Below, piece by piece: positions 1 through 41,052 of a stretch of 41,052 nucleotides of DNA. The stretch comes from a virus. A model generated the notes under the pieces. It worked only from the letters and a program-made list of their open reading frames with translations, did not search any database and was not told the origin of the DNA. How positions within the stretch are numbered: position 1 is the first letter of the stretch; each line of letters starts with the position of its first letter. Made by a program: the position numbers and the translations under genes. The stretch covers positions 1 through 41,052 of the IMG/VR virus record IMGVR_UViG_3300027974_000062; one strand, 5' to 3'.

Positions 1-613
1 CTCGGCGGCACGACTCAACTGCGACAAAGCGATGACTGGCACGTTCAGCTCACGCGCCATTGCCTTTAGCCCACGGCTGATGTCAGAGGTCTCTACCACG
101 CGGTTGCCCTCCTTCGTCTGCTTGGTCGGCATCATCAGTTGCAGGTAGTCCACCACGATCAGGTCAAGTCCGCCGTCTGCCGCAAGCCGACGCGCCTTTG
201 AGCGCAGGTCTACGGGCGAGGCGACAGGGCTGTCGTCAATGAAGATCTCCGCCGTCTCTAGGTGGTACACCGCCGTGGCGATGCGAGCCAAGTCCATACC
301 CTCCACGTCGCCGCGTCGGATACGGAAGATGTCCACGCCAGACACGCCAGCCATGAGGCGGGTAGCCAACTGATCCTTGCTCATCTCCAACGAAAAGATC
401 GCCACCCGCTTGCCTTCCTTGATGGCTGCGTGCTGCGCGATGTTGAGTGCCATTGCCGTCTTGCCCACGCTAGGTCGAGCCGCCAAGATGGTGAGGTCGG
501 ACTGCTGCCAACCCCCCGTCATCTCGTCAAGGGCGGCAAGACCAGAGCCTACGCCCCTGCCGCTGCCCTTGTTGTGGCGAATCCAGTCCAGCTTAGAGAC
601 TGCATCTTGCACG
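1..613. repeat. Divergent terminal repeat, left copy
   Basis: Aligns without gaps to 40440-41052 (constant offset 40439). I count about 53 mismatches in 613 positions, mostly at synonymous sites of dnaB. Confidence 0.85.
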
Positions 614-1086
614 AGCGACGACATACCAGCGAAGTCGGACTTCTTGACAGAGCGAGCGACGGCATAAATCTCCGCCTCTGCCTTGTCGAGCGCCTCGTTC
701 GCATCGGCTGGGTCAGCGTAGGCAATCTCCGAGATGCGGCTCGCCGCAGCAAGGATACGCCGCAACGTCGCCTTTGTGCGAACGGAGTCGGCGTACTGGC
801 TGGCGTTGGCACTCGTCGGGGTCATCGCCATGAAGTCGGAGAGGCACGCATAACCGCCGACATCATCGAGATGTCCGCTTCGAGCCAACTCCTCACCAAC
901 CGACACCACGTCAAGCACGTCGCCACGCTGCTGTAAGGCAAGGATTGCCCTCCAGACATAGCCGTTGCTTGGCTTGGAGAAGTCCGATGGTGTGATGTCT
1001 GATGCTAACGACGCAGCGTCTCCGTCAATAAGGCACGACCCGATGAGTCCTACCTCAGCTTCTACGCTTCTTGGTGGTTGCCGCAT
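1..1086 (-). CDS. dnaB: Replicative DNA helicase, DnaB family (3' part beyond window edge)
   Basis: Ring helicase that unwinds the fork during phage DNA replication. I read the frame directly: ATG at 1084-1086, with GGGGGGA a few bases upstream, then 362 codons open to base 1. The N-terminal domain (about residues 8-120) shows the DnaB pattern EAEVGLIGSCLID, a YVWRAI segment and a GGYACL turn. The ATPase domain follows with Walker A RPSVGKT near residue 204 and a Walker B ending VVDYLQL near 317. The C-terminal 74 or so residues are missing here and appear in the homologous copy at the right end, giving a composite of about 436 residues, slightly short for DnaB. The start overlaps the upstream gene by 32 bases. 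Family assignment is secure; that both end copies are one gene is inference. Confidence 0.93.
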   Translation of the reverse strand, partial: MRQPPRSVEAEVGLIGSCLIDGDAASLASDITPSDFSKPSNGYVWRAILALQQRGDVLDVVSVGEELARSGHLDDVGGYACLSDFMAMTPTSANASQYADSVRTKATLRRILAAASRISEIAYADPADANEALDKAEAEIYAVARSVKKSDFAGMSSLVQDAVSKLDWIRHNKGSGRGVGSGLAALDEMTGGWQQSDLTILAARPSVGKTAMALNIAQHAAIKEGKRVAIFSLEMSKDQLATRLMAGVSGVDIFRIRRGDVEGMDLARIATAVYHLETAEIFIDDSPVASPVDLRSKARRLAADGGLDLIVVDYLQLMMPTKQTKEGNRVVETSDISRGLKAMARELNVPVIALSQLSRAAE

Positions 1087-1609
1087 TGCTTTCCCCCCTT
1101 CTTGCCTGCGATGAATCTTCACCATAATCAACGGCGTGCTCTCGGTCGAAGGCTGACTCAGGGTCAAACGATTTGCCAAAGAGATGATGCACCGCTTGTG
1201 GGTCGCACGACTTGGCAAGGATAAGCTCACCAGACTCGTACTCCGTAGAGAACTTATCCCGTGAGGATCGATGACCCACTGCCGACCAAAGTCCGCATCC
1301 ATCGCAGGCTAAGGCCATCTCATAGTGCAGGTCTACCACCGCACGGGCGCGGGCGTGTCCCTTCTGGACAAGTAAGTATACACGATCCTGCGCCTCCAAG
1401 ACGATATCCACCCACGGCTGGTAGGAATACGTATCCCTGCCAACCAGAACCGCGTGTGGTCGAGAGGCAATCCACACCACGCCTTCTGGCTCTTGATCTT
1501 CGGAATACCCATCACCCTCATGCGGGTGCAGGTCGCCGCCGTCGTTCACCTTTGTGTACGGCGAGTCGTGTGCCTCCATCACGAGACTGAGTGCCTCTTG
1601 TTCCGTCAT
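1055..1609 (-). CDS. Hypothetical protein, 184 aa, upstream of dnaB
   Basis: Not recognised. Acidic N-terminal half (several Asp/Glu/His in the first 40 residues), a hydrophobic beta-like stretch around VDIVLEAQDRVYLLVQ, one CDGC pair near residue 103, and a basic tail ending KKRRS. ATG at 1609 is preferred over the in-frame GTG at 1612, because the TGA of a 16-codon upstream peptide shares its A with this ATG (TGATG) and no good ribosome site stands directly ahead. That suggests translation by coupling. The 3' end overlaps the dnaB start by 32 bases, so it is in the same transcript. A role in replication is only suggested by position. Confidence 0.65.
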   Translation of the reverse strand: MTEQEALSLVMEAHDSPYTKVNDGGDLHPHEGDGYSEDQEPEGVVWIASRPHAVLVGRDTYSYQPWVDIVLEAQDRVYLLVQKGHARARAVVDLHYEMALACDGCGLWSAVGHRSSRDKFSTEYESGELILAKSCDPQAVHHLFGKSFDPESAFDREHAVDYGEDSSQARRGESNAATTKKRRS

Positions 1610-1659
1610 CACTTTGTCGCCAAGCCCATCGCCATGAGCAGGATCAAGAGCTTAGCCAT
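1609..1659 (-). CDS. Possible 16-aa hydrophobic leader peptide
   Basis: Reads MAKLLILLMAMGLATK and stops at the TGA that overlaps the ATG of the next gene. A GGGAGG lies 11-12 bases upstream, just after the stop of the preceding gene. It fills the only gap in this otherwise overlapping operon and would explain how the following gene, which lacks its own clear ribosome site, is translated. It could equally be chance; sixteen codons carry no statistical weight. Confidence 0.3.
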   Translation of the reverse strand: MAKLLILLMAMGLATK

Positions 1660-1676
1660 GAACCATAAGTCCTCCC

Positions 1677-1940
1677 TCATGAGTGTGTCTGCCCATCAAC
1701 GCCGCGATCAGCGGCGCACTTGACGCAGCACGCATACTTTACGTAATCACCCTGTGAATCCTCTTCCTCTTCCCAAATCGGGGTAGAAGCATCTCCATCT
1801 ACGCACCAAGCGCAATACCCTTCCTCCTTGCCCCATACTGGTTCTGGTGTGAGTTTATTTTTCAGCGCACCCCTGACTGCATCAACTGCCTTCTTATCTC
1901 CGCCGATAACTACAAAGAGATCATCAAAGTCGCTGCTCAC
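1677..1940 (-). CDS. Small acidic Cys-containing protein, 87 aa
   Basis: Not recognised. An N-terminal segment (MSSDFDDLFVVIGGDKKAV) is followed by CAWC near residue 43 and CCVKC near residue 72, with a run of acidic residues (EEEED) between. The paired cysteines suggest one bound zinc (zinc ribbon). The ATG overlaps the stop of the preceding gene by four bases (ATGA), so it is translated from the same leftward message as dnaB. Possibly a small regulator or host-takeover protein; no function can be assigned. Confidence 0.65.
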   Translation of the reverse strand: MSSDFDDLFVVIGGDKKAVDAVRGALKNKLTPEPVWGKEEGYCAWCVDGDASTPIWEEEEDSQGDYVKYACCVKCAADRGVDGQTHS

Positions 1941-2455
1941 TTGACCACCTGATAGACCTTTCCCGCGATCTTCGCTTCGACAATCGCGTCTGTTGGGATT
2001 GACTTATACATAGCCGAGCGTGGCTCCCAGACGATCATGAGGTTCATTGACTCAGGATCATACGCCCGTGCTCCACCCTTGAGGTGCTTCTTTACACCCA
2101 AGCGGCAGGTCATCGTGCGCTTCTCGCCCGTGCTGCGCTTGGTGAAAACGATGGTGAAGAATCTCCCCATCGACTTCTTGATCTTCTCAAGCAAGGCCTC
2201 GGTGCTGACGCGGTTGTCGTGCTGTTCCTCATCGGGGCAACGCGGCGTAGCGTCGGCTGGGTAATAGGCTGCTGCCTCAAACATCTTGCCGCAGTTGTGG
2301 CATCGGTACTCTGTTGTAAGCTTCATAGTTTCCTGATCCTCGCAATCATAAGATTCATACTCGCAGTTTCTGCATGAGGCAAAGAAACACCCTTCCTCAT
2401 GGCCTTTCTTGTCGCAATCTATCCAGTCAATCTTGTGCTCGCATACCTCGCTCAT
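1937..2455 (-). CDS. Zinc-ribbon protein with C-terminal SH3-like (WYL_2-type) domain, 172 aa
   Basis: Two parts. Residues 1-75 hold many Cys/His (CEHKIDWIDC, CRNCEY, CHNCGK, then a Cys in PRCPD), consistent with one or two zinc ribbons. Residues about 95-172 contain TMTCRLGVKKHLKGG followed by a beta-rich stretch ending IPTDAIVEAKIAGKVYQV. That pattern recurs in small phage proteins annotated as WYL_2 or SH3 beta-barrel fold proteins, probably nucleic-acid binding. The fusion of both could make a DNA- or RNA-binding regulator. It overlaps both neighbours by ATGA. The SH3-like match is recalled from family patterns, not searched. Confidence 0.7.
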   Translation of the reverse strand: MSEVCEHKIDWIDCDKKGHEEGCFFASCRNCEYESYDCEDQETMKLTTEYRCHNCGKMFEAAAYYPADATPRCPDEEQHDNRVSTEALLEKIKKSMGRFFTIVFTKRSTGEKRTMTCRLGVKKHLKGGARAYDPESMNLMIVWEPRSAMYKSIPTDAIVEAKIAGKVYQVVK

Positions 2456-2640
2456 AGTTTCCCTTCCTCTCGTGCGGCCTCAACACCGATCTCCTCGTGT
2501 GTCGAGATAGCCGCATCTGCTGCTGCTTGTTTCACGCACTTACCGACGTGGAAGTTTCCCCAATCTAGCGGTGAGTACGGCTCTCGAATCTCAATCGGAG
2601 CACCGCACCAATCGCAGGTAAGCTGGTCAGTGGCGCTCAT
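2452..2640 (-). CDS. Small zinc-finger-like protein, 62 aa
   Basis: Begins MSATDQLTCDWCGAPIEIRE, with a CDWC pair at residues 9-12 and a lone Cys near 35 (HVGKC) that could complete a CCHC zinc site (GNFHVGKC). The C-terminal part is a charged helix. ATGA overlap with the upstream gene and ATGA overlap with the downstream gene. No family recognised. Several proteins in this operon share the small, Cys-pair architecture, as is usual for early phage proteins. Confidence 0.65.
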   Translation of the reverse strand: MSATDQLTCDWCGAPIEIREPYSPLDWGNFHVGKCVKQAAADAAISTHEEIGVEAAREEGKL

Positions 2641-2990
2641 GCGTGCGCCTTCTCTTTGTGGTTCTCGCTAAATAGATCCCGCGTGCATACCTGCACGTCA
2701 GCCTCTCGCTCAAGGTTGTAGACATACAGCTCCACGTCGGAAGTTTCATCAAGCACGGCGATATCCCGTACCAACTTCTCCGCCCAATCCTTCTCGAAAA
2801 TCTTCCAAGCAACGCTATGGCCCCGAGCCTCAACGATGATCCCAGAACCGAAGCGGCCTACCTGATACCGCTCCTTGTTGGCGGGATCATAGCCAAGATC
2901 ACGAAGCACCGCCGCAATGCTTGTTTCGACGCTACCGCGTGCGCCATAGCCCATGTCTACGCTGATGTATACCTCTGCCGATGCGCTCAT
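2637..2990 (-). CDS. Hypothetical early protein, 117 aa
   Basis: Not recognised. ATG at 2990 is chosen over an upstream in-frame start at 3086, because it overlaps the TGA of the short membrane protein before it (ATGA) and the upstream extension would overlap that gene entirely. The predicted protein is a mixed alpha/beta chain with alternating hydrophobic strands (AEVYISVDMGYG; SGIIVEARGHSVAWKIF; DVELYVYNL) and no cysteine cluster or membrane segment. A compact cytoplasmic protein is likely. Confidence 0.65.
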   Translation of the reverse strand: MSASAEVYISVDMGYGARGSVETSIAAVLRDLGYDPANKERYQVGRFGSGIIVEARGHSVAWKIFEKDWAEKLVRDIAVLDETSDVELYVYNLEREADVQVCTRDLFSENHKEKAHA

Positions 2991-3151
2991 GAGATTGCAC
3001 CCCCTACTGCTACGCCCGCGAAGAACACGGCCAGCGCCGCGCAGATGATTGACACCCGCTGCCATAATCGCCGTCGATCCTGCCATGCTTGATAGTCCTG
3101 AGCTGCAACGTAGATCATCTGCCTACGAAGCTCCTTACCTGTCTGTGCCAT
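2987..3151 (-). CDS. Small single-pass membrane protein, 54 aa
   Basis: Read directly from the minus strand: MAQTGKELRRQMIYVAA, a basic segment (DRRRLWQR), then a hydrophobic helix VSIICAALAVFFAGVAVGGA at the C-terminus. GAAGGGGGAA stands six bases upstream of the ATG. Its TGA overlaps the ATG of the next gene. The N-in, C-terminal anchor layout fits a small inner-membrane effector or an antiholin-like protein, but nothing more can be said. It follows a second small membrane protein after one base. Confidence 0.65.
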   Translation of the reverse strand: MAQTGKELRRQMIYVAAQDYQAWQDRRRLWQRVSIICAALAVFFAGVAVGGAIS

Positions 3152-3152
3152 G

Positions 3153-3350
3153 TTATTCCCCCTTCTTCTTTGGCGCGTAATGATTACGAGCTATGCCGTC
3201 AATCGTGTCAATGGCGTGCCAGACAACAACCACCAAGCCAATCGTGGCAAAGAGCGCAACGACAGCCTCTTGTAGGCTGCTGCTAAACCAGAGCCACGCC
3301 AGACCCCCTGCTACGGCGATCCCGTAGGCGATAATAGATTCCTTGTTCAT
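3153..3350 (-). CDS. Small membrane protein with two hydrophobic helices, 65 aa
   Basis: Starts MNKESIIAYGIAVAGG at ATG 3348-3350, which has GAGAGGGGAA at ideal spacing. An in-frame start 14 codons earlier lacks this and would run into the operator. Two hydrophobic stretches (about residues 6-20 and 27-47) and a basic tail (HYAPKKKGE) predict a hairpin in the inner membrane with both ends inside. First gene after the promoter and palindrome at 3372-3423, so probably expressed early and strongly. Possible roles include superinfection exclusion or membrane remodelling; this is inference. Confidence 0.7.
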   Translation of the reverse strand: MNKESIIAYGIAVAGGLAWLWFSSSLQEAVVALFATIGLVVVVWHAIDTIDGIARNHYAPKKKGE

Positions 3351-3371
3351 GTTATTCCCCTCTCTTACTAT

Positions 3372-3387
3372 GTTGGCAAGTGCCAAC
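3372..3387. promoter_or_regulatory. Palindromic operator, downstream of promoter
   Basis: Perfect inverted repeat GTTGGCA-AG-TGCCAAC (7-base arms, 2-base centre). On the minus strand it lies 9 bases after the -10 box at 3396-3401, covering the expected transcription start and the first transcribed bases, where a dimeric repressor would block initiation. No repressor gene is recognised in the window. Confidence 0.6.
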
Positions 3388-3395
3388 TTCACTAC

Positions 3396-3423
3396 CTTAG
3401 AATACCCCCCATAGATTTGTCAA
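3396..3423 (-). promoter_or_regulatory. Sigma-70-type early promoter for the small-protein/dnaB/dcm operon
   Basis: On the minus strand TTGACA (3423-3418) is followed after 16 bases by TCTAAG (3401-3396). The -35 is a perfect consensus and the -10 matches four of six positions. The -35 box overlaps the stop codon of the RlpA-like gene, so this promoter restarts transcription at the border between the G+C-rich block and the replication operon. The palindrome just downstream supports regulation. Confidence 0.6.
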
Positions 3424-3932
3424 TACCCCCTGCGTACACCTCCTAACTCTGTGATCTCGACATACATGATGCCACGCGAGAGCGGAACCCCAAGGGCGAC
3501 CCAGAGATGCGGACTCAAATCTATGACGCGGCTCGCGCTATTCCACGGCTTCCGTAAGGCCTTCCATGCGCCGTGGCAATAATCGCGCACGACGGCGATG
3601 ACACAAGTTGTGCCACCCCGTACACACACCCGCACGCGGTACGGCTTGGCGTAGTAGGTAAAGGTACCTACGGCGGCGTAGAGCACAAGCTCCCCGCCAC
3701 GCCCGCCCCGCTCGACGCTCTTGTAGGGCGTGCAGGTATCGGTACGCCCATACACCGACACCCCTCGCGGGCATCGTGCGCCGTACCACGTAGCAACGCC
3801 AGACATAGGTACGCCGTGCGGGGTACGGGGCGGCTCCTCGGTTGCCCGCACGCCCTCGACATAGCTCAGCATGATGCACGCGACGATGAGGGCGGCTAGG
3901 CCATACGCCGCCCATATAGCCCTGCTATGCAT
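3420..3932 (-). CDS. RlpA-like secreted or anchored double-psi beta-barrel protein, 170 aa
   Basis: N-terminal signal or anchor helix (about residues 8-23, AAYGLAALIVACIMLSY), then a domain with the RlpA/DPBB pattern: SGVATWYG near residue 45, paired Cys residues, VRDYCHG, and the hallmark VIDLSPHLWVALG with a downstream GIMYVEI strand. RlpA proteins bind or cleave denuded peptidoglycan glycans; DPBB folds also occur in expansins. The ATG at 3932 is chosen because GAGG precedes it at good spacing; a TTG five codons earlier is the alternative. An early-region cell-wall protein could remodel the wall after infection. The catalytic Asp of lytic RlpA enzymes cannot be placed with confidence, so activity is uncertain. 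Confidence 0.75.
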   Translation of the reverse strand: MHSRAIWAAYGLAALIVACIMLSYVEGVRATEEPPRTPHGVPMSGVATWYGARCPRGVSVYGRTDTCTPYKSVERGGRGGELVLYAAVGTFTYYAKPYRVRVCVRGGTTCVIAVVRDYCHGAWKALRKPWNSASRVIDLSPHLWVALGVPLSRGIMYVEITELGGVRRGY

Positions 3933-4104
3933 AGATAGCCTCGTCAATCTCCTTCACAATCGCATCGCGCTCGTACCATAGCCCTACGATCACGAGCTCA
4001 ATGAGCGCCGCCCGTTGCGGGGTGGCCTCAATAAGCTCGCCAGATAGGTCAGACATGGCGCGGGTAATGCCGTCAATCTTCTTGCACTTATCTTTAAGCG
4101 TCAT
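3925..4104 (-). CDS. Small helical protein, 59 aa
   Basis: Starts MTLKDKCKKIDGITRAM at an ATG overlapping the previous stop (ATGA) and ends eight bases inside the RlpA-like gene. The chain is almost entirely amphipathic helix (LSGELIEATPQRAALIELVIVGLWYERD split by one Pro) and resembles a small coiled-coil protein. No family is recognised. Codon use is less G+C-rich than that of the genes upstream of it. Confidence 0.6.
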   Translation of the reverse strand: MTLKDKCKKIDGITRAMSDLSGELIEATPQRAALIELVIVGLWYERDAIVKEIDEAIYA

Positions 4105-4361
4105 GATCGTGCCGCCTCAATCCCCTCGCGGTAGGCCGCGATCATCATGCACGCCTCGCGTTTAGTCTTCGCGGTATAGCCCGCCGCTAAGCGACGTAGC
4201 CCGCCGCCGTCGTTGATCTGCTCAAATAGCGCGAGCGCCCCCGTAGAATCTACCGCCCGCAACTGGTACGATCCTACGCCGCCCGCGACGGGTACGCCCG
4301 CTGCTACGCATAGCCCTATGAGGGCGCGCTGCACGTCGAGCTTAGTGTATCGGTACGCCAT
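4101..4361 (-). CDS. Hypothetical protein, 86 aa, G+C-rich block
   Basis: Not recognised. ATG 4361 has TGAGGGGGT upstream. Sequence features: a basic N-terminus (MAYRYTKLDVQRALIG), a strand-turn-strand region (GGVGSYQLRAVDSTGALALF) and a C-terminal segment GYTAKTKREACMMIAAYREG. The motif GYT..KREA followed by a helix also occurs in the 56-aa protein at 4858-5028 (GYTRREAVRLFRAA), so the two may share a small alpha/beta fold and derive from one ancestor. Three bases separate it from the gene upstream. Confidence 0.6.
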   Translation of the reverse strand: MAYRYTKLDVQRALIGLCVAAGVPVAGGVGSYQLRAVDSTGALALFEQINDGGGLRRLAAGYTAKTKREACMMIAAYREGIEAARS

Positions 4362-4364
4362 GAT

Positions 4365-4685
4365 CTACACCCCCTCAATACTAGCGCGGCATGGATCGCA
4401 CGCCGCCACGATTATACCGCCGCATGTGTCGCACGATAGGCCACACCCGCCGCGATGATCCCCGCCCTCGCGGTATTCTGCCGCGTCGCCCTCGAAAATC
4501 GGCGCGGGGCTATCCGTGCAAGCGCACGAGAATCTAGGATTAAAACAGTGTGCGCAAGCTTCCGCATCGTATCGGTTATCCGCGCACGCCGTGCATAGCC
4601 CGCCGCCGTCGAGCGTATAGCCCGCGATAGCCCAAGCTTTGCCCGTATGGGCGCGGTTATAGGCCGCCGTATAGCCCGCGCTCAT
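4365..4685 (-). CDS. Cysteine-rich zinc-binding protein, 106 aa
   Basis: Eleven cysteines arranged as repeated pairs: CTACADN, CAHCF, CACTD, CGLSCDTCG and CDPC. Two to three zinc sites are likely, in a treble-clef or ribbon arrangement. ATG 4685 follows GGGAGGGG. The N-terminus (MSAGYTAAYNRAHTGKAWA) lacks a signal. The stop of the preceding gene overlaps its start (ATGA). It may be a nucleic-acid or protein-binding adaptor; no specific family is recognised. Confidence 0.65.
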   Translation of the reverse strand: MSAGYTAAYNRAHTGKAWAIAGYTLDGGGLCTACADNRYDAEACAHCFNPRFSCACTDSPAPIFEGDAAEYREGGDHRGGCGLSCDTCGGIIVAACDPCRASIEGV

Positions 4686-4861
4686 GCTACACCCCTCCCA
4701 TACGATGCCCGAAATAGCGTAATGCGATAGGCTAGCCCGTAATAGGTACGCGCCGCCGTAATCGCCTCGCGCTCAACGCGGCGAGCTTCGGCATAGGTTG
4801 CGTGTAGCGTGTCGATATCGCCGCCCGCAATGTGGCGGCGTACAATCCATCCGCCCCTCAT
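4682..4861 (-). CDS. Hypothetical basic protein, 59 aa
   Basis: Read directly: MRGGWIVRRHIAGGDIDTL, then a long Arg/Ala-rich helix (ATYAEARRVEREAITAAR) and a basic end (ITLFRASYGRGVA). The end GRGVA/AGGVA is shared with the protein at 4858-5028 because both stop codons sit in the same ribosome-site context, GGGGTGTAGCATGA. No family recognised. Both ends overlap neighbours by ATGA, which is the main argument that it is a real gene. Confidence 0.55.
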   Translation of the reverse strand: MRGGWIVRRHIAGGDIDTLHATYAEARRVEREAITAARTYYGLAYRITLFRASYGRGVA

Positions 4862-5028
4862 GCTACACCCCCCGCCCGTACCGCCGCCCTAAATAGGCGC
4901 ACGGCCTCGCGCCGCGTATAGCCTAAGAATAGGCGCGATACGTACGCGCCGCCTACCATCGCGGCGATCCGATAGCCGCCGCCGTTCACTCCCGCCGTGC
5001 GGGTGATGGTGAGCTCGATCCTGCTCAT
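4858..5028 (-). CDS. Hypothetical protein, 56 aa, starts MSRIEL
   Basis: MSRIELTITRTAGVNGGGYR is followed by VGGAYVSRLFLGYTRREAV and a helical tail. Beta-beta-beta-alpha is plausible. A strong ribosome site (GAAGGGGGTAATC) precedes the ATG and a perfect stem-loop (5048-5064) precedes that site. Two further proteins of the block begin MSRI or MSRG with a following GG-Y-strand pattern, suggesting duplication within the block. It is the first gene after a terminator-like hairpin at 5105-5130, so it may begin a new transcript. Confidence 0.6.
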   Translation of the reverse strand: MSRIELTITRTAGVNGGGYRIAAMVGGAYVSRLFLGYTRREAVRLFRAAVRAGGVA

Positions 5029-5047
5029 GATTACCCCCTTCGATTCT

Positions 5048-5064
5048 GGCGGGATTCTCCCGCC
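5048..5064 (-). promoter_or_regulatory. Stem-loop upstream of the 56-aa gene
   Basis: Perfect 7-base arms GGCGGGA / TCCCGCC around TTC, ending 20 bases before the ATG at 5028 and just before its ribosome site. It belongs to a set of three similar stem-loops placed the same way (others at 5800-5820 and 6259-6277). It could be an RNA stabiliser, an operator or a translation-control element. Confidence 0.55.
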
Positions 5065-5104
5065 CTACGCCGTACCCTACGCCTAGCGGCGCGGGGTGTC
5101 AATA

Positions 5105-5130
5105 GGGGGGCGAGCTCATGCCCGCCCCCC
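5105..5130 (-). terminator. Terminator-like hairpin after the 110-aa gene
   Basis: Arms GGGGGGCG (5105-5112) and CGCCCCCC (5123-5130) are perfectly complementary around a 10-base loop. It lies 17 bases past the stop of the gene at 5147-5479 in the direction of transcription. There is no U-tract, so termination would be inefficient or factor-dependent. Confidence 0.4.
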
Positions 5131-5146
5131 GTAGCCGTGCCGCCCC

Positions 5147-5479
5147 CTAATAGGCGGGCGGGGTGTCGATTGTGAACGCGTACCCCCCTTCGATAGCGCC
5201 CGCCGATACCAGCACGGGCGCGTAGGCGTCGCCCTCGCGCCGCATGCTATCGAGGAGCGCGAGTGCCGCCGCCGTATGACGGCCTAGCTCGTCGAGTTCA
5301 TACGGGTAGCCGATCGATATGCGGGGGCGCTTCGCCGCCCCCGCTAGGCGTGCGACAATCCGCGCCCCGCGCGTATTTGTCGCGCCGTAGTAGCGCGTAA
5401 TAATCGCGCAATGCGTGCCGCCTAGCCGTGCAGCTTCGGCGGCTACCCTTGCCGCGTCGATTGTATAGCCCCTGCTCAT
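5147..5479 (-). CDS. Hypothetical protein, 110 aa, starts MSRGYT
   Basis: Not recognised. An Ala/Arg-rich helix (IDAARVAAEAARLGG) is followed by a strand (HCAIITRYYGATNTRG), then a middle helix region ending LLDSMRREGD, and a C-terminal strand pair (YAPVLVSAGAIEGGYAFTI). Alpha/beta fold, cytoplasmic. The ATG at 5479 overlaps the stop of the preceding gene and has a G-rich ribosome site. Codons are strongly GCG/GCC/CGC-biased compared with the late genes, which prefer GCA/GCT and CGA. Confidence 0.6.
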   Translation of the reverse strand: MSRGYTIDAARVAAEAARLGGTHCAIITRYYGATNTRGARIVARLAGAAKRPRISIGYPYELDELGRHTAAALALLDSMRREGDAYAPVLVSAGAIEGGYAFTIDTPPAY

Positions 5480-5778
5480 GATCGCGCCCCCCCTCCTACT
5501 ACTAGCGCGGGGGGATTCTTTGCCCCCGTAGGGGTATATCTCCCCGCCGCTACCCTATCGGCTACCCGCTCGATCGCGGCGGCATCGTCGAGCGCCGTGA
5601 ATACGTGCTCCCCTACCAGCTTGCCGCTCGCGTATTCTTCGACGTGATAGTGCGGAAGCGCCCCGCCGTATACGTCGCCGCCGTGCGGGGCGTACCCCTC
5701 GACGGCCTCGCTATCGCATACGAGCTCGACGCTATACGCGCCGCCCTTCGTTGCCCATTGCGCTAGAATCCTGCTCAT
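5476..5778 (-). CDS. Hypothetical protein, 100 aa, starts MSRILA
   Basis: ATG 5778, preceded by TAGGGGGTGTAATC and, before that, a 9-base-arm stem-loop, is preferred to an upstream extension to 6027 that would cover the next gene. The N-terminal half is beta-rich (KGGAYSVELVCDSEA) with HYHVEEY near residue 62. The C-terminal half has a helix (LDDAAAIERVADRVAAG) and a flexible tail. No family recognised. Its N-terminus resembles the 56-aa MSRIEL protein in layout. Confidence 0.6.
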   Translation of the reverse strand: MSRILAQWATKGGAYSVELVCDSEAVEGYAPHGGDVYGGALPHYHVEEYASGKLVGEHVFTALDDAAAIERVADRVAAGRYTPTGAKNPPALVVGGGARS

Positions 5779-5799
5779 GATTACACCCCCTAAGCTATC

Positions 5800-5820
5800 G
5801 GGGCGGGATTCTCCCGCCCC
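5800..5820 (-). promoter_or_regulatory. Stem-loop upstream of the 100-aa gene
   Basis: Nine-base complementary arms, GGGGCGGGA (5800-5808) and TCCCGCCCC (5812-5820), with a TTC loop. It sits between the stop of the 53-aa gene and the ribosome site of the 100-aa gene. The core is identical to that of the stem-loop at 5048-5064. Confidence 0.55.
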
Positions 5821-5834
5821 CTTCGATTGTACGC

Positions 5835-5996
5835 CTAGCACGCCCAACCCGCAAGGGGCGGGCACGGGATCGACAACACCGCGAGCGCCCCGCCGATAAT
5901 CGCCGCCCATGCGAGGCGGCGGATCATACGGGCGCGGCGCTCCCGCGCTCGATGATCCGCCAGCGTGCGGAGTGAGGCGACGCGGTACCCCCTCAT
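5835..5996 (-). CDS. Small single-pass membrane protein, 53 aa
   Basis: Read directly: a basic N-terminus (MRGYRVASLRTLADHRARER, then more Arg) followed by a hydrophobic helix LAWAAIIGGALAVLSI and a short outside tail with two Cys (CPPLAGWAC). The Arg-rich side would stay in the cytoplasm. Its ATG overlaps the stop of the preceding gene. No family is recognised; with the anchored RlpA-like protein it makes two envelope proteins in this block. Confidence 0.6.
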   Translation of the reverse strand: MRGYRVASLRTLADHRARERRARMIRRLAWAAIIGGALAVLSIPCPPLAGWAC

Positions 5997-6238
5997 GCGT
6001 TGCACCCCTCGCCGCTACCATGCGCAAGCGCGGCGGCCTCGAGCTCGCCCGCTCGAAGCTCGATCATCGCAAGCGCGGAGCTTGCCGTGTTGCACGCTTC
6101 CCGCGCTACCGCTAGCGCCTCGATTAGCCGCCCCTGGCGGTGTTGCAGCGCGTTGCATAGGTTGCACGCTTCGCGTTGCCGCTTCGCCTCGAGCTGGTCG
6201 GGATATACGCCCAGCGTATCGGGTAGCCCCTTGGGCAT
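5993..6238 (-). CDS. Hypothetical coiled-coil protein, 81 aa; first gene of the leftward arm
   Basis: ATG 6238 follows AAGGGGGTGCATT and a stem-loop. An in-frame start at 6313 would translate through that stem-loop and is rejected. After MPKGLPDTLGVYPDQLEAK the chain is one long Ala/Arg/Glu helix with Cys residues in CNLC, suggesting a coiled coil. It is the most upstream leftward gene, facing the divergent regulatory region, and may be among the first expressed. No homologous family is recognised. Confidence 0.55.
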   Translation of the reverse strand: MPKGLPDTLGVYPDQLEAKRQREACNLCNALQHRQGRLIEALAVAREACNTASSALAMIELRAGELEAAALAHGSGEGCNA

Positions 6239-6258
6239 AATGCACCCCCTTCGATTGT

Positions 6259-6277
6259 GGCGGGGATAGCCCCCGCC
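6259..6277 (-). promoter_or_regulatory. Stem-loop upstream of the first leftward gene
   Basis: Arms GGCGGGG (6259-6265) and CCCCGCC (6271-6277) around ATAGC, 20 bases before the ATG at 6238. Third member of the upstream stem-loop set (5048-5064, 5800-5820); the linker to the ribosome site (AATCGAAGGGGGT) is shared with the first of them. Confidence 0.55.
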
Positions 6278-6346
6278 TACCAGAATCCTACACCCCCTGC
6301 ACGGGATCGACAAGGGGTCGGTAGGTTAAGAGTCCGCAACAATCCA

Positions 6347-6368
6347 GAATAGAACGGGCGTTCTATTC
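6347..6368. promoter_or_regulatory. Palindrome, probable operator
   Basis: GAATAGAAC and GTTCTATTC form perfect 9-base arms around GGGC. It stands about 110 bases upstream of the first leftward gene. On the minus strand it overlaps TTGGAA and TATTCT boxes spaced 14 bases apart, a weak promoter match. The A+T-rich arms stand out inside G+C-rich sequence. Confidence 0.5.
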
Positions 6369-6640
6369 CAATAGGGGGCTAGGGGCGACGTAGCGGGGCG
6401 ATAGGGTCGAGGGTAATGCGATCATGGCGGCGATGGGGGCTAAGGGCGTAGCGTGGCGCGTAGGCTGCAATGCGGCCAATAGCTGGATTCTGGCGGTATC
6501 GGCAAGGGGTAGCCCCTGCACGGGATCGGCTAGCCCGTCGAGGGTAGCCCTGCAACGGGGCGGGGGGTATCGGGTACGGCTAGGGGGTAGCCCTGCAACG
6601 GGTAGGGGGTATCGCCTACCCTGCCCGCCCCTACCCCCCC

Positions 6641-6678
6641 GACAAGGGCGCTTGTCCTACTCGACAAGGGCGCTTGTC
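6641..6678. repeat. Two tandem copies of a 16-base palindrome
   Basis: GACAAGGGCGCTTGTC occurs at 6641-6656 and again at 6663-6678, exactly 22 bases apart, about two helical turns. Each copy has 6-base complementary arms around GGCG. This arrangement suits cooperative binding of a dimeric regulator on one face of the DNA. Confidence 0.6.
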
Positions 6679-6683
6679 GTAGG

Positions 6684-6700
6684 TTGGCACGATTTATGCC
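6684..6700 (+). promoter_or_regulatory. Sigma-54-like -24/-12 sequence
   Basis: TTGGCACGATTTATGCC matches the -24 element (TTGGCACG) perfectly and the -12 element (TTGC) at three of four positions with the right spacing. It begins six bases after the tandem palindromes. Phage use of sigma-54 would be unusual, and a chance match in 800 bases is quite possible. Confidence 0.3.
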
Positions 6701-6870
6701 GCCCCCCTCCCCCCGTAGCAAGTCTGGCGGGCGGGGCGTGCGGGGTAGGAATACCCAACCCCGCAATGAACACCCCTTCTGATAAGGCCACCCCCCTTTT
6801 GAGAAGGGTTTCACCCCAATCTGTTAACGAAACCCTGTTAAGTTGTGCTCAACAGCCTCCCTCATAAAGG

Positions 6871-6884
6871 TTAAGACATCTTAA
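6871..6884. promoter_or_regulatory. Short palindrome ahead of the late promoter
   Basis: TTAAGA-CA-TCTTAA, a perfect inverted repeat, lies 12 bases before a TTGACA box. Related GTTAA words occur just upstream (GTTAACG at about 6822, GTTAAG at about 6837), so this may be a regulator-binding cluster. Confidence 0.35.
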
Positions 6885-6895
6885 TGATGTTATTT

Positions 6896-6928
6896 TTGAC
6901 ATAAACCCCCCGTTTTTCTGGTTATATG
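6896..6928 (+). promoter_or_regulatory. Candidate promoter of the rightward arm
   Basis: Perfect -35 TTGACA at 6896-6901. The A+T-rich -10 candidates (TTATAT 6922-6927 or TATATG 6923-6928) are 20-21 bases away, longer than the usual 17, so the match is imperfect. It is the best-placed promoter for the gene at 7045 and would produce a leader of about 110 bases. Confidence 0.4.
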
Positions 6929-6949
6929 GGGGAGACACAGAGGGGGCAA

Positions 6950-7032
6950 CGAACTCACCCTCCGTAAGAACGGTCTCTCACTCAATAGAGTTCGCTCTGG
7001 CCGCTAGGCCAGATTAAGAATGGGGAAACCCA
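6950..7032 (+). ncRNA. Structured 5' leader of the rightward transcript
   Basis: Successive perfect stems are visible. CGAACTC (6950-6956) pairs with GAGTTCG (6988-6994) and encloses CCGT-AAGA-ACGG (6962-6973). CTGGCC-GCTA-GGCCAG follows (6997-7012), then TGGG-GAAA-CCCA (7021-7032), a GNRA tetraloop that ends two bases before the ribosome site GGAG (7034-7037). No known riboswitch class was recognised. It may stabilise the late mRNA or control the first gene's translation. Confidence 0.5.
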
Positions 7033-7044
7033 AGGAGTTTTGAA

Positions 7045-7503
7045 ATGGCAACACCAAAGAAGGCAATGCCGAAGCCAAAGACAGGTCGCGGCTCAATCTA
7101 CAAGGGAACGGACAAGACGACGAATAAGAAGGATCGAGTACGTAATTCTAGCCAAAATGTAGTGTACGCCAATGGAAGCACGAAGAGGCTAGTCACCGCC
7201 TCGCAGCAGGGCAAACCAGTTGTAAAAGCGGAACAGAACGCTTATGTCATTTCTCAAAAAAAGGGAAACACCATTGAAACCCGCCTAAATTCTAACGATC
7301 CGTATGTTGACCCGCGCGGTGGGTACATTGACCGATTCCCTCGCGCCGAAATGAAGACAACTACCTTCGGAGCGGGCGGGCGAAGGGAGTCAATTGTTCG
7401 AAAGTCGGGACAGAATCAATCCCCTGGCTTTGTTGTGAGCGAGACCCAACTCAACCGTGGCTCAGGAACCCGCAAGACGGGCGCAAAGAAGAAGGCCTAC
7501 TAA
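7045..7503 (+). CDS. Basic hypothetical protein, 152 aa; first gene of the rightward arm
   Basis: Not recognised. The ATG follows AAGGAG with good spacing after a folded leader. The protein is rich in Lys/Arg/Ser/Gly/Asn with basic ends (MATPKKAMPKPKTGRGS and TGAKKKAY), has no long hydrophobic segment, and looks partly disordered. Such proteins are often DNA- or RNA-associated, or minor virion components packaged with DNA. Its leading place after a strong ribosome site suggests high expression. Confidence 0.7.
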   Translation: MATPKKAMPKPKTGRGSIYKGTDKTTNKKDRVRNSSQNVVYANGSTKRLVTASQQGKPVVKAEQNAYVISQKKGNTIETRLNSNDPYVDPRGGYIDRFPRAEMKTTTFGAGGRRESIVRKSGQNQSPGFVVSETQLNRGSGTRKTGAKKKAY

Positions 7504-7536
7504 TAGTTACAACGCCACCGATTCAGAGGGGGTCGA

Positions 7537-7926
7537 ATGTCCAAGGCAATCGCACACTACGTCAATCGCTGCAAGGACATCCTCGGGTTGGGGCATTGGA
7601 CCATCACGGTAGGAGCTGGTTCTCCGCCTGACGATTCCTGGGCTGATGTAGAAGTCAGCACGAACCTGTATAACGCTACCATCCGCTTCTCTCCAGATCT
7701 CTGGAAGCAGAAGAAGGACGAGATCCGACGGGTGGTAGCGCACGAACTGATCCACCTGCACCAGGCAGGGGTGGAGCGTCTCGTTGAGGCGTTGGAGGCG
7801 TCGCTGGGATCGGCGGCCCATAGCATCCTCAGCCATATGTGGGATGTTGAAACGGAGCGAGCGGCTGACTCGCTTTCCGTACCTCTCGCTCGGCTGCTGC
7901 CGATGCCGAGCATAGGAGAAGACTAA
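7537..7926 (+). CDS. Zinc metallopeptidase-like protein, 129 aa
   Basis: Carries the zincin signature [10 protein letters not shown], with zinc ligands His69 and His73 and catalytic Glu70. A Glu in the helix [10 protein letters not shown] (about residues 103-111) is the likely third ligand, giving an HEXXH...E arrangement on a minimal catalytic domain. Starts ATG 7537 with GAGGGGG upstream. It is small, without a signal or prodomain, so it acts in the cytoplasm or the virion. Phage zincins of this type are usually unassigned; a prohead or structural-protein protease is one possibility. Its stop overlaps the next start (TAATG). Confidence 0.8.
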
Positions 7927-8183
7927 TGCCATTGAAGAAGGGTTCGTCACAGAAGACGATCTCCGCGAACATTCGCATGGAGATGCATAAGGGTCATCCG
8001 CAGAAGCAGGCAATTGCGATGGCGCTCTCTGCTGCTGGGAAGTCCAAGAAGGGCAAGGTCGTCGTTAAGGGTGGTGTTGCTAAGGACCAGAAGGGTATGA
8101 GCAAGACTGCCCAGAAGCGTCACGAGAAGGCAGAGCCACGACGCAAGAAGGTCATGGAGACCAAGCGATACGGGGCGTCCTAA
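7926..8183 (+). CDS. Small basic phage protein, 85 aa
   Basis: Starts [20 protein letters not shown] and continues with the [11 protein letters not shown] helix seen in small conserved phage proteins of unknown function. The second half is a Lys-rich, probably disordered tail. It is coupled to both neighbours by TAATG junctions. A DNA-binding or assembly role would fit the charge, but the sequence alone does not show it. Confidence 0.7.
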
Positions 8184-8338
8184 TGCCAGCCAAGCCAGGT
8201 CTCTACGCCAACATCAACGCAAAGCAGAAGCGGATCGCCGCTGGTTCTGGCGAGAAGATGCGGAAGTCAGGCAGCAAAGGCGCCCCTAGCGCCAAGGACT
8301 TCAGGGACTCCGCCAAGACAGCAAAGAAGAAGAAGTAA
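8183..8338 (+). CDS. Small conserved basic phage protein, 51 aa
   Basis: Read directly: [20 protein letters not shown], then GSGEKMRKSGSKGAPSAKDF and a Lys-rich end. The YANI.AK..RIAAGSGEKMRK pattern is familiar from many environmental phage genomes, where it occurs as a short uncharacterised protein, often near structural genes. It begins at a TAATG junction with the gene before it. Too short for general gene finders but well supported by the coupling and by pattern. Confidence 0.75.
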   Translation: MPAKPGLYANINAKQKRIAAGSGEKMRKSGSKGAPSAKDFRDSAKTAKKKK

Positions 8339-8341
8339 CCC

Positions 8342-9736
8342 TTGTCTAAGTTCACCTCAACCAGGGTCATCAACAGCCGCTGGCGAAACAATGATTTCGT
8401 TGGCCAAGCTGGTTCTACCCATACGTTTCCAGATTCGTTCCATGAGGAGTTCCTCGTGGACTGGGCGTTGCAGATCTCCGACGGTTCGATTGTCATTACG
8501 GAAACCCCGACGACGGGGAACATCCAGGTCTCTACCCTTACTGTTGGGGATATCACCCTCACTGGAACTGCGACTGGAAACTTTGGTGGAGGATCAGGGA
8601 CGTATGTAAGTAAAACTGGCGATACCATGAGTGGCCAGTTGTATGTCTCTTCAGCAACCACCACAAGCACCGTTGGCTTTGGCGAAATCATTTTTGCTAA
8701 GAATACCTCGTATGGATCCATTGCAGTAAATGCACCAGGCGACAATCTCCACATTCGATCTAAGAATGCAGTTGAGGTTATATCGCAAACTGGACCAACC
8801 CCAGTAAGTCTACGGGCAAAATCTATTGGAGTAAACTCCAGCACCACATCTCCAACGCTTGTAGACAATGGCATCACGTTTGGTGATGATGTCAACCTCT
8901 ACCGATCAGGAGCAAATGCCCTAAAGACCGATGATGCCCTTGAGGTTGTCGGAGCACTCACCAATGGTGGAACCTCAGTCAGTTTATCAACGCACACCCA
9001 TGCTGGTATTGGCGTATCAAGCGTTAGCGGAACTTTGCCAATTACCACAAGCGGAACAACTGCTGTTACTGTTGCAATTAACCAAGGATCAACCACGGCA
9101 GTCGGAGTGTTGCAACTCACTGATTCAGTTAGCAGCACTAGCACAACAACAGCGGCTACACCAAACAGCGTCAAAACCACCTATGACATTGCCACGGCAG
9201 GGTGGGAGGCGTACACCTTTGGTACGGCTGGCATCGTCGCAACGCATCCACGATTCGTGCTTACAACAAATCGCGCACCTACCACTGGGCAAATCAATCA
9301 CAGCAAAATCATTCCGCACAAGGACTTTACCGTGAGCAACATTGCCTTTGTGTCGGCTGGCACAGGAACAGGCACTCCAACACTTATCCGCTTTGGCATC
9401 TACACGCGCAGTGGTACGACCTTCACACTCGTTGCTCGTACCGCATCAGACACAACGATCTTCAGCGTATCCGCAACTAAATACACTCGTGCGCTAGACA
9501 CAACAGGTGGCTACCCTGCAACCTACACGATGACAAGGGGTACTGAATACTTCATCTCGGTCATTCAGGTCGCCACCACGCCTGCGGCGATGATTGCTGC
9601 AACGCTACGCGAGACTGGATCATTGGCGGCAACAGGCGCGCAGCTTTACACACAAAATACCCAAGCAGATCTCGTGGCTTCGTCAACTGGCACAGCAAGC
9701 GCAACTGTCGGCGGCGTGTATGCGGAGGTTTCCTAA
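8342..9736 (+). CDS. Tail fibre / receptor-binding structural protein, 464 aa
   Basis: Ser/Thr/Gly-rich beta-structured protein. About residue 95 it has VSKTGDTMSGQLYV, the collagen-like-free tail-fibre repeat seen in many phage fibres. Around residues 245-285 it has GVLQLTDS followed by AATPNSVKTTYD, the classic tail-fibre repeat (phage_fiber family). The C-terminal 170 residues form a distinct beta-rich domain that may bind the receptor. It probably starts at TTG 8342, four bases after the previous stop; no better ATG exists before the conserved region. It lies far from the other tail genes, next to the lysis locus. Confidence 0.8.
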   Translation: MSKFTSTRVINSRWRNNDFVGQAGSTHTFPDSFHEEFLVDWALQISDGSIVITETPTTGNIQVSTLTVGDITLTGTATGNFGGGSGTYVSKTGDTMSGQLYVSSATTTSTVGFGEIIFAKNTSYGSIAVNAPGDNLHIRSKNAVEVISQTGPTPVSLRAKSIGVNSSTTSPTLVDNGITFGDDVNLYRSGANALKTDDALEVVGALTNGGTSVSLSTHTHAGIGVSSVSGTLPITTSGTTAVTVAINQGSTTAVGVLQLTDSVSSTSTTTAATPNSVKTTYDIATAGWEAYTFGTAGIVATHPRFVLTTNRAPTTGQINHSKIIPHKDFTVSNIAFVSAGTGTGTPTLIRFGIYTRSGTTFTLVARTASDTTIFSVSATKYTRALDTTGGYPATYTMTRGTEYFISVIQVATTPAAMIAATLRETGSLAATGAQLYTQNTQADLVASSTGTASATVGGVYAEVS

Positions 9737-9864
9737 TGCCAGTCATCACTGAGCCAGCCTACCTAGACGAGCAGACTGGTATGCTCACCGAGATCGTCCG
9801 AGACGCAGAGACTGGCGAGATCATCGGCAAGAATGAGCGGATGCCTGAGGATGTCCCAGAGTGA
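9736..9864 (+). CDS. Very small acidic protein, 42 aa
   Basis: Read directly: MPVITEPAYLDEQTGMLTEI, then VRDAETGEIIGKNER and an acidic end. The start overlaps the previous stop (TAATG), and its own stop overlaps the GTG of the next gene (GTGA). It looks like a beta-hairpin protein, TGMLTEIV and TGEIIGK forming two similar strands. No function recognised. Confidence 0.5.
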   Translation: MPVITEPAYLDEQTGMLTEIVRDAETGEIIGKNERMPEDVPE

Positions 9865-10349
9865 CTGATCTGGCTCCAGTCTTAACTGGTTGCCACGTTT
9901 GTCGCAGCCCTTTGGTTGAGGCGATCAACAAGAAGATGCGCGACGGAATGTCCGATGTGCAGCTTTCCAAGTGGCTTGCGGACGCTGGACACTACATCTC
10001 CCGCATCACCCTTGGCAAGCATAAGCGCGACCACCTCACCGAAGACCACGAACACAAGCGCATCTCTGCCATCAACCACCTTCGCAAGCAAAAGAAGACC
10101 ATTAAGGCAACGGGCGACCTAGCAATGCTGGTACGGGACTACGTACATAGTGCAGTGCAGGACGGGGATTTGACCCCAACGCTGGCAGAAGGCCTTCGCG
10201 CACAGGAAATGATTGACCGACGCCAAGAGAAAGGCGCTGATCGAGAGGTTGCACTGCAACTTGCAGGCATCTTGGGCGGCGGTGCTACTTACCAGATCAT
10301 TGAAGCAACAGAAATCAAGCCATTAGGGGTCGGAGAATCGGAGTTATGA
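9861..10349 (+). CDS. Zinc-knuckle/HTH DNA-binding protein, candidate small terminase subunit, 162 aa
   Basis: GTG start overlapping the previous TGA. N-terminus CHVCRSPLVEAINKKMRDG followed by a helix-turn-helix-like segment (MSDVQLSKWLADAG, then SRITLGKHKRDHL). This Cys-x2-Cys plus HTH layout occurs in small phage DNA-binding proteins, including some small terminase subunits. The rest is a charged helical region (residues 70-140), as expected for oligomerisation. The large terminase lies 3.3 kb downstream with no other TerS candidate between them. A transcription regulator is the alternative. Confidence 0.45.
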   Translation: MTDLAPVLTGCHVCRSPLVEAINKKMRDGMSDVQLSKWLADAGHYISRITLGKHKRDHLTEDHEHKRISAINHLRKQKKTIKATGDLAMLVRDYVHSAVQDGDLTPTLAEGLRAQEMIDRRQEKGADREVALQLAGILGGGATYQIIEATEIKPLGVGESEL

Positions 10350-11105
10350 TTGCGTTCCGCAGCCTTATTGGGACTTCTACTTACAGTAAGCTTTGTTCTC
10401 CCAAGAATTGCACGTGCAAACCAGCAAGAAGTCTGGTGCGGAGACTGGAATCCCTACACGGGAGAGTTTCAGATGTGGGGGCCACTCTGGTGGGAGGACC
10501 AGCCGTGGGAAAACCTATGGAGCGAACTCTGTTTACCAAATCGACCGTGGGATCCGATTCCGTGGGAACCGAACCCAACGCCGAGCGCGAGTGTGGAGCC
10601 TAGCCTTGAGCCGACACCAGAGCCTACACCCAGCCCGACGCCTGAGCCGACGCCAGAGCCAACACCAGAGCCGACTCCGACTCCGACTGAAGAGCCGACT
10701 CCAAGCCCAACGCCAACTCCGACTGAAACTCCGCAGCCTACGCCAAGCCCTAAGCCGAGCGTAGCCCCAACACCAACGGCACCTCCGCCAACGCCAACGG
10801 AGCCACCGCCATCACCAACTGAACCGCCACCAACTCCAACAGAGCCGCCACCGACACCAACGGAGCCACCACCATCGCCCGTGGCTCCGCCTCCTGATCC
10901 AGTAGCGGCAGTCGCGGAAGCAGTTGCGGCGATCTCGGAAAGCATTGGCGAAGCGGTCGAAGCAGTCACCAACCTAGGAAAAGATCTCTCGGTCGAGGAG
11001 AAGAAGCAGGCTCAACCAGTTGCGGTGGCAATCATCGTGAGTCAGGTAGCCCAAGCAGCAGCGGCTGCGGTTGCAGCCTCCAACACAGGGAGAAATAAGA
11101 AGTGA
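10350..11105 (+). CDS. Secreted Trp-rich, Pro/Thr-repeat protein at the lysis locus, 251 aa
   Basis: TTG start immediately after the previous TGA. Residues 1-24 form a clear signal peptide with an ARA-N cleavage site. Residues 27-75 contain nine Trp and two Cys ([25 protein letters not shown]). Residues 76-180 are an extended Pro repeat (PTPEPTPE, then PPPTPTEP units) and would stretch across the periplasm or wall. The C-terminus is Ala-rich with a weak hydrophobic helix ([19 protein letters not shown]) before NKK. It is followed at once by holin-like and lysin genes. A spanin-like or wall-spanning role is inference; no lipobox is present. Confidence 0.65.
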
Positions 11106-11272
11106 TTACAAAAATTATTAACGATCTAGTCGGTGGGTCTTGGACGATCCTTGGACTTCTCTTTGCAGTCGTGGTGCTGCCAGAAGGGGCAACACGAGAC
11201 ACAATGGCATCAATCTTCACGGGGTTGACACTAGTATGGTTCCTGACGGGACCACTACGCTGGAAGGATTAA
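11102..11272 (+). CDS. Holin-like two-helix membrane protein, 56 aa
   Basis: GTG 11102 overlaps the previous TGA. Read directly: a short basic N-terminus ([12 protein letters not shown]), hydrophobic helix [16 protein letters not shown], short loop, then second helix [16 protein letters not shown] and a basic end (PLRWKD). Two helices with a short charged tail is the class II holin layout, and the next gene is the lysin, three bases on. Two other membrane candidates exist: the lysin's own C-terminus and the coiled-coil protein at 30932. Which one forms the lysis hole is not decidable here. Confidence 0.6.
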
Positions 11273-11275
11273 CAA

Positions 11276-12391
11276 ATGCAGTATCGGGTCAAGTCGCAAC
11301 TCTACTCAGACGCTGAGGCAAAGCAGAAGGGCGCCAAGCAGGTGCTCGATGACTGCACATGGTCATCGTGTGCCGCCGCAGTCTCGTGGGCTTCTGGCTA
11401 CACGGTGGACTACACTGCTGCCCAAGGCGTTGCCGCGTTTGAGAAGGCGACTGGCCGCAAGGATAAGCAGGGCGTCAGCGATGCTGGCGGTTCACTACCC
11501 GAAGCGGTCAAGACCATTGCAGTCCTTGGCGGCAAGGCACGCTACGCAAAGTCGTGGGCTGATGCCGTAGCCGCCGCAAAGGGCGGAGCCGCGCTGATGG
11601 TATGGGTGCAGCAGCCGCTCGGCTACCCAGACATCCACATCAGCAAGTGGCACGATGCGTGGAAGAAGTGGTGGTGGGTCAAGCAGAAGCAGCCTACCCG
11701 AACCTACGGGCATATGACTAGCGCCGCGTGGTGCGAAGATCACGGTTGGCAGTGGTCATGCCCTACCCGCGACGAAAAGGCCGCCACCGAAAAGTACGGC
11801 GTGCTAGTTACCGAAGAGCAGCTCAAGCAGATCGCCAACAGCAAGGTCAAGGCTGGCAAGGTTGCCGCCGATTATAAGTGCCTGCTGATCGTGACGCACC
11901 CAGGTAAGGTAGCCGCCCCAGTTGCAACTCCAGCGGTCGCGCAGGTGGCTCCCGCAATCAACGTAGAGGCACTTAGGAAGCTCGTAGAGGCTCCAAAAGT
12001 AACATCTGGTATAAAGACACCATCCCAGTTGGATGTTGCGGTAAAAGCCCTAGAGAACGTCAATTGGGCATCAATCGGAGCAAAGGGTCTAGCTCTGGCA
12101 GGAAGCGCGGCTGAGGCCGCCAAGAAGGAGGAGACCACCGTGGGTAAGATTGGCGCATGGTTTAAGTACATCGCAGCAAACAGCAAAATTGACGAGATGA
12201 TTCTTGACGCGGTTCGGACATTCCTGACCGTCAGCATCTCGGTTGCCCTTGGATTGGGCATTCCGCTCCTAGACATCAACGGGGGAGACTTCCGTCTGGT
12301 GCTATCCGCTGGACTCGCCTCGGCGCTCCAGGTTATCGTGAAGGCGCTTGACCCAAGCTCCACGGACTACGGCTTCCAGAAGAAGAAGTAA
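11276..12391 (+). CDS. Endolysin-like cysteine peptidase fused to a holin-like membrane domain, 371 aa
   Basis: The N-terminal domain (about residues 1-205) has the start of a papain/C39-like peptidase: DDCTWSSCAAAVSWA, with Cys27 and Cys32, and a candidate catalytic His in YGHMTSAAW near residue 146. A Pro/Ala/Val linker follows (residues 205-225), then a helical stretch. From about residue 315 two hydrophobic helices appear (TFLTVSISVALGLGIPLLD and FRLVLSAGLASALQVIVKAL), typical of a short holin. The order lysin-linker-membrane domain is unusual. The enzyme would cut peptidoglycan peptides from the membrane. Bond specificity is unknown, and the choice between Cys27 and Cys32 is open. Confidence 0.6.
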   Translation: MQYRVKSQLYSDAEAKQKGAKQVLDDCTWSSCAAAVSWASGYTVDYTAAQGVAAFEKATGRKDKQGVSDAGGSLPEAVKTIAVLGGKARYAKSWADAVAAAKGGAALMVWVQQPLGYPDIHISKWHDAWKKWWWVKQKQPTRTYGHMTSAAWCEDHGWQWSCPTRDEKAATEKYGVLVTEEQLKQIANSKVKAGKVAADYKCLLIVTHPGKVAAPVATPAVAQVAPAINVEALRKLVEAPKVTSGIKTPSQLDVAVKALENVNWASIGAKGLALAGSAAEAAKKEETTVGKIGAWFKYIAANSKIDEMILDAVRTFLTVSISVALGLGIPLLDINGGDFRLVLSAGLASALQVIVKALDPSSTDYGFQKKK

Positions 12392-12912
12392 TGTCCGACA
12401 AGTGGGTCTATGTTGGTGGGACATTTGATCTCTTCCACTCTGGACACATCAATTTCCTCAGCAAGTGCGCTGAGTACGGCAAGGTAATCGTTGCCCTCAA
12501 CACAGACCAGTTTGCTGCTCGGTATAAGCGGCGACCAATCCTCTCTCTTGCAGAACGCTACGATGCGCTGGATGCGTGTCGATTTGTGGACAAGGTTGTT
12601 GTCAACATCGGCAACGAAGACAGTTGGGTCACCATTGACGCAATGCCGCGTGATTGCAAGATCAAGTTTATTGCGCATGGTGACGATTGGACTGGCGATA
12701 GCCTTCTTAACCAACTCAACATTAGCCAGCACTGGCTAGACATCAAAGACATCTCAATGCTGTACATTCCATATACCGCTGGTATTTCTACTAGCGACAT
12801 TATAGGGAGAATCAATGGCGAGCATCACCGTCGTGGTAACTGCTCATGCGGACTCGGAGAACCTTGTTCGTATGCTGGAGCTACTGGGGAAGCAAATCCA
12901 GAAGCCCGATGA
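12391..12912 (+). CDS. Cytidylyltransferase-like (TagD-type) nucleotidyltransferase, 173 aa
   Basis: Nucleotide-binding fold with VGGTFDLFHSGH (HXGH at residues 16-19) and the second signature ISTSDIIGRI at 132-141. Both match glycerol-3-phosphate or related cytidylyltransferases, which make CDP-activated alcohols or sugars. Family members end soon after the second motif. Here the frame runs a further 32 residues (Cys/Gly/His-rich) through a 98-base overlap with the glycosyltransferase downstream. It starts at a TAATG junction. Together with the next gene it suggests a CDP-linked precursor and a transferase. The substrate cannot be told from sequence. Confidence 0.8.
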   Translation: MSDKWVYVGGTFDLFHSGHINFLSKCAEYGKVIVALNTDQFAARYKRRPILSLAERYDALDACRFVDKVVVNIGNEDSWVTIDAMPRDCKIKFIAHGDDWTGDSLLNQLNISQHWLDIKDISMLYIPYTAGISTSDIIGRINGEHHRRGNCSCGLGEPCSYAGATGEANPEAR

Positions 12913-13354
12913 GATCATTGCCCTCTGCTCTGAGATTGATCTTGAGGGCGTTTGGCAACGGTTTCCGTGGGTCAGGTTTTACGAAGAGCCAAACCTCAAC
13001 GACTGGGGTCACGACAAGAGGGCCAAGGGGCTTGACCTGGCGACATCTGAATACACCGCGTGGTTCAACCACGACGACTCCTACGACCAGACCTTCATCC
13101 AAGAGATGATGGAATCTGCATCGGGTGGCGCGGATGTGATATACTGCGGTTGGAGTAGGAATCACACTCCATCCTTTGCCCTTGGGCAATCCACCTCTGG
13201 CAATTACATTGCCAAGACAACCTATGCTCGTCAGGCTGGCTACCAAGACCGCCACTACGAAGCAGATGGAACCTTCATCAATCGACTAGCCAACCTTGGC
13301 GGTAAGATTGAGTTTATTCCCAAAGTCCTATATTTCCATAATGAGGTGAAGTAA
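12815..13354 (+). CDS. Glycosyltransferase, GT-A fold (family 2-like), 179 aa
   Basis: Begins MASITVVVTAHADSENLVRM, the nucleotide-binding first strand and helix of GT2 enzymes. FNHDDSYD at about residues 83-90 supplies the metal-binding DXD-type motif, and HYEADGTFINRL supplies the acceptor-side Asp. It is shorter than typical GT2 (about 230-300 aa), so it is a minimal catalytic domain. GGGAG precedes the ATG. It overlaps the cytidylyltransferase gene by 98 bases. It transfers a sugar from a nucleotide donor to a virion protein, wall polymer or DNA; the acceptor is unknown. Confidence 0.75.
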   Translation: MASITVVVTAHADSENLVRMLELLGKQIQKPDEIIALCSEIDLEGVWQRFPWVRFYEEPNLNDWGHDKRAKGLDLATSEYTAWFNHDDSYDQTFIQEMMESASGGADVIYCGWSRNHTPSFALGQSTSGNYIAKTTYARQAGYQDRHYEADGTFINRLANLGGKIEFIPKVLYFHNEVK

Positions 13355-13653
13355 TGCCAAAGAGTGCCGCATGGCAACGCAAAGAGGGAAAGAGCGCATC
13401 TGGTGGCCTGAACGCCAAGGGACGCGCCTCCTATAAGGCGCAAACTGGCGGCACACTTAAGGCTCCAGTCAAGAGCGGAGATAATCCGCGACGAGCCTCT
13501 TTCCTCGCCCGTATGGGCGGTATGCCTGGTCCTGAGCGCGACGAGAAAGGTCGACCGACGCGCTTGCTCCTTAGCCTTCAGGCTTGGGGCGCCAGCAGCA
13601 AGACGGATGCCCGTGCAAAGGCAGCCGCGATCAGCAAGCGCAACAAGGCTTGA
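13354..13653 (+). CDS. DUF6321-like basic phage protein, 99 aa
   Basis: The sequence MPKSAAWQRKEGKS, then GGLNAKGRASYKAQTGGTLK, matches the conserved pattern (SAAW.RKEGK..SGGLNAKGRASY) of small phage proteins annotated as DUF6321. The second half has RRASFLARMGGMPGP and ends in a Lys-rich tail. These are usually encoded beside the large terminase, as here. It is strongly basic and may bind DNA during packaging; this is inference. It starts at a TAATG junction, and its TGA overlaps the TTG start of terL. Confidence 0.8.
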   Translation: MPKSAAWQRKEGKSASGGLNAKGRASYKAQTGGTLKAPVKSGDNPRRASFLARMGGMPGPERDEKGRPTRLLLSLQAWGASSKTDARAKAAAISKRNKA

Positions 13654-15149
13654 AGCAACTAGCCAATGAAGTTGCGGTCGATCTGGCTCGTGGTCGCTCT
13701 GACATCGAGTTCTTTGCTCGCAGGTGGCTTGGCATTGAAGGGAATCCAGGGCAGGTTGCATGGTGGAAGTCCTGCTCCGAGCGTGACGAATCTGGGTACC
13801 GACCGAAATACATCACAACCGTCGTATCCGCTGGCAACCGTGCGGGTAAAACGATGGCAATGGCGGTGGTCTGTTTCCACCACGCCTTGTACAAACTGGG
13901 ACTTCCAAACCCGAAATATGGTGATTCCAAGTCCCATCTTGAGTGGCTGGACTCCCCCTACGAATGGTTCCACATTGGTATCCAGCAGGAGACCGCAGAG
14001 CTAGTCTTCCGAGAGATTGAGACCATCCTCACTGGCCAGCACCCCGCCCAAAAAGGTCGTGGTTGCCCAATGGTCACAGAACTTGGTAAGATTGTAGAGA
14101 CCACCAAGAAGTATCGCGGTGAGTATCCGTGGATCAAGTTCAACCCCATCGTTGGTGGGGCAAGCATCCACTTCCGCACCACGCAGGATCGAGCGAAGGC
14201 TCTCCTTGGTAAGGATATGAACGGCATCTCGTTTGACGAAGCGGCGTTTGAGCCGCACTTGCTGATGATCTACCAAGAGGTGCTGAACCTACGACGACTC
14301 TCCACTGGCGGACCACTCCACTTCATTGGAACGCCGACCGAGGGGTTCAACGAATACGCTGATCTGTGGGAGAAGGGAAACCCCGACAACCCAGAGCGCG
14401 ACTCCAAGTTCATCTCGTTCCGATTATCCACACGGGCTAACATCGGCTACGGATTGACCCAAGAGAACTTTGATGATGTTGTTCGCCAGCAGGCTGAGTA
14501 CCTCATCCCCCAGAACATTGACGGATTCTTCATTGAGGCACGAGACGCATTCTTCTGGTCTCAATCCATTCAGGCAGTATTCAAATCAGGAGTCGAAGAG
14601 TTAGGCCCGACACGTCACCATAAGTATGTCCAGGGTGTAGACCCAGGGATTTCACATGACGCAACGTGGGCGATTACACTCGACATTACTGACAGAAAAC
14701 TCCTTCGCGGCACGCGGATTAGAAAGCGTGGCGGCAAGCAGAGCATCTCTGCCGTCGTGAACATGGTCCGCGAAGGACATCTCCTCTACCAACAGGACGG
14801 TGCGTACTGCACCACAATCGTTGATTCCACAGGACTTGGTGGACGACTATTTCAACAGGAGTTCAGCATCATCCGTCCGCTCCGAGGGTTTGACTTCGGT
14901 GGCACTAAGGCGAAGAAGGTGGAACTCCTTAACGACTTGAAGGCGGTTCTAGACAAAGGACAAATCGAACTGCCAACTGGCGGTGCGTGGGATGAGATGC
15001 GCAGGCAACTCCTTACCTACAAATTAGACGATAAGAAGCTGGAGCAAGATGCAGTGATGGCACTGGCCATTGCTGTGCGACACGCTTTGCGAAACCCAGA
15101 GAAGCCCGTGAACGATCCAGTGTTCACATATTTTGGAGTGAGTGACTGA
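13650..15149 (+). CDS. terL: Terminase large subunit, 499 aa
   Basis: DNA-packaging motor ATPase with a nuclease domain. Walker A SAGNRAGKT at residues 60-68, Walker B GISFDEAAF near 192-200. The RNase H-like nuclease has Asp331 in GVDPGISHD, an acidic residue in IVDSTGLGG near 392, and a late DAVMALAIAV helix near 467. I chose the TTG at 13650, which overlaps the previous TGA as other starts in this phage do; a longer frame from 13584 lies wholly inside the preceding gene. Length is normal for TerL. It cuts and pumps concatemeric DNA through the portal encoded next (TGATG junction). Confidence 0.93.
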   Translation: MKQLANEVAVDLARGRSDIEFFARRWLGIEGNPGQVAWWKSCSERDESGYRPKYITTVVSAGNRAGKTMAMAVVCFHHALYKLGLPNPKYGDSKSHLEWLDSPYEWFHIGIQQETAELVFREIETILTGQHPAQKGRGCPMVTELGKIVETTKKYRGEYPWIKFNPIVGGASIHFRTTQDRAKALLGKDMNGISFDEAAFEPHLLMIYQEVLNLRRLSTGGPLHFIGTPTEGFNEYADLWEKGNPDNPERDSKFISFRLSTRANIGYGLTQENFDDVVRQQAEYLIPQNIDGFFIEARDAFFWSQSIQAVFKSGVEELGPTRHHKYVQGVDPGISHDATWAITLDITDRKLLRGTRIRKRGGKQSISAVVNMVREGHLLYQQDGAYCTTIVDSTGLGGRLFQQEFSIIRPLRGFDFGGTKAKKVELLNDLKAVLDKGQIELPTGGAWDEMRRQLLTYKLDDKKLEQDAVMALAIAVRHALRNPEKPVNDPVFTYFGVSD

Positions 15150-17794
15150 TGGCCGACAAGGTACGAAAGATCCCCGCAGCGTTCAAAGGAACGCGGGCGA
15201 TTCCAGCGCAGTACACGACTGACCCTGATATTGCCACGCCTGAGCAGATTGCATCCATTGGCACTGCCAATGCCAAGGCACGAAATATTGCCAAGGGTAA
15301 TAACGCTACTGCCCCAGCATCCACTGCTGCTCCAATTAGAACAAACCTTACTGGTGGTCAAGCAAACCTTCCACAGGCTAAGGGAACGCCAATTAGCACA
15401 ACTCCTGCTGGCCTTACTGCGACAAGCAAGGCAAGCGTTGACGCTGGTGCTGCATTCGATGCTGGTCTCAAGGGTGCTGCTGGTAGCGAGAACGAAGGAC
15501 TCTTTAGCAAGCCAAACCAGAATCCTCTTCCAACAGATGCTGCGCCAAAGAAGAGCCGAGTTGTTGATGCGCTTAACCGACTTCGAGCAGCATCAGAATA
15601 CTTCAATGGCAGCAATGTAAGCGGAGGCGCAGGGAAGCCAGCGCGACAGACGCCAAATAGGACAGCCACCCGTGGATCCATTTCCACTTCGCCGTCTAAG
15701 GTCAATGTCTCTGGCGGTCCTGGAGCACCTGCTACCCAAGCCCCAAATAGCCCACTAACGCGAGCGCGCATCAAGGAATTGCTTAATACGCCAAGGGCGG
15801 AAAGCACTGGTGGGCAAATTGCTACGGCGCCAGAGGCAATAAACGCAACAAGCAAGGCTCCAGTAGTTCGCACAATCAAGCCAAACTTTGAAAAGCTTGC
15901 TCTTGGCGAGCAGGCCTCCCTGAAGATGTCGGAGACCTCACTTAGCGGTCAGGGGATTGACCCAAGCAAGGATGAGTCGCATCTCTTGCTTCAGGAAATC
16001 CTTGGTCGCAAGCAGTTGGTTGAGCCAGAGCAGAACCGACTCCGCTCGCTCTTCCGACGCATGGACAATCTTTACCATCCAGAGACGATGACACTTGGCG
16101 GTGCCGATCACTGGGCAGATGACCCAAGCGCACGGCTTGCTGGCCGAGCACACGTCTCGGTCAACATCCACCACGCCTATGTGCAGATCCCAGCCTCCAT
16201 CCAGGCTGTTCGACCAGTCATCAACTACGTTCCAACTGGCTCAACATCGGAAGACCGATCAGCCGCGCAGATGCGTGAGCAGCTCTACTTCCGTTGGTGG
16301 GACGCCAATGAGATGGACCTGCTCCATGAGCACGCTGCCCTCCTCAAGGAACTCTACGGCCACACCGCAGCAAAGGTCTATTGGGATCCAGTCGCGGAAC
16401 TTCCAAAGGTCACCGTCATTGAGCGACCAGAGAACCTCTACCTTGGGTTCGGTGATAGCGACTTCAATCGCCTAGACTGGGCGCTCTACTGCTACGGTAT
16501 GTCACCGCAGTCAGTCCAGGAGGACTACGGCGTGGACGTTATCCCTGTCAAGCAGGGAGACAAGTATTTCCCCTACACCACCCGTGGCACACACGACGAC
16601 CCAATTGGCAACGTGTGGTCCAACACCTTTGAGCGCAATCCGCTCCGCCGCGAGACTGCCTACGAGCAGATGCAGGTTGAGGTATACGACTACTGGTACA
16701 AGGTGCCAACCAAGCCAGGTAAGGCTCCGCTGGTCTACAATGCCATCTTTGTTGGCAACTCGCTGGTAAAGAACGACTCGCACCCTGAGTATCAGGGAAT
16801 GATCCCGTATGTCCACCTACCTAACGGAAAAATCCCCGGTAGCCCATACGGTAAGCCAGCACTCTACGATGCCGAGCAGTTGCTCCGCGAAAAGGACGAG
16901 CGAGTCACCGCTATGGCGCAGATGATTCAGTCCATCGTTGGTGGGCAGATGTGGCAGCTCGTTGGGCCAGAGGCTCCTGATGAGGTACCGCCAAACGCGC
17001 TACCAAAGCCAGGTCGCGTCGCAACCCCTGGGCCTGGCAACGAACTCCGTGCCATCCAGCCGTTTATCCCATCGTTCCAGATTGAGCAGTACATTGCTCG
17101 TATCGACCGAGAACTTGCTGTGGCAACTGGCTTGAACGACCTGCTTCTTGGTCTCGCGCCCGCGCAGGTGCTTGGTTCGTCACGAGCCATCGCCGCGTTG
17201 ATTGCCAACTACGAAGCACGCCTTGCCCCGAAGCGCAAGGTGTTCTACCAGTGGATGCGACAGGTCTGGGAGATGTGCGCACGTATCTGGGAAATCAAGA
17301 ACCCAGCCGTTGCAGAGATCATTGGCGGCGAATACCGCATTGATGTCGTTGCCCCAGAACTGACACCACGAGACACGCTGGAACTTGCCAGCACCGCGAT
17401 CAACCTAGTCCAGAACCGACTGTGGAGCGCCGAGCGTGCCATGGATCGAGTGGGCGTGGAAGATCCGATTGGTGAGAAGGACCTCATCCGCGATGAGCAG
17501 ACTGATGCCACGCTGAACCCTGCGTCCGTCGCAACGATGGCACAGGTCATGCAGCAGATGCAGCAGATGCAGATGCAGGGACAGGCCCAAGTTCAGGAGC
17601 AGGCGATGATTACCCAGCAGCAGGCTGCCAATGCGCAGCGCACGATGCAGCAGGGTGTTCCTGGAAGCCAGTCCCTAAACCAGCCAGAGAATCAGGCGCA
17701 GTTGCCGCCAGAGGCTCTGCCAGCAAACGCCGCAGCGCCAGGGGAAGAGAACCTTCTCCCAGCGCCGACTGGCACCAATGAGGTACCTGCATAA
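15149..17794 (+). CDS. Portal protein, 881 aa
   Basis: Dodecameric ring at the capsid vertex through which DNA enters and leaves. The conserved core starts near residue 270 (LLQEILGRKQLVEPEQNRL) and includes VNIHHAYVQIPASIQAVRPVI, WALYCYGMSPQSV and the DPA/IDRELAVATGLNDLL region typical of podovirus-like portals that bind HK97-fold capsids. The first 250 residues are Ala/Thr/Ser-rich and low complexity. The C-terminus is Gln/Met-rich (MQQMQQMQMQ) and then Pro-rich. These extra ends make it larger than most portals (450-750 aa). Portal identity rests on position after TerL plus the core pattern. Confidence 0.85.
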   Translation: MADKVRKIPAAFKGTRAIPAQYTTDPDIATPEQIASIGTANAKARNIAKGNNATAPASTAAPIRTNLTGGQANLPQAKGTPISTTPAGLTATSKASVDAGAAFDAGLKGAAGSENEGLFSKPNQNPLPTDAAPKKSRVVDALNRLRAASEYFNGSNVSGGAGKPARQTPNRTATRGSISTSPSKVNVSGGPGAPATQAPNSPLTRARIKELLNTPRAESTGGQIATAPEAINATSKAPVVRTIKPNFEKLALGEQASLKMSETSLSGQGIDPSKDESHLLLQEILGRKQLVEPEQNRLRSLFRRMDNLYHPETMTLGGADHWADDPSARLAGRAHVSVNIHHAYVQIPASIQAVRPVINYVPTGSTSEDRSAAQMREQLYFRWWDANEMDLLHEHAALLKELYGHTAAKVYWDPVAELPKVTVIERPENLYLGFGDSDFNRLDWALYCYGMSPQSVQEDYGVDVIPVKQGDKYFPYTTRGTHDDPIGNVWSNTFERNPLRRETAYEQMQVEVYDYWYKVPTKPGKAPLVYNAIFVGNSLVKNDSHPEYQGMIPYVHLPNGKIPGSPYGKPALYDAEQLLREKDERVTAMAQMIQSIVGGQMWQLVGPEAPDEVPPNALPKPGRVATPGPGNELRAIQPFIPSFQIEQYIARIDRELAVATGLNDLLLGLAPAQVLGSSRAIAALIANYEARLAPKRKVFYQWMRQVWEMCARIWEIKNPAVAEIIGGEYRIDVVAPELTPRDTLELASTAINLVQNRLWSAERAMDRVGVEDPIGEKDLIRDEQTDATLNPASVATMAQVMQQMQQMQMQGQAQVQEQAMITQQQAANAQRTMQQGVPGSQSLNQPENQAQLPPEALPANAAAPGEENLLPAPTGTNEVPA

Positions 17795-20499
17795 TGGCAC
17801 GACGGGGACGCTTTACCAGCCCGAATTCGGGCGGACAGAACCTTACCGCGCTCATTACCGCTCTTCTTCGTGAGAAGAACTCCGCAGAGGAGCAGGCGCT
17901 GCTCAATGCCTATCGAACTGGAACTGCCTACAACGGCGCGGTGCCGACTGCAAATGACATTCAGGCGTTCTATGACGAGTGGGCAAGGAGTGCTGGGTAT
18001 TCCCCTGGAACTCTAGAGTACCAGGCCATTGTTCAAAAGAAGTCTGAGCTAAACAACTACGACATCAAGAAGCAATACAATAGTTTGATTACCGACTTCA
18101 ATAACGGTAACGGAGCAAACTACGACGAGATTGTAAACTTCCTAGAAACTAGGGCAAGCCAATCAAGCGACCCACAAGATCTTGAAACGTATATAAGTGC
18201 AATGAGCGACATCAATAAGTCGTACATTGGATACCAGGGTGAGGCGCTTGGTCGAGGCGAGATCACTGCCAGTGATTATCGAACACTTGCTGCCGAGATC
18301 ATTGCGCAAATGGACCCAGCAGATCCAAAGCGTTACGAAACCATTGTTAATGCCTACACCTACGAGTGGAACGCCGAGAAGACCAAGTGGGACAACCGAC
18401 TGCTTGCTGGAACCATTAACGCTAGCCAATATGCTAACTGGGCAAGCGGCTTCCAAAACGCGCTCCTTGCGGCTGGAGTCAAGAAGGACAGCGTGCTGTA
18501 TACAACCGTTGTTGCTGCTAAGGCAACGGCGAACAATGGTGGTGGCGTTGGTTCTGGGTCAGTTGTAGGTGAAAGAATTAGCACCACACTTAGCGAGATT
18601 GACGCTGTTGTTGATGTCGCCCTATCGCTTAACCCAGCTACAAAGCCACGCTCAGTTTCAGAAATTCTTGACAGTGGTAAGGATAGCCTTGGGGCCATCA
18701 CAGACGACCCAGCACTTATCCTTATGCTTGGTCAGGCTTTGGATGAAAACCCAAATGCGTTCCCAACGCTTTCCGCTCTTGGAATTACCGATAGTTCCAG
18801 TCTAAATGTTTACTTTAACGATAGGCTTACTAGCGGGTATGCGGACGCATATCTGCTTGCATCAAATGGCGGAGTAAACAACACACAGGCATGGTACAAC
18901 TCAAACGTTGCTGCTGGAGCACTAAGTGAAGTTGCTAAGTTTGACTTCCAAAGCACTCAGTGGCTTAAGGATATTGCAGGCGCCAATGGTAATGTTGCAA
19001 CGATTCAGGCACTCAACGGTGAGTGGACAAAGTATCTTTCTGGCGAGGATTCAAAGTACGGAAAACTTGATGCCGCAAGGCTTGGGGATTTCCTCTCACT
19101 AGCGCAGAACGAGTATGACGCAATGACTGGACAGTCAGATGGATCATTGCCAACATTGAGCGGAACAGTCAATGCAAACATCCCGCTTGACTTTACAACG
19201 GTTCAGGAAAATACCAACAACATTATCGCAATGACATCTGGAAATGGATTCCAGCAGTGGAACCCAAAGAGCCAGGAGTTTGAGTTTGTTTCTGGTCGAC
19301 CTGCTGGGCGAACGGCGACTGGTAGTTACCAGTTTGTTGAGTTTGCAAGAGTTAACGGTCAGATTATTTCCTACGTAACTTCCGTTCAAGGCGTCAAAGT
19401 ATCGGATAAAGATGGTGTTCAGATCGGATGGGTTTACGACCCACAGAATGGATCTGCTCCAATTATTTCAAATCTTAAGGGGCAACTTATTGAGACGCCA
19501 GAGGCTGGCTTAAATGGAAACACTACCTCTGGATTTGTTCTGCCAGATGGTGCAACTTTTAATCAGGGAGACGGTTCAATCCCGCTTTACAGCACGGTTG
19601 GCCTTGCAACCCAAACGCCAGTAACGTTTGGCGCTAACAGCAGAAACGAGCTTGCCCTCATTCGATCTGGTATTGCTCAAACGGAGTCAACTATTTCCCC
19701 AGACGATCTGCGTACCGCATCTGGTCTCATTGCCAATGTTCTACCTGCCCTTGGGGGTAATGCTCTTGATGGCGCAAACATTGCAACTGACATTCTTGCT
19801 GACGCAGACGCAATTCAGATTCAGCAGATTAGCGAAAGCCCAGCCGCAACCACCCCAGAGGGACGAGCAGAGATTGCTCGGCTTGCTGGAAATAGCGACC
19901 TAGAGAAGGCGTGGCTGTTTATTGCTGCCAATGCAGACAAGTTGGAAATCGTTAACGGTGGATACCGATGGAAGGCTGGAACGGCAGAAGCCAATCAGCC
20001 ACGATCTGACGCTCTGGGTCAAGGTGCCGCAGCCGCTGCTGCAGGATTTATTGGCGGTGGATTTACTGGAATCGGCGCAATCCCAGCAGCCGTTGGTCTT
20101 GGAATTGCAGGATTTGCACAAGGGCTTATTAATGGGGTGCAAAGCCCACTAGACACGATTAGTGATATCAATAGAACAATCCTCAACCAAGATCCATCTA
20201 TGGAGCAGCAGCGGTTGCAGTTCTATTACACAACTCCTTCCCTCACCCCAAATGCTGGTAATCAAACTCCAGCCATTGGTGATCGTTTCTTTAGGAAGCT
20301 TAATGAGCCAGTAGTTTCAGACAATACTGGGGTTCGACCAGGTATTCCAGATCTTTCAGTTGATATTCCAAAGCCAGCAATTCCAGCACCAGTGGTTCCG
20401 TCGGTTAGCCCGATGACCCAGAAGTATGAGTCTGCTGCGTTTAAGGCAACTCTACCACCTGCTCCAATTCTGCCACCTGAACGACGGGGTGGTAGGTAA
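17794..20499 (+). CDS. Large virion protein, candidate ejection (internal) protein, 901 aa
   Basis: Not recognised by family. Starts at a TAATG junction after the portal. The N-terminal 250 residues are helical (LTALITALLREKNSAEEQAL). The middle is mixed and partly beta-rich (residues 480-620). Residues about 745-785 form a Gly/Ala hydrophobic stretch (AAAAAAGFIGGGFTGIGAIP) that could insert in membranes. The C-terminus is Pro-rich. A large protein with a membrane-active segment beside the portal resembles the internal proteins that podoviruses eject to build a channel across the envelope; this is inference from layout. Confidence 0.6.
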   Translation: MARRGRFTSPNSGGQNLTALITALLREKNSAEEQALLNAYRTGTAYNGAVPTANDIQAFYDEWARSAGYSPGTLEYQAIVQKKSELNNYDIKKQYNSLITDFNNGNGANYDEIVNFLETRASQSSDPQDLETYISAMSDINKSYIGYQGEALGRGEITASDYRTLAAEIIAQMDPADPKRYETIVNAYTYEWNAEKTKWDNRLLAGTINASQYANWASGFQNALLAAGVKKDSVLYTTVVAAKATANNGGGVGSGSVVGERISTTLSEIDAVVDVALSLNPATKPRSVSEILDSGKDSLGAITDDPALILMLGQALDENPNAFPTLSALGITDSSSLNVYFNDRLTSGYADAYLLASNGGVNNTQAWYNSNVAAGALSEVAKFDFQSTQWLKDIAGANGNVATIQALNGEWTKYLSGEDSKYGKLDAARLGDFLSLAQNEYDAMTGQSDGSLPTLSGTVNANIPLDFTTVQENTNNIIAMTSGNGFQQWNPKSQEFEFVSGRPAGRTATGSYQFVEFARVNGQIISYVTSVQGVKVSDKDGVQIGWVYDPQNGSAPIISNLKGQLIETPEAGLNGNTTSGFVLPDGATFNQGDGSIPLYSTVGLATQTPVTFGANSRNELALIRSGIAQTESTISPDDLRTASGLIANVLPALGGNALDGANIATDILADADAIQIQQISESPAATTPEGRAEIARLAGNSDLEKAWLFIAANADKLEIVNGGYRWKAGTAEANQPRSDALGQGAAAAAAGFIGGGFTGIGAIPAAVGLGIAGFAQGLINGVQSPLDTISDINRTILNQDPSMEQQRLQFYYTTPSLTPNAGNQTPAIGDRFFRKLNEPVVSDNTGVRPGIPDLSVDIPKPAIPAPVVPSVSPMTQKYESAAFKATLPPAPILPPERRGGR

Positions 20500-23400
20500 T
20501 GGGCGGAGTCCTTGGGCCAAAGAATGGTTCGTCTGGCGGTGGATCAGCTCCTGCCCAGAACAGTCCATTCTTTAAGCAGAACACCCAGAAGACCGTCACC
20601 TCCGCTGGTAAGATTGCGGTAAGCATTGCCGACCCATCGGGAACAATCAAAAGTTCTATTGGCAATACCAACAATGCCATCATCGGTCTTGGCAAGGGAC
20701 TTGTCTCTATCGTTGAGAATCTACCAATCCTTGGCGGTATCACCAAGCCAGTAATCGGAGCCGTTGGCACCATTGCTGACGCAACAATTGGAACTGGGGT
20801 TCGGGCGCTAGAGGGTGTCCAAATTGACGTTGGTGGAAAGAAGAACCTTGCAGAGGTTGCGGGGATTCCCCTGGACATCGTTGGCGCAGCACTTGAAGGT
20901 GGGCTAACTGTCCTTGGTGCTCCAGTTCGATTCGTTGGAGAACAGGTTGCCAGCGCAAGAATCCGAGAGACCCAAAGCGGCAAAAGAAGTTTTGCAACAA
21001 CAATCTTTGGCGACGCTCCGCAGGCGGCTATCAATTCAATCAAGGCTGGTGGTTCCATTGAGGATGCCGCTCGGCAGCTTGTTAAGGACGGCAAGGGTTT
21101 TTCTGAAAACGGGGCGATGAACTTCATTTACGAGATGCTCCTTGACCCAGCAAACATCATTCTGCCTGGAGTCGGAAAGTTTGCCTCTATTGGTAAGGAG
21201 GCAATGCTTCTCAACAGGATGGGCGAATCAAAGTTGCTTGGACTTGCGGAAAGTGCGGCTAAGGCAGGCAATAAGGAAATCGCCGCTGGCTACCGTGCTC
21301 AGGCTGAATTCCTACAGAAGTGGGACTGGGCTGGCGGAATCTACAAGGCAACTCTTGGGCAGATTAATGGATCTGCAAGAAGGCTAACCTCAAACATTGT
21401 TAAAGAAGTTGCAACTGGTGCGCTTCAGGCGTATCGCCCACGGGTCATTGACGGATTCCTGAATGATATCACCGCCATTGGTGGTCGAGAGTTGGCAAAT
21501 AGGGGTCTGACTAACCACGCTGCAACCTTTATGAATGCAGTAAAGTCTGGTGCAGTTCGCGCAAAGACCGCCATCATTGGATCTGTTTCCCGTGACTTTT
21601 CGGATAACGTCATTAGTGACATTATCCGACTAACCGCAGAGGGAAAGACCAAGGCGCAGATCCTAGCCACCGCTGCTGGTCGAGAGGGCGACAACCTTGG
21701 CAAGATCCTTATTGACCTAAATGTTCCAACAAAAGTCGTGGATGACCTGTTTGCCAATATCGCCGATAATCTAAAGCGAAAGGTTCGCGGTGACGAACTG
21801 CGTCGCAAGTTGATTGACCAGAGAGATCAGGTGCAGACATTCGTTGCCAACGCTCAGGTTCGCAGGCAGAAGGATCTCATTACCAGAGTATCCCAATACA
21901 AGGTAGAACTTGACGCTCGCCTTGCAACCGAAGACGGCATCCGCGTTATTTCCGAAGCAAAGCTTGACCGAGTTCCAGCAGCAAGCAACCCAGAAGTTGG
22001 CATCAAAGAGTTGACGCAGGACCTTGCCGCTGGATTTGGTATGAAGGAAGCGGACGCTGCTAATCTAGCGCGATCTCTCTTTGCCAAGCATCAGGGTGAC
22101 GTTGCGGCCCTTACGGATGTCCTTGCATTTGCCAGAAGCGCCAACCTTGGACAAGCGATGCGAGAACTTGGAAGCCTGCGAAACCTTCTTAAGGGTAAGG
22201 TTCTTCGTGTTGGCAACAAGGAGATTGACCTTTCCCGCATTACCATTACATCAACGCGAAGCATCACCCAGACCGACACCAAGAGAATCCTTGCTCGTAT
22301 CAAGGAACTAAAAGCAATTGTGCGATCCAAGGGTAGCGGCGTTGCTGCTGCCAAGAAGGAACTGGACGAAATCTCAGATGCACTTGTTTCCAACTACGAC
22401 GAGTTTGGTGTCTTTGCTGGATCAGGCGGAACGCATACACGAGATAGCGTCTTTGAGTATCTTGAGAAGATCAAGGACCGAACGGTCCGAGAGGTAAGCA
22501 CCAACGAACGGAACGCCATCGTTGCGGCAGCAGCCAAAGACCAGAGCTTTGCTCAAATCAAAAACGTTGAAGAGCGCCTACTTGCAATGGGGTATCGTCT
22601 TGGAATTGCCCCAGAGGATGGATTGGTTACCGTCAAGTCTCTTGTAACCGACCACCATGGTCGAGAGAAGATGGCAGAAGTTCTCACTCCGTTCTCAGAC
22701 ATGATTGACAATGTAGACACTAACCTCAAGGGAACTGGTGCGTTTGACCAAGCCATTGCCAACGAAACCCTGCGCCCATCAAAGCTGGGAAGAATCTGGA
22801 GTTCCCTTACTAGGGAGTACGGATCAGAGATTACCAAAAACAACATTGTTGAGCGATTTGTCACTGGCATGGTGTCAAAAACTGGCATCTCTGTGAACGC
22901 TTCCCGAAGGATCATGTCTCGCGTCACATCGTTGGCTGCCGAGAAAGGCATCCAGCCAAAGGCTCTTTTCCTTGATAAAATTGAGGTAGAGAAAATCTTT
23001 CGAGAAGAGATGGGCGATGCGTATGGTAGACTTGCCGATAGCGGAAGCAACCCAATCAAGATGATTATTGACGCCGCTGCTGGAGACATTTCTGCCGCTG
23101 GACTTACCTCTGGCTTTACTGGCAGGGTCAAGGCCATCTTCCCAGAGATCACCGTGATCACAGACCGACTCTACCCAGAAGCACGCTTCGGTCGATTGAA
23201 CCCATTCTTCAACCTTGTGCTTGAGCGCACAGAAACAAACATTATGAATATCGTCCACAACGTTCGCAAGGAAGTCGCCATTGAGGGGCTTGCCGATGTC
23301 AAGGGCGCGATCCTTCGCAAGGCTCACCTTGATCCACGAAACGTTAACCGAGAGATCAACGACGGCGCAATGAATATGCGCGCACGAGCAGCGAAGAGCA

Positions 23401-24476
23401 TGGTTGCTGCCGTTGAGGGTTCTCCATCATTTAAGGAGAGAATCGCCAGCAGAATCCTATTGCTCAAGACTGGTGGCGTTCGTGCTGCAACACAGGGGGT
23501 TGTCAGCAGGGAAGGGTTAAGGAACGTCTTCTCCATTGATAGCGTCAAGGCGGCAAAGGAACTCTCAAGAGACATTATGTCCGACCAGTTTGCTGCTCGT
23601 GAAATCCTTGACAACATTGAACGAATGGCTCCAGGGAAGCTCAGTGAACTCGCATCCCACTATGGCGTCACAAGCGCAGACCAAGTTGCCGAACGGCTTA
23701 TTGCCGACTACCTGCTTCAGGCAGACCCAATTCGATTTGCGGCAGTAGTCAAGGCAGAAGGCAAGATGGCACGCACCCTTGCCGAGCAAGCCCTTAAGGA
23801 TGTTGGCGTCAACGGGAATGCCGCTCGTGATATTGCCGCCTCAACCATTGCGGCATACGAGACAGCGTTGCTTCGTGGTAGCCGAGCAGCAGACAAGGCT
23901 CAGTATTTCTCTGGCCATAGGACTTGGTTTGAGCGAAGCCTAAACCATCCGTTCCTTGGCGTGTACCCATATTCCTATATGACGCAGAAGGCAATCCCAG
24001 GATTGCTCAAGATTATGTTCAAGACGCCAGTTGGCAAGAATGTCTATGCGCCAGCACTTGGCTACTACACTTGGAACAAGGTCGTTGAAGAAGTGAACAA
24101 CTCAATCAACAGCGACAGGGGATTGATTAGCGAGATCGTTAAGAACGATGCTCTCCTGTACCTCTTGACCACGCTGCTCCCAGTAACCCCAGACGGGATG
24201 GGATTCTCGCTCCCAGCATGGCTGCGACGCGGAGTCATTCAGCCTGGTATGCGTGGAGATGAGCTTACCCCTGGCGCACTTGCTCCAACACTTACTGAGG
24301 TTGTATCCCAGTTTGGTCGAGGAACCGTGCTTGGTCAGACAAGAACCGTTCTTGAAGGTGCTCAATCAGTTTCGGATATTACGCAAGCCAACCAGAACAT
24401 TACTGATTTTATTGAAACTAATCTTCCAACTCCAGAAGAGATCCAAAACGCGGTCTCTGGCATTCGCGGTAATTAA
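20499..24476 (+). CDS. Giant virion protein, candidate ejection (internal) protein, 1325 aa
   Basis: Largest gene in the window. N-terminal 50 residues are Gly/Ser-rich, residues 55-150 are hydrophobic Ile/Gly/Val segments (IIGLGKGLVSIVENLPILGG), then about 1000 residues of mostly charged alpha-helix with repeated Arg-rich helices. Near residue 1150 an aromatic segment, HPFLGVYPYSYMTQKA, precedes another hydrophobic stretch. No catalytic motif was recognised. It could be an internal virion protein or, since no other candidate exists, a tape-measure-like protein; its place before the scaffold and capsid argues against the latter. TAATG junction with the preceding gene. Confidence 0.6.
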   Translation: MGGVLGPKNGSSGGGSAPAQNSPFFKQNTQKTVTSAGKIAVSIADPSGTIKSSIGNTNNAIIGLGKGLVSIVENLPILGGITKPVIGAVGTIADATIGTGVRALEGVQIDVGGKKNLAEVAGIPLDIVGAALEGGLTVLGAPVRFVGEQVASARIRETQSGKRSFATTIFGDAPQAAINSIKAGGSIEDAARQLVKDGKGFSENGAMNFIYEMLLDPANIILPGVGKFASIGKEAMLLNRMGESKLLGLAESAAKAGNKEIAAGYRAQAEFLQKWDWAGGIYKATLGQINGSARRLTSNIVKEVATGALQAYRPRVIDGFLNDITAIGGRELANRGLTNHAATFMNAVKSGAVRAKTAIIGSVSRDFSDNVISDIIRLTAEGKTKAQILATAAGREGDNLGKILIDLNVPTKVVDDLFANIADNLKRKVRGDELRRKLIDQRDQVQTFVANAQVRRQKDLITRVSQYKVELDARLATEDGIRVISEAKLDRVPAASNPEVGIKELTQDLAAGFGMKEADAANLARSLFAKHQGDVAALTDVLAFARSANLGQAMRELGSLRNLLKGKVLRVGNKEIDLSRITITSTRSITQTDTKRILARIKELKAIVRSKGSGVAAAKKELDEISDALVSNYDEFGVFAGSGGTHTRDSVFEYLEKIKDRTVREVSTNERNAIVAAAAKDQSFAQIKNVEERLLAMGYRLGIAPEDGLVTVKSLVTDHHGREKMAEVLTPFSDMIDNVDTNLKGTGAFDQAIANETLRPSKLGRIWSSLTREYGSEITKNNIVERFVTGMVSKTGISVNASRRIMSRVTSLAAEKGIQPKALFLDKIEVEKIFREEMGDAYGRLADSGSNPIKMIIDAAAGDISAAGLTSGFTGRVKAIFPEITVITDRLYPEARFGRLNPFFNLVLERTETNIMNIVHNVRKEVAIEGLADVKGAILRKAHLDPRNVNREINDGAMNMRARAAKSMVAAVEGSPSFKERIASRILLLKTGGVRAATQGVVSREGLRNVFSIDSVKAAKELSRDIMSDQFAAREILDNIERMAPGKLSELASHYGVTSADQVAERLIADYLLQADPIRFAAVVKAEGKMARTLAEQALKDVGVNGNAARDIAASTIAAYETALLRGSRAADKAQYFSGHRTWFERSLNHPFLGVYPYSYMTQKAIPGLLKIMFKTPVGKNVYAPALGYYTWNKVVEEVNNSINSDRGLISEIVKNDALLYLLTTLLPVTPDGMGFSLPAWLRRGVIQPGMRGDELTPGALAPTLTEVVSQFGRGTVLGQTRTVLEGAQSVSDITQANQNITDFIETNLPTPEEIQNAVSGIRGN

Positions 24477-24530
24477 GAAAATAACCCCTGACACTGTGTT
24501 GGGGTGGGTTGTAAAGAAGGAGAAAATGCT

Positions 24531-25088
24531 GTGGCTGAAGAAGTCGTGAACAGCGTCGTGGACCAGTCGGCTGAGGTAGTTGCCCCAGAGGTAGCTACTG
24601 TGCCCACTGAGAACGACGGTGATGTCGCCACTTGGAAGAAGCGTCTAGCAGGCAAGGATCAGGCGCTCACCGCTGCTAAGAAGGAACTTGATGATATCAA
24701 GTCCAAGGCAGAGGAACTCTCTCGCTGGAAGGCAGAGCAGGAGCAGGCTCAGATGACGGAGTTCGAGAAGGCGCAAGCCAAGATTCGAGAACTGGAGTCA
24801 AAGGCCGCTGCTGCCGAGCAATCCGCAAAGGAGGAGCGATTAGCGCGGGAATTCCCTCTCGCTTACCAGTTCAACAAGGATACCAGTGGTCTTGATGAAA
24901 CCTCTCGCGCTGCTGCGTTGGAGAAGTTCATCCGAGATGCTGCATCATCCAACGAACAGGTCGAGACGGCACCCGCCATCGTTGATCCAAACAATGCGCG
25001 TCGGGCAACCGCTGCGCCAACTACTAAGCCAGATTCCAAGAGCATCTCTGAGAAGCTCAAGGGACTGGGTAATCCATTCGCTGATTAG
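24531..25088 (+). CDS. Capsid scaffolding protein, 185 aa
   Basis: Acidic, helical protein that guides capsid assembly and then leaves. An acidic, disordered N-terminus is followed by a long coiled coil (about residues 40-115, ATWKKRLAGKDQAL and KAQAKIRELESKAAAAEQS) and a flexible tail ending KLKGLGNPFAD. Such charged ends bind the capsid protein. I chose GTG 24531 because AAGGAG lies eight bases before it; a TTG at 24504 has no ribosome site. It sits directly upstream of the capsid gene, as scaffolds normally do. Confidence 0.85.
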   Translation: MAEEVVNSVVDQSAEVVAPEVATVPTENDGDVATWKKRLAGKDQALTAAKKELDDIKSKAEELSRWKAEQEQAQMTEFEKAQAKIRELESKAAAAEQSAKEERLAREFPLAYQFNKDTSGLDETSRAAALEKFIRDAASSNEQVETAPAIVDPNNARRATAAPTTKPDSKSISEKLKGLGNPFAD

Positions 25089-25102
25089 GAAGGAGTAGCT
25101 TC

Positions 25103-26074
25103 ATGGCTACCACAACTACCAGCACGTCGGGTTTCTCTGATCTCGTACAGGAACTTGTTTCCGCACGAGCAGTAGAGGAACTGCGCGCACGTGCTGTTCA
25201 CGCGATGCCAGGGATGTATGTCCCTGCCCGCTTCATCAAGGGCACGAATACCCTTCGTTACGCTCGTTATGCTGACCTCGCGGTCAACACGACGCCGCTG
25301 ACGGAAGGCGCCCCACCTGTTGACCAGGCTCTGACGATTTCATCCGAGTACTTCACTGCAACGCAGTACGGTTCGACGATTGCAATTTCGGACCTTGCCA
25401 ACATTGACTCGCCACATGATCTTGTCAGCATTGCTGCCGAGCGCGTGGCGTATCAGGCAGTTCGCTCAATGGACCAGCTGGTCCGCGACAACCTGCACTC
25501 GAACGCGGCAACATCTGCCATCTTCGGTGCGACTGCATCTGGTACACTGACCCAGAACGCCGCCAACAGCGCAGTTGCTGCTGCTGGTATTCTTAACGGC
25601 ACCTTTGTCAAGCAGATCGTTGCTCGACTCAAGGGTTCCAACGTTCCTCAGTTCGCTGATGGCACGTATCGCGCAATCATCCATCCTTCACAGGAGTATG
25701 ACTTGATCAGCGATACCGCCGTAAACGGCTGGATTGAGTCGCGCAAGTACGTGGACAACACCGACCTGCTCACGGGCGAGATTGGTATGTTCGCTGGCGT
25801 GCGTTTCATCGTGTCTTCGGACGCCAAGGTCTACACGACCGCTGGCGCTTCGGCTGGCAACGTGTACGCCGCTCTGTTCCTTGGCCCTGACGCCTACGCA
25901 ATTGGCGACAGCCAGACCCTCCAGAGCTACTTCGTAGCCCCTGGTGGCGACCACACCGACCCACTCGCGCAGAAGGCGCTGTTGGGTTACAAGATGCGTT
26001 TCGGCTCCCTGCTTCTTGATGATGCAGGCGCTCGTTACCGCGTCGTCAAGACCCAGGCCACGGTCGGAGTCTAA
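25103..26074 (+). CDS. Major capsid protein, N4-gp56-like HK97 fold, 323 aa
   Basis: Shell-forming protein. Pattern of the N4-gp56 family: NTLRYARYADLAVNTTPLTEG followed by an SSEYFTATQYGSTIAISDL strand, AAERVAYQAVRSMDQLVRD (spine helix), AIIHPSQEYDLISDT and LTGEIGMFAGVRFIVSSDA. Length is typical (300-400). AAGGAG precedes the ATG. Codon use here is unlike its neighbours: more C-ending, as expected for the most highly expressed late gene. A strong hairpin follows at 26093-26121, likely shaping transcript levels. Confidence 0.92.
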   Translation: MATTTTSTSGFSDLVQELVSARAVEELRARAVHAMPGMYVPARFIKGTNTLRYARYADLAVNTTPLTEGAPPVDQALTISSEYFTATQYGSTIAISDLANIDSPHDLVSIAAERVAYQAVRSMDQLVRDNLHSNAATSAIFGATASGTLTQNAANSAVAAAGILNGTFVKQIVARLKGSNVPQFADGTYRAIIHPSQEYDLISDTAVNGWIESRKYVDNTDLLTGEIGMFAGVRFIVSSDAKVYTTAGASAGNVYAALFLGPDAYAIGDSQTLQSYFVAPGGDHTDPLAQKALLGYKMRFGSLLLDDAGARYRVVKTQATVGV

Positions 26075-26092
26075 TCGTTCGGGGAACCGATA

Positions 26093-26121
26093 CCCCCACT
26101 CAGTCCTAGACTGGGTGGGGG
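26093..26121 (+). terminator. Strong hairpin after the capsid gene
   Basis: Left arm 26093-26105 and right arm 26109-26121 pair over 13 bases (one T-G wobble) around a 3-base loop. It begins 19 bases past the capsid stop. It lacks a U-run, so it may be a leaky terminator or an mRNA 3'-end stabiliser that lets the capsid message accumulate over distal genes. Confidence 0.55.
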
Positions 26122-26210
26122 ATCCCCACCAGAATCAACGGAGAGGCACCTAGGAACCACTAGGAGCCACAAAAAGGGTCAAGGTGGCACTTAGCCACAA
26201 GAGGGTCGAT

Positions 26211-27443
26211 ATGCTGAAAGTCCTAGTTTGGGGACACGTAGAAGACGGTCCCTGCGCCTACTTCCGTGGGCATCAATTCGTTGAGGAACTGAAAAATCTC
26301 GGCGTAGAGTATCGCGGTCTGAACAAGGTTGGGGTGAAGGTCAAGGAGGGCGGGGAGAACCTGCTCCTTCCCGAAGCAATGGCCAAGGGTCTTGTGGACT
26401 TTGACACCTCCGATGTGGACTGGGCAGATGTCGTCGTCTTCCGCCGCTACTACAACACCACGATCTGCTGCAAGACAGAAGAGTGCCAGTTTGTCACCTT
26501 CTCCTACGCTGAAGCAATCAAGCATGAGCACGGCTGGAAAGAGCGCGACCTTATTACGCGGCTCCTCTGGCCCACGTTCCAGTATGCCAACCACGGCAAG
26601 GCTATCGTCTACGAGACGGACGATGACCACTTCAACATCCGACCGTGGAACGGCTACATCAAGGATGTTCGACCAGAGTACCAATTAATTGAGGAGATGG
26701 CAAAACGTGCCGATCTCGTCACTACTTCCACTAGCACTATTGCTAAACGCTACTCGCGTTTTAATGACAATGTGCGTGTTATTCGAAATGCTATTGATCC
26801 AGAACTTTACAAGACAACAATTGAGCGACCAGCTGGCGACAAGCCACGAGTGGTCTATTACGGAAGCACCGCTCGACTCCGAGACTACGCTGGATACCCA
26901 GAGGGTCCACGCAACAAGATTGCTGGCGGATACGCTGGCAAGGCGGTGACCGATCTTAGCAAGGAACTACAGACCGTCTTTGTTGGAACCAACCCTGGCA
27001 CGGAGTCAGTCGTAGCCCAGTTCTTCCAAGAGCAGTATGGCTACGTTGAAGGCATCCAGAAGTTTTGCGAAACCCTTGCCAACACCCACCCAGACATCGG
27101 CATTGCCCCACTGATGGGCGATGACTTTGACCAGGCCAAGTCCGAACTCCACTGGCTTGAGTACGCCATGACAGGTGCTGCCTTTATCGGAGAGCGGTTC
27201 CGTGGCGATGGTCCGTACCAGATGGTCCGCGACGGCGTGGACGGGATGCTTGCCCGTGGTCGTGGCGAATGGTACGACGCAATGAAGAAGCTCACACGCA
27301 GCAAGGACCTGCGAGAACAACTTGCAGGTGCGGCGCGTGAGCGTGTGCTAAAGGAATATCACTACAAAGATCGAGCAAAGGAATGGGCTGACGCCTTCAA
27401 ATGGGCAGCCGAGAATAAAGGCAAAGGAGCCAAGATCGCATGA
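26211..27443 (+). CDS. Glycosyltransferase, GT-B fold (family 4-like), 410 aa
   Basis: The N-terminal Rossmann half begins MLKVLVWGHVEDGPCAYFRG. An inner region has VYETDDDHFNIRPWNGY, TTSTSTIAKRYSRF and VIRNAIDPELY, the hinge pattern of GT4 enzymes. The C-terminal donor half has RVVYYGSTARL and ELHWLEYAMTGAAFIGERF, where the Glu binds the nucleotide sugar. ATG 26211 has GAGGG upstream and a hairpin (GTGGC/GCCAC, 26184-26198) before that; an upstream GTG is less likely. It is placed between capsid and connector genes, so it is transcribed with virion parts, suggesting a virion glycosylation role. Acceptor unknown. Confidence 0.8.
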   Translation: MLKVLVWGHVEDGPCAYFRGHQFVEELKNLGVEYRGLNKVGVKVKEGGENLLLPEAMAKGLVDFDTSDVDWADVVVFRRYYNTTICCKTEECQFVTFSYAEAIKHEHGWKERDLITRLLWPTFQYANHGKAIVYETDDDHFNIRPWNGYIKDVRPEYQLIEEMAKRADLVTTSTSTIAKRYSRFNDNVRVIRNAIDPELYKTTIERPAGDKPRVVYYGSTARLRDYAGYPEGPRNKIAGGYAGKAVTDLSKELQTVFVGTNPGTESVVAQFFQEQYGYVEGIQKFCETLANTHPDIGIAPLMGDDFDQAKSELHWLEYAMTGAAFIGERFRGDGPYQMVRDGVDGMLARGRGEWYDAMKKLTRSKDLREQLAGAARERVLKEYHYKDRAKEWADAFKWAAENKGKGAKIA

Positions 27444-28084
27444 GCACCACATTTTCCAGCCTACTCACTTCGCTGCGGCTCTCCCTACGTGACCCTAACG
27501 GGACCACGTGGTCGGATGGCCAACTCGGTGAACTTGTCAACCGTGGCATTGATGCCATTGGCGATGTCTACCAGTCAGAAGTAATCCAGTCCACCGCCTT
27601 CACCCAGCCAATCAGCGGTTCGGTATTTAGCGTTGCGCTTACCACGGTGACGTGGCCAGTGCGCGTTGATGTTTATGACAACAGCGGGAAATATCGTGAG
27701 ACGGTTCGACCCTCGTCTGGCGATGGCCCCGATTCGGGTTGGGAGACGCATGGAGGAATCCTGTATCTCCCAACCCGCTACACCCTAGCGGTGGGGACGG
27801 GTACGCTCAACGTCGTTGGCTATGGTGCCTGGACGCAGATCAACACCGCGCAGACCAGCTCCATTACTAACCTAGACACGACCGCGCAAAACGCCGTCAA
27901 GGTCTTCGTTGAGGCAGAGGCGCTTACAATGCTGACCTTTGACCGAGCTCAGTACCAGCAGTGGCAGGTATCGTCTGGTTCGTCAGACATCTCTGCCCTT
28001 GGGATGAACAACCTTGCCCTTGCTGCTCAGCAGCGATGGCGCCAAGAGAAGAACCGCATTCGAAGATTCCGTAAGGGGGGCTGA
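27440..28084 (+). CDS. Head-tail connector / adaptor protein, 214 aa
   Basis: An N-terminal helical region with SLRDPNGTTWSDGQLGELVN and GIDAIGDVYQSEV matches the pattern of phage head-tail adaptor (neck) proteins, in which the D-x-D/N-x-W-[ST]-D-x-x-L motif opens the first helix pair. A central beta sandwich and a C-terminal basic helix (QRWRQEKNRIRRFRKGG) follow. It would sit under the portal and join the tail. It starts with an ATGA overlap on the glycosyltransferase gene, preceded by AAAGGAG. Confidence 0.75.
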   Translation: MSTTFSSLLTSLRLSLRDPNGTTWSDGQLGELVNRGIDAIGDVYQSEVIQSTAFTQPISGSVFSVALTTVTWPVRVDVYDNSGKYRETVRPSSGDGPDSGWETHGGILYLPTRYTLAVGTGTLNVVGYGAWTQINTAQTSSITNLDTTAQNAVKVFVEAEALTMLTFDRAQYQQWQVSSGSSDISALGMNNLALAAQQRWRQEKNRIRRFRKGG

Positions 28085-28086
28085 TC

Positions 28087-28983
28087 GTGGATTTCAACAG
28101 GGAAATCAAGATCGCCACGGGTACGGCGACCTCAGCGTATCTCAATCTCAACAGCATCACGACCGCACCCACGGTCGGTACGCCATTCAGTGGCTATGTG
28201 GTTGAGAGCGTCGCTTACGCCAATGCTGGCGTCAACGGCTTTATGGACTCCCTAGCCCAGCGCGACGGTGCAGAGGCAAACATTGCTTTGCTCGGCACGC
28301 GGCAGGTGCAGATGATCGTGCAGGTATACGGGTCGTCGTCTGCCGATTTCTACGATAAGCTCAACGCCCTCAACTCGTCGCTGCAACCATACCCGTCATT
28401 CGCCACAAGCGATGATGGGTTTCGTTCGTTGGACTTTGATCAGGCAACAGTGAGCACTAGCCTGTACACGAGCGGGTTCATCAATATGCGGATGAAGGTT
28501 CGACCAACCAGCATTCCAACATACAACCTAAACAATGACCTAGTGACCCCACGGACGACGGACCGTGGTATCTCCACCAAGGCTGCGATCTCCCTGATGG
28601 CCAAAGATCCACGCAAGATTAGGCAGACGGCAACCACAGGAACAATTAACGTTTCTTCGTCTTCTGCAACGACCACGACGCTAACCAATAATGGCAACTA
28701 TGTGGCGTATCCAACCTTTGTCTTTGTAAACGCTGCGACAGCGGCACGGACGGCAACGATCAGTAGCAGCACATGGACCAGCGTCTTCACGCTGCCAGCA
28801 TCCTCAACCGTTACAATTGATTCCGACGCTCGGACGGTAAAGGTTGGCACCACCCTGCGAATGGATCTGGTCACTACTGGCACAACCAGTATGCCGTATC
28901 TCCTTGCTGGGGCAACGGTGATTACCGTGTCTGCGATGGCCTCCGTTACTGGGACATTCAGCTTCAATGAGGCGTGGCTGTGA
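28087..28983 (+). CDS. Distal tail (Dit-like) protein, 298 aa
   Basis: GTG 28087 with AAGGGGGG upstream. The N-terminal half is beta-rich. The C-terminal half has YPTFVFVNAATAARTATISS and SSTVTIDSDARTVKVGTT, the galectin-like pattern of siphovirus Dit proteins (a conserved 'PTF' strand and an 'I-D-x-x-x-T-V' strand). Dit forms the hub at the end of the tail. Its partner, a Tal-like protein, follows with a GTGA overlap. No tail-tube or tape-measure gene lies between this and the connector, which is atypical. Confidence 0.65.
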   Translation: MDFNREIKIATGTATSAYLNLNSITTAPTVGTPFSGYVVESVAYANAGVNGFMDSLAQRDGAEANIALLGTRQVQMIVQVYGSSSADFYDKLNALNSSLQPYPSFATSDDGFRSLDFDQATVSTSLYTSGFINMRMKVRPTSIPTYNLNNDLVTPRTTDRGISTKAAISLMAKDPRKIRQTATTGTINVSSSSATTTTLTNNGNYVAYPTFVFVNAATAARTATISSSTWTSVFTLPASSTVTIDSDARTVKVGTTLRMDLVTTGTTSMPYLLAGATVITVSAMASVTGTFSFNEAWL

Positions 28984-30935
28984 GCGATCAGAAGAAGTTC
29001 CGCATCACCCTTTTTGCGATTGATACTACGGCTGGAACGACTGGTGGGTGGCGCGGCGAGCAGAAGGCTGTTGTCTTTGACGCCATGGCTATCGGCGTAG
29101 AGGAGCACGCCAACGATGTTGGCTCTGCATTCTGGACGCTAGAAAACAACCACCCGCAGATTGCGGAGTTTGTTCCCCTTGCTCGACACTACGAGATTTG
29201 CCGATGGTCTGATGCCCGATCACGCTGGGAGTTCGTCGGTGCTGGAATCCTTAACGACTACTCAGTGACCGAGTACGAGACCACCTTCCAGGGCATTGAC
29301 TACAAAGCTGTGCTTAATCAGATCTATACGCCACTCAGCAACATTACATTTTCTGCCTCTACGCCCATTAACCCAAACATTGCCACAATGACTATCCCTA
29401 CAGCGTTCAACCAGACTGACGGCACGATTGGCAAAGATAATATCAACGGCGCGGTTTACGATACAACTGGAAACGCTTACTACGATTACCTTGGAGATAC
29501 CAGCATTAAGATTTCCTCTGCCAGCGTAGAGGCTTTTTCCCAAACAACAAAGACCATTGTTGCCGACGCAAAAACCGCAAGCGTTCTTACCCCATATTTT
29601 AAGATTACGTATAGTGCCGTATGGTTGTCCGCTACGACCACCGCGTTCCTCACCACACCGCAATGGCGATTTAGGATCAACGCCTCACCCCCTGGTTCGG
29701 TAGATTCTGGGGTTCCTCCTATTGGCGAGTTTGGCAAGATGGCTGAGTTTAGCGTTCCAGCAAACGGATCAAGCGGTACATCAAAGTTTGCGGTGACAAA
29801 CCGTGTCGTTGAGTTGTTTCCCTACGAAGCAAAGCAGGAACTTCGCACTGCGCTGATTGCACTTGGCGCCAGCACCGCGCTAATCGAAACAGCGATGCCA
29901 GACACGATTTCCGCAACAGGCGTCTCGGCAAGCAACTACACCACTGGAACCCTCACTGGTTGGGCGTTGCGTAAAGGGTTGACATACTCATTCCAAATCT
30001 ACGGCGCTATCCACCGTACTGATTCTAACTTGGCGGGTAATGCTCAGGGGTATCCAACCTGGTTTGGAACGCTTACAGGTGTTCAAATGCCAGAGGTAAC
30101 GCTTGGTCAGGGAACTGAGAACCTCTCGGTGATTGTCTCAAGGGTGTTTACCAACGCCCAAACAGCCAGCAGCTTTTCTCGTATTCGGTATGCCACTCTT
30201 AGCATCAGCGGGTCAACGCAAACCACCCACGTCAACTACAGTGCTGGCCAGCCAGTGCTTGACTACCTAGGTAACTTGGCTGACATCGAGATGGGCGCAA
30301 AGACAGATGGAAGCAAGGTTGTCTTTGGAATTAACAAGCCAACTGGTGGCGCCACATATGCTGGTAATTTCAAGTTGGATATGTCCGTATCAAGCGTAGC
30401 TAGTACCGCTATTGCCCTACGGTATCCTGAGAACATTCGTTCGTTTTCATTTACTCCTGGACTAAGCAGGGTGCGCAACGACATCACGATTATCCCTACA
30501 GAGAAATACCTTAGTGGGTCTCCAGCGCAAGGGGTGGGTGGTGCTCAAATTATTGGAGCAAATGCCTCTGATTCTGCAAGTCTTGCGCTATATGGCAGGA
30601 TTCCGTTAGTGGCAGCAGAGGGGGGGTTTATTAACGCCGAAGCCGCCCAAAACCAAGCCAACCGCCTGCTCAATACCTACAAGGTTGCCAACAGCAAGCA
30701 GGTCGGCATCCGTGCCGTGCTTGATGGCATCGACCTGTGGAACGGTTGGGATGTGGGCGACTCTCTCCGCGTGACCATCAATCAAGGACTAGCCTCCGTA
30801 GACGAACCGTTTGTCATCTCTGGCGTCCGCTGGTTTGGTGAGTCCGATGGCCACGAGCGTATTGAACTAGACCTGGTGCAGGGTAGTGCCTTTGCTGCTG
30901 CATATACCGCACCCCCTGCTACCACCGCCTCATGA
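28980..30935 (+). CDS. Tail-associated (Tal-like) baseplate protein, 651 aa
   Basis: I chose GTG 28980 over GTG 28974. It overlaps the previous TGA, and GAGG stands seven bases upstream of it but only one base from the other. N-terminal pattern: AFWTLENNHPQIAEFVPLAR followed by YEICRWSDARSRWEFVGAGI, then TEYETTFQGIDYKAVL, which resembles the gp27-like hub domain of phage baseplates. The C-terminus closes with VDEPFVISGVRWFGESDG and a final beta strand. The middle is Ser/Thr-rich beta. Interacts with Dit and possibly with a receptor-binding fibre. Confidence 0.65.
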   Translation: MSDQKKFRITLFAIDTTAGTTGGWRGEQKAVVFDAMAIGVEEHANDVGSAFWTLENNHPQIAEFVPLARHYEICRWSDARSRWEFVGAGILNDYSVTEYETTFQGIDYKAVLNQIYTPLSNITFSASTPINPNIATMTIPTAFNQTDGTIGKDNINGAVYDTTGNAYYDYLGDTSIKISSASVEAFSQTTKTIVADAKTASVLTPYFKITYSAVWLSATTTAFLTTPQWRFRINASPPGSVDSGVPPIGEFGKMAEFSVPANGSSGTSKFAVTNRVVELFPYEAKQELRTALIALGASTALIETAMPDTISATGVSASNYTTGTLTGWALRKGLTYSFQIYGAIHRTDSNLAGNAQGYPTWFGTLTGVQMPEVTLGQGTENLSVIVSRVFTNAQTASSFSRIRYATLSISGSTQTTHVNYSAGQPVLDYLGNLADIEMGAKTDGSKVVFGINKPTGGATYAGNFKLDMSVSSVASTAIALRYPENIRSFSFTPGLSRVRNDITIIPTEKYLSGSPAQGVGGAQIIGANASDSASLALYGRIPLVAAEGGFINAEAAQNQANRLLNTYKVANSKQVGIRAVLDGIDLWNGWDVGDSLRVTINQGLASVDEPFVISGVRWFGESDGHERIELDLVQGSAFAAAYTAPPATTAS

Positions 30936-31168
30936 CAGGGAGCCAGTTCACCACGCTCCTCAACGCCATTGAGGATGTCCGCAAGGACCTCTCTGCCAAG
31001 CTGGACACCATTGAGGAGCGCCTCAGAATCGTTGAGGTAGACCAGGCTAAGGCTTCCGCCATTGTGGAAAACAACAATGACCGCACCCTTGGTGTACAAT
31101 GGAAGGTAGGGATCACCGTGTCCGCTGTGGGCGTAGTGGCAACCCTAATCGTAAGCCTATTACCGTAG
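30932..31168 (+). CDS. XhlA-like coiled-coil membrane protein, 78 aa
   Basis: ATGA overlap with the tail gene. Residues 5-50 form an amphipathic coiled coil (DVRKDLSAKLDTIEERLRIV), followed by a linker and one C-terminal helix, WKVGITVSAVGVVATLIVSL. This is the layout of the haemolysin XhlA family, which sits in the inner membrane beside holins or tail proteins. It may be a second holin or a tail chaperone. Two other lysis membrane candidates are at 11102 and 11276. Confidence 0.55.
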   Translation: MTGSQFTTLLNAIEDVRKDLSAKLDTIEERLRIVEVDQAKASAIVENNNDRTLGVQWKVGITVSAVGVVATLIVSLLP

Positions 31169-31181
31169 GCTGGGAGTATAC

Positions 31182-32333
31182 ATGAGTCTAGAACAGGACA
31201 TCCACGAGCTTCGGCAACTGGGCCTTTCGTTCTCGATCATCGGTAGCCGTGTTGGTCTCTCTAAAGATCAAGCCCAGAAGCGATACCAGAAGTTTCTTCT
31301 TGAGAACCCCCTCCCCCACACCCCCTCCCCAGAGGGGGACTGGTCTTCTTTAGAGGGGGATCGGTCTTTTAGAGGAGGGCTAGTTAAGAGAGATACCCCC
31401 CCTTACCCCCCCAAGGTCGAGGATCTTATCACACCAGTAGAGCCAGTGCAAATAGACTACATCCCAAGGATTGGCTCTCGTGAGGAAACCACGAACGAAT
31501 TGGTTGTTGCAGCGGGGGACTTCCAGTTCCCTTTCGAAGACCCAGAGGTGTACGCATCCTTCCTCACCTTCTTGGCAGCAGAGCGACCAGATCGCATCGT
31601 GCTGACGGGTGACATCCTAGACCTCACGGCGGTGTCGGCGTATGACCGAGACCCACGGCTTGGGATGCCCGTGCAAGAAGAACTCAACCACACACACCGA
31701 CGACTTGCAGAGATCCGCGCATCGGCTGGGCCAGAGGCGCAGATCTTTTTCTTGTACGGCAACCACGAAGCTCGCCTGTCCAAGTGGCTGGCGAAGCGTG
31801 CGCCTGAGTTGGTGGGCATGACAGACTCTGACGGTCGAGAGATTCTCTCGCTGGCAAACCTGTTGCGCCTTGACTCGCTGGACATTACGCCGTGCCTCTC
31901 CGAGGGATTGGCGTTTGCTGGACCAGAGCACTTCCGCTCGTACTACCAGATTGCCCCAGACCTCATCGCCACGCACGGGACATACTCCCGTAGCACGGGC
32001 GGTGGCGCAAGCATCCTGCCAATCGTAGACGCCGCTGGTGTCTCCGTTGTCGGTGGTCACGACCACTCGCAGGGCGTAGCGTTCAAGACGGTCGGCGGGT
32101 TCGCTGGCATTGAGCAGCGCCGCACCGCCGCCATCTCCACGGGGATGATGTGCCGACGGACGGAACTGGGCTACCTTGCCCAGCACCAGGTCAGCCGCTG
32201 GGCTGCTGGCTTTGCGGTCATTGAACTGTGGGGTGAAGAGGCTGGCCAGTGGCAGCCCGACTTCGCATCGTGGACAGGGACGGAACTGGTGTGGCGTGGA
32301 AAACGCTACCAGCCCAAGAGTGTGGTAAAGTAA
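31182..32333 (+). CDS. Calcineurin-like metallophosphoesterase with N-terminal HTH-like region, 383 aa
   Basis: Metal-binding motifs in order: GDFQF near residue 111, TGDILDLT near 141, YGNHEAR near 190, ATHGTYS near 263 and GGHDHSQ near 290. All five metallophosphoesterase blocks are present. It may cleave phosphodiesters or phosphomonoesters with two metal ions. Residues 1-40 look like a helix-turn-helix, and a low-complexity Pro/Gly/Ser linker (43-75) joins it to the catalytic domain; the DNA there holds a short tandem repeat. Possible substrates are DNA, nucleotides or polyphosphates. It leads the accessory arm, and GGGAG precedes its ATG. Confidence 0.8.
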   Translation: MSLEQDIHELRQLGLSFSIIGSRVGLSKDQAQKRYQKFLLENPLPHTPSPEGDWSSLEGDRSFRGGLVKRDTPPYPPKVEDLITPVEPVQIDYIPRIGSREETTNELVVAAGDFQFPFEDPEVYASFLTFLAAERPDRIVLTGDILDLTAVSAYDRDPRLGMPVQEELNHTHRRLAEIRASAGPEAQIFFLYGNHEARLSKWLAKRAPELVGMTDSDGREILSLANLLRLDSLDITPCLSEGLAFAGPEHFRSYYQIAPDLIATHGTYSRSTGGGASILPIVDAAGVSVVGGHDHSQGVAFKTVGGFAGIEQRRTAAISTGMMCRRTELGYLAQHQVSRWAAGFAVIELWGEEAGQWQPDFASWTGTELVWRGKRYQPKSVVK

Positions 32334-32363
32334 TCACAATAAATCCGTAACGAAAGGGTCGAA

Positions 32364-33209
32364 ATGATTGGGGTCGTAGGTACTGGGCAAGTAGCCCAAC
32401 ACGTTCTTGCAGAGCTGCGCCGTCGGGCGTTGCCACATATTGTCTTCTCACGCTCGGCTGCGCCTATTGGCGAGTCGGGCGCTTCTGTTTCTTACACCGT
32501 GGATAACATCCCAGATCTTATCCGAGAGCACAAGGTGACGAGCGTCATCAACTGCGCGGCACAGCGGGACATCGTAGCCTGCGAGAAAGATCCAGGCGCT
32601 GCCGTTACCGCTAACGTCGTACTGCCAACGGTGATTGGGCAGCACGTGCGGCAAGTGTACATCAGCACGGACTATGTGTTTGACCGCAACGAAGAAGACC
32701 GACCGCTTGACGAGAACGCCGAAAGCAAGGGTGCGCTGAGCATCTACGGGACCACCAAGTTGAAGGGCGAGCACATGGTGCTGGCAAACAATGGCGTCGT
32801 CGTCCGCATCAGTAGTCCGTTCGGCATCTACCCTTCGCCATTCAAGGCAAGCTTCGTAGACTTTGCCATCATGAGTCCCAACCCGTTGAATCTTCCGACC
32901 GACCAGAACTTTCACCCGACGTACCTACCAGACGTGGTTAGCACGATTGTAGACATGGCACTTGATACCAAGTACGAAGGCATCTACCACCTTGTCGGCA
33001 GTGGCAGGGCTGATTGGGCGCTGCTCGCTCAGGTCGCTCGCAAGTTCCGCAAGAACAAGCAGAAGGTGACTGGCTCCGCTCGCAATGACAAGACTCGACC
33101 GAAGCACGGGGCGCTGGTCAATACTCGGCTTCTCCCATTCCGACATTGGATGATTGCGTTGGAAGAATATTGCAGAGGCCAGTTGGCTGAAGAAAGGATC
33201 AAGCGATGA
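32364..33209 (+). CDS. RmlD-like dTDP-4-dehydrorhamnose reductase / SDR enzyme, 281 aa
   Basis: Rossmann N-terminus MIGVVGTGQVAQHVLAEL with GXGXXXXXV, then INCAAQRDIVACEKDP, the substrate-site pattern of RmlD. The catalytic pair is YISTDYVFD plus YGTTKLKGE (Tyr and Lys of SDR enzymes), and VVRISSPFGIYP follows. Family role: reduces a 4-keto sugar nucleotide to the deoxy sugar. AAGGG precedes the ATG. The next gene overlaps by ATGA, so the two are made together. The true sugar substrate is unknown. Confidence 0.8.
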   Translation: MIGVVGTGQVAQHVLAELRRRALPHIVFSRSAAPIGESGASVSYTVDNIPDLIREHKVTSVINCAAQRDIVACEKDPGAAVTANVVLPTVIGQHVRQVYISTDYVFDRNEEDRPLDENAESKGALSIYGTTKLKGEHMVLANNGVVVRISSPFGIYPSPFKASFVDFAIMSPNPLNLPTDQNFHPTYLPDVVSTIVDMALDTKYEGIYHLVGSGRADWALLAQVARKFRKNKQKVTGSARNDKTRPKHGALVNTRLLPFRHWMIALEEYCRGQLAEERIKR

Positions 33210-34165
33210 AAGCACTGATCGTTGGACATCGTGGCTACCTAGGGCCACTTGTCGTTAAGCACCTCAAGCGTGGCGGCGTCACCGTCCACGGGCTTGATGA
33301 GGATTGGTACACCGAGACCATCAACGGACTGAAGGGCGAGCACGTGCCGCACAGCGAACGCAACGGGCTGGATGCACGGCTGGTTGACCTTGATCCGCTT
33401 GGTTCCTACGATGTGATCGTCTGGCTCTCCGCTGTCTCTAACGACCCGCTGGGCGAACTCAATGTCTTGGACACGCAGTGGTCTAACTACGAGCAGCCGA
33501 TGCTCCAGGCAAAGCGGTTCTGGCACGAGAACCCATCGGGAAAGTTCATCTACATCTCGTCGGCATCCGTCTATGGGGCTGGCGAAGAGCAGCCGTCCAC
33601 GGAGTTGTCGCCAACCAACCCGCTCTCTGCCTACGGTCGCACCAAGGCAGCGATGGATGCGTGGTTGCTTGGGCAGGATCACCACCCGTGGGTGTCCTTG
33701 CGCCTTGGCACACTCTGGGGCGACTCGCCCAATATGCGCCGCGACCTTGTGGTCAATGCGTTTGTTTGGGAAGCAATCCACAGCGGCGTCATCCGACCGA
33801 TGTCTGATGCCCGTCGACCGATCCTCAACGTGGACGATGCGGCGTGGGGCATTGCCCTCTCCGCCCTTAGCCCAGCCGTGCGTGGTATCTTGAACTTCTG
33901 CTCAGAGAACATCACGGTGTACGATCTGGCCAAGCGAGTTGGTGCTGCATTGGGCGCTCGTGTAGAATGCCACGAGGGTGACGGCGACCGCCGTGACTAC
34001 CACATGGACAACGCACGGGCGCTGTACAACTTGGAGATTAGGGAGGGTGAGTTGAAGACGACGCACAACCCAGACAACCTATGGCGTGTGGAGAAGTGTC
34101 TTCGCGCATACGGCGACTACCTCCCAACACGCACGGATATGTACAGGAAGTTGTTGGGCGAATGA
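33206..34165 (+). CDS. NAD-dependent epimerase/dehydratase (extended SDR), 319 aa
   Basis: N-terminus MKALIVGHRGYLGPLVVKHL carries the GXXGXXG dinucleotide motif. The catalytic triad is in FIYISSASVYGAGEEQ and PLSAYGRTKAAMDAW (Ser, Tyr, Lys). The C-terminus has RRPILNVDDAAWGIALSAL and NITVYDLAKRVGAALGARVE, as in UDP/GDP-sugar epimerases. It changes configuration or oxidation of a nucleotide sugar. Its start overlaps the RmlD-like gene and its stop overlaps the Cas4-like nuclease, so sugar and recombination genes share one transcript. Confidence 0.85.
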   Translation: MKALIVGHRGYLGPLVVKHLKRGGVTVHGLDEDWYTETINGLKGEHVPHSERNGLDARLVDLDPLGSYDVIVWLSAVSNDPLGELNVLDTQWSNYEQPMLQAKRFWHENPSGKFIYISSASVYGAGEEQPSTELSPTNPLSAYGRTKAAMDAWLLGQDHHPWVSLRLGTLWGDSPNMRRDLVVNAFVWEAIHSGVIRPMSDARRPILNVDDAAWGIALSALSPAVRGILNFCSENITVYDLAKRVGAALGARVECHEGDGDRRDYHMDNARALYNLEIREGELKTTHNPDNLWRVEKCLRAYGDYLPTRTDMYRKLLGE

Positions 34166-34836
34166 ACGTCTCGCAGGTCCTTGACCTTGCGCTAAAAGAG
34201 AAGGCGAAGATTGGTCGACCATCGGCTCGCCGTTGGCGCGGCTCCCTGTTGGGAGCTTGCGTTCGTCAGCAGTGGTACAACGCCGAGCAGGTAGAGCCAA
34301 GCAACCCATTCCCTGACAGCCTGTACCGCGTCTTTGAGCGCGGCCACGTTGTTGCCGAAGTCCTGAACCGAGCTGGGCGAGAAGCCGAGCGGCTCGGTAT
34401 CGTGGAATCCTTCCAAGAGGAAGTGCCACTGGTCTGGGACGAGTACAACTTCTCTGGCAACGCCGATGCCGTCGTCTTGCGAAAGGATGGGATCTATGAG
34501 GTCTGGGAGTATAAGTCGATCAACAGCCGTGGGATGCAGTACCTCAAAGGCGTCAAGCCAGAGCACGCAATCCAGGCGTCCATCTACGCACATATCCTGG
34601 AGTTGCAGACAGGCGACCCGCACGAAGCCCGTGTGGTCTATGTTGCCGCCGACAACTTCCAGATTGTGGAGTACACGTTGGACAGGGCGTGGCGTGATCG
34701 CGCCATGAGGGTTCTTCATGTGCTACAATACTTCGACAAGCGGAAGCCGCCCCGCTTGCCGTCCCGCAAGGGAAAGGATATGAAGGCGGAGTGGCCCTGC
34801 AAGGGCTGCCAGTGGTTGAAGGAGTGCAGAGGATGA
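34162..34836 (+). CDS. Cas4/RecB-like PD-(D/E)XK exonuclease, 224 aa
   Basis: ATG 34162 (ATGA overlap) is preferred to a longer frame from 34081. The nuclease core is SGNADAVVLRKDG (Asp about 101) plus IYEVWEYKSIN (Glu116-x-Lys118). A lone Cys33 in GACVRQQWY and three C-terminal cysteines (CKGCQWLKEC, residues about 213-222) match the four-Cys iron-sulphur cluster of Cas4-type nucleases. In phages such enzymes make single-stranded ends for annealing proteins. The ERF gene starts four bases before its stop, so the pair probably acts together in recombination and concatemer formation. Confidence 0.85.
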   Translation: MNVSQVLDLALKEKAKIGRPSARRWRGSLLGACVRQQWYNAEQVEPSNPFPDSLYRVFERGHVVAEVLNRAGREAERLGIVESFQEEVPLVWDEYNFSGNADAVVLRKDGIYEVWEYKSINSRGMQYLKGVKPEHAIQASIYAHILELQTGDPHEARVVYVAADNFQIVEYTLDRAWRDRAMRVLHVLQYFDKRKPPRLPSRKGKDMKAEWPCKGCQWLKECRG

Positions 34837-35348
34837 CGCAGCCAATCAAACTCGCGGCGAAAATCGCCAAGGTTATGGAAGCAGTTGGGTACGTTGCCAA
34901 GACGGGAACGAACTCGGCACAGGGATACAAGTTCGTGCAGGCATCGGCAGTTGCCGACAAGGTGCGCGAGCAGTTGTCAAAGCTGAGCGTCTCGATGACG
35001 CCAACCAACATTGATGTGATTAGCGAAGGGCTTACGCCAAGCGGCAAGCAGGCGTTGCTGACCCTCCGCTTCACATGGACGCTGACGGACGGAGAGACGG
35101 GTGAGACCCTCTCGTTCCAGTCCATCGGCACGGGCGCTGACTCAGGCGACAAGGCAGCGTACAAGGCTGCCACTGGCGCACTGAAGTACGCGCTACTCAC
35201 TGGGTTCCTCATCCCAACAGGTGATGATCCAGAGTCCGACATTGCAACCGACAAGATCTCGTCGGCGGCGAAGGCATTGTTTGGGGATCAGGAGCGAGTC
35301 GCTCCAGCCCCAACGAAGAAGGTTGAAGTAGGGGAGTTTGATTTCTAA
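34833..35348 (+). CDS. ERF-family single-strand annealing protein, 171 aa
   Basis: ATG 34833 overlaps the nuclease stop by four bases. ERF signature: KIAKVMEAVGYVAKTGTN, GYKFVQASAVADKVREQL, and the late GDKAAYKAATGALKYALLT followed by GFLIPTGDDPE. The C-terminal tail (KKVEVGEFDF) is acidic-hydrophobic, like the SSB-interacting tails of annealing proteins. It anneals complementary single strands made by the Cas4-like exonuclease. Length is slightly below the family average (about 200). Confidence 0.88.
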   Translation: MTQPIKLAAKIAKVMEAVGYVAKTGTNSAQGYKFVQASAVADKVREQLSKLSVSMTPTNIDVISEGLTPSGKQALLTLRFTWTLTDGETGETLSFQSIGTGADSGDKAAYKAATGALKYALLTGFLIPTGDDPESDIATDKISSAAKALFGDQERVAPAPTKKVEVGEFDF

Positions 35349-35764
35349 TGACTGAGAACAAGCGCGGCCCACAGGTCGCAGTTGATGTATGGCTTTCCGA
35401 CAAGAAGGAGCCGAAGGAGAAGACGTTCCAGAGCGGGACGACTGCCATCGAGTTCTTCGCCAGCCGAAGCACGGACGAGTACACCACATGGCGTGCACTT
35501 CCGAAGGAGGGCAAGCCAGAGGCTCCAGCCAACAAGTATGTCTATGTGACGCTCACCGTCTTTGACAAGAAGACGCAAGAGCATCTTTACAAGATCTACT
35601 ACAAGGTGCAGGAAGCACGAGCAAAGAACCCAAACGAGAAGCGACCGAACCTGCACGTCACGGGCGAACTACGAAATGCTCGCATCTATGAGGGCAAGTC
35701 ATACGAGGACATCACTGTCCGCGACTGCTCGCCGCTCATCTGGACTCCTGCGGAGCAGGCGTGA
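35348..35764 (+). CDS. Single-stranded DNA-binding (OB-fold)-like protein, 138 aa
   Basis: Starts at a TAATG junction after ERF. Beta-rich with NKYVYVTLTVFDKKTQEHLY and the C-terminal RPNLHVTGELRNARIYEGKS then YEDITVRD, which resembles the strand-4/5 region of SSB proteins (V-x-G-x-L...Y-E-G-K-x-Y). The N-terminal half holds WRALPKEGK. The canonical acidic SSB tail is absent; it ends WTPAEQA. Position beside exonuclease and annealing genes supports an SSB role. Another OB-fold protein is the alternative. Confidence 0.55.
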   Translation: MTENKRGPQVAVDVWLSDKKEPKEKTFQSGTTAIEFFASRSTDEYTTWRALPKEGKPEAPANKYVYVTLTVFDKKTQEHLYKIYYKVQEARAKNPNEKRPNLHVTGELRNARIYEGKSYEDITVRDCSPLIWTPAEQA

Positions 35765-35991
35765 TTACCACGCCAGAGAGCGCAGTAGCAGCCGCTACCT
35801 GTGCGCTGGCGCGTATCTCGACATTCAAGTCTCAGGGTCAGCACGACGAAGGCTGCTCGTTCTGCAAGATTGATCCGCGAGACCTCTGCCGAATGGTGGC
35901 TGAGTTCATGGACAACTCCGCGAACTCCGCTGCCATTCGGCTCTACGAAAACAGCACGTCGCAGAAACTGATGGAGTCAATGTGGCAGTAA
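35761..35991 (+). CDS. Hypothetical protein, 76 aa
   Basis: GTG 35761 overlaps the previous TGA. Reads MITTPESAVAAATCALARI, then a CSFCKIDPRDLC motif (three Cys plus nearby His in GQHDEGC), which may bind zinc, and a C-terminal helix (SAAIRLYENSTSQKLMESM). No family recognised. It probably belongs to the recombination transcript. Confidence 0.55.
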   Translation: MITTPESAVAAATCALARISTFKSQGQHDEGCSFCKIDPRDLCRMVAEFMDNSANSAAIRLYENSTSQKLMESMWQ

Positions 35992-36170
35992 AGAAGGTAG
36001 CAAAGGGCGACGCTAAGAAGGCCGCAGTGTGGCTGAATCCTGTCTGCTCTGAGTGCGCCACGGACATTGAGAAGGAAGGCGACGCAATGAAGGTGAAGCT
36101 CATCTTCTGGATTCCAGAAGGTAGGCGCACAGGTTGGCGTTGGCAGCATCGAGTATGTCCGAAGAAGTAA
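35982..36170 (+). CDS. Small basic zinc-ribbon-like protein, 62 aa
   Basis: GTG 35982, inside the previous gene's end, with GGAG six bases upstream. Sequence: MAVKKVAKGDAKKAAVW, then CSECATDIEKEGD and a lone Cys near the end (QHRVCPKK), with His in WRWQHRVC. Three Cys and a His are enough for one zinc ribbon. It resembles small ribbon proteins of unknown role. Its end overlaps the next gene by 16 bases. Confidence 0.55.
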   Translation: MAVKKVAKGDAKKAAVWLNPVCSECATDIEKEGDAMKVKLIFWIPEGRRTGWRWQHRVCPKK

Positions 36171-36448
36171 GGCGCGACGGTCGTTTCCTGGATGACAACC
36201 TAGAGTTGATCCAGCAAGAGGATGTTTGCTGGGCTGTTGATACCAAGATGTTCCGCGTCTGGGCATTCCTTTCGCGGCGCTACCTTGACGAAGGTATCAA
36301 ACCACCAGAAGGTTGGTTCTTTTTGAGGGAGACGATTGAGAACAGGGTTCTCAACAAGCAGTTGCTTGAGGCTGGAGCCATAGAGTTGGGCGAGAAGGTC
36401 AACCTAGGCGACGGTCGTAGAGCACAGACAGCGAGGTTGTTAAAATGA
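36155..36448 (+). CDS. Hypothetical winged-helix-like protein, 97 aa
   Basis: ATG 36155 is preferred to a start at 36134, which would lengthen the overlap with the previous gene. MSEEVRRDGRFLDDN is followed by helices (TKMFRVWAFLSRRYLDEG; ETIENRVLNKQLLEAGAI) and a C-terminal strand-like VNLGDGRRAQTARLL. Three helices and a beta wing would fit a DNA-binding winged helix. No family recognised. Its stop overlaps the methyltransferase start (ATGA). Confidence 0.55.
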   Translation: MSEEVRRDGRFLDDNLELIQQEDVCWAVDTKMFRVWAFLSRRYLDEGIKPPEGWFFLRETIENRVLNKQLLEAGAIELGEKVNLGDGRRAQTARLLK

Positions 36449-36960
36449 AGTTTGCGTATGCTGATCCACCGTATCACAAGATGGGCAAGCGTCTTTATGG
36501 GAAGCACCATGAAGAGGCTTCAGTATGGGACTCTAAAGATGAGCATCTTAAATTGGTCGCTAGATTGATTGAGGAATATCCAGATGGGTGGGCGCTTTCA
36601 TGCAACCCTGCTGATCTGCGATGGCTGCTGCCATCTACACCAGAAGGCACGCGAGTCTGCTCCTGGGTAAAGACCTTTCACCAAATCCGACCTACTACGG
36701 TGCAGTTTGCTTGGGAGGCTGTCATCCTTTATGGCGGTCGCAAGGACAACAAGCGAAGCCCAATGGTTCGAGATTGGTACATCGGCGTTCCAACTCGGAT
36801 GAAGGGCCTGCCAGGTGCCAAGTCTGATGAGTTTAATGACTGGATTCTTGATCTGCTAAACTATGAAAATGGTGACCAAATAGATGACCTGTTTCCAGGA
36901 ACTGCTGGAATGTCAAGAGCAGTTGATAGAATGAACCTATGGAGAACAAACAATGGGTAA
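36445..36960 (+). CDS. DNA methyltransferase (N6-adenine/N4-cytosine, DPPY type), 171 aa
   Basis: Catalytic motif ADPPYHKMG at residues 6-14. SAM-binding-like motif near the C-terminus: LPGAKSDEFNDWILDLL followed by DQIDDLFPGTAGM. DPPY before the F-x-G-x-G motif is the beta/MT-A70-like motif order. The chain is short (family 200-300), so it is a minimal catalytic domain that may lack its own target-recognition region. It methylates exocyclic amines of A or C in DNA, protecting phage DNA from host restriction. ATGA overlap with the preceding gene. Confidence 0.75.
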   Translation: MKFAYADPPYHKMGKRLYGKHHEEASVWDSKDEHLKLVARLIEEYPDGWALSCNPADLRWLLPSTPEGTRVCSWVKTFHQIRPTTVQFAWEAVILYGGRKDNKRSPMVRDWYIGVPTRMKGLPGAKSDEFNDWILDLLNYENGDQIDDLFPGTAGMSRAVDRMNLWRTNNG

Positions 36961-37324
36961 GATAAAAGACCTAGCCATTGATGAGGCGAACAGAGAGCGG
37001 TCAGTTCGTGGCAAGCGTGCGCGTCAGCGCGGCAATGCCTTTGAACGTGAGGTCGCCACTCGACTGAACGGACAACGCACTGGGATGTACGGCGGCAAGG
37101 ACGACGTGCAGGCTGGCGTGTTTGTGATCCAGTGCAAGGTTGGCCTCTCCTATCCAGAGCGTCTGGACAAATGGCTTCGTGAACTAAAGCCGAAGGCTGG
37201 GCAGTTGCCCGTGCTAGTGGTCGGCGATTCCCCTGGTGCTGGCACACGGCGCAGGGCATTGGCGGTCGTTGATTTTGACGACTTCGTAGCATGGTTTGGA
37301 AAGGTGGAATCAAGTGAGCTTTGA
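36953..37324 (+). CDS. Holliday-junction-resolvase-like PD-(D/E)XK nuclease, 123 aa
   Basis: RGKRARQRGNAFEREVATRL supplies the leading Arg and Glu; GGKDDVQAGVFVIQCKVG supplies the Asp and Q-x-K catalytic motif. This order (E...D...QxK) is that of Hjc-like or VRR-NUC-like resolvases. The length is right for an archaeal/phage resolvase. It may resolve branched intermediates before packaging, complementing the ERF pathway. Overlaps the methyltransferase end by eight bases, with GGAG before its ATG. Confidence 0.7.
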   Translation: MGKIKDLAIDEANRERSVRGKRARQRGNAFEREVATRLNGQRTGMYGGKDDVQAGVFVIQCKVGLSYPERLDKWLRELKPKAGQLPVLVVGDSPGAGTRRRALAVVDFDDFVAWFGKVESSEL

Positions 37325-37859
37325 ACCGTCAGTCATTAAGTCAAACGTTTACTCGGATACACGTGGGTTCTTTACCGAAGTCCTCAAGGACTTTGGCTTC
37401 CGACAGATCAACATGAGTTGGTCAAAGAAGGGAACGGTACGTGGCATCCACGCGCAGCGTCAGATGGCTAAGGCTATGTGGCTGGCATCTGGCAAGGCAA
37501 CGATCTTTGCAGTGAACCTTGATCCATCGTCAGCACTCTTTGGCAAGACCATTGCTGAAGAGATGACTGCTGGGGACGGCAAGGTCTTCTTCGCTCCATG
37601 GTGGTGGGGTCGTGGCTTCATTGCCCATGAAGATACCAGCGTGGTCTATGCCACGACGGACATCTATCGAGCAGAGCATGAGATCGCTATCCGCTACACG
37701 TCACTACCAGAAGTTGATGCCATCGTCAAAGCTACCTCCCTCAACCTCATCGTGAGCGAGAAGGATCAGTCGGCCAATGTCTTCGGCATTGCGGACACCA
37801 TCACGGCGCTTCGGGAATGGAAGCGTGTCGGCGATGAGATGGCGTTCGACGAAGAGTGA
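37314..37859 (+). CDS. RmlC-like dTDP-4-dehydrorhamnose 3,5-epimerase, 181 aa
   Basis: Cupin fold enzyme. RGFFTEVLKDFGFRQINMS near residue 17 and KGTVRGIHAQRQMAKAMW near residue 43 include the conserved His of RGIHxQ. KATIFAVNLDPSSALFGKTI and WGRGFIAHEDTSVVYATTD complete the barrel, where 'G-F-x-x-x-x-D' is expected. In dTDP-rhamnose synthesis it acts between RmlB and RmlD; RmlD-like is at 32364, but no RmlA or RmlB is present. GTG 37314, with AGGTGG upstream, is preferred to a TTG at 37296. It may act on another keto sugar. Confidence 0.8.
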   Translation: MSFEPSVIKSNVYSDTRGFFTEVLKDFGFRQINMSWSKKGTVRGIHAQRQMAKAMWLASGKATIFAVNLDPSSALFGKTIAEEMTAGDGKVFFAPWWWGRGFIAHEDTSVVYATTDIYRAEHEIAIRYTSLPEVDAIVKATSLNLIVSEKDQSANVFGIADTITALREWKRVGDEMAFDEE

Positions 37860-38023
37860 GCGTCTCGTATAATAAGCGGAAGCCCGACGCGCTGAGTGTC
37901 TCTCAGCTCTGGCTTCAGGTCTATTCCATTATCTTGTCGGCGCTAGAGAACACGCCCAACAAGGAATCCATTGCCGCGAACGCGGCCAATGCAATCGTAA
38001 AGGAGATCGATCTTGGCAACTGA
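37856..38023 (+). CDS. Small hypothetical protein, 55 aa
   Basis: Read directly: GTG overlapping the previous TGA, then MSVSYNKRKPDALSVSQLWL and a helical remainder (QVYSIILSALENTPNKESI, then NAANAIVKEIDLGN). It ends inside the next gene's start. Probably a two-helix cytoplasmic protein. No family recognised; support comes from the coupled junctions and the ribosome site inside its end for the next gene. Confidence 0.5.
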   Translation: MSVSYNKRKPDALSVSQLWLQVYSIILSALENTPNKESIAANAANAIVKEIDLGN

Positions 38024-38216
38024 ACCATTGGAAAAGGAAGAGTACACGGCAACACAGGTGATCCGTCAGTTCGTAACGGCACCAGCAACCAGCTCTAGCG
38101 CACGCACGACGCTGCTCTACGGTGCGGCTGCCGCGCTTGGCTCGCTCGCCGCGTTCCCATTCGGAGCACTGGCAGCATTCGCCGTCGCAGTCCTTGCCGC
38201 TGACCGAAAGAAGTGA
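38013..38216 (+). CDS. Small membrane protein, 67 aa
   Basis: TTG 38013 with AAGGAG eight bases upstream. The N-terminal 30 residues are charged (MATEPLEKEEYTATQVIRQF), followed by a 35-residue Ala/Leu/Phe-rich hydrophobic region (LLYGAAAALGSLAAFPFGAL and AAFAVAVLAA) and a DRKK end. This would form two short helices or one long one in the inner membrane. Function unknown. Confidence 0.6.
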   Translation: MATEPLEKEEYTATQVIRQFVTAPATSSSARTTLLYGAAAALGSLAAFPFGALAAFAVAVLAADRKK

Positions 38217-38422
38217 ACTCTGGTCTTGAGTGTCTAGCCTGCAAGGGCGACATCAAGCCATCACGCAAGAAGCCGTATCGATTGCAGGAGTACAGCCTAC
38301 GGCTGTATGAGTGCCTCAAGTGCGGCAGGAAGATGGCGGTCGCGTCATTCGTTGTCGGCAAACAGAAAGCCAGATGGATAGAGAGGTTGTATGAAGAGCA
38401 CACCGAAGACCCAGGACTTTGA
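38213..38422 (+). CDS. Zinc-ribbon protein, 69 aa
   Basis: GTG overlapping the previous TGA. CLACKGDIKPSRKKPYR and YECLKCGRKMAV give a clean CxxC...CxxC zinc ribbon spaced about 27 residues apart. The C-terminus is a charged helix (ARWIERLYEEHTEDPGL). Probably a nucleic-acid-binding ribbon protein. It overlaps the Nmad1-like gene by 32 bases. Confidence 0.6.
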   Translation: MNSGLECLACKGDIKPSRKKPYRLQEYSLRLYECLKCGRKMAVASFVVGKQKARWIERLYEEHTEDPGL

Positions 38423-38756
38423 GCAATACTTCACCACGCTCTATGACGAAGCGAAGCGCATCCTTGTAGAACGACAGCGACAGTATGGTCCAGCGAACAT
38501 TGAGTCGCTCGGCGTACCTGGTGTGTTCTCCCGTATGAGCGACGACAAGATGAGTCGCGTCAAGAAAGCCCTCAACGGTTCGGTAGTCAAGGGGCGCGTC
38601 GTCCTCTCCGATGCGTCCCTTGCCGAACTCCAGCATCCGTCAGTGCGGGATGCCCTCATTGACTCAGCCAACTACGCGCTGATCCTCCTTAGCTTGATCG
38701 ACGGGCAGTGGTCGCACCTTCAGGTGGACTACGAAAATCCCGATGCGGGGTATTGA
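38391..38756 (+). CDS. DUF1599/Nmad1-like nucleotide-modification-associated protein, 121 aa
   Basis: All-helical protein with RQRQYGPANIESLGVPGVFS, RMSDDKMSRVKKALN and DALIDSANYALILLSL. The 'RQ..YG..NI...G..G.F.R...K..R' plus 'D.L.D.ANYA' pattern matches DUF1599, known as nucleotide modification associated domain 1, related to MazG-like pyrophosphatases. It may handle modified nucleotides. It is the only hint of base modification apart from the methyltransferases. GAGAGG precedes its ATG. Confidence 0.65.
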   Translation: MKSTPKTQDFEQYFTTLYDEAKRILVERQRQYGPANIESLGVPGVFSRMSDDKMSRVKKALNGSVVKGRVVLSDASLAELQHPSVRDALIDSANYALILLSLIDGQWSHLQVDYENPDAGY

Positions 38757-38958
38757 TCTAGACTCTCTAGAAGCAGAACTAGAATCGCTTCAGAGGGGTC
38801 TAGGAGCCACGGAGAGCGCACTTTCTACGATGGGTAGTGTCCTACCCCTATTATCCCCACATGAGCGGCAGATCGCCGCTGTCGGGGTTCACCTTGCATT
38901 GGAGTTGATCCGCCGTGAGCGAGCAGGACGAACAGATCAGGGAACTATTCCGCGCTAA
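38743..38958 (+). CDS. Small helical protein, 71 aa
   Basis: Overlaps the previous gene by 14 bases. Leu/Glu-rich: MRGIDLDSLEAELESLQRGL and LSPHERQIAAVGVHLALELI. It looks like two helices that could form a coiled coil. No clear ribosome site within ten bases of the ATG (AGGTGG is 17 bases away), so translation may be coupled. No family recognised. Confidence 0.5.
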   Translation: MRGIDLDSLEAELESLQRGLGATESALSTMGSVLPLLSPHERQIAAVGVHLALELIRRERAGRTDQGTIPR

Positions 38959-39121
38959 GGCCATAGCGGATGGCAAGTCCCTGCGCCAGTGGTGCCGAGA
39001 TAACGGGATCATCTATGAGACCCTTGTTGGTCGAGAGATTCCCTCTGACCTGCCCCTCTCCGCCATGCACGACCACGGTGGCAAATACTTTGGTAGCTGC
39101 CCAGCCTGCGAAAAAGAATGA
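38915..39121 (+). CDS. Small HTH-like protein with Cys pair, 68 aa; last gene of the rightward arm
   Basis: GTG 38915 with GGAG nearby. A helix-turn-helix-like start (MSEQDEQIRELFRAKAIADG then SLRQWCRDNGI) is followed by a strand region and CPACEKE at the end, with His in HDHGG. It may be a small regulator. It ends five bases before the terminator cluster. Confidence 0.5.
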   Translation: MSEQDEQIRELFRAKAIADGKSLRQWCRDNGIIYETLVGREIPSDLPLSAMHDHGGKYFGSCPACEKE

Positions 39122-39125
39122 CCCC

Positions 39126-39190
39126 CACCTGTCGTGCGGTACAGGTGAGGGTCGGAGGTCGGGTAGGAGGGCCACCCGATCTATCAGATC
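39126..39190. terminator. Hairpin cluster between convergent arms
   Basis: Three inverted repeats in 65 bases: CACCTGT (39126-39132) with ACAGGTG (39141-39147), CGGGT with ACCCG (39160-39178), and GATCT-ATC-AGATC (39178-39190). They lie between the rightward stop (39121) and the stop of the leftward methyltransferase (39199), where bidirectional termination is expected. No clear U-run on either side. Confidence 0.55.
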
Positions 39191-39198
39191 ATAGCACA

Positions 39199-40215
39199 TC
39201 AGTCGTCTCGGTAAGGAACCTCATGGTCTTCAGCGAAGTCGGCTGCGTCATCCATTGCTCGTAGCATCTTATCGTGCTGATACTCAGCGTCGGCTGCGAT
39301 GATGCGATGCCCAATCCACTCAGCGACTGGAGCTACAACACCGTTGCCACAGCAGCGGTATCGATGTCCATCTAATCCAGTTGGATTAGATAAGTCATCG
39401 CTAGTTTCCTGCCTTGGAATCAACACAGCTGGAGCGCCAGCAGAAATAGTCAACGGATCTGTTTGGTTATCAAACTTCGTCGGCTGTCTGCTGTACCTTG
39501 ACGGGAATGAGATGATGCTATCGTCCAGCCGTCTGGCCAACCCATCAACCTCTCGCATTCCGTCGGCGTCAGGCGACGCACTTGATTGACCTGAGAATGA
39601 TTTTCGGAGATTGCTTCCAGTGCCGTCTGAAGTGCTGATGGCAGCACCTTCTCCCTGCGATTGGCTCTGCGCAGGATGCCGCTCGCAGCTTTCGCACTCA
39701 AAGAGTACCTCTGCGGCGCGGTCGCGCTCAAGACTTGCGACAATGAAGACTCTGCTGCGTCTTTGGGGGACTCCGAAGTATTGAGCGTCCAGAGTTCTCC
39801 ACGCGACGCTATACCTGAGTTGCTCCATTTCATAGAGAAGCCTTCCGAAATCAGCGCCGTTGTTGGAACTGAAGAGGCCAGGGACATTCTCCAGCACGAT
39901 CCACCGAGGTCTTCCTTTCTCCACAAGGTTGAGGAATGCGAAGGCGAGTGAACTTCGCTTGCCTGCAAATCCTGCTCGCTTGCCTGCGACGCTGAGGTCT
40001 TGGCACGGGAACCCCCCGCTCCAGATGTCTGCTTCTGGGATGTCATCTGCATTAATCTCCGTGATGCTTCCCAGATTCGGAGCTTCTGGGAATCGCTCTG
40101 CCAGAACGCTGCTGGCGTATGGGTCAATCTCACAGACGCTGACCGTCTTAATCCCCGCTCGTTCAAAGCCAAGATCAAGACCGCCAACCCCAGAGAAGAA
40201 CGATGCGTGCCGCAC
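39199..40215 (-). CDS. dcm: DNA (cytosine-5)-methyltransferase, 338 aa
   Basis: All main C5-methyltransferase motifs are in order: I FSGVGGLDLG (7-16), IV GGFPCQDLSVAG with catalytic Cys71, VI LENVPGL (Glu109-Asn-Val), VIII QRRSRVFIV (151-159), and X CGNGVVAPVAEWIG near residue 296. The region between VIII and X, about 130 residues, is the target-recognition domain. Length is typical. It transfers a methyl group to cytosine C5, masking phage DNA from host restriction. The GTG start overlaps the dnaB TAG by one base (TAGTG) with GAAGGAGA upstream, so it is co-expressed with the helicase early in infection. No companion restriction enzyme is seen. Confidence 0.95.
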   Translation of the reverse strand: MRHASFFSGVGGLDLGFERAGIKTVSVCEIDPYASSVLAERFPEAPNLGSITEINADDIPEADIWSGGFPCQDLSVAGKRAGFAGKRSSLAFAFLNLVEKGRPRWIVLENVPGLFSSNNGADFGRLLYEMEQLRYSVAWRTLDAQYFGVPQRRSRVFIVASLERDRAAEVLFECESCERHPAQSQSQGEGAAISTSDGTGSNLRKSFSGQSSASPDADGMREVDGLARRLDDSIISFPSRYSRQPTKFDNQTDPLTISAGAPAVLIPRQETSDDLSNPTGLDGHRYRCCGNGVVAPVAEWIGHRIIAADAEYQHDKMLRAMDDAADFAEDHEVPYRDD

Positions 40216-41051
40216 TACAAATCTCCTTCACTAAAGGTCGTCGTCGCCTTGACGAAAACCAGATCAATCTCTCCCGTCGGACCATTGCGGTGCTTCGAGA
40301 GCGACAACTTCACCCGCTCCCGTGCCTGCCCATGCTCCTGGCCGTTCGGTCGCCATAGTAGCATAACCAAGTCAGCGTCTTGCTCAATCGCACCAGAGTC
40401 TCTGAGGTCAGCCAATCGTGGCTGGCCTCCTTCTCTATGCTCAGCGGCACGACTCAACTGCGAGAGGGCGATGACTGGCACGTTCAGCTCACGAGCCATT
40501 GCCTTCAGCCCACGGCTGATGTCAGAGGTCTCGACTACGCGGTTGCCCTCCTTCGTCTGCTTCGTTGGCATCATCAGTTGTAGGTAGTCCACGACGATTA
40601 GGTCAAGCCCGCCGTCCGCCGCAAGCCGACGCGCCTTTGAGCGCAGGTCTACGGGCGATGCGACTGGGCTGTCGTCAATGAAGATGCTTGCGCTCTCAAG
40701 ATGGTGCACGGCTGCTGCGATGCGAGCCAAGTCCATACCTTCCACGTCGCCGCGTCGAATACGGAAGATGTCCACGCCAGATACCCCAGCCATGAGGCGG
40801 GTAGCCAACTGATCCTTACTCATCTCCAACGAGAAGATTGCCACGCGCTTTCCCTCTTTGATGGCTGCGTGCTGCGCAATGTTGAGTGCCATTGCTGTCT
40901 TGCCCACGCTAGGTCGAGCCGCCAAGATGGTGAGGTCGGACTGCTGCCAGCCGCCCGTCATCTCGTCTAGGGCAGCGAGGCCAGAGCCTACGCCCCTGCC
41001 GCTGCCCTTGTTGTGCCGAATCCAATCCAACTTAGAGACTGCATCCTGCAC
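40215..41051 (-). CDS. dnaB: Replicative DNA helicase, DnaB family (5' part beyond window edge)
   Basis: C-terminal 278 residues of a DnaB helicase. The frame is open to the window edge, and its first codon is internal, not a true start. Walker A RPSVGKT (local residues 46-52), Walker B with LIVVDYLQL (about 151-159), the SQLSRAAEHR and RDSGAIEQDADLVMLLWR blocks and the final SKHRNGPTGEIDL are all present. Bases 40440-41052 align to bases 1-613 at about 91% identity, with mostly synonymous differences. It therefore supplies the C-terminus missing from the left copy. Whether the two differ because of strain mixture or duplication is discussed as a finding. Confidence 0.93.
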   Translation of the reverse strand: MQDAVSKLDWIRHNKGSGRGVGSGLAALDEMTGGWQQSDLTILAARPSVGKTAMALNIAQHAAIKEGKRVAIFSLEMSKDQLATRLMAGVSGVDIFRIRRGDVEGMDLARIAAAVHHLESASIFIDDSPVASPVDLRSKARRLAADGGLDLIVVDYLQLMMPTKQTKEGNRVVETSDISRGLKAMARELNVPVIALSQLSRAAEHREGGQPRLADLRDSGAIEQDADLVMLLWRPNGQEHGQARERVKLSLSKHRNGPTGEIDLVFVKATTTFSEGDL

Positions 41052-41052
41052 G
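40440..41052. repeat. Divergent terminal repeat, right copy
   Basis: Partner of 1-613, same orientation, running exactly to the window end. The match starting at base 1 and ending at the last base is what a circular assembly overlap produces. Confidence 0.85.

Follow-up and report, generated by a model that had tools for sequence, protein, structure and literature searches.

Genome and genes of the island

The DNA analysed here, referred to as the window, is the whole of the IMG/VR record IMGVR_UViG_3300027974_000062 (41,052 bp), which is classed as linear by IMG/VR. About 613 nt are shared by its two ends, at 91.5% identity, and the record is therefore probably a nearly complete genome whose ends are a mixture of variants. 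Neither a DNA match to the window nor a relative of its TerL was found in the phage collection searched, and the major capsid protein has distant relatives, with about 30% identity, in Streptomyces phage Stella, in Pascal and Pony (both Bacillus phages) and in gut phages. A close TerL is encoded by more than 100 IMG/VR contigs. Bacterial genomes searched for the host with TerL and with the RlpA-like family gave no relatives, and tRNA genes were not found. The phage group is uncultured, known only from metagenomes, and without representation in the phage records searched.

Between a leftward block of genes, which extends from DnaB to rlpA, and the divergent rightward late operon sits a G+C-rich island, already noticed in a first-pass annotation, in which some nine small ORFs of the minus strand follow one another closely. 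From right to left these encode proteins of 81 amino acids (5993–6238), 53 amino acids (5835–5996; basic in its N-terminal part, with one hydrophobic stretch, conserved in 7 islands), 100 amino acids (5476–5778; beginning MSRI and restricted to the island of the window), 110 amino acids (5147–5479; beginning MSRG, of the phrog_3199 type by profile, in 9 islands), 56 amino acids (4858–5028; beginning MSRI and containing GYTRREA, in 8 islands), 59 amino acids (4682–4861), 106 amino acids (4365–4685; 11 cysteines, zinc binding being possible from the sequence), 86 amino acids (4101–4361; the most widespread island family, in 10 islands, with longer relatives that weakly match phrog_15513) and 59 amino acids (3925–4104; GC near background, 0.53). 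At the island edge lies an rlpA-like core gene (3420–3932, minus strand), and the first gene to the left of the island (3153–3350, minus strand) codes for a small predicted membrane protein. That three of the proteins start with MSRI or MSRG and that one is rich in cysteine had been seen correctly, and the two that had been called envelope proteins do look membrane-associated. By contrast, the GYT..REA likeness credited to two proteins is no better than chance in BLASTP (E = 0.49), and the island genes are mutually unrelated, which speaks against the block having arisen by duplication.

None of the proteins had been recognised in the first pass, which holds for most of them, but not for two. 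The protein of 5147–5479 matches phrog_3199 over residues 24–106 (E = 1.3e-11) and is a member of this group by profile and by predicted fold, the island versions being extended at the N-terminus by a helix of some 20 residues. Its AF2 model (pLDDT 84) finds only uncharacterised phage proteins in a fold search; no relatives in the PDB by sequence and no convincing fold matches were obtained, and a likeness to T7 gp1.2, a weak row at noise level, was dismissed. Some other phages have distant homologues among their first genes. Homologues of phrog_3199 are found directly before the RNA polymerase gene in a Studiervirinae phage, Pseudomonas phage UFJF_PfSW6, amid small genes of Nonagvirus JenP1 and Stenotrophomonas phage Silvanus, at the genome start of Roseobacter phage CRP-207, and, unannotated, near the right genome end of phiKT.

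The second protein, that of 3420–3932, has a predicted N-terminal membrane helix followed by a double-psi beta-barrel domain of the RlpA kind (AF2 mean pLDDT 76; Foldseek match to 4avr with E = 1.7e-5 and probability 1.00). With RlpA and other double-psi beta-barrel proteins (PA4485, kiwellin, expansin) it has in common its predicted fold as well as the motifs TWYGA and IDLSP. It differs from the RlpA family in carrying VRDYC where an NDRGP-type stretch is usual, and its score with Pfam PF03330 (E = 0.01, 16.5 bits) is under the curated cut-off of 28.8.

Pfam and NCBIfam gave no match above cut-off for the island genes of the window, and PADLOC defence-system models gave none for 10 proteins at E up to 0.1. 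The island of one relative (L129) contains a sliding-clamp-like gene (phrog_947, E = 1e-7; far under the cut-off of the NCBIfam dnan model). A ROSE-like element proposed by Rfam at 5066–5161 is sub-threshold (35.5 vs 45 bits) and is not believed.

Leader units with promoter and hairpin

Most cassettes open with a sigma70-like promoter and, directly after it, a perfect hairpin, which the ribosome site and the start codon follow; the cassette genes stand alone or form short operons. For three island genes of the window the leader consists of TTGxxx, 17 nt, TAxxxT, a perfect hairpin 5–9 nt past the −10 box, then a ribosome site rich in G, and ATG. All three leaders are on the minus strand. Leader 1 (6238–6313) has −35 TTGTCG, −10 TAGGAT, the hairpin GGCGGGGGCTATCCCCGCC at 6259–6277 and an AAGGGGG ribosome site; leader 2 (5778–5854) has TTGCGG, TACAAT, the hairpin GGGGCGGGAGAATCCCGCCCC at 5800–5820 and a ribosome site; and leader 3 (5028–5102) has TTGACA, TAGGGT, the hairpin GGCGGGAGAATCCCGCC at 5048–5064 and again AAGGGGG, the spacing of the promoter boxes being 17 nt in each. 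The unit of leader 3 recurs in relatives with altered stems. A similar leader lies beyond the island (3350–3423, minus strand; −35 TTGACA, 18 nt, −10 TAAGGT, hairpin GTTGGCACTTGCCAAC at 3372–3387, ribosome site). It precedes the gene 3153–3350, its −35 box overlaps the rlpA stop codon, and the unit is also present in the relative L126.

Over all islands 24 distinct leader units were counted. In five islands there are 12 units where Markov simulations predict 0.05, and none on the reverse strand; it should be noted that the search required the −35 and −10 boxes in register 3–9 nt upstream of the hairpin. When promoters were sought without asking for a hairpin, one was present at 22 of 28, as against 6.7% of random island positions; some promoters at an island's start have no hairpin (6 of 28). 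The hairpins comprise 13 distinct stems in which base pairs are exchanged, and this variation argues for a structure rather than for a fixed operator. As to intrinsic terminators for the cassettes, GC hairpins stand ahead of some TATTGACA boxes, without a T-run. A scan with the sigma70 consensus by itself did not rise above shuffles, because the −10 boxes are TAGGGT-like.

Composition and borders

The GC content of the block is 64% (given as about 65% elsewhere in this account) vs 54.5% in the rest of the genome. Per kb it amounts to 0.62–0.67 over 3501–6500, with a peak of 0.67 around 5001–6000, vs about 0.47–0.61 elsewhere, so that the block is indeed unlike the rest, as had been observed. 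More peculiar are the dinucleotides: the ratio of observed to expected TpA is 1.96 in the block vs 0.64 in the rest of the genome, and ApT (1.80), CpG (1.29) and GpC (1.27) are likewise in excess, while CpA/TpG and ApC/GpT are depleted. The excess of TpA and ApT is found in both coding and non-coding DNA of the block; the non-coding right end is without CpG excess. Relative to mononucleotide shuffles the self-complementary dinucleotides reach z values of 8.6–12.3 per kb inside vs a maximum of 1.9 outside. Tetranucleotides such as CTGT/ACAG, CAGT/ACTG, GACC/GGTC, GTCC/GGAC and similar ones are depleted in a strand-symmetric manner, and the bias as a whole is symmetric between the strands (r about 0.81–0.84).

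At four-fold sites of the island, codons tend to end in the base complementary to their second one (C→G 116 of 202, T→A 44 of 90, G→C 79 of 140). The distinct codon preference that had been reported is borne out by Ala GCG (61% vs 21% in the rest) and Pro CCC (50% vs 9%), and it extends to Val GTA (59% vs 16%) and Leu CTA (38% vs 12%), which had been overlooked.

The maximal segment for TA, AT, CG and GC, taken as the core of the compositional island, spans 3519–6226 with 206 nats vs 8.4 for the best segment elsewhere, and the borders given in the first pass (3420–6238, and on through 6760) were therefore accurate. The maximal GC-rich segment, 3471–6745, also fits them well and takes in the non-coding right border (6240–6760), which is GC-rich and TpA-rich (ratio 2.12) and contains the repeats GTTGCAGGGCTACCC and CGACAAGCGCCCTTGTCG. 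The left border is graded. Within the right border lies a recurrent recombination boundary near 6598–6605, where the identity to several contigs resumes at 6598 or 6605.

The same locus in related phages

A GC-rich, TpA-rich island is present at the same place in all contigs of the close clade that can be placed across the locus; in a dozen independent contigs from different metagenomes it stands between the same flanks, which answers positively whether the block co-occurs in related phages. Islands with other genes and with TpA ratios up to 2.7–2.8 are found in a phage of the sister clade (G006, TerL 81%) and in a further relative (L128/L129); the island is absent from G004, G005, G008 and G014. 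The gene content is mosaic: 106 ORFs of 12 islands fall into 33 families, of which 12 were seen once, and the phrog_3199-type protein is present in 7 of 18 records checked. All cassettes of all islands carry the compositional signature, whatever genes are inside.

Exchange can be seen directly in contig 3300032267_000877, in which the whole island has been replaced. This contig is 99.92% identical to the window over 6598–23701 (17,107 bp), the identity breaks at 6598, and its island is 75–78% similar to that of the window in patches only; left of the island the identity is 91.5% at 2452–3931 and 99.1% at 1664–2333. Its right-hand boundary at 6598–6605 is shared by other relatives.

The first-pass annotation had taken the block for a transferred or duplicated early-function module. 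A distinct module of small genes it is, and probably an early one; recent transfer or duplication is not supported. The locus has been resident for long, in the whole close clade and part of the sister clade, the signature is also on the neighbouring core gene rlpA only where an island is present, and no outside DNA source was matched among phages or plasmids, for which reason recent import from known members of either was discarded.

Comparison with known systems

The closest described units are the SAS and ESAS of cluster K mycobacteriophages, repeated units with an inverted repeat that precede several small genes at their starts; the ESAS holds a SigA-like promoter, the SAS is a 13-bp GGGATAGGAGCCC element 3–9 bp from start codons, and both are common to genes of different families and conserved between phages (PMC3203893, PMC11373665). 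The island shares with them the combination of promoter and inverted repeat upstream of several unrelated small genes. Its leaders differ in having AAGGGGG-type ribosome sites in place of the GGGATAGGAGCCC element, in the perfect hairpin just downstream of the −10 box, at the expected 5′ end of the transcript, with a sequence that varies by exchanged pairs, and in sitting together in one compositional island.

With morons and accessory early-gene regions the island has in common extra small genes with their own putative sigma70-like promoters and an odd composition between conserved blocks. It differs in that many cassettes are stacked at one fixed locus, that their leaders share one plan, and that the composition goes with the locus and extends to a core gene. 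The organisation of the island is a variant of such regions. According to work cited in PMC8948821, the hairpin in the 5′ leader of T4 gene 32 stabilises phage mRNA; the island hairpin, as far as its sequence tells, would likewise be near the mRNA 5′ end, as in other 5′ stabilising stem-loops. The T4 leader of that account belongs to one gene, whereas the island repeats one leader plan, presumably with a like function, over many genes.

Origin of the composition

The composition of the island seems to belong to its location rather than to its genes. The ratio for self-complementary dinucleotides in rlpA is 1.18–1.34 beside islands vs 0.82–1.15 at island-free loci. The rlpA tree splits the island-bearing phages into two groups, either of which has signature-free rlpA genes close by; since rlpA has the signature only with an island present, and this in two separate lineages, composition follows location, the effect being supported by two independent rlpA events only. 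Divergence at four-fold sites is 0.15–0.21 inside the island vs 0.14–0.18 outside, and the signature is kept between homologues whose four-fold sites have mostly gone 55–85% of the way to the difference expected of independent sites, and in one pair all of it. Together with the strand symmetry and an mRNA structure that is no stronger than in control genes, the rlpA contrast and the four-fold divergence therefore favour a local process at the DNA level. We tentatively suggest, and put at somewhat below an even chance, that one short locus of a dsDNA phage is kept in a private composition regime (GC about 65%, TpA about twice expectation, bases followed by their complement), in which a process tied to the locus lets genes placed there drift to the same spelling and leaves the rest of the genome alone. 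We know of no precedent for such a location-bound dinucleotide regime.

Several causes were considered and set aside: selection for palindromes (4- and 6-mer palindromes are under Markov expectation), selection for mRNA structure (z of −1.3 for island genes vs −1.6 for controls, relative to synonymous permutations), a C5-methyltransferase of the phage (present, among the compared island records, in the window only), antisense coding (there is an enrichment of CTA, which read on the other strand is a stop in frame) and strong purifying selection on synonymous sites (four-fold divergence is not lowered).

A serious rival, which we think less probable than not, is that the signature was inherited rather than locally made, by one import from a genome of odd composition followed by exchange within a closed pool. 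That the signature is in all cassettes of all islands independently of the genes would agree with this, as would the DnaB tree, in which the island-bearing phages are nearly one clade, and the homologues of phrog_3199 beyond the clade, which are without the signature. It is, however, difficult to reconcile with two separate rlpA lineages having acquired the signature beside islands, and with its persistence although the four-fold sites of distant islands are far towards saturation; moreover, donor DNA was not found among phages and plasmids, and to our knowledge a TpA ratio near 2 in DNA of 65% GC has been met in no genome. Selection on early DNA appears unlikely. The first genes to act would avoid asymmetric dsDNA motifs of restriction-type host defences, so that self-complementary dinucleotides are left over-represented, which would account for the strand-symmetric depletion of CTGT/ACAG and the like and would suit the early type of the gene content. 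Yet four-fold sites of the island evolve as fast as elsewhere, and the bias, which includes non-coding DNA, is too broad for a few motifs; the deficit of 4- and 6-mer palindromes is the same inside and outside, and palindrome avoidance is therefore not specific to the island.

Instead of 5′-terminal stem-loops of RNA, the hairpins could be operators for a protein, or an N4-type virion RNA polymerase could use them as promoters, as the short 3-nt loops and conserved GGCGGGAGAATCCCGCC cores of many of them might suggest. This we regard as quite improbable: stems and loops vary with exchange of base pairs, in the 24 units sigma70-type boxes stand in register 3–9 nt before the hairpin (the register being part of the search), the hairpins recur when only promoters are asked for, and Pfam showed no RNA polymerase in the two large unannotated late proteins (901 and 1325 amino acids), though a remote homologue might escape such a search. 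An assembly chimera or contamination is hardly credible. The record is classed as linear, with ends that overlap by about 613 nt at 91.5% and contain mixed variants; for the island itself a chimera is refuted by a dozen contigs of different metagenomes, in which it recurs with its flanks unchanged, and the graded left border also speaks against it. Thus the two conditions named in the first pass as fatal to the island, a uniform composition and a chimeric assembly, are both contradicted: the composition is non-uniform, and the junctions recur in independent assemblies.

Proposed explanation and significance

We consider it fairly likely that a clade of uncultured phages carries here, always at one locus, a hypervariable island built of early-gene cassettes, a reading that takes in the leaders, the shuffling, an early action on the host and a local composition process. 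From the promoter spacing, transcription would start at or near the base of the hairpin, and each mRNA would therefore begin with a 5′-terminal stem-loop, which may protect it from 5′-end-dependent decay. The near-identical leader units could supply the homology for cassette shuffling. The exchangeable early genes probably serve in takeover or counter-defence, their products acting early on the host; gene position, size and turnover make this role a reasonable guess. The extreme composition would be held at the locus by a local process rather than being the relic of one donor, most likely by a bias in mutation, repair or gene conversion that is coupled to frequent exchange among islands.

If composition follows the place and not the genes, then about 3 kb of a phage genome are subject to a local process, be it mutation, repair, conversion or selection. 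The islands also bring together, compactly and marked by promoters, at least 33 families of small genes, for nearly all of which no function is known. The expectation that this block is the best candidate for a set of takeover or counter-defence genes has held up insofar as it is a good hunting ground for them. The leader plan provides a sequence handle for finding more islands and could help to find new early phage genes.

Gene content and record ends

Among the products of the island, the GC-rich, TpA-rich block of small genes, a replication role is recognisable only for a sliding-clamp-like protein of 417 amino acids, which is encoded at positions 3378–4628 of L129, a relative of the window with an island of its own, and lies within the TpA-rich island of that contig. 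In the window, both ends encode the same part of a DnaB-like helicase on the minus strand (1–613 and 40440–41052), with a DNA identity between the two ends of 91.5%. The contig probably represents an almost complete genome, circularly permuted or redundant, that was built from variants.

A C5 cytosine DNA methyltransferase is encoded at 39199–40215 (Pfam, E = 2.7e-54). Among the island records compared it was found only in the window; L163 encodes a 63% relative. Sugar genes are present at four loci, namely for a cytidylyltransferase-like protein (12391–13354), a glycosyltransferase-like protein (26184–27443), an NAD-dependent epimerase (32364–34165) and a dTDP-4-dehydrorhamnose 3,5-epimerase (37296–37859). 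The gene at 36445–36960 has a CpG observed/expected ratio of 0.58 and a GC content of 0.48, both low relative to the neighbouring genes. The protein encoded at 10350–11105 is rich in Trp and Pro and has a hydrophobic stretch at its N-terminus; the DNA of this gene has several internal repeat matches in relatives.

Region preceding the rightward operon

The divergent late operon to the right of the island is preceded by a conserved region (6980–7045) with a plus-strand hairpin, TCTGGCC-GCTA-GGCCAGA, about 30 nt downstream of which lies the first start codon of the operon. Upstream of the hairpin are the repeats GAACTC...GAGTTC, and close relatives also have this hairpin/repeat region, which is probably the late promoter region.

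Follow-up and report, generated by a model that had tools for sequence, protein, structure and literature searches.

In T4-type phages, PeSL cassettes combine a promoter and a stem-loop at the borders of exchanged genes, and the T7 gene 10 leader carries a stabilising stem-loop at its 5' terminus. The ompA and papA mRNAs are stabilised by 5' stem-loops in work cited in excerpts of a review (PMC3997798). Clustered hammerhead ribozymes flanking phage genes have already been described, and the excerpted 2011 discovery paper proposed that they process transcripts into gene-length mRNAs, noted a halovirus transcript end near a hammerhead cleavage site and left the function of the phage arrays open (PMC3088659). 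The SAS of cluster K mycobacteriophages and the ESAS of cluster EF Microbacterium phages are conserved ribosome-site sequences with, in cluster K, an inverted repeat upstream; the ESAS repeats have imperfect 17-bp arms for which the authors found little support as mRNA hairpins (excerpts of PMC3203893 and PMC7302621). Cluster O mycobacteriophages carry dispersed 17-bp palindromes of 7-3-7 layout, and recombination between copies has been proposed (excerpts of PMC4351075).

We compared these systems with a hairpin element in a 41,052-base IMG/VR virus record, which was analysed over its whole length and is called the window below. By layout, SAS/ESAS is the nearest described phage feature: a conserved element likewise stands before genes of many families (excerpts of PMC3203893 and PMC7302621), here 15. 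Membership of that class was rejected because the consensus is absent, with no match at the ribosome site to either form of the 13-bp sequence, GGGATAGGAGCCC or GGGAAAGGACCCC, at up to 2 mismatches each; unlike the window leaders, SAS and ESAS are given no link to a promoter in the passages concerned (PMC3203893, PMC7302621). Whereas the cluster O palindromes are described in the excerpts as having invariant arms and no tie to translation starts (PMC4351075), hairpins of the window type accompany starts and differ among themselves in loop and in stem length. The likeness to ompA and papA lies in a 5'-terminal stem-loop, here predicted, followed by an open ribosome site, but the window element is repeated before many small phage genes at a fixed distance from a promoter, and its effect on half-life is putative. 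PeSL cassettes may be similar in layout and gene exchange to what is seen here; our literature search found no paper on the T4-type cassettes. Type II hammerhead arrays (RF02276; excerpts of PMC3088659) share the kind of gene border, a hairpin near the message 5' end and a similar distance to the ATG; the window hairpins differ in lacking a catalytic core and in standing behind a promoter.

Hairpins and promoter-like pairs in the window

The window derives from an uncultured lake-phage family. Its rightward structural operon includes the genes for a large terminase (13584-15149, phrog_2), capsid and tail; from 6238 down, small genes form a leftward block, most of them without a family match. 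G+C in the leader-bearing part of the block (4001-7000) is 61-67% per kb, compared to 48-59% in the rightward genes. In the divergent intergenic region, the palindrome GACAAGGGCGCTTGTC lies within each of two nearly identical 20-nt copies at 6640-6681, adjoined by G-rich direct repeats at 6495-6619, and a plus-strand hairpin (TCTGGCC-GCTA-GGCCAGA, 6996-7013) precedes the first rightward gene (7045) and has counterparts in relatives such as L112, L114 and L123.

An earlier note on this DNA had reported three stem-loops at 5048-5064, 5800-5820 and 6259-6277, with a linker common to the first and third, and had interpreted them as a common post-transcriptional control or mRNA-stabilising element. 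The stem-loops were borne out, placed exactly and far beyond chance; they are given here with two further hairpins and the linker copies.

5048..5064, minus strand: stem-loop 1, GGCGGGA-GAA-TCCCGCC, 7 bp, loop GAA, before the gene starting at 5028
5800..5820, minus strand: stem-loop 2, GGGGCGGGA-GAA-TCCCGCCCC, 9 bp, loop GAA, before the gene starting at 5778
6259..6277, minus strand: stem-loop 3, GGCGGGG-GCTAT-CCCCGCC, 7 bp, loop GCTAT, before the gene starting at 6238
5511..5531, minus strand: weaker hairpin, 6 bp, loop of 9, before the gene at 5479 and within the upstream gene
5105..5130, minus strand: additional GC hairpin, after the 5479 gene's stop and before the 5028 gene's promoter-like pair
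5035..5045, minus strand: linker AATCGAAGGGG, exact, part of the Shine-Dalgarno of the 5028 gene
6246..6256, minus strand: linker AATCGAAGGGG, exact, part of the Shine-Dalgarno of the 6238 gene
5818..5828, minus strand: third AATCGAAGGGG copy, on the upstream side of stem 2 and overlapping the -10 region

Stem-loops 1-3 lie 19-21 nt 5' of the ATG at 5028, 5778 and 6238. Eight minus-strand hairpins in the 41-kb window have at least 7 bp and at least 6 G-C pairs, and these three are the ones that sit in gene gaps of the leftward block. RNA folds of the leaders retained the hairpin and left the ribosome site unpaired with the stem-loop. Compared to shuffles, the whole-leader folds were more stable for leader 1 (z -3.2) and leader 2 (z -2.8) and no better for the third (z -0.3). 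The hairpin at 5105-5130 is strong (fold z -4.3 for 5104-5129) and has counterparts in relatives; the weaker one at 5511-5531 has no -10 at 4-9 nt.

The linker proved to be shared exactly by the first and third elements, where 0.67 matches to AATCGAAGGGG with no more than 1 mismatch would be expected in the window. Its portion AAGGGGGU can pair over 8 nt, with one G-U, with the anti-Shine-Dalgarno at the 3' end of 16S rRNA, so that much of the linker is a plain strong Shine-Dalgarno. Taken as part of the shared element, the linker is for the most part Shine-Dalgarno; it stands downstream of stems 1 and 3 but on the upstream side of stem 2.

A promoter-like pair, which the earlier note did not mention, stands just upstream of each stem-loop.

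5074..5102, minus strand: TTGACA-17-TAGGGT, ending 9 nt before stem-loop 1
5826..5854, minus strand: TTGCGG-17-TACAAT, ending 5 nt before stem-loop 2 and overlapping the 3' end of gene 5996-5835
6285..6313, minus strand: TTGTCG-17-TAGGAT, ending 7 nt before stem-loop 3, at the start of the leftward block

With this placement, transcription should start at the hairpin or within about 2 bases of it, and the predicted mRNAs should open with a 5'-terminal stem-loop followed by an open stretch, the Shine-Dalgarno and the ATG. The window-wide count used a loose motif with its own controls: TTGnnn-N16-18-TAnnnT matched 47 times on both strands of the 41-kb window, and exactly three of the 47 have a GC hairpin 2-10 nt further on, namely the three stem-loops. 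Shuffling the block gave a mean of 0.007 such pairs (maximum 1 in 300 rounds), and shifting the promoter set relative to the hairpin set gave a mean of 0.08 (maximum 2), with none of 5000 shifts reaching 3. A generic sigma-70 scan of the window listed none of the three pairs because their hexamers are weak. The -35/-10 spacer of the TTGACA promoter (5080-5096, minus strand) holds a dyad of its own, CGCC-GCTA-GGCG, whose arms change together in relatives when compared by eye (CGCC-GCTA-GGCG, GCCC-GGTA-GGGC, CCCC-GCTA-GGGG).

Leaders across the phage family

The window terminase had no match among 50,697 phage records and 145 relatives among viral contigs; 80 of the 145 were kept, and the relatives' leftward blocks were retrieved for comparison. 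The same code, used throughout, found 42 hairpin leaders in 13 family blocks, which have 71 gaps of 40 nt or longer; because the leader count admits gaps from 35 nt upward, the two numbers form no strict fraction. L121 and L126 are near-identical among these blocks. Random in-gene points gave 6 matches in 480. At 59 loci of another phage group with similar G+C, which have 72 gaps of at least 40 nt, neither a hairpin leader nor a hammerhead-like leader was found; as these loci were reached from the 3947-type gene and belong to another group, they test specificity and cannot serve as a hold-out for the promoter motif. With 42 leaders in the family blocks against none at the outside loci, the view of a repeated, identically placed and conserved RNA element before genes was upheld. 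The gene at 3420-3947 (minus strand) has a weak lytic-transglycolase-type (DPBB) match, and its relatives at the 59 loci lie in a different gene neighbourhood.

Hairpin leaders stand before at least 15 gene families in the 13 blocks, which argues for a portable leader and not for terminators. A hairpin leader follows the 5996-type gene in 9 of 9 blocks, and the next gene comes from four families (in L115 the 5996-type gene was mis-called and was identified by tblastn on the same contig). Similarly, the 5028-type gene has the TTGACA-TAGGGT-hairpin leader in 9 of 9 cases, and the same leader also precedes other genes in L121, L122, L124 and L126. Outside the family, the P-element pattern matched 20 stretches, 9 of them new (seven near copies of one sequence, one a close variant or unrelated); none had a match to the window query genes and they were taken as chance. 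In the genome collection, one stretch, from a Nitrospira assembly (L109), has an exact copy of the hairpin together with a ribosome-like site and an ATG.

The initial set held 62 hairpin rows. For the count of full promoter pairs 5 were removed by hand, leaving 57 rows in 33 clusters, and for the TAnnnT count 9 of the 62 were removed, leaving 53 rows in 30 clusters, the same 53 rows serving for the gene families and the stem comparison; removed rows lay in coding sequence, preceded doubtful gene calls or were not of GC type. The full pair was present in 13 of 33 leader clusters compared to 0.28 expected (maximum 2 in 1000 shuffles), a result that is no independent test because the relatives overlap the sequences in which the motif was first spotted, and in which the clusters are not all independent since the TTGACA-TAGGGT element recurs across several of them. 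One of the 13 (L121 8098) has the promoter pair and was removed from the later counts. In 16 of 30 clusters TAnnnT stands 4-9 nt ahead of the hairpin, the commonest distance being exactly 7 nt (6 clusters), whereas 29 control positions 12-40 nt upstream gave 8 matches in total. TAnnnT is absent at this distance from the remaining 14 clusters, of which two are hammerhead sites, and a transcript start therefore cannot account for all the hairpins.

We compared 25 distinct hairpins across the relatives. The core GGCGG/CCGCC was nearly invariant, one inner pair alternated between G-C and C-G, and outer pairs were gained and lost together on both sides. Loops ranged from 3 to 9 nt, and triloops occurred in one orientation only (GAA, CAA, TGA, AAA). 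This pattern amounts to moderate but not strong covariation of the stem, and the varying distance between the arms argues against recognition by a rigid protein dimer.

Type II hammerheads in near relatives

The corresponding block of relatives contained 16 matches to type II hammerheads (RF02276), 11 of them over the Rfam cut-off, in 4 of 50 records. The over-cut-off covariance-model matches have the core CUGAYGAG, GAAA and GUH. Arrays of 2-5 stand before leftward-block genes in L118, L120, L144 and L145 (G009, G011, G022 and G019), and as G011 and G019 are near-identical, 11 distinct sites were counted. All 11 are followed by a ribosome site and an ATG; eight start at TAG, which in four cases is the exact end of the called upstream gene. 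GUC or GUA precedes stem I in 10 of the 11, which are those with a measurable stem I, and lies 45-59 nt from the ATG; in the plain hairpin leaders, 33-59 nt separate the hairpin base from the ATG. Given this spacing, a cleaved message would have a stem-loop at its start or no more than a few bases from it and continue into a ribosome site, the layout that is predicted for the window mRNAs. The hammerhead product would have a 5'-OH, with a hairpin close to that end.

An early block gene of the hammerhead record G022 has an apparent promoter and hairpin, seen by eye (TTGACA-17-TAGGCT-7-[GACGCTG...CAGCGTC]). A terminase tree places the hairpin record L049 as sister to L046 and L044, both hammerhead records (support 0.996), and L032, with hammerheads, as sister to L033, with a single known hairpin leader (support 1.000). 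The two kinds are thus interleaved on this tree; as it is of the terminase only, the interleaving would also arise if entire blocks were exchanged. Hammerhead arrays are widespread among viral contigs: a pattern for TAG-starting hammerheads matched at least 120 stretches, some with arrays of 3 to 5.

No Rfam covariance model detected a hammerhead in the window. An origin of the window hairpins from degraded hammerheads, considered from their CGAAG and CGATAG flanks, was rejected because the bases of the core are not the same and conservation is missing on the upstream side.

Explanations for the hairpin leader

We consider it probable that the hairpins are 5'-terminal structures that protect the mRNA and belong to a shuffled cassette of promoter and leader, exchange of the cassette being a companion process. 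A host-polymerase-type promoter (TTGnnn-17-TAnnnT) directly upstream would start transcription at the hairpin or within about 2 bases, and the mRNA would open with a GC hairpin of 7-9 bp, after which some 20 bases would carry a strong ribosome site and lead to the ATG. The terminal hairpin may then deny single-stranded entry to 5'-end-dependent decay (RppH, RNase E or RNase J) while the ribosome site stays open beside it, and promoter, hairpin and ribosome site would move, by recombination, as one leader cassette before changing genes. Bacillus RppH needs at least 2 unpaired 5' nucleotides (excerpts of the review PMC3997798), and a start at the hairpin base would leave few unpaired 5' bases on these mRNAs. 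Judged from the sequence, the mRNA-stabilising idea fits, since the promoter-like element would put the transcript start at the hairpin. Common post-transcriptional control is too narrow on its own: the shared, placed RNA element is there, but with a promoter-like pair preceding its hairpin each element would begin a separate transcript. The earlier interpretation as a whole is thus partly supported.

A different function for the palindrome would be that of a DNA operator, in which a phage or host repressor bound to GGCGG and CCGCC half-sites over +1 shuts the leftward promoters. An inverted repeat spanning +1 to +20 occupies a classic operator position, the core is nearly constant among the 25 distinct hairpins, and the TTGACA promoters have a spacer dyad too. 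We nevertheless regard an operator as unlikely, as the half-site spacing shifts by several bases even inside the window (7 and 9 nt), loops vary from 3 to 9 nt with triloops held in one orientation, many hairpins have no adjoining promoter and hammerheads occupy similar places in relatives. That the hairpins serve mainly as recombination junctions, where sequence shared between genes allows accessory genes to be swapped as in PeSL cassettes, would account for one leader standing before unrelated genes and for the 9 of 9 blocks with a leader after the 5996-type gene yet four families of next gene. Homology alone, however, would neither preserve pairing while stem length and loop vary nor fix the distances to promoter and ATG, and as the main function we find this quite improbable; it can be compatible with the protective-cassette explanation.

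The earlier note had named terminators of the preceding genes as the alternative to a shared control element. Hairpins do lie close behind stop codons in several gaps, and some bacteria terminate without a T-run, but the stems have no T-run, the terminator scan lists none of the three, and with a promoter upstream of the hairpin its own transcript would be stopped. The terminator reading was rejected on the missing T-run and the scan; terminators or attenuators of preceding genes are, in our judgement, very unlikely. Least expected of all is a riboswitch or RNA thermometer controlling ribosome access, to which we give hardly any weight: a sub-threshold ROSE match (35.5 bits, cut-off 45) lies at 5066-5161 on the minus strand but spans the promoter-spacer and post-stop hairpins instead of the stem-loop with its ribosome site, and the stem-loops are unpaired with the ribosome site in the folds. 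No known RNA family in Rfam matched over its cut-off in the window, and the weak ROSE, microRNA and IRES matches were taken as chance.

To return to the proposed protective hairpin on a mobile leader, promoter-hairpin leaders and hammerheads occupy similar gene borders among closely related phages, which suggests that they share a product, namely a message starting with a hairpin followed by an open ribosome site. As a tentative possibility, one phage family may have two interchangeable routes to stem-loop-starting messages, a promoter placed at the hairpin or a type II hammerhead cutting 5' of stem I. A literature search, mostly at title level, found no description of promoter-hairpin leaders interchanging with hammerheads. 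With two routes interleaved on the tree, selection would act on the hairpin-capped 5' end itself. The reason why phage hammerheads are lined up between genes is not settled, and the two-route reading, if true, would give these arrays a function. For the uncultured family, the leader is a marker of the accessory-gene block, and it represents a compact natural leader that precedes many different genes.
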